Positions 1 through 25,556 of a DNA stretch of 25,556 bases are shown here, piece after piece. Within the stretch, counting starts at the first letter, position 1, and every line of letters starts with the position of its first letter. The stretch spans positions 1 through 25,556 of the forward strand of contig JAQMWT010000665.1 in the NCBI GenBank assembly GCA_029834535.1, given 5' to 3'. Made by a program: the position numbers and the translations under genes. The notes below the pieces were generated by a model that made no database searches, was not told the origin of the DNA, and saw nothing but the letters and a program-made list of their open reading frames with translations. The DNA is from Chrysophaeum taylorii. Taxonomy: Eukaryota > Sar > Pelagophyceae > Pelagomonadales > Pelagomonadaceae.

Positions 1-469
1 TCTCTATTGTCGGGATCTCGACCTTCATCGCTTCGTTGTCCTTTAGGTGCTCGGGGATTTGCGGCAGCGGTACCCCCCCTTCGTCGCGTGGCCATCTACG
101 GCACATCGAACTTCGCCTCGTATTTGAAGCGCACTTTTGGCTTATTCTTGTTTCTCGGCTCCTTCGTTCGTCGTTTTCGTTGAAGTGCTTCGATGAACGA
201 ATCGGCGTCGGGTGGGTCCCTAGCGTAAGAAGAATGTGACATCCCCGGTGCGGGCTTGTCCGGCGAAACGCGGGGTTTGGGAGGCTCCCATTTGGCTGGG
301 TCGTACAACTCACGTTTCGAAATGAACGACACGACGTTGGTGTCGACGTTGAGGACGGGCTGGTCCGGGTTAATGGTGTCCGATGGAAACGCAAGAACTA
401 TCTCGCACGGATCGTCGACGCGGCAACAAGCGTTGTCACGGACAGCGCCGGTGTTCCGCCAAGGCGGAG
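1..469 (-). pseudogene. Methyltransferase-RT linker and extreme N-terminus of reverse transcriptase, truncated by window edge
   Basis: This region continues the Pol reading of the minus copy after methyltransferase motif X. It contains the blocks VRFKYEAKFDVP and then, in another frame, GVPLPQIPEHLKDNEAMKVE. Both match the plus copy around 22018-22140 (VRFKYEEKFDVP and GVPLPQIPEHVKDNDAMKV). The Trp codon after FDVP in the plus copy is a TAG here (positions 96-98). A run of seven C on the plus strand near 75-81 coincides with a frame change. These blocks sit just before the RT palm in the better copy. The rest of RT, RNase H and integrase would lie left of position 1. Confidence 0.8.
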
Positions 470-1330
470 GCACGTTGTTGTGGAACTGGCACGTGAGTGT
501 GGCGAGCGTGTCGGGTGGTATCGTGGACGCGAGGTGCCTGAAGCGATCCGTGATTGTTGTGTTCAGCCAATTGAAGTCGGCTGGCATTGTCAGGAGAGTT
601 GGGTCATCTCTAAGGAGGGCGGTTTGGCGTCAGAGCGGTGCGGACAGACTCGTAGCGAGTGGCGGGTTGCGTATACGCCGGTTCCGTGGCGAAACGGCAA
701 TCACCGCCGTGGTTGATCTGGATGAGCCCCTTTTCATCCGGGTATCCGAGTTGGGCGCCGAAGGCTTCCTGAAGAGTCGGCCAGGTCTTATCGACTTCCT
801 GAAAGGTAAGCGGTTGGCTTGAGATCAGCAGCCGCCAGCCTGTGCTCATCAATCCGGTCGTAAGTGCAGAAGAAGAAGCAGAAGACGGTAACGTATACGG
901 AAGGGTACAGGCGAGAGACTTGCGTCAGGAGTGTGGGCTCATGCTCGACTAGCCGGCGTCGCACTCAGGACTTCCGAAAGAGGGTGAAACTCCAGTTGGT
1001 GGCGGTAACCCTTTTTCCAACATCGCGCGAGGTAAGGTTTGCGTGGGACGAGTGGACACACGGACGCCCACAATAAGGGCGTTCGACCATTCGTCCCGCG
1101 GCAGATAGCTCTCGATCAGGTTGAGCGTTGTCTAGTACTTTCCTCAGGGCGTGTGCTGGACTCCCGGTACGTCAGGAAAGTTGGCCTGATGCACCTTGAT
1201 CGCGGTTGCTGAGGAATCGATGGTTAAAAAGATGCGGAAGGAGGTCCCGTGACGCTCGTTGGCTAGCCGTATCCGAGGGTTCTTCCGCCCACGCCGGCGG
1301 AGCACATCACCACGTTGGTGTGAGTGACAG
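470..1330 (-). pseudogene. Retroelement C5-cytosine DNA methyltransferase, decayed copy
   Basis: Translating the minus strand in pieces recovers the whole domain. Motif I region: VVMCSAGVGGRTLG (FSGAGG in the other copy). Motif II region: TSFRIFLTIDSSATAIKVHQ. Then VHSSHANLTSRDVGK, RLLISSQPL (motif VIII side), DAKPPSLEMTQLS (motif IX side), MPADFNWLN and LASTIPPDTLATL (motif X). Each matches the plus-strand methyltransferase at 20793-21650 at the same relative place. The catalytic Cys codon seems to remain, but the preceding Ser-Pro-Pro codons are hit by a short deletion and the frame is broken. Several stops occur, so no protein can be made. The copy shows that the domain was already in the common ancestor of both elements. 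Confidence 0.82.
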
Positions 1331-1413
1331 GGTTATACTCGAGTCGGCTGTGGTGCTGGAGAATGTCCTCGCGGGTTTTCTCGCGGGAGGGGCGCCGAGC
1401 GTCCGTGGACCCG

Positions 1414-2583
1414 TCATCCGGCGTTCGTGGACGCAACATCGTCGGAGGTCTTCTCGTCGGGGTCGCCGACAGAGGAAGTCTTTTTGAGTCGATCACTGCC
1501 GGTCTGTGCTTCGTTGCTTGTGATCGACACCGAGAATGCGGCGGAGCTCGTGGCGTCGGCCGAGTCGTCGTCGATCGTCGGTGTCGCCTTGAGTTCCTCG
1601 GCGCAGCGGACGATATTGCCCTGCGCGATGCGGTGGCTGAGTACGAGAGGTCCACGATGGCGGCCTGGGCTGGCTTGGTCGTGTGTCGAACAGGTTCCGG
1701 CCACGACCCCGACGTGCTCGGTACACGACGCGGCTGCCACGAAAGCGAGTCCCGGGCTCGTCGAGGGCGAAAGCGTCACGGGTACGTTGCAAGTACGGCC
1801 GGGTTGCACCAGTACTGTCCGTTTGGCATATGCGCACACGGGCTGTGTCGAAACGCGCGTCAAGCGGCCTGGAAGATCGGGCGTTTTGCCGATCGTCACG
1901 CTTGCGAGCGATCAAACTGGCGGTGGCTGGTGCAGATCCTGGATAGTCCATTCCGGCCGCAGAATTCGTTTGCCGCGATTGCGCTCGGCTTCGGCGATCG
2001 CGGTTTGCTGTCGGGCATAAATTTGGCGCAATGATTTGCTCATCCTCGTAAAACGCGTGGTGAGTCATCGTGGGGGGCGACACTTTTTCGTCCGCGGTAA
2101 GTCATCGTTCGCCGCTGGTAGGCGGCCTACGAGCCGAGGGGGAAATTGCGGATCTTAGGGAAAGTCCACGACCGACCCCAAGGCTTCAGTGTTGCGACAC
2201 CCAAGAAGGAAGAGCTTGTTGGCGTCGGCAACGATGCCGACTATGAGCACCGTCATCTCGTAGGTGATGGTGAGCCGTACGACGAACCACTCGCCAATCC
2301 GAGTTTGATTCTTTCCGGGGCCGTACAGCGTGCGACTGAACGCCAGCGTTCCCTGGTCGATGATCATCTCTTCTTTATCGGAGTTGGCCACTAGGTCGCG
2401 ACAGATGTATGTCACGTCCGCCATGCCGTCCACGCCCACCGCTGTGCGGAACGATCGTCCGCTGGTCGGAGAGAGGACGTGAGCGGGCGTAAAAGTCAGC
2501 CGTCCGGGGTCTAAGCAACAGATGGTCTTGAGTCCTCTCTCGACCCGCTCTTGACGTCGGGCGAGATCGCGGCGTGGAAACAC
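1414..2583 (-). pseudogene. Retroelement protease and post-protease beta domain, decayed copy
   Basis: The open piece 2583-2155 reads as a retropepsin-like domain. It has CCLDPG, then GVDGMADVTYICRDLV, and ends with LFLLGCRNTEALGSVVDFP, the usual second protease motif (LLG...GA.VDF). The Asp-Gly-Met-Ala sequence replaces the normal Asp-Ser/Thr-Gly-Ala and is identical in the plus copy. After an interval with frame changes (about 2150-1900), the piece 1899-1414 has AYAKRTVLVQPGRTCNVPV and LAFVAAASCTEHVGVV, matching the domain that follows protease in the plus copy. In that copy a TAA stop (20517-20519) follows the domain. Here the equivalent position reads DDDSADA without a stop, so protease and methyltransferase were probably one polyprotein. 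Confidence 0.78.
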
Positions 2584-4235
2584 GACGGCTCCTGCATAGC
2601 GTCTCCGGCGATGGGCACCGTGACTTCCGCGTGGCTATCGCTGACTTGCATCGTCTTCTGCCATAGGGTAGTGTCTGCAACCATCCAGGTCTTCTCCGCG
2701 TTGTTGGCTTCCGGAGGTCGAGGTGGGGGGCGGTTGTAGGACCACATGACCTCGGAGGCGTCCGTCGTACGGTTCGGCGCGGGGTCGTCACGTTCGTGGC
2801 CTCTGCGAATCTTGCGTCTTAGTTGGTCGCTCGTAGCATCTTCAGCTGCTTAGCCAGGGCTCTGCCGAGGCAGCCTCGGTCCGGAGGTATGCGGGGCCAT
2901 AGGGCCTTGGCGAACGTTCGTGTTCCTCCCGGCAGGCTCTCAGCGCCTGGTAACATCGGCCGTTCTTCGTCGACGGCGGCTCATCGTCGCCTTATTGTGG
3001 TCTTTCTCGAGAGTCCTCGCTTCCAATAGGAGCGGCGGTTCCGGCGCCTGTACCTGTACCTGTGCCTGCACATGTCCCTGCGAGGTTTCTTCCCTGCGTA
3101 TCTGCGCCGATAGTTCGGTTTCTTCGATGATGTCGGACCTTTCGTCTTCGGTGTCGTCGGATCCTTCGCCGTGACGTCGTCGAGTAGCCACATAGCGCCT
3201 CGTTCTGCGCAGTATTGCTCAAAAACTTGCGACCCTCGGTCGCGCGCCGGCTCGGCAAGCGTCGCGGTAGTCGCCTATGTCGGGTCGCTGCGGCGGGTGG
3301 TCGGTTCCTCCGCGTCGAGTCTTGTCGGTTCGTCGATAATCGTCCCGGCTTCGACCTCGTCTGGCGCAGCGTCTCCTTCGCTCGGTGGCGTGGTCAGCTT
3401 CAGCTTCGGACCCGGCCTCGTCGATTTCGAGGGGGCTCTCAGGCAACGGCTGCGCCGTCCCCGGCGAGTCGGTGGAGTCTAATGTTCCAGCGGGAGACGC
3501 GAAAAAAATGGATGATCGTGGGCCCTAGGGGGGACGCGGGCGGAATGTCGTTTTCGGAGGCATGAGAGTCATATTCCGAGACGTCGCTGTCCGAATCGCC
3601 GCTGATGAGGTCGGGAGTTTCGTCATCACCAACGTCGTGCTGGGCGGACCGAGCACACGTTGCGGCGGTCGTGTGGTGATTGTTGATGTCGGAGGTGTGC
3701 GACTCGTCGTCCGAGATGTCGTTGTCCGAGTTGTCGCTGATGAGTTCCTAAATCTCGTCATCGTCGCTGTCGACTGGGGCTGGACGCGCGGACCTAGGGC
3801 CCGCGTCCGTGCCCGATTGGGTGGAATCGTCATCCGAATCGCAGACGAGACTGGGAACGTCGTCAGCGGAGTCGTAGATAAGACTGGAACGTCGTCATCG
3901 TCATTGATGCCGGTCGTTGGCCAGGGACTTAGATTCGGAGAGGTCGTCCTCCGAATCGCCCAGGAGGTAGCGCTCTGTCGAGAGGCGTACTTCCTCGGTG
4001 GCTGTGGCGAGAGCCACCACGTGTTCTTCGGCGGGGATCTCGTCGATGACATGGAACGCGCCGGGCGCGGGAACGTGGTGGTGTGGTACCAAATCCTTCT
4101 GGCGCGCCCCGGCGTGGTCGGCATGTGCCTTTAAATGTCGACCGCTCAGGGGTGTGTGAGGGGGCCATGAAGGATGTGGGTGGGTTTGTGGGGTAGGAGG
4201 GATGTGCCTGACGGGCGGAGATAAGTACGCGGGAC
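2584..4235 (-). other. Expanded acidic Ser/Asp-rich Gag-Pol spacer of the decayed element
   Basis: About 1.6 kb separates Gag from protease here, against roughly 0.7 kb in the plus copy. In one minus-strand frame the stretch around 3960-3540 reads as acidic repeats such as LISDNSDNDISDDESH and LISGDSDSDVSEYDSH, and a third weaker unit (SADDVPSLVCDSDDDS). This looks like internal tandem expansion of a Ser/Asp-rich linker. The plus copy has only a short acidic patch (WEDSDSETDE, about 18990-19020). Around 3191-2940 another mixed-charge stretch (Glu/Gln/Arg rich) is seen. Long reading frames on the opposite strand are shadows of this biased sequence. No independent gene is supported. Confidence 0.6.
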
Positions 4236-6193
4236 CTAGTCGGGGTCATCGCCGAGTCGTGGGGCAGGCGAAGAGAGGACGGGCCCGGTCGGCATGTGTC
4301 GGCGGCGTCCAGTCATGGAACGTACCGTTGCTGAAGGTTTCCGTAGTGTAGGTTGTGAAAGTACAGCCGGCGCTGCCGCGGTCGTCATCGAGTCCATCGA
4401 GAAGGATCCCGCGTAGTCGACCGGCGGCGCGTCGCGCTCGGAGTCTCGATTTCGGTCCGTGTCGCAGTCGCGGTTGCGTCCGCGGCTCCGGGTGGATGCG
4501 GTGCTCTCAGCGCTGTGGCATGCCGAGCGCAATCGTGCGAAAACCTTATCGAACTAATCTAGATCGTCGTCGGTTGGAGTGGCGTCGACGGCAGCGGCTG
4601 TCGCGTTGGCGTGTCTGGTGGGTCCGGCGGGTGGCGGCGTTTGGCGTCGATTCTTCCATGCGCGGTACGACATGGACCCCTGTCCGCTGTCGATATTGCG
4701 TTTTTGTTCGATCCGAAACGAGTATCCGGCGGCCTCGTACAGGTGAGCGTGCCGTCGGCGTTCTTGACGTGTGCGTACAGGGGGTTCCCGCACGCGGCGC
4801 CAGTGTTTCTAGCCCAGCCGAACGGGTCTTTGAGCATATTGAAGTGCTTCTTTTCCTCCCCAGGCCGCTCTTGACCGTTGGTGAGGTGGAGGTTGGTTTC
4901 CTCGCGGCGGCCGCAGCGGCTTGTCCTTGGTGCGCCTGTTGTTCCGCCGGCGATCGGCGTCGCAATTGAGCGCGAGAGCCTTGACTGCAAAAGAGCTCTG
5001 TGTGGCCGGCTGAGTGAGGCGGGCTCGACGCAGCTCCTTCCGGAGGCCAAGGGCTTCACATCCCTCGATGACCATCTCCAAGATGACGACCTCGTCGAGC
5101 GAGCGTTTCGTGGCCGTGCAGTAACGTTGAGGTAAGAAAGATGTGGTCTCAGCCCGTCTTCGTCGGGACCTTGGTCTGCTTGATGTCCCGTAGCTCCTGC
5201 TAGATGTATCCGACGGTCTTGGGCAGCTGGTACGACAAGCGCAAGGTCGTCAGCACGTTCTGGACGGTGCAGAGGTTGAACGCTCAGTACCGTCGGACGA
5301 TGTCGCCATACGTCGGATCGTCGTCTGATTTTACTATATAAAAAAACCGTTCATCGAAGGGATGCTCCTCGAAGAAGGCGACTCGTTCCGTTGCGTGCTG
5401 GCGGAACGCAGGGAAATTGCGGTCGCGTGCGGTCGAGTGGAGCATCATCTTGAAGGTGTCGGGCGCGTAGTGGTAGTGGCTGCGCTCGTTCAACACCGTG
5501 GACGCGCCGATGCCGAACTGGTCCTGGTCTCGATTGTCGACTCGCAGTTTGATGGCCTCGGGCTTTACGGCACAGCGGCTGGGGTTTGAGGAGTGCGCGT
5601 GCTCCTTGAACGCTTTGGCGATCGCGGAGTCCATGAGGTTGCTCATCATCGCTAAGCTGTGGTTCAGCTCCTCTTCTCGTCCTTCATAGTCGCGCCGAGC
5701 CGGCGATGTTCGTGCGGGTCGGTGTGATTCGGCACGCCGCTACGCCGCCGCGCTTCTTCTTCACGGCGTTGCTCTTGTTCAGCGTGGTGGTGCGAAATAT
5801 CGTTTCGTATTCTTCGTCACGCTCGCGGCGTAACTGCTCGTCGTGTTCGCGGCGTCGGCGCTCGTCGGCGACGCGTCGCTCGGACTCTTGTCCTTCTATA
5901 TTTTGTTGTTCTAGTCGATCGCGTTCGTCTAGCAACCGATCTATTTGAATCTGAGCGAGTCGATCTCGTCGACGCAGCTCTTCTTTTAACGCGCGAAGTT
6001 CTGCACGAGGTTCATCTTCATCGTCTTGTTTGCGCTCGTCTTCAGAGCGTGACGTGGTGGTTGCGTGTCGCGAGGTTCTGCTCACCTCTGGCAAATCGGC
6101 GGCCGTCGGCTGGGGCTCGGCCTTCTCCTCGAGCGCCTCGATGGGGGCCGCGTGGATGTTCCGCGCCGGTGGTTCGTTGCGGTTCTCCTCCAT
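4236..6193 (-). pseudogene. Retroelement Gag, decayed copy
   Basis: The start MEENRNEPPARN at 6193 aligns with MEINADVREEE of the plus copy. A long Glu/Arg coiled coil follows (about 6040-5800; ELRALKEELRRRDRLAQ and similar). Gag core blocks are in 5649-5284 (AIAKAFKEH..., VDNRDQDQFG, YHYAPDTFKMML, FFEEHPFDERFFYI), matching NAFEKG, IDGRDQRQFN, HYSVEKLRYLL and YEELCDELPHGPSFYL of the other copy. A later piece (4900-4760) has KDPFGWARNTGAACG and HVKNADGTLTCTRPPD, matching the Cys motif region DPFLWGKRTCPHCG; here the first Cys is lost. The Arg/Ser-rich tail is near 4500-4440. Multiple stops and shifts (for example after 5284) make it non-functional. Confidence 0.8.
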
Positions 6194-6880
6194 GTCTCTT
6201 CGAACAAGTCGGCTGTTGGAACGTGCCCTCTCTCTCTTGTGGCCGTTGTTGGTGCTCGCTCGCGGGCTTCGTCGAGCGTTCGGGATGCGCCGGCTCTTTC
6301 ATTCGGCGCCAAGAGCAGCGACCTTCAGAGCATCAACCAGCTCACCCTCACCGGCATCCAGCCGAAGAAGAGCGAGACCCGCTCACACTTGACCCGAAGA
6401 TCGCGGACGAGCCTAGTAGCGCCGAGAAGCCGGCACGAACACGCAACGACAAGAAGGCGAGCGCACGAACTCGCCAAGAGAGAAGAGCCCGGCCGGGTCG
6501 TGGACAACTCGCCAGCTGTCCGCGAAGTGAATGGTGTCGCGTCTTCTCCTAGGCGCGGCTGCTACTTCTCTTCCGGCTCGGCGTGAGATCGCAATTGATC
6601 AGGCCGCGGCTCGCGCTTTGCGATTCTTGTCGTCCTCCCGCACGGGGATGCAGCTAGAGTCCCTCGCCCGGTTTAGGAGAGATCTCATGCTCTCCACCAC
6701 CTGCGACGGCAGGAAAGAAATGGGGGGGGTCCGCTTACCCTGACTCGGTCGAGATCCTCAAAGCACGGGGATGCCAGAATTTGGCAGAAAGGAGCGGCAT
6801 TCACTCTGCCTCACATAATCACCAACAGATCGCCATCTCGAGGTGCGAGCTGGCAGATAATTTATGGTGAGAATATGGGG
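6194..6880 (-). other. 5' leader and probable LTR remnant of the decayed element
   Basis: No coding sequence is supported here. Read on the minus strand, the part near 6765-6660 resembles the leader of the plus copy near 16205-16315: GAGGATCTCGACCGAGTC, a GGTAAG, a C-run, and then GTGGTGGAGAGCATGAGATC, compared with GTGGTGGAGGATATGAGATC. A shared TTGTTCGAA lies shortly before the Gag start (6199-6207 on the minus strand). The shared non-coding leader supports common descent. I could not find LTR ends, a primer-binding site or target-site duplications. Confidence 0.5.
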
Positions 6881-6890
6881 TTTTTATAGG
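6881..6890 (-). promoter_or_regulatory. TATA-like box, possible promoter of the decayed element
   Basis: CCTATAAAAA on the minus strand, about 690 bases upstream of the Gag start at 6193 and pointing toward it. The position would fit an LTR promoter. It is a single short match in a region without a confirmed LTR, so it is only a candidate. Confidence 0.3.
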
Positions 6891-7475
6891 TCGACTGCTA
6901 AGAGGCGGAGGGCGTGTGGGTGCTTATTAGGGGTAATAAAATCGAGTGACACCTGGTGTCCTCAAGCCTGCAAGTGAGTCAAGGAAGGACGCTTGCGCAA
7001 AAAGTTAAAGGTTAGCGAACGTGCGCTGATCAAAGCAGCTTGGGTGATAATAAGGGTAACCTTAGGTGTATGGTGAGGCTCGGTTGGGCAGAGCGCGACG
7101 GACAGGTCGATTCTTCGTGGACCAACGCGTCCGCGGCCTGCGACGCTTTGCACGACCTCGCACAAGACCGCGCGCAGTGGCGGTCCACCATCAACAAGTG
7201 CGTCCTCGTCCGTCGCCCTGCCCCAACTGCGTGATTTTCCTCCTCTGTGATTCCGTACCGGCTCCTGCCGGTCCGGCCTGGCTCCCATGCTCGAGAGAGG
7301 TCTGAAGTTAGTTAGTTATGGTGAGGTTAGGAATCAGGGTAAGTAGTGCGATATAGGGTAAGGCGAACAGTAAGAGTTGCCGTTACAGTGGTTCGAAAGT
7401 TACGTAAAATTAGGTGATTTCGAAGTGCTTGACACAAGTGTCATTGGTGAGGGCTATTTTTGGCAAAGAAGAAAA
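6891..7475. other. Intergenic region upstream of the ankyrin gene
   Basis: No conserved coding sequence was recognised. The 9-mer TATGGTGAG occurs on the plus strand at 7069-7077 and 7317-7325, and again just outside the region at 6863-6871. A 13-bp imperfect palindrome (GACACCTGGTGTC) lies near 6948-6960. The ankyrin reading frame stays open back to about 7377, but the first ATG is at 7476. This stretch probably holds the ankyrin gene promoter and the unrecognisable outer edge of the left retroelement. Confidence 0.4.
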
Positions 7476-8474
7476 ATGAAGGCACGTGAGCTTGTGGTCA
7501 CCGTTGCCCAGAATCCCCGGCCTCCTGTGTCGACAAGCGCTTCGCTCTCCGCAACGAGTGTGTCCAAGGCGACGCCGTTCCGTTCGGAGGAGGTCGCAAA
7601 CGCTCGCGGCGAAACAGCGCTCCATCGCGCCGTCAGCAAGAACGACGCCAAACGCGCGAGAGTTCTCGTGGAAGCGGGCGCTGACGTCGACGCGCGCAAC
7701 AGCTTCGGCGAATGTCCGCTGCATTTGTGCGCCGCGCACAAGAGCCTCGAGGCGTGCCGCGTGCTGCTCGAGGCCGGCGCGAAGCCGACGGCGCGTAACG
7801 CTGCCGGATTCATCCCGCTAGCGCTCGCGGCCTCGTTGACGACGCGCGACGACGGCTCGACACTCGTCGCGCTCCTCGCGACCGAAGCCCCGCACACCGT
7901 CAACGCCTTCTCGGTCGGCTACACGGCGCTCCACTGGACGTGCATCAACGACTCCCCCAAGGCCACGACCGCTCTCGTACGAAATGGCGCCGACCTCGAT
8001 GTCCTCGCCGAGGACGGCCAGACGCCACTCCTCAAGGCGGCCGTCTACTCGAGCGTCGCCTGCCTGCGCCTTCTCGCAGAAGCGGGCGCCGACCTCGACG
8101 TCCCCGATAACCACCTCCGCACCGCCTGCCACTTTCTAGCTGCCAACGGCTGCGTCGAGGGACTCCGCGTCCTTCTCGAGGCCGGCGCGGACCCTTCGAC
8201 GCTCGACGACCGCCAACGCACCCCAATTAGGATGGCCTTTGATACCACGCACTTTTTGGCCGTCCACGCCCTCGCCATGGCTGACGCCTCCCTCGTGAGG
8301 ACGCGACGACCACGACCCAAATCCGCCGACTATGCCGTCAAAAACAACAGCAACGATAAGAATGAGGAGGACTCTAGAGCGACCGCCAGCACCAACCGCA
8401 AATCCGCTCCTAGCCCACCTGCGTGGTTCTATCGCATCCAGTTCCCTTTCCTCTCCGGGCCAACTACGAACTAG
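7476..8474 (+). CDS. Ankyrin-repeat protein
   Basis: The reading frame is 332 residues from the first ATG (KARELVVTV...); it is open further upstream but only with non-ATG codons. After about 40 residues rich in Ser/Thr/Val come seven consecutive ankyrin repeats of about 33 residues. Examples are ARGETALHRAVSKNDAKRA with LVEAGADVD, FGECPLHLCAAHKSLEA with LLEAGAKP, YTALHWTCINDSP with LVRNGADLD, and DGQTPLLKAAVYSSVAC with LAEAGADLD. The third is irregular and the seventh is degenerate. The C-terminal 60 residues are Lys/Asn/Ser-rich and probably disordered. Ankyrin repeats bind proteins; no enzymatic domain, signal peptide or membrane segment is visible, so the partner and role are unknown. The gene is GC-rich, intronless and intact, between a dead retroelement and a pseudogene. 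Confidence 0.85.
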   Translation: MKARELVVTVAQNPRPPVSTSASLSATSVSKATPFRSEEVANARGETALHRAVSKNDAKRARVLVEAGADVDARNSFGECPLHLCAAHKSLEACRVLLEAGAKPTARNAAGFIPLALAASLTTRDDGSTLVALLATEAPHTVNAFSVGYTALHWTCINDSPKATTALVRNGADLDVLAEDGQTPLLKAAVYSSVACLRLLAEAGADLDVPDNHLRTACHFLAANGCVEGLRVLLEAGADPSTLDDRQRTPIRMAFDTTHFLAVHALAMADASLVRTRRPRPKSADYAVKNNSNDKNEEDSRATASTNRKSAPSPPAWFYRIQFPFLSGPTTN

Positions 8475-8700
8475 CGCATTCCCCCGCTTTTTGTGGTTGT
8501 TGTTGTTGTCGTCGTTGTGTATTATGGTGGCTGTCAGTCCTGAGACTATAACAGTGCGCACGAAAGTAGAACGAAGGACTCCGCTAGACATGGTGGGCTC
8601 GTTCTTACGTACGAGAGCCCGAGTTCCGGTTGCACGCATTATCGATGTTGTCTTGGGTGGCTTTCCAGGGACTTCGAGGAGGCGCTGTCAAACTACCGAC
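8475..8700. other. Short intergenic region with TTG-rich tract
   Basis: Between the ankyrin stop and the triplet repeat. It contains a GTT/GTC-rich tract around 8491-8518 and no supportable gene. The long opposite-strand reading frame through this region is a shadow of the ankyrin gene. Confidence 0.5.
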
Positions 8701-8751
8701 TTCTTCTTTTTCTTCTTCTTCTCCTCCTCCTCCTCCTCCTCCTCCCCCTCC
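8701..8751. repeat. Pyrimidine triplet repeat (TTC)n(CTC)n
   Basis: An interrupted run of TTC units passes into CTC/TCC units and a short C-run, directly next to the 3' end of the decarboxylase pseudogene. The strand asymmetry (pure pyrimidine on plus) is typical of a microsatellite or triplex-prone tract. Confidence 0.9.
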
Positions 8752-10107
8752 TTAGGCGTCTGGCGAGCACGTTCCCATCTGAGTGCCATAGAGCTGGTAG
8801 ACGTCGGTGTTCGCGTCTATGTTCGCTTTCGCCTCTGCTTGGAAGAGCACGATAATGGCCGATCCTCCAAACATAAAATAGCCGAACTCGTCGCCCTTGA
8901 GGAAAGACGTATCTTTCACGGCGATCATATTCATGGAGGAAACCTGAGTCATGCCAATGAGGATGACCGCGACGAGGCCAACGTTGCTATACGGTGAGTC
9001 TGTGGTGTCAACAACAACGACACCACGGGATTGAACGAATTCGTAGCCGTCCGTGCTGCCATCGGGCGCATCGAATTGACTATCCATGAATACGATGCCG
9101 AGGACGACTTTGCCCGCAATTGGGTAACACTCCTTGAGCGCGCCTGCAACAGGGATGTGAAATAAGTGGTACGAGTAGGTATTGAGAAAATAGTGGGCGA
9201 AAACGCCGCCGTGGAGTTCGTTGGGGTACCGACTTCCCTTGAGGAGCTCTTTCACATTGGCAACACGTTGCATGCCCTTGAGCGCAATCTCCGGTATGCA
9301 GTCGTTCTCGCTGACATTGTACTTGGCGACAAACCTGCAATCGCGTGGGTGAGACGGGGACGCAGTTGTCGGTGGGGTTCGTGGTAGGTCTTAGGCCGGG
9401 ATTGAGGTGGCGCGCGAAGAACTAATTGAAGGTGCGCCAGCGACTCGGGTCGTTGGATGTGCCGTCAGGCTTGAGCGAACCAGACACTCGGTAATAAGGT
9501 GAATACCGGACAAAGCTCTCGAGGATCTCGTCATTGAACGATTCGTCCGTGTCGAGGAAGCTGCCCCAGTCCTTCGCGAAGGCAACCAACCACTCTGAAA
9601 ACCACGGGATTTCCTCAAGTACCTTCTTTCCGTCAAGCGGCTGGTTGACCAAGAAGTAGAAATAAGTCAACCGATCGTAAACTTCCTGGCGTTCCTTTGT
9701 GTTGGGCTTGAGTTAGGCCGGATCCGAGCTTTGCTGCGGAATCCACCGCGCAAACACGGCCAAGTATTCGAGGTAGTCGTCAATCGTCGTTGTCCACGTG
9801 AGAGCTTCGTACAGGTCCGGTGCGAGCGTTGCCTTCGCCCTGTCGTTTGCCTTGAAGAGCGACGCACGCAATTGCGTTGCCTACTTCGGGTCGTGATACA
9901 GCTCTTTCTTGAGAGCCTCGACCGTCTCGTCCGACGCTCACCGACCCACGCTAGGCTCCACCTTGATAGTCTGAGACTTGGCGGGGCTCACAACCGCCTG
10001 AGACGCCTGCGAAATCGTGATGGCTACAAAGTCGGTAAAACAAATGCTCTTACGACCGGCGACAAGGCCCACGACGAGGAAGCAAAGAGAAGCAAACCAA
10101 TGGACAT
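8752..10107 (-). pseudogene. Phosphatidylserine decarboxylase-like protein, broken
   Basis: Pieces on the minus strand assemble into a PSD-family protein. A signal-peptide-like start (MSIGLLLFASSSWALSPV) is at 10107. Then come DLYEALTWTTTIDDYLEYLA, WFSEWLVAFAKDWGSFLDTD, WRTFN-stop-FFARHLNPGLRP, VSPT, HLFHIPVAGAL, FLKGDEFGYFMFGGSAIIVLFQ and the C-terminus. The family's FFxRxLxPGxRP motif, the HxFHxPVxG His and the GGS self-cleavage/pyruvoyl site are visible (usual GST; Ala follows Ser here). Four in-frame stops share one frame: 9422-9424 TAG, 9713-9715 TAA, 9881-9883 TAG and 9938-9940 TGA. Frame changes lie near 9345 and 10040. Functional relatives make phosphatidylethanolamine from phosphatidylserine. 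The leader suggests a secretory-pathway form. All three stop codons are used, so a recoded genetic code is unlikely. Confidence 0.82.
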
Positions 10108-10160
10108 GATTCCTCCCAACTCCAGTTCTTGTTTTTACTTTATTTTACCGCACGACACGC

Positions 10161-10836
10161 GGCGGCGACCTCGCAGACGATTTCCACCACCCGCGGTGGT
10201 TCTTCCAGCGCGCCATTCTCACGCCCCGAAACGATGTTGTCGATGCTGTCAACTCGCGCATGACTGCGGCCTTTCCCGGGACGAGGCGACGGAGTTCTTT
10301 TCGGCCGACGAGGTTGGGTCGGGAGACGACGTCTCACTCTTTCCAGTCGAGTTTCTCAACTTCCTCACAATCTATGGCATGCCGACTTTGAGCGCGAATC
10401 GAAAAAGCGTTCGCAATTTCGACCCGTTGGACGGGGCCACTGCAACGGCACCCGATACATGATCGATCGTAATTCGTAGAACGTAAGGCTCCTATTGGAT
10501 GAACGGTGAGAATAAAACCCTCATTGTCCCACATCACCACGAAGTAGGGCGAGCTCACCTTCGAGCTGCGCCGACGCCAGTTTCCGTTGCGGCCCGCCTT
10601 CACCATAACGATCAACAAGAGCCAGGGCCAGACGTTCAGCAAGGTCGGCGTTCTCTTGCCCAAGCCCGCCTTCAGCCACGGTCATCTTTACGTGGCTCTC
10701 ATCTAAGTCGGCAAGCCCGAGAACATCGTCCTCCGGGTCGAAGACTCCACCCTACCCCACACGTGCTGCGCAATACAAACAACGCCCCCTCGGCGTCTCC
10801 ACGCGCAATTTCGTCTACCGCGAGGTCCTGGGGTAG
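10161..10836 (+). pseudogene. Pif1/Helitron-type helicase, C-terminal fragment, broken
   Basis: Plus-strand pieces in successive frames give WFFQRAILTPRNDVVDAVNS, FPVEFLNFLTIYGMP, RNFDPLDG, HCNGTRYMI, FPLRPAFTITINKSQGQTF, VGVLLPKPAFSHGHLYVAL, VGKPENI and finally NFVYREVLG before a TAG. These are the hallmark blocks of the C-terminal half of Pif1-family helicases, in order: the RAILTP..N..V..IN block, the EFLN block, the RNLDP...CNGTR block, the TINKSQGQT and SHGQLYVALSR motifs, and a terminal VVYREVL typical of Helitron RepHel proteins. The Walker A half is absent. There are at least four frame changes and several stops (for example TAA at 10704-10706 inside the LYVALSR motif). A captured cellular or viral Pif1 is the alternative. 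Confidence 0.8.
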
Positions 10837-11215
10837 CCGGCCTCTCGGCGTCGAGCGCAGAGCCCAATGCCGCACACCGACTCATGCGTGTGAACAGTGA
10901 AAGAAGAGGTGGAGCACCATTAGAAGGACGAGTGTTTGCGAGGAACCGGGTCGAAGTGAGCGCAGCACGATGCCACGAAGCTTCGTGGGGTTTGAAATTT
11001 GGGACCAAGTGAACTTGCTGGCCTGCACTTGTATCTTCTATTTTCCATCGCTCCCTTGTCGCTGTTTTTCTCCTGTCCGACCCCCCCTCTTATTATTCCG
11101 ACGACGTCTATCTCCTCTCATTCCTCTCTCACAGTCATTTTGTTTCATTTCCGTCAATCGAAGGTATAGCCGAGGGACTTCCTGGCGAGGAGGGCGCCGA
11201 AGGGTGGGGCCCACG
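10837..11215. other. Intergenic region between helicase relic and APH1
   Basis: No coding sequence was recognised. The right half (about 11035-11160) is pyrimidine-rich on the plus strand, with CT-rich runs, and lies just past the APH1 stop, so it may hold the APH1 3' UTR. No Helitron terminus could be supported. Confidence 0.4.
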
Positions 11216-11983
11216 TCATGATGGTGCCTCCGCCGTGCGAGAGGTGGCCTCGTAGTGCGAGGCGGGCGGCTCTTCGTGATGATGAGCCTCTGAAGACACG
11301 TGAGTCGGCGTCGCGGATAGGGAGACTTCGCCGCCGCGTAGCGAAGGCGAGAGAGGAGACGAGGCACCCTGGTTGGGGGTGTCGTGGCGACGTGCGCGCG
11401 TGGAGAACCACAAGAGGGCTGTCGCAAGAAATAGAACGAGGATGACGAGCGGGACCTTGGCGGCATCGACGGCGGTGGTCGCGGCGGCGGCGGCAAGGTG
11501 CACGAGGACGACGGCGGGCCTGAGGCCGAGGCCGCGCTGGAAGGCGAGGCACGTGAGGACGACATCGAGCGCGGCGAAGACCAGCGCGACGACAGCGCTG
11601 GGGATGTCCTGGTGGCGGGCCTCGAACGCGGTTCCGTAGACTACAAACGCATGAATTGTCGCGACTCCGACGCCGGCAGCGAGCGCAGAAGTCTTCTCCT
11701 CGAGCGGGAACTCGTGGCAGTGGGGTGCGGCGCGGCGGTAGAGGCCGACGAATCCGAATCTCCCACACTCCTGGGCCAGCACCGTCACACCAATCGCGAA
11801 CCATAGGGGGGCGCGGCGGACGATTAGGAGGACGATCGCTGCCCCAAACATCGCAATGAACCACAAAAAGGCCGCGACGAGCGCGCACACCATCAAGTGC
11901 GCCTCCTTGTTCGAAACGACGACCACCGTTGCAGCGAGGGGCGGCGCGAACGCCACGGCGGCGGCGCACAGCCGTGCAGACAT
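11216..11983 (-). CDS. APH1: APH-1-like gamma-secretase subunit
   Basis: A 255-residue protein with about six to seven hydrophobic segments in the first 215 residues, then a hydrophilic Ser/His/Glu-rich tail. The N-terminus aligns well with the APH-1 family: a VAFAPPLA segment, then a [20 protein letters not shown] segment, then [18 protein letters not shown], matching the family's characteristic QE..RF...Y..L.KKA. The next segment ([19 protein letters not shown]) lies where APH-1 has its GxxxG helix, and VVLVHLAAA matches one of the two conserved membrane histidines. The other is not in its usual place. APH-1 is the scaffold of the presenilin intramembrane protease complex in the endoplasmic reticulum and plasma membrane. 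It starts 57 bases from the divergently transcribed LSM4 gene. The sequence is divergent, so experimental function is inferred. Confidence 0.78.
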
Positions 11984-12040
11984 GGCTGGGCTTTACAACA
12001 ACGGACAACTCAACGGTTTGCTTTGCGTCCAAGAAGGGAA
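11984..12040. promoter_or_regulatory. Bidirectional APH1-LSM4 promoter region
   Basis: Only 57 bases lie between the two ATG codons of the head-to-head genes, so the 5' untranslated regions and promoter must be compact or overlap the coding regions. No TATA box is visible. Confidence 0.55.
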
Positions 12041-12451
12041 ATGTTCCCGTTGTCGTTGTTGACGACGGCCAAGGGGAACCCGATGCTGATCGAGCTGAAG
12101 AACGGTGATACGTACAACGGACGGCTCGTGAACGCCGACTCGTGGATGAACATCTCGCTGCAGGGCGTTATCTGCACATCCAAAGACGGCGATCGGTTCT
12201 GGAATATCGCCGAGTGCTACATCCGAGGCAACTCGATCAAGTATTTGCGGATTCCTGACGAGATCATTGATATGGTCCAAGAGGAGGAGATGCCCGTTAA
12301 GGACAAGAACAAGAAGAGCTTCTCGCATCGCGGTCGTGGGGGGCGCGTGAACACGACTGGTCGCGGTCGGGGCCGCGGCGGTCGGGGGGGTCGCCGCGGG
12401 GAGGGCCGTGGAAACGATGGCCGCGGCGGTCCTCGCGGGGGTGCGCGATGA
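12041..12451 (+). CDS. LSM4: U6 snRNA-associated Sm-like protein LSm4
   Basis: A 136-residue protein starting [20 protein letters not shown], matching the usual LSm4 start. The Sm1 motif ([22 protein letters not shown]) and Sm2 motif ([21 protein letters not shown]) are complete, and a Gly-Arg-rich RGG tail (about residues 95-136) is typical of LSm4. In eukaryotes it is part of the LSm1-7 ring that promotes decapping of cytoplasmic mRNA and of the LSm2-8 ring that binds the U6 snRNA 3' end. The frame is open upstream of the ATG, but homology begins at this Met. The gene is intronless and intact. It diverges from APH1 and converges on the beta-helix gene downstream. Confidence 0.96.
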
Positions 12452-12501
12452 TGGCGAAACATTACGTTCTTATCCTAGATTACGCGCATGCGTGCACACT
12501 T

Positions 12502-12530
12502 AGAAGAAGAAGAAGAAGAAGAAGAAGAAG
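12502..12530. repeat. (AGA)n microsatellite
   Basis: A perfect run of AGA triplets for 29 bases, followed by GGAGGAG. Confidence 0.95.
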
Positions 12531-12757
12531 GAGGAGTCGCCTTTGTCAAAGGACGGACCGGTAGACGTCGTCGCGTTCGCAATATTACAACAACAAAAAT
12601 GCGTGTTATTATATGTTCGCGAGTGAAGAAAAAAAATTATTGCCAGCCAAAGCGCGGGCCGAAGAGGGGGTTTGAAGGGAAGCACAATCGATCGGGAGCG
12701 ACCTCACACAGGGTGGCGCACAAACATACACACTCTCTCTCCAAAGTGCATGCGGGC

Positions 12758-12791
12758 TTCGTTCGTTCGTTCGTTCGTCCGTCCGTCCGTG
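12758..12791. repeat. Compound tetranucleotide repeat (TTCG)n(TCCG)n
   Basis: About five TTCG units pass into three TCCG-type units, immediately before the stop codon of the beta-helix gene on the other strand. Confidence 0.95.
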
Positions 12792-12796
12792 CGTCG

Positions 12797-14782
12797 TCAC
12801 GGAGGTTGAGAAGGGGAATGGGCGGGTGTTGTCGGCGGCGACCTCGGCAACGCAGAAAGCGCCTTCGGCACGGCGGCGCGCGGCACGCGTTGTTGCGGGT
12901 CGCACCACGTGCCGAAGACGTGGCCCTTCGCGCAGACGAAGAGGGTGCAGCCGTCGGGGGCATCGTGGTAACGCTCGAGGAGGGATATTGGGAGGAGCGC
13001 GGGCGCCGCCGGCGGGGCTTCGAGCGCGTCGTCGACGAGGACGACGGCACGAGCGCCGCAGAGGGCGCACGAGGTGCGGGCCTCCAGTGGGGCGTCGTAG
13101 GGGTCGCCGACGAGGACGAGGTCGGCATGGACGCAGCCCCGGAGGCACCTGAGCGATTTGCCGCCGCCGTCGTCGAGATCGTTCGAGCCGAGGCCGACCG
13201 TCGCGAAGATAGCGTCGTCGAGGTCAGCGTTACCTATCGCGCTGCAACGCGCGGGTTTCTCGACTGCAAAGAAGCGGTCGGGCGCGAGTGGCGCTGAGGG
13301 CGTCGATTCGTAGGAGCTGTGGTAGAGCCGCGTGAGGTCGGGCGAGGCGTCGATCTCGTGGACGGGGACCGGGACGTGGACTAAGCCGAGGTTATCGCCG
13401 CATCGACCCGCGTACGCTCGGAAGCGGCGTTCCGAGGCGTCGAGGGCGGCGACCTCGGGGGCGAGGTCGGCGGCGAGGAGCGAGGCGGTCGTCAGGTGGT
13501 CGGCGGGGGCGAGGAGGTTGATGACGACGGGGTCTTCCGTACCACGGCGCGCGGCGTCCTCGAGCCAGCTCTTGGCGCTTCGCGCGGCCGTCATCGCTCC
13601 GGAAGCGACGGCGACCGCGCGCTCGACGGGCGCCGCGCCGGGAGCGGCGCGCGAGGAGGCGACGAGAGTCGAATCGCGGACGACGAGGGTTGCGGCGCGG
13701 GCGGGGTCGTGGGCATCGACGAAAATCGCCGCGCCGACGCCGTCCTCGACAGCCCGGCACGAGAGCGCGCTGTCAAAAACGACGAGGAGCTGGTCGGCGG
13801 ATCGCGTCGCGGCGAGGGCCGACGAGTGCTCGGCGCGCGCGACTATCTGGGATCGGCGGACGACGACGCACGTGTCGTCGCCGAGGGCCTCGACGAGCGG
13901 CTCCGGGTCCCCGACGACGTCGTCGGCCTCGACGGGCGAGGGATCGCGCCCGACGACACGGCAATCGTCAAACTCGAGGATCGCGCCCCCGACGAGCGTC
14001 GCGCTGCGCTGGAGCACGAGGTCGACGCGGTGGAACCGGACGTGTGCGGCGTCGACCAGCATCGGCGTGCACTCGTCCTCCACCACCACGACCGGCCGTC
14101 GCGTCGCGAGACCCCCGACGATCTCCACGGCGGACGCCAGCACGACGCCGTCGTCGCTCCTCGCCGGCGACAGGACGAAGGGTCCCCCGGCGCCGAGTAT
14201 CACGACGTCCCCGCCCTTGCATGCCCCGACCGCCGCCGTTAGCGTCTCGTAGTGCACCGCGTTCGACGGCGGCGGCGACGACAAGCAGACGCCCACGACG
14301 CGAGCGACGCCCCGCGACCGCGGATACGTGTCCGCGTCGGGTCCGCAAGACGCCCTGACCGCCGCGAGCCACGCCTCGTCCGCCGGCGCCTCGCGTACCA
14401 ACGCGCACCGCCGCTCGAGAACCAGCGCCCGCTCGGCCTCGCCGAGTCGACACGTTCCGCCCGCCGCCTCTTCGAGGTCGGCAAACTTGTCTGCGAGTGG
14501 CTGCGCCGACTCGCCGTGCCGACACCACCGCCGCTCGCTTGGGTGCCACCAAAACACGGGCTCCTCCTCGGTACTCTCGTGCCATCGCGGGTGGTAGTAC
14601 ATTCCCGGCGGGTGCCACACGCGCGCCCGCTTCGTCGCGTGCCTCACCTCGTCGGCGGACGACGACTCCTGCGCCTCGTCGACCAGACCGCTCGTCCCAA
14701 CACTCCCCTTGCTCGCCTTGCCTCCGTCGGGCATGACGTTCTTCAAGTCGCGGAAACAGGTGCGGTTGCCCGACTCCATCAT
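12797..14782 (-). CDS. Orphan protein with beta-helix-like centre and Cys-rich C-terminus
   Basis: 661 residues from the ATG at 14782 (an in-frame GTG lies just before). I do not recognise the gene. The N-terminal part has a Trp/His/Pro-rich patch (about 55-89: VWHPPGMYYHPRW, VFWWHPSERRWCRHGE). From about 165 to 420, short strands recur with aliphatic residues and Asp/Gly turns (GGDVVILGAGGPFVLSP, ASAVEIVGGL, HVRFHRVDLVLQ, GAILEFDDCRVVG, ATLVVRDSTLVA), like a right-handed parallel beta-helix. The C-terminal 100 residues hold paired Cys/His (CLRGC, SCALCGA, CTLFVCAKGH, TWC), suggesting a metal-binding module. There is no signal peptide or membrane segment. It is GC-rich, intronless and intact. 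Carbohydrate binding or F-box-like scaffolding are possible but not shown. Confidence 0.72.
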   Translation of the reverse strand: MMESGNRTCFRDLKNVMPDGGKASKGSVGTSGLVDEAQESSSADEVRHATKRARVWHPPGMYYHPRWHESTEEEPVFWWHPSERRWCRHGESAQPLADKFADLEEAAGGTCRLGEAERALVLERRCALVREAPADEAWLAAVRASCGPDADTYPRSRGVARVVGVCLSSPPPSNAVHYETLTAAVGACKGGDVVILGAGGPFVLSPARSDDGVVLASAVEIVGGLATRRPVVVVEDECTPMLVDAAHVRFHRVDLVLQRSATLVGGAILEFDDCRVVGRDPSPVEADDVVGDPEPLVEALGDDTCVVVRRSQIVARAEHSSALAATRSADQLLVVFDSALSCRAVEDGVGAAIFVDAHDPARAATLVVRDSTLVASSRAAPGAAPVERAVAVASGAMTAARSAKSWLEDAARRGTEDPVVINLLAPADHLTTASLLAADLAPEVAALDASERRFRAYAGRCGDNLGLVHVPVPVHEIDASPDLTRLYHSSYESTPSAPLAPDRFFAVEKPARCSAIGNADLDDAIFATVGLGSNDLDDGGGKSLRCLRGCVHADLVLVGDPYDAPLEARTSCALCGARAVVLVDDALEAPPAAPALLPISLLERYHDAPDGCTLFVCAKGHVFGTWCDPQQRVPRAAVPKALSALPRSPPTTPAHSPSQPP

Positions 14783-14951
14783 CGCCACCTTGGCCTAGCT
14801 CGCGTCGGACAATTTCACGCCGGAATTCCCGGAACTTACAACCCGTCGTTGTGTGTTTCGAACTTGAGGCCGTTGGTGCTTCCCTAGTACAGGACCAGTT
14901 GCACGAGAGTTGGCTGCAGGCCAGGCTAGTTGACTGGAGCCAGGCGGGTGA

Positions 14952-14973
14952 CCAGATATCTCCAGATATCTGG
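14952..14973. repeat. Tandem CCAGATATCT repeat with palindrome
   Basis: CCAGATATCT occurs twice in a row, and the second copy plus GG forms a perfect 12-bp palindrome (CCAGATATCTGG). It could be a protein-binding site or chance. Confidence 0.8.
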
Positions 14974-15565
14974 CCATCATAGCGCCGGCTGCTCGCATGC
15001 CACGCGCGTTTTTTCGGAGTAGGAGCGGGCATGCGCGCCGGGACGCCTACTGTGCCCGGCGCGCAGCGAGTGTTCTCGTTTTTTTTGGGGGGGGTTATGC
15101 AGGAGAGTGCAAGCACGGTTTAGGCCGTGGTGCGAGCTCGCTTGCGACGAGCGTTCTGTCGAGCCTTCCTGAACACCGCGTTGCGGGCGACATCTTGTTC
15201 CACGTCACAGCCCGTGCCGTCGGTGTCAGGGGTCGCGCCGAGACGCTCGCGGAGGCCCTCGAACTCGGGCTGGCGGCCATTGGACTCAGCCTTGACTGCG
15301 GCGGAGCAGAGCTCGTGAAAAGGTCCATTTTCAACAACGACTCACATTTAAGCTCGATGCAGTCGCACCCGAGATTGTCGCGCTTGTGCATGCGCCGGCA
15401 GTGTGTTTATTCGTACACCTCTTAGCCTCCTCCTTCTCCCGCACGAGGGCATCTGGCCGCAAAGAACGATAATAAGTACGAGCGATTCCAAAGAAAAAGG
15501 ACAAAGCGGGGCTATTCGTTTATCCGTTGGACGTTGTTGACGTCGACCTCATCGGCCCTCTTTGG

Positions 15566-15611
15566 TCCTATGATCGCTGTCTTTGGCGTCCTATGATCGC
15601 TGTCTTTGGCG
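15566..15611. repeat. Perfect 23-bp tandem duplication
   Basis: Positions 15566-15588 and 15589-15611 are identical (unit begins TCCTATGATCGC and ends TTTGGCG). Identity of the two units suggests a recent slippage event. Confidence 0.93.
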
Positions 15612-15964
15612 GCCGCGGGTTCGGCCTACGACCCATGGATGCACGACGTTTGGCAGCAAGCTCGTTCTTTACTAAGTTATCTCGGCGCTGCTTGGGCCTC
15701 TACCCTCGACGTAGCCTCGTCCTGTTGCACCAAGACTCCACTTTTCTCAGGTTCCCACTCAAGGCAGTCTTGTACTCTTGCGTTGCTACCATGCCTCGCA
15801 ACTTGGAATGTTGCGCTCCGGTTCCACTCCCCTCCAGGCTGGCTTATACTGATTTGCATTTCCAACTTGCCTTGTTTCTCAGCCCATAGCAGTGCCCTGC
15901 TCGTTCCATGCCCCTTCGTCTCCCATACGAAAGCTCGATTTTTTTTTCTTTTCGTCTCAACGGG

Positions 15965-16722
15965 TGTGGCGGCAACTCCTGACCGCTAAGGCTTACCCCC
16001 CCTCTCTAGAGGCTTGATACCCGTTCAACGGGACACCTTTCCCGATCTTTTTAGTCACATCATACCTCTTTTTTGTGAGAAGCATTCTTGCTGTATTCTT
16101 GTAGTTTCCTTGCTATCATATTCCATCTCTCCATCTTGTTGAGAGGCTTGGTGAGAGTGAGCAAGGTGTGTGGCGAGCATATCCGACCCCGCGTCCGTGT
16201 TTTCCTCGTTCAGTGAGGTCTAGGACGAGTCGGTGAGTACCCCCTTTGTCACCCGGGGGTCGGGAAGGTTTTTTTTTTCTGTGCCGCCATACGTGGTGGA
16301 GGATATGAGATCGTGCGACTACATCGGTCGCCGACGAGCGAGTGCTGCCGTACGTGTTGTATTACGAGGTCCGGATTTGTACGTGCGCCCTGATCAAGCA
16401 CACGGAGTTCCATTGGACCGGTTTGCGTTGAGAATGTACGCGAACGTTGTTTGTGTTCGTACGATCCGAGTGACGACGAACACGCGTGCGAGTTGGAAAT
16501 CGCAGCGCATTCTCCCGGGAATTGATTTTGGTATAGCTGAACGGTGGAAGCTGTTTAGCGAGTGGGATCGCTACCCACGGGCGTTTTTGAATTGCCAGCG
16601 GATTGGAATTCCGTGAGTGCTGTTTTTACAGCGACAGATAGCGTTGTTCGAATCAACGTGAATTACTTCGAGTGATCGGATCCGGACGTGTTTTGAGATT
16701 CTTGATCGATATTTAATACGGT
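15965..16722 (+). repeat. 5' LTR (left end defined, right end not) and untranslated leader
   Basis: The left end is set by the 21-base match to 25536-25556. The right end cannot be set because the other LTR is cut off. One candidate is a CA at 16411-16412 followed by TGGACCGG, which could start a primer-binding site, giving an LTR of about 448 bp; this is weak. The leader resembles the decayed copy around 16205-16315. It contains a splice-donor-like CGGTGAGTAC at 16231-16240 and a TTTTTACAG acceptor-like site ending at 16631. A 103-codon frame from the ATG at 16305 lacks recognisable motifs and is not called as a gene. Confidence 0.7.
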
Positions 16723-18753
16723 ATGGAGATAAACGCAGACGTGCGTGAGGAAGAATCTCCTCCAGTTCTTCCCGCCGCCCCTGAGATAGGCCGCGAGGAA
16801 GGTGAATTAAGAGAGGCCGAGGCAGTCGACGTTGCTGACGTGCCCCCTGATGTGCCTCCGGATACTGCCATTTTTTCGCCGTTGAGTCCAGCGACTCCGG
16901 ATCGTGGCGAGCGTGTTACTATTGAGCGCGGATCTGCAGCCCGAAGTCGACTTCGTTAAGACCTCGAGCGGAGACGTCGCGAAAATGAACGATTAGCTGA
17001 GCTTTTTGCTCGTGAAAGGGCTGAAGCGAAAGAGGAAGCGGCTCGACGAGAAGTTGATATGCTCAATAATGATTATGATTACAGCAAGAGACCGAGACCT
17101 CGAAGACCCTACGCGAAGAGGTTGAACGATTTCGTCGTGAACGAGATGAATTGTTAGCCGAACGTACGCGTCGGGAGAGTAGCCGCGAACGACCTGTGAG
17201 TCGACCCGAACCGGAAACGCCCGTGAGGCCGCCTGAACCGGAAAGGAACACTGAAACGGGGAATGAACCTCCGCCCCGAGTCGATACGGAGAATGAGGGT
17301 AGGGCGGACATTGAGAATGAAAGTGCGAAAATTTTACGGGGATTATCGCGGGGAATATCACAGACGGTTGCCAACGCCTTCGAAAAGGGCAACTTGAGCC
17401 GATCCCATCGACCCACTTCCAGTTTGAAGCCTGATAACTTCAAGCTCGTCATCGACGGCCGAGACCAACGGCAATTTAATTTGGATTCGGCGGCGATGAT
17501 GCATACTTACTTTGGCAGATGACCATTACTCGGTCGAGAAGTTACGTTACTTACTACCTGTGCATCCACGGGACACCGTTGCACCAATTTTTGAGGGACA
17601 CTTGCAGAAATACGAGGAGCTCTGCGATGAGCTACCACACGGTCCGTCGTTTTACTTGAAATTAGATACTGACGATGAAGAGCATGGAGTCTCGGTTCGT
17701 CGTATCCGTCGTCTGAACAAGACGTATTGCGACAAGATTTTTGATTATTTTAGATCGACTTGCCGACCTCCGCGCATGCAGCAGGAGCTGCTTGACAAAT
17801 TGCGGAAGGTCACCCAGGCTTCAGTTCCGAAGAAGTCTGGGGAGCAGCACGTCCAAACGTATTGTACCCGATTCCAATCTGAAGCCTTGGAGTTTTGTTC
17901 CGTGTCCAGCCGCACGATGGATGATGTCGATATCCTCGACCAGCTTATCAGTGGGTTGATGTCCAAGGAGTTGAGGACCCGTGTGCGGACTATGAGGAGC
18001 GGACATCCTGATAGTTACGTGACTTTTAAGTCGATGGTAGCGCTTATTACGCGGCTCGAGAACGACTTACGAAAGTTGATGGAGGAGGAGAAGGACCAAG
18101 GCCCACCTAATCCGAAATCGAATAAACCGCCGCGAGGGCGGGGAGGTCGAGCTATGGCCTCCGATCAACAATCCAAGCAAGATGCGGATAAACCGTTTGG
18201 GAATACGGATCCGCTGATCTTACGAGATCCTTTTTTGTGGGGCAAGAGAACGTGCCCGCACTGTGGGTTCTTCTGGACCACGCATGATGAAGATGAACAC
18301 GGAAATCGCGTAGTTTGCAACCGCGATCCGGATCGTTACTACTGTGCGATGTGGAAGCGAATTCGTAAGCAGAAGAAGCAGCCCATATCGCGGTCCGATT
18401 GGGCGAAGCGTGATGATGCATCTCATGCGAACGCCACGCACGGATCGGAGCCTTCTAATGAAATTCAAACGGCCCTCACCGATCTTGGAACCACAACGGC
18501 GACCATGGTGAGCGAGGTCAGAAGCATCAAGGATACTACGTCGTTTTCTACACGACAGCGAGACGGACGATCACCTTCTAGACGATCGTCACGCCGACAT
18601 CGAAGCCAGAGCCCTGATCGAAAAGCCCATACTACTCAAAGCAGCCCGAGTCCTTGCCGTCACCGGAGGTCTAGTCGCAATTCGCGCCGGCGCCGACGTC
18701 ATCGACATTACGATGACGAGTATGACGGAGGCAGATATCAGGATAGTTCGTGA
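16723..18753 (+). pseudogene. Retroelement Gag (one stop and two frame breaks)
   Basis: The ATG at 16723 (MEINADVREEE) matches the Gag start of the other copy. An acidic Pro-rich N-terminus is followed by a Glu/Arg coiled coil (about 16960-17200). It is interrupted by TAA at 16957-16959 and a frame change near 17080. A further change at about 17512 joins to the long open frame ending at 18753. That part has a Gag capsid-like region (YCTRFQSEALEFC, DDVDILDQLISGLMSKELRTRV, MVALITRLENDLRKLMEEE) and then a Cys motif C-x2-C-x17-C-x8-C (18253-18345). The end is an Arg/Ser-rich tail (SPSRRSSRRHRSQSPDRK) that may bind nucleic acid. The Cys spacing is not the usual CCHC knuckle. Gag packages element RNA into virus-like particles. 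Confidence 0.85.
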
Positions 18754-20519
18754 CATTCAAGCGCAACTTTACGCGTTCCAATCTTTATGCGACGCGCCGC
18801 CAATGTCGGGGGTTGTCTTTTACCCGACGGCGCGCCCTACCCGAGTCTCCGATGATGCTGCCGATGTCGCTGTGACGAGCAGCCATCGTTTGCAACAGGA
18901 GCAACATACCACCAACGCTCGGATCGTTCGGTGGCCTTCTACATCGTATGTGAAAGCAATGTCAGATGCTACTTGGGATTCTCCGCACTACTGGGAAGAC
19001 TCAGATTCGGAGACCGACGAACCCATGCCGCAGGTTCCAGTGTCCCCCCATTCGTCAATGTGCATGTCTTGCAGGGCAGTTCACGATGATGACGTTAGAC
19101 CTTTTGAGTTGACGTCGGGGACGACGTCTTCTTTTCCTACGGCCCCCCCCCGAGACCGTTTTAGCCGTTTTAGCCGATGTTCTAGCCGATACAGTTTTGG
19201 TCGCAGCAGAGCAGACCACAGCGGCGCCGATGGAGGAGAAGTTGACGGGAATGTCCGATTTGATGGACGAGAAACGATTACCAGAAGAGATAAAGGAGGA
19301 GATATATGTGCCTCCGATTGAGAAGTGTCAGAATTTGTTGTCAGCGAAACTGGGGAATGAGGAAGCAGCCGAAGCGGCGAGCGCCAATATAGATTCAGCG
19401 GCGAGATGTAGAACGCCAGATATAGCAGCGGTGACGATGCAGATGCCGGGCGATGCTAAACCGGAGATACGATGTCATCACACTGCACTGTCGCCGAGTG
19501 ATGGGGAAAAGATCGAGCAAGACCTCATCACCATCGGTTGCCTGGACCCTGGTATCCTTACGTTTATAGTTGGTCATATTTATAGACGACGAGACGGGCC
19601 GAAGTTTGCAACGACTTTCGGCGTGGATGGAATGGCTGATGTCACTTATATTTGTCGTGGGATGGTTGAAAAACTGGAAAAGGATAGCGTCATCCTTGAC
19701 CGGGGCGATCTTCCAGTCGAGCGCACTTTGTATGGGTTAGGATTGAACAAAACGACTATCCACCAATGGGTTGCATTGCGGATTGCGCTTGCGGACGACG
19801 TTGCCGTTCCAGTTGTTGCTATTGTGGCCGATACTAATCATCTATTTTTGCTGGGAGCGCGCGATATTCGGGTGTTTGGAGCCATAGTGGATTACCCGCG
19901 GAATCGCATTGCGTTTCTACGCACACAAGTCGCTTACGGGCGCAAGAAGTTAAAGGTGCAGGATCGACGAGTAGATTCTCCGATTTTGACGTTCAGAACA
20001 ACTTATGACGAGAGCAATCCCGTGGTAGTTCAGGTTTATGGACAACAGCACCATGCGATGCAACAAAGCCTGAGCACAGTTGAGAACCGAGTCTACGCTC
20101 GCTTGTGCAAGATTGAAGACCTCCAGCGTCCACCGCCGAAACGAGCGGGAGCTTCGACGACTTGGGGAGTTCCTCCAGTTACGCCTTCTCAAAGTTCGAC
20201 CAGCGATGCTTATGAAGTGAAAGCCTATGCTGCGCGCACGATGAAGGTCGAGCCCGGGCGCACCTACTGCGTGCCAGTCGCTCTTTCAGAGCCCGTGGAA
20301 ACTGGGCAAGTTTTCGTTGCTACGTCTCCTGGGTACGAGCAACTCGGGGTAGTCGAAGGAATGTGTTCTTCTCCTGAGGATCACGATAAGCTCGCAGCTC
20401 GAGTGGCGATATCTTCTACCCAGGACGTGCCGACCGTGATCACTCAAGGTGAAGTCCTTGCTTTGGGCGATATTGTTCGTTTTGATGACGAGCTGAATGC
20501 TGTGACGGTCGACGATTAA
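18713..20519 (+). pseudogene. Gag-Pol spacer, protease and post-protease domain
   Basis: The frame opens with an ATG at 18713, overlapping the Gag end by 41 bases in the +1 frame. A spacer with an acidic patch follows. The coding frame changes at a run of nine C (19143-19151), after which ETVLAVLADVLADTVLVAAEQ leads into protease. The protease has CLDPG, TFGVDGMADVTYICRGMVEKL and FLLGARDIRVFGAIVDYPRNR, the two retropepsin signatures. The active-site triplet is D-G-M-A (19626-19637) where D-S/T-G-A is expected. Residues from about 20215 (KVEPGRTYCVPVAL, GQVFVATSPG, LGVVEGM, VITQGEVLALGDIV) form the beta domain often found after Ty3/gypsy protease. TAA at 20517-20519 ends the frame; the other copy has no stop there, and the frame continues open beyond it. 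Confidence 0.83.
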
Positions 20520-20615
20520 ACGAAGGATGGTGAAGCCGAATCTAACAAGGCTAACCTATCATTCACTGTTTCGGTCGCAAGCCATCTTACTCAAGGCAAT
20601 GCGGCTCCTGAACTG

Positions 20616-22277
20616 ATGCTTTTGAGCTCAGTGCAGAAGGCGTCTCCTTCTGCCGATAAGAAGAAGAGTTCTCGTCAAGAATCGCTCGGTAACGACGATT
20701 TCGACCGACGAACTGACGAGGAGGAAAAGAAATGCCGAGAAGTTACAGAATGCGAGATTCGCCGAAGGTTTGAAAAGGTCCACTGGGTGCCGGTCACGTA
20801 TCGCAAGGTTGTGATGCTCTTCAGCGGCGCCGGAGGAAGTACTTTAGGACTGCAACGAGCGAACGAGTTGTGCGGGACATCGTTTCGAGTCGTCCTTGCT
20901 CTTGACTCGTCAACAGCTGCCAACAAGGTTCATCAGAAGAATTTTCCGAAGATACCTGTGGTCCAGCACACGCTCTGTGGACGATATGACTCAACCCTCC
21001 GGTTGATCAAGGCTTATTTGCCTGAAGCGGAATGGTCATCGTCGATGTGTATAGCGTCTCCGCCCTGCGTTCATTCCGCACTCTGCAACTTGACATCCAG
21101 AGATGTTGGCAAGGGTGTTACGGCCACTAACTGGACGATGAAGTTGTGCAAGATGGCTGGCTTCATGATGTGGCTGATTGAACAGGAGGCGTCCATTATT
21201 TCGTATATAGCGCGTTTACACCCTTACGTGTACGTCGTCAATTTTCATGATATCACACCTACTCTGATGAGCTCTCGCGTGCGATTGTTGGTTTCCAGTC
21301 ACCCACTGCACTTGCAAGAGGCTCCGAAGACATGTGTGAACATGCAACAAAAATTTGCTGCAGCTTTAGGTTATGCTCATGAACGCCACCTTCTCCAGCT
21401 GAATAATCTTGACTCGTCCCGAGAAGCAACAGATACGGCTTACACCGTTACGCGGGTTCCTCTTCGTTTGGGACCGCATCGCTCGGACACTCAGCCTTTG
21501 ACTCTCAAGATGACGGCCGAGTTGCTCACGATGCCGGTGGATCATGATTGGGCTAGCTTGTCTAAGACAGATTCGTTCAAACATTTAGCGTCTGTCGTCC
21601 CTCCAGATACTCTTGCGATTTTAGCAGTCGATCTGCACAACTCCGTGACCAGAGGTTTCCGCCAAAGTGGTGAAGTCCTGCCGACCGCGTTGAGCCCGAC
21701 AGATCGATCCTTTGAGCAGTATTTACGAATCTCCGACACCACCTTTCGTCACGTAGAGATTCCGCTGTTAAATACGCGTACTCGTGTCGTTAAGTGGGTG
21801 TCAAAGGATGATCTCCAGGATCCCACTAAATGGGAACGCCAGAAGTTCCTATGCTTCCGCTTCCAACTGATGCGCCGGGGACGGCTCATGCTTTTTCTGC
21901 TGCCCCCGACAAACAAAGTGGACGTTCCGCCGGATCCTGAACCTGAACAGGAGCCGAAAGTAAGGAGCGAGCCGAATGTGCGCGTCAAAGGTGAAAAGAT
22001 CAATAAGAGCCACCCTGAGGTGAGGTTCAAATACGAAGAAAAGTTCGATGTGCCATGGAAGGATGCGCCGCGCGATGCGGACGGTGTACCGTTACCGCAG
22101 ATTCCCGAGCACGTCAAGGACAATGATGCGATGAAAGTCGTAATTCCGACGAAGGAAGAAGTTGAGAAGGTTGTTCGAGATCTAGGAATTCCCGACAACC
22201 CGCATCTGGATGATGATGCGAAGATGATGTTGAGCCATTGCGTGCAATACGCGTGGGCTTTCTTGATCCGATTATGA
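20616..22277 (+). CDS. Pol segment: C5-cytosine DNA methyltransferase, linker and start of RT
   Basis: 553 residues from ATG; the same frame is open from 20520, so this ATG may be internal to Pol. Methyltransferase residues about 60-345: motif I KVVMLFSGAGGSTLGLQRA (64-82), motif II around Asp97, motif IV IASPPCVHSAL with catalytic Cys151 (codon 21066-21068), a motif VI-like WLIEQE (186-191), motif VIII SSRVRLLVSS (219-228), motif IX QPLTLKMTAELLTMP (293-307) and motif X LASVVPPDTLAIL (324-336). The enzyme would transfer methyl from S-adenosylmethionine to cytosine C5. Unusual points: Val replaces Gln after Pro-Cys, ENV is EQE, and the target domain between VIII and IX is short (about 70 residues), as in compact prokaryote-type enzymes. 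A charged linker (430-480) leads to the RT start. No chromo, BAH or zinc domain is attached. Confidence 0.88.
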   Translation: MLLSSVQKASPSADKKKSSRQESLGNDDFDRRTDEEEKKCREVTECEIRRRFEKVHWVPVTYRKVVMLFSGAGGSTLGLQRANELCGTSFRVVLALDSSTAANKVHQKNFPKIPVVQHTLCGRYDSTLRLIKAYLPEAEWSSSMCIASPPCVHSALCNLTSRDVGKGVTATNWTMKLCKMAGFMMWLIEQEASIISYIARLHPYVYVVNFHDITPTLMSSRVRLLVSSHPLHLQEAPKTCVNMQQKFAAALGYAHERHLLQLNNLDSSREATDTAYTVTRVPLRLGPHRSDTQPLTLKMTAELLTMPVDHDWASLSKTDSFKHLASVVPPDTLAILAVDLHNSVTRGFRQSGEVLPTALSPTDRSFEQYLRISDTTFRHVEIPLLNTRTRVVKWVSKDDLQDPTKWERQKFLCFRFQLMRRGRLMLFLLPPTNKVDVPPDPEPEQEPKVRSEPNVRVKGEKINKSHPEVRFKYEEKFDVPWKDAPRDADGVPLPQIPEHVKDNDAMKVVIPTKEEVEKVVRDLGIPDNPHLDDDAKMMLSHCVQYAWAFLIRL

Positions 22278-23650
22278 GACCCGTGGACTCGCCACCGGTT
22301 TCTCTACGCTTTAAAGACGCAAACCCACGACCGATCAAGATGACGCCTTATAGGTTGACGCCAGCAAAGCTCGAGTGTCTCAGAAAGCAGATCACTGAGT
22401 GGTGTCGCGATGGAGTCATCCGACCGGCGAACTCTCCGTGGGTTTCCTGTACTGATGCTGCCTAAGAAGGAGCCGAGGCCGGGACGTCGAATGCTTTTCG
22501 TGCTGCCGTTGACTTGCGTCAGCTCAATGATCAGCTGGTCAATGACAGTTGGCCGAATATTCGTCAAGATGATGCTTTGGCTTTTCTTGCCATGCGCCGT
22601 TGGCGGACGTGCATTGATATTCGATGGGGTTATCATAACTTACGTTTGGACGCCGCTGCTCAGGACGCTGTTACTATGGTTAGTCCACGTGGAGCCCATA
22701 GTTTCTTGCGCTTGCCTCTAGGAGTAAAACAGCAGGAGCTCTCTTTTGTAAGCAGATGGCGAGCGATTTGTCCACAATGATGTATAAGGACCTGGTCGCG
22801 TTTGTCGACGATATTATGATGGGATCGGATGAACTCCATCGACATTTACAAGTTTTGATTGAAGTGTTGTGCCATTTAGCACAGCGAGGATATAGTGGAC
22901 GAACTTCGAAGTTCCACCTCCTCAAGGATGAAATCGAGTTTTTGGACATATTTCGACTCCGGAAGGCTTGAAGCCGAATCCCAGACGTTAGAGGTTGAGC
23001 GTTGCAGCAGATGCCGATTCCCGGTACGTTGCCCAATACGTCCCCGAAGACCCAGATTCGATCTTTCATTGGTATGAGCAACTATTGCCGCCGATATGTG
23101 AAGAATTATTCGAAGATTGTGGAGCCGCTTAGGCGATTGTGTCTTGAAGGCGTTAAGTTTGAGTGGACGCCTGAGTGCCAAAAGGCATGGGACACGATCA
23201 TCGAAGCTTTGGTGGATTCTCGTGGAGTTTATCATCCTGACTACGATCTTCCTTTTCAGATCCGCTCGGATGCTTCCAAGGATGGTCTGGGTGCGTATCT
23301 TTTTCAGCTCGTGGAAATCAAGGACGAAACTGGCAAGGTGACACGAGAGGAACGAGTAATTGAGTATTGGAGCCGAGCTGTGCCGAAAGAGATGCGGAAC
23401 TATGAGCCTCGCCGGCTAGAGCTCCTGGCAGTTATTCTTTCTCTTGAGCATTTCCGCTCTTATATTGAAGGTCACAAGACGATCCTTGAAACAGATCATC
23501 GCAACTTGACGTTTTTACGAAAGGCGAAGCACTCGTCTGGGCAGTTGGCTCGATGGGCGATGCGGCTCGCCAATTTTGATCCTGAATTGGGTTACAACCA
23601 GGGAAGTCGCCGGGAATGAGCATCCCTGACTGTCTCTCTCGCAATCCTAT
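22238..23650 (+). pseudogene. Reverse transcriptase and RNase H (multiple frame breaks)
   Basis: RT blocks are read across frames: PYRLTPAKLECLRKQITEWC, GVIRPANSPWVS, PVLMLPKKEPRPGRRM, DLRQLNDQLV, TCIDIRWGYHNLRL (motif A Asp), SFLRLPLGVK, TAGALFCKQMASDL, LVAFVDDIMMGS (FVDD catalytic motif, 22797-22832), then GHISTPEGLKPNP and QIRSFIGMSNYCRRYVKNY. RNase H follows in one open frame (23002-23619) with its acidic residues in RSDASKDGLGAYLF, RRLELLAVILSLEHF and ETDHRNLTFL, and ends at PDCLSR. Frame changes occur near 22262, 22445, 22508, 22725, 22955, 22990 and 23605. The FVDD box and RNase H residues are intact, so the breaks look recent. This enzyme copies element RNA into DNA. Confidence 0.9.
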
Positions 23651-25505
23651 AGATCATGTCATCGAGACGGACGAGTTTGGTGAACCCTTGAACCACGCGT
23701 ATCTAGTGTGCCAAGAACTCCCTCGTTCTGTTGATGATGAAGGAGTACCTTTACCTGGGTGCCATGTCATTCTGTCGTTTGTTACGACTGAGTTGCCTGT
23801 GGAGGAAGAGGAGGAAGACCTCGATGATCCGATGCAATTGGTCACGTCTCATGCTACGAAACAACGTCAGAAGCAACGACTTCAGCAGACCCAGCCTAGT
23901 ATTTTCCGTGATGCCGATGATTACCAAGAGTACATCGACAAGATTCCGGATAATTTGACTTTGGAAGAGATAGCCAAAGAGCAGATCACTGATGCTACTT
24001 GCGAGGACATTCGTTATCGCATGGCTCAGGGCCATTCTCTTCGTCGGTACGGAGCCAATTATCGCTATCAAGTGGTGAAAGGAGTTCTCTACCGTGCCGC
24101 ACGACTTGCACCCGATGATAGTCGCACCCCGAACTTTACGGACGCGCATCATCCGATTGTACCATGACACACCTCTCAATGGTGGTCATATGGGTCGTCA
24201 AAGTACAGTGCAGTCGATACTTGAACGTTTTTGGTGGCCTCATATGTCTAATGAGGTGGGTGCTTACATTGCTGGTTGCATAGTGTGCAAGAAAGCTCGT
24301 ACGCCTGAACCAAAGAGAGCAGGTCTGCTTCAGCAACCGGTGTATGATGGTGATTGTGTCGTCCTTTGTATGGATTTGTTTGGACCTTTGCCCAGTGCTG
24401 GTCCCGAGACATATCTCATCGTCTTTTTTTGATCCATTTTCTCATTTCTTGATTCTTGACGTACTACACCATAAGACTGCTGAGTCAATCCTCGAGTCTT
24501 TTGTCGCGAATATATTACTCAAAGGTTATCTACCTCAGAGGATTCGTACCGACAATGGGAGGGGTTCGTCAACAAGTTGATGGGAGAGTTTGTCATCTTT
24601 TCAATGTTCGGTATAGTACCACGATTCCGTATCATGCTCAGGCTAATCCTGCGGAAAGGGTCAACCGCTTTATCAAGGCTTTCCTCCGTGCGTGCCTTCA
24701 AAACCGCAAGATCACGGAATGGCCCGAATTCGCGGAGTACATTGCTTTCTGTTACAATCGTAAATTTATTCCGGGACTCAGATCTCACCTTTCATGCTTC
24801 GTCTTAACCGGCAGCCTTTATTGCCAACCGATTACACGATCATGGATCTTGATGTCCGCCGCCTGCCGAAAACTCGCTCCGATGTTGTGGCAGAGACTCG
24901 CGAGAGGCTGAAGTTCTATACCGCTACGGTGAACGAAGCTCGTGAGAAGGCTCTTCGTAAACAACGTCTCGCCTATAATGCGGACCATGTTGATGTGGAG
25001 CTCCCCTGTGATGGTTTCTCCAGTGGTCGATCGAGCTGTGCCCAAGCCCAAGGAGACCTTTCGGGATGATTACAAGCATGGTAAGTTCGTTATCTTTCGG
25101 ATTCCGGATAATAAACGGTCCGATTGGCGAAAGAAGATTTATGTCGCTGAAGTTTATGAACCCTATGATTTTGTGAATGATCGAGTCGCTCTGCATTTCT
25201 ATGCTGATCTCGGTCCCCATGACAAGGTTTCTTATTACAAGCCTACCTCACATCTCTCTACTCGCAAGCTTAAGCCGGAATACAAGGACGTGGACGGTCG
25301 CAGTTTCACCGACAAGACCAAGGTCAACAACAGTACCACTCCTTGTGTCACCGACTTCGCCCCGCATGAGATCGATGTGTTGATTCCTAAGTTCACTTTG
25401 CGTGGTGGACGCGTTCCTGAACCTGTCGTTGAACGTGCCTACAAGAAGATTCGTTCTCGAGATGCTCATTCAGCCAAGGCTCGTGCTTCTCGCCGGACTC
25501 GCTGA
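23616..25505 (+). pseudogene. Integrase and C-terminal module (multiple frame breaks)
   Basis: After an acidic linker (VEEEEEDLDDP), the N-terminal zinc-binding HHCC is read as LYHDTPLNGGHMGRQ, RFWWPHM and GCIVCKKAR (24150-24300). The core has its first Asp in CMDLFGPLPSAG, its second in RTDNG and its Glu in YHAQANPAERVNRF, the D-D-E triad of retroviral integrases. SPFMLRLNRQPLLP follows. From about 25005 a basic module of roughly 165 residues closes the protein (GKFVIFRIPDN, KKIYVAEVYEPYDFVNDRV, LHFYADLGPHDK). It occupies the place of a chromodomain in chromoviruses, but the aromatic-cage pattern is not recognisable. Frame changes are near 24130, 24430 (seven T), 24560-24590, 24785 and 25005. 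The stop is at 25503-25505. Confidence 0.87.
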
Positions 25506-25535
25506 GGGCAGCTCGTGTTCTCACCAGGGGAGTCC
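25506..25535 (+). other. Possible polypurine tract before the 3' LTR
   Basis: Between the last stop codon and the 3' LTR is a short stretch containing CCAGGGGAGTCC. The purine run AGGGGAG ends a few bases before the LTR, where a plus-strand primer is expected. It is short, so the call is tentative. Confidence 0.4.
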
Positions 25536-25556
25536 TGTGGCGGCAACTCCTGACCG
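25536..25556 (+). repeat. Start of 3' LTR, cut by the window end
   Basis: These 21 bases are identical to 15965-15985, begin with TG, and directly follow the Pol end and a purine stretch. The remainder is outside the window. Confidence 0.9.

Follow-up and report, generated by a model that had tools for sequence, protein, structure and literature searches.

A divergent C5-cytosine methyltransferase-like domain within Pol of a Ty3/gypsy-type LTR retrotransposon family in the pelagophyte Chrysophaeum taylorii

The window analysed here is the whole stretch of 25,556 nucleotides of Chrysophaeum taylorii contig JAQMWT010000665.1 (assembly GCA_029834535.1). Its plus strand carries an LTR retrotransposon that runs to the contig end, and a second, decayed element lies on the minus strand. 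Their features are as follows.

360..1367, minus strand: remnants of the same methyltransferase, in pieces of 34-61% identity (E 2e-42), within the second, decayed element, which belongs to another lineage
2158..2550, minus strand: protease-like region of the second element, 48.9% identical to the 19470-19940 region
15965..16292, plus strand: 5' LTR, TGTGGCGGC...GCCGCCATA; its 21-base start recurs at 25536, and its end was set by comparison with the paired LTRs of other copies
16723..18753, plus strand: gag-like region with a broken frame, from position and open reading frames only
19470..19940, plus strand: protease-like region (motif by eye), with homology to minus-strand 2158-2550 and to numerous genomic places
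20520..22277, plus strand: open frame with the methyltransferase-like domain and a linker leading into reverse transcriptase (ORF list, Pfam)
20808..21641, plus strand: putative C5-cytosine methyltransferase (MTase) domain, motifs I to X (Pfam, own profile, alignment)
21066-21068 (Cys), 21180-21182 (Glu), 21276-21278 and 21282-21284 (Arg), plus strand: key residues of the MTase
22355..23151, plus strand: reverse transcriptase (RT), in two frames in the window copy (tblastn with a sister RT, 79-80% identity)
23164..23577, plus strand: RNase H (PF17917, 98.4 bits; PF17919, 86.8 bits)
24127..24303, plus strand: integrase zinc-binding domain (PF17921, 66.7 bits)
25526..25535, plus strand: polypurine-tract-like, purine-rich AGGGGAGTCC, directly before the 3' LTR, from sequence
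25536..25556, plus strand: start of the 3' LTR, 21 bases that repeat 15965-15985 exactly, up to the contig end

The order RT, RNase H, integrase zinc-binding domain is the Ty3/gypsy arrangement, and the MTase lies in frame within Pol, between the protease-like region and RT. A first-pass annotation had described an element with LTR ends, Gag, protease, RT, RNase H and integrase. RNase H and the integrase zinc-binding domain were recovered by Pfam, RT was recognised via a sister copy (PF00078 reached 13.4 bits in the window, below the cut-off, versus 52 bits in the sister), and the 5' LTR is real. The Gag and protease assignments are based on position and on motifs seen by eye, without a Pfam match: neither the 417-codon open part of the gag-like region nor the protease-like region was matched in the window, and a sister copy gave no Pfam match for them either. 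From its retropepsin-like motif, we read the 19470..19940 region as protease-like. Pfam gave no match for the integrase catalytic core in the window. The 3' LTR amounts to 21 bases here; a contig stop inside it is expected for an assembly broken at a repeat. The identical AGGGGAGTCC string precedes the 3' LTR in copies C16, C126, C686 and both copies on contig C5.

The decayed, diverged element (positions 1-6300, minus strand) lies in GC-richer DNA (0.604 versus 0.512), and its protease-like region has no close match in the genome except a partial one at 69%. Host-like frames also occur in the window at 7374-8474 (plus), 11993-12451 (plus) and 12797-14794 (minus); by eye, they comprise ankyrin repeats, a protein resembling LSm4 and a long open frame.

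The identity of the MTase domain was assayed with profiles and alignments. The DNA_methylase model PF00145 scored above its cut-off of 22 bits in the window frame (24.6 bits) and reached 26.8 bits with the domain alone. It matched all 14 aligned copies (E up to 1), the best stretch covering motifs I-III only. A profile of our own, built from 54 C5-MTases (a motif filter removed 5 of 59), gave all 14 copies 30.6-39.4 bits, while 1000 full-length shuffles reached 3.2 at most. Its alignment extends from motif I to the PPC of motif IV, with motifs IX-X aligning separately and weakly. When the C-terminal half was used alone, no Pfam or PHROGs match was obtained in the four copies tried, and with our profile 13 of the 14 copies narrowly exceeded the best shuffle (3.3-9.3 bits; 0.4 in the fourteenth). 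In a MAFFT alignment with 16 C5-MTases (22 rows), G26, G28, P105, C106, E144, R176, R178, P185 and P262 were invariant; a 19-row version had P192 in place of P185. This alignment bore out motifs I, II, IV, VIII, IX and X as originally read from the sequence at 20793-21650, a range that fits the domain, with motif I starting at 20808. Motif VI (IEQ for ENV) is an addition to that list.

Some motif letters are noncanonical: PCV for PCQ in motif IV, EQ in motif VI (IEQ for ENV; EQE) and ASVVPP for GN.VP in motif X. The missing canonical PCQ, ENV and GN.VP lower confidence in standard chemistry; homology to C5-MTases is probably unaffected, since these letters vary among remote members. Structure prediction with an alignment free of C5-MTases gave a pLDDT of 34.5, and a fold search on this model was discarded because the model is useless. 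By the profiles and the alignment, 20808-21641 encodes a divergent, complete-looking C5-MTase-like domain.

The 70.8 Mb of genome were scanned for further copies. The MTase of subfamily 2, used as query, was found at no fewer than 119 places, and a 585-residue segment at 75 or more. Among the MTase places listed, one lies upstream of RT in 55 of the first 100 of 150 RT places, with a gap of 605-625 bp in 51 of these 100 (about 330, 640, 760 and 810 bp in the other four). Four of the 45 RT places without a listed MTase were inspected and all four hold MTase sequence in a damaged state, two being frameshifted and two retaining only part in order; no MTase-free version of the gypsy element was seen among these four. 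Of the other 41, at least C310 is among the matches listed for the 585-residue segment. The window copy is broken, its RT being spread over two frames, and a single open frame spans MTase and RT in two copies (3063 and 3067 codons). Hence the domain is not confined to a single copy with signs of secondary insertion, the finding that was to speak against the first-pass annotation; it recurs in many copies at a fixed position.

These copies include two subfamilies, whose MTases are about 79% identical, and a lineage 4, whose MTase is 44-50% identical to both. Motif I for SAM, the catalytic Cys (IV), the Glu (VI) and the Arg-x-Arg (VIII) occur in order and are invariant in subfamilies 1 and 2 and lineage 4; one lineage 4 place, C266, is without the motif VI Glu. 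Five lineage 4 places were inspected, of which C405 is open throughout and the others are frameshifted or partly deleted. Its two best copies had no Pfam match; they reached 21.2 and 19.1 bits with our profile, versus a best of 4.1 among 2000 shuffles, and the C-terminal half alone gave no score with that profile.

Selection was measured as median dN/dS (NG86) over 14 of the 29 subfamily 1 loci and 8 subfamily 2 loci, chosen by the authors. Between subfamilies, the ratio was 0.055 for the MTase (112 pairs), 0.024 for RT (109 of 112) and 0.125 for the linker (112), low values that are rough because dS is about 2 for MTase and RT, near saturation. Within subfamily 1 the MTase ratio of 0.277 was close to that of RT (0.225), the linker giving 0.424; the values within subfamily 2 were 0.173, 0.072 and 0.278 for MTase, RT and linker. 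The MTase-like domain in Pol is under purifying selection. Many copies, a fixed position, several lineages and this selection together indicate that the MTase belongs to the element. That the domain is a C5-MTase and also an integral part of the element is, taken jointly, a conclusion we hold with very high confidence.

Both ends of nine copies were compared for paired LTRs, the contig of a tenth being too short. Seven copies have a pair: 100% identical over 336 columns in one contig-C5 copy, 99.4% in C126, 98.3% in C164 and 98.2% in the other contig-C5 copy, with less similar pairs in C310 (92%, over 215 columns only), C686 (90%) and C16 (86%). No pair was found in the stretch examined of C524 and C407. 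The LTRs end in TG..CA in subfamily 2 and in TG..TA in window-type copies. A 5-bp target duplication, CTTAC, is present in C126, and none was seen in C16 or in either contig-C5 copy. One copy combines identical LTRs with the 3067-codon open frame; since the identical-LTR copy has no visible duplication, recombination may have touched it. At C164 (L054, L055) several LTR-like copies lie side by side at the element ends. The gypsy family is old, and some of its copies are recent-looking.

The PF00145 search returned 57 places in the genome: one DNMT2 gene (L031:2822-3901), one DNMT-SNF2 (DNMT5-like) gene (L032:3968-9499) and 55 others. Six of these 55 were inspected (L036, L038, L034, L035, L033 and L037, on G000 C96, C314, C120, C582, C4 and C326), and all hold one different MTase, with canonical PCQ and ENV (four aligned); this family occupies up to 55 places, of which six were looked at. 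In both loci with a long frame the MTase is followed by RVT_2 (133 bits in L036, 98 bits in L038), which identifies a Ty1/copia element; rve was detected in L036 only, at 17.2 bits, below the cut-off. The copia MTase is placed between a protease-like region, recognised by eye only, and integrase. Paired LTRs (89% over 208 columns) and the duplication CTCAC are present at C96; C314 has shorter repeat pieces and no duplication was seen there. For the copia MTase, dN/dS lay at 0.10-0.20 in the five pairs whose dS exceeds 0.5; the closest pair, in which one sequence is garbled over a stretch, gave 0.5.

Hhalign found nothing between the gypsy and copia MTases. In the tree they fall into one group at 24% support, together with a phage enzyme; with the hhalign result, this leaves a common origin unsupported. 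By these comparisons, the copia C5-MTase is not detectably related to the gypsy one. The two unrelated superfamilies, gypsy and copia, may have taken up different C5-MTases independently, both downstream of the protease, because the host attacks or silences unmethylated cDNA, the MTases serving as a self-password in a restriction-like surveillance, a scenario that we regard as rather improbable.

No relative was found in 5.8 billion proteins, in searches that needed shared exact words and similar length, one of which scored only its best 7995 candidates. Scans of viral contigs with the gypsy and copia enzymes, and tblastn against phages, likewise returned no relative, and no paper on this family was recognised in the literature searches made. 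Capture by retrotransposons, which the first-pass annotation had cited, has precedent: the part of PMC5890265 (de Mendoza 2018) drawn on here establishes retrotransposon DNMTs, one of them a DNMT3 within Pol of a Gypsy element, and suggests self-methylation of cDNA. The Gypsy and LINE enzymes gave no methylation in yeast, a result its authors call inconclusive. As described there, KnitGypsy-Dnmt3 of the charophyte Klebsormidium nitens is likewise Gypsy-type, and its Pol includes a cytosine MTase that evolves under purifying selection; by description only, it differs in its DIRS-like repeats, where the present family has ordinary paired LTRs, and probably in its enzyme, a DNMT3 there and an orphan here. 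SymbioDIRS-Dnmt3 and SymbioLINE-Dnmt of Symbiodinium are similar in their many DNMT copies, with a DNMT in DIRS Pol and an orphan DNMT in a LINE ORF, but belong to other retrotransposon classes, and SymbioLINE copies are CG-poor, unlike the gypsy copies here (same excerpts). The Dam-like adenine MTases of DIRS elements, cited in that paper, are also DNA MTases in retrotransposons and structurally unrelated. According to one sentence of PMC12344493, some DNMT3s sit in 'LTR Copia and DIRS' elements; its source is the 2018 paper, which in the part consulted says Gypsy. On that sentence, an earlier copia capture may already have been published. What appears new is an orphan gypsy MTase without a relative in the collections searched, together with a Ty1/copia family of the same genome that carries its own C5-MTase.

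The functions originally proposed for the enzyme are conjectural; one genomic signature was tested, CpG decay, and the result was negative. The gypsy copies show no CpG depletion, which CpG self-methylation would be expected to leave behind: the window element has an observed/expected CpG ratio of 1.20 and three subfamily 2 stretches have 1.16-1.19, compared with 1.31 for host DNA of the window. The two copia stretches gave 1.00-1.05, below the host stretches (1.31-1.44). Nor is there a CpG excess of C/T differences, the rates at CpG, CpA, CpC and CpT being 0.055, 0.039, 0.051 and 0.064 in subfamily 1 (306 of 406 locus pairs, at least 90% alike) and 0.046, 0.037, 0.048 and 0.079 in subfamily 2 (20 of 21 pairs). 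In both subfamilies these differences peak at CpT (0.064, 0.079). Strong and lasting CpG methylation of gypsy copies is disfavoured by these figures; no CpG scar would follow from a brief cDNA mark, from methylation in another sequence context or from an RNA target.

The best explanation as a whole is that the C5-MTase-like domain of Ty3/gypsy Pol methylates the element's own cDNA before integration, and we consider it about evenly poised between right and wrong. The MTase would be made together with RT and integrase and packaged in the same particle, where it may methylate cytosines of the cDNA; the newcomer would then pass for self DNA or be shielded from nucleases and deaminases. This substrate and role, own cDNA and passing for self or protection, we propose only tentatively. 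Counting against the explanation are the missing CpG depletion and CpG excess of C/T differences, the noncanonical motifs IV, VI and X, the near-saturated dS between subfamilies, the similar MTase and RT ratios within subfamily 1, the low pLDDT and the negative yeast result of the 2018 paper. The missing CpG decay also fits an enzyme that methylates RNA, either element RNA or the tRNA primer, in the manner of DNMT2, whose substrate is tRNA, and so stabilises or regulates the template. When the gypsy MTase was compared by hhalign with host DNMT2 and DNMT5, only DNMT2 gave a sensible alignment, with E 0.0018 and a probability of 15% across residues 20-174, the stretch of motifs I to VI, and two of three PDB sequence matches (E up to 1) were DNMT2 (E about 0.2). 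DNMT2/TRDMT1 shares the fold class and a weak profile similarity, but it is a single gene here, has canonical motifs and does not group with the gypsy MTase in the tree, which leaves the latter unplaced; a prokaryote-type domain and a capture separate from the published ones, as the first-pass annotation suggested, may apply. We judge an RNA target unlikely.

The domain might instead mark chromatin when the element integrates or afterwards, and so hold the element back or guide where it inserts, which would benefit both parties. This would suit a host with a DNMT5-like gene; in a diatom, loss of that DNMT family is described in PMC9998398, as excerpted, as accompanied by lost methylation and overexpressed young TEs. 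Inserted copies nevertheless show no CpG decay, and four of the seven LTR pairs are at least 98% identical, so that restraint is not strict; such a role is distinctly unlikely. The altered motifs IV, VI and X and a short, low-confidence target-recognition region would fit a domain that has lost catalysis and serves Pol as a DNA- or RNA-binding module, but the Cys, Glu, Arg-x-Arg and motif I glycines are invariant in the aligned copies, and we strongly doubt this alternative. The low Pfam score in the window could suggest chance motifs or a one-off secondary insertion outside the element; copy number, fixed position and alignment refute this, and its probability is close to nil.

DNMT-bearing retrotransposons, a Gypsy one included, are already known, as the consulted part of PMC5890265 reports. 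Few published cases were found, and here two subfamilies and one deeply diverged lineage have retained the MTase.

Cytosine methylation is a main eukaryotic means of silencing transposons. An element that encodes the writer of this mark is therefore a puzzle. With a second superfamily carrying its own MTase in the same 71-Mb genome, what the element gains could be tested within one small genome.
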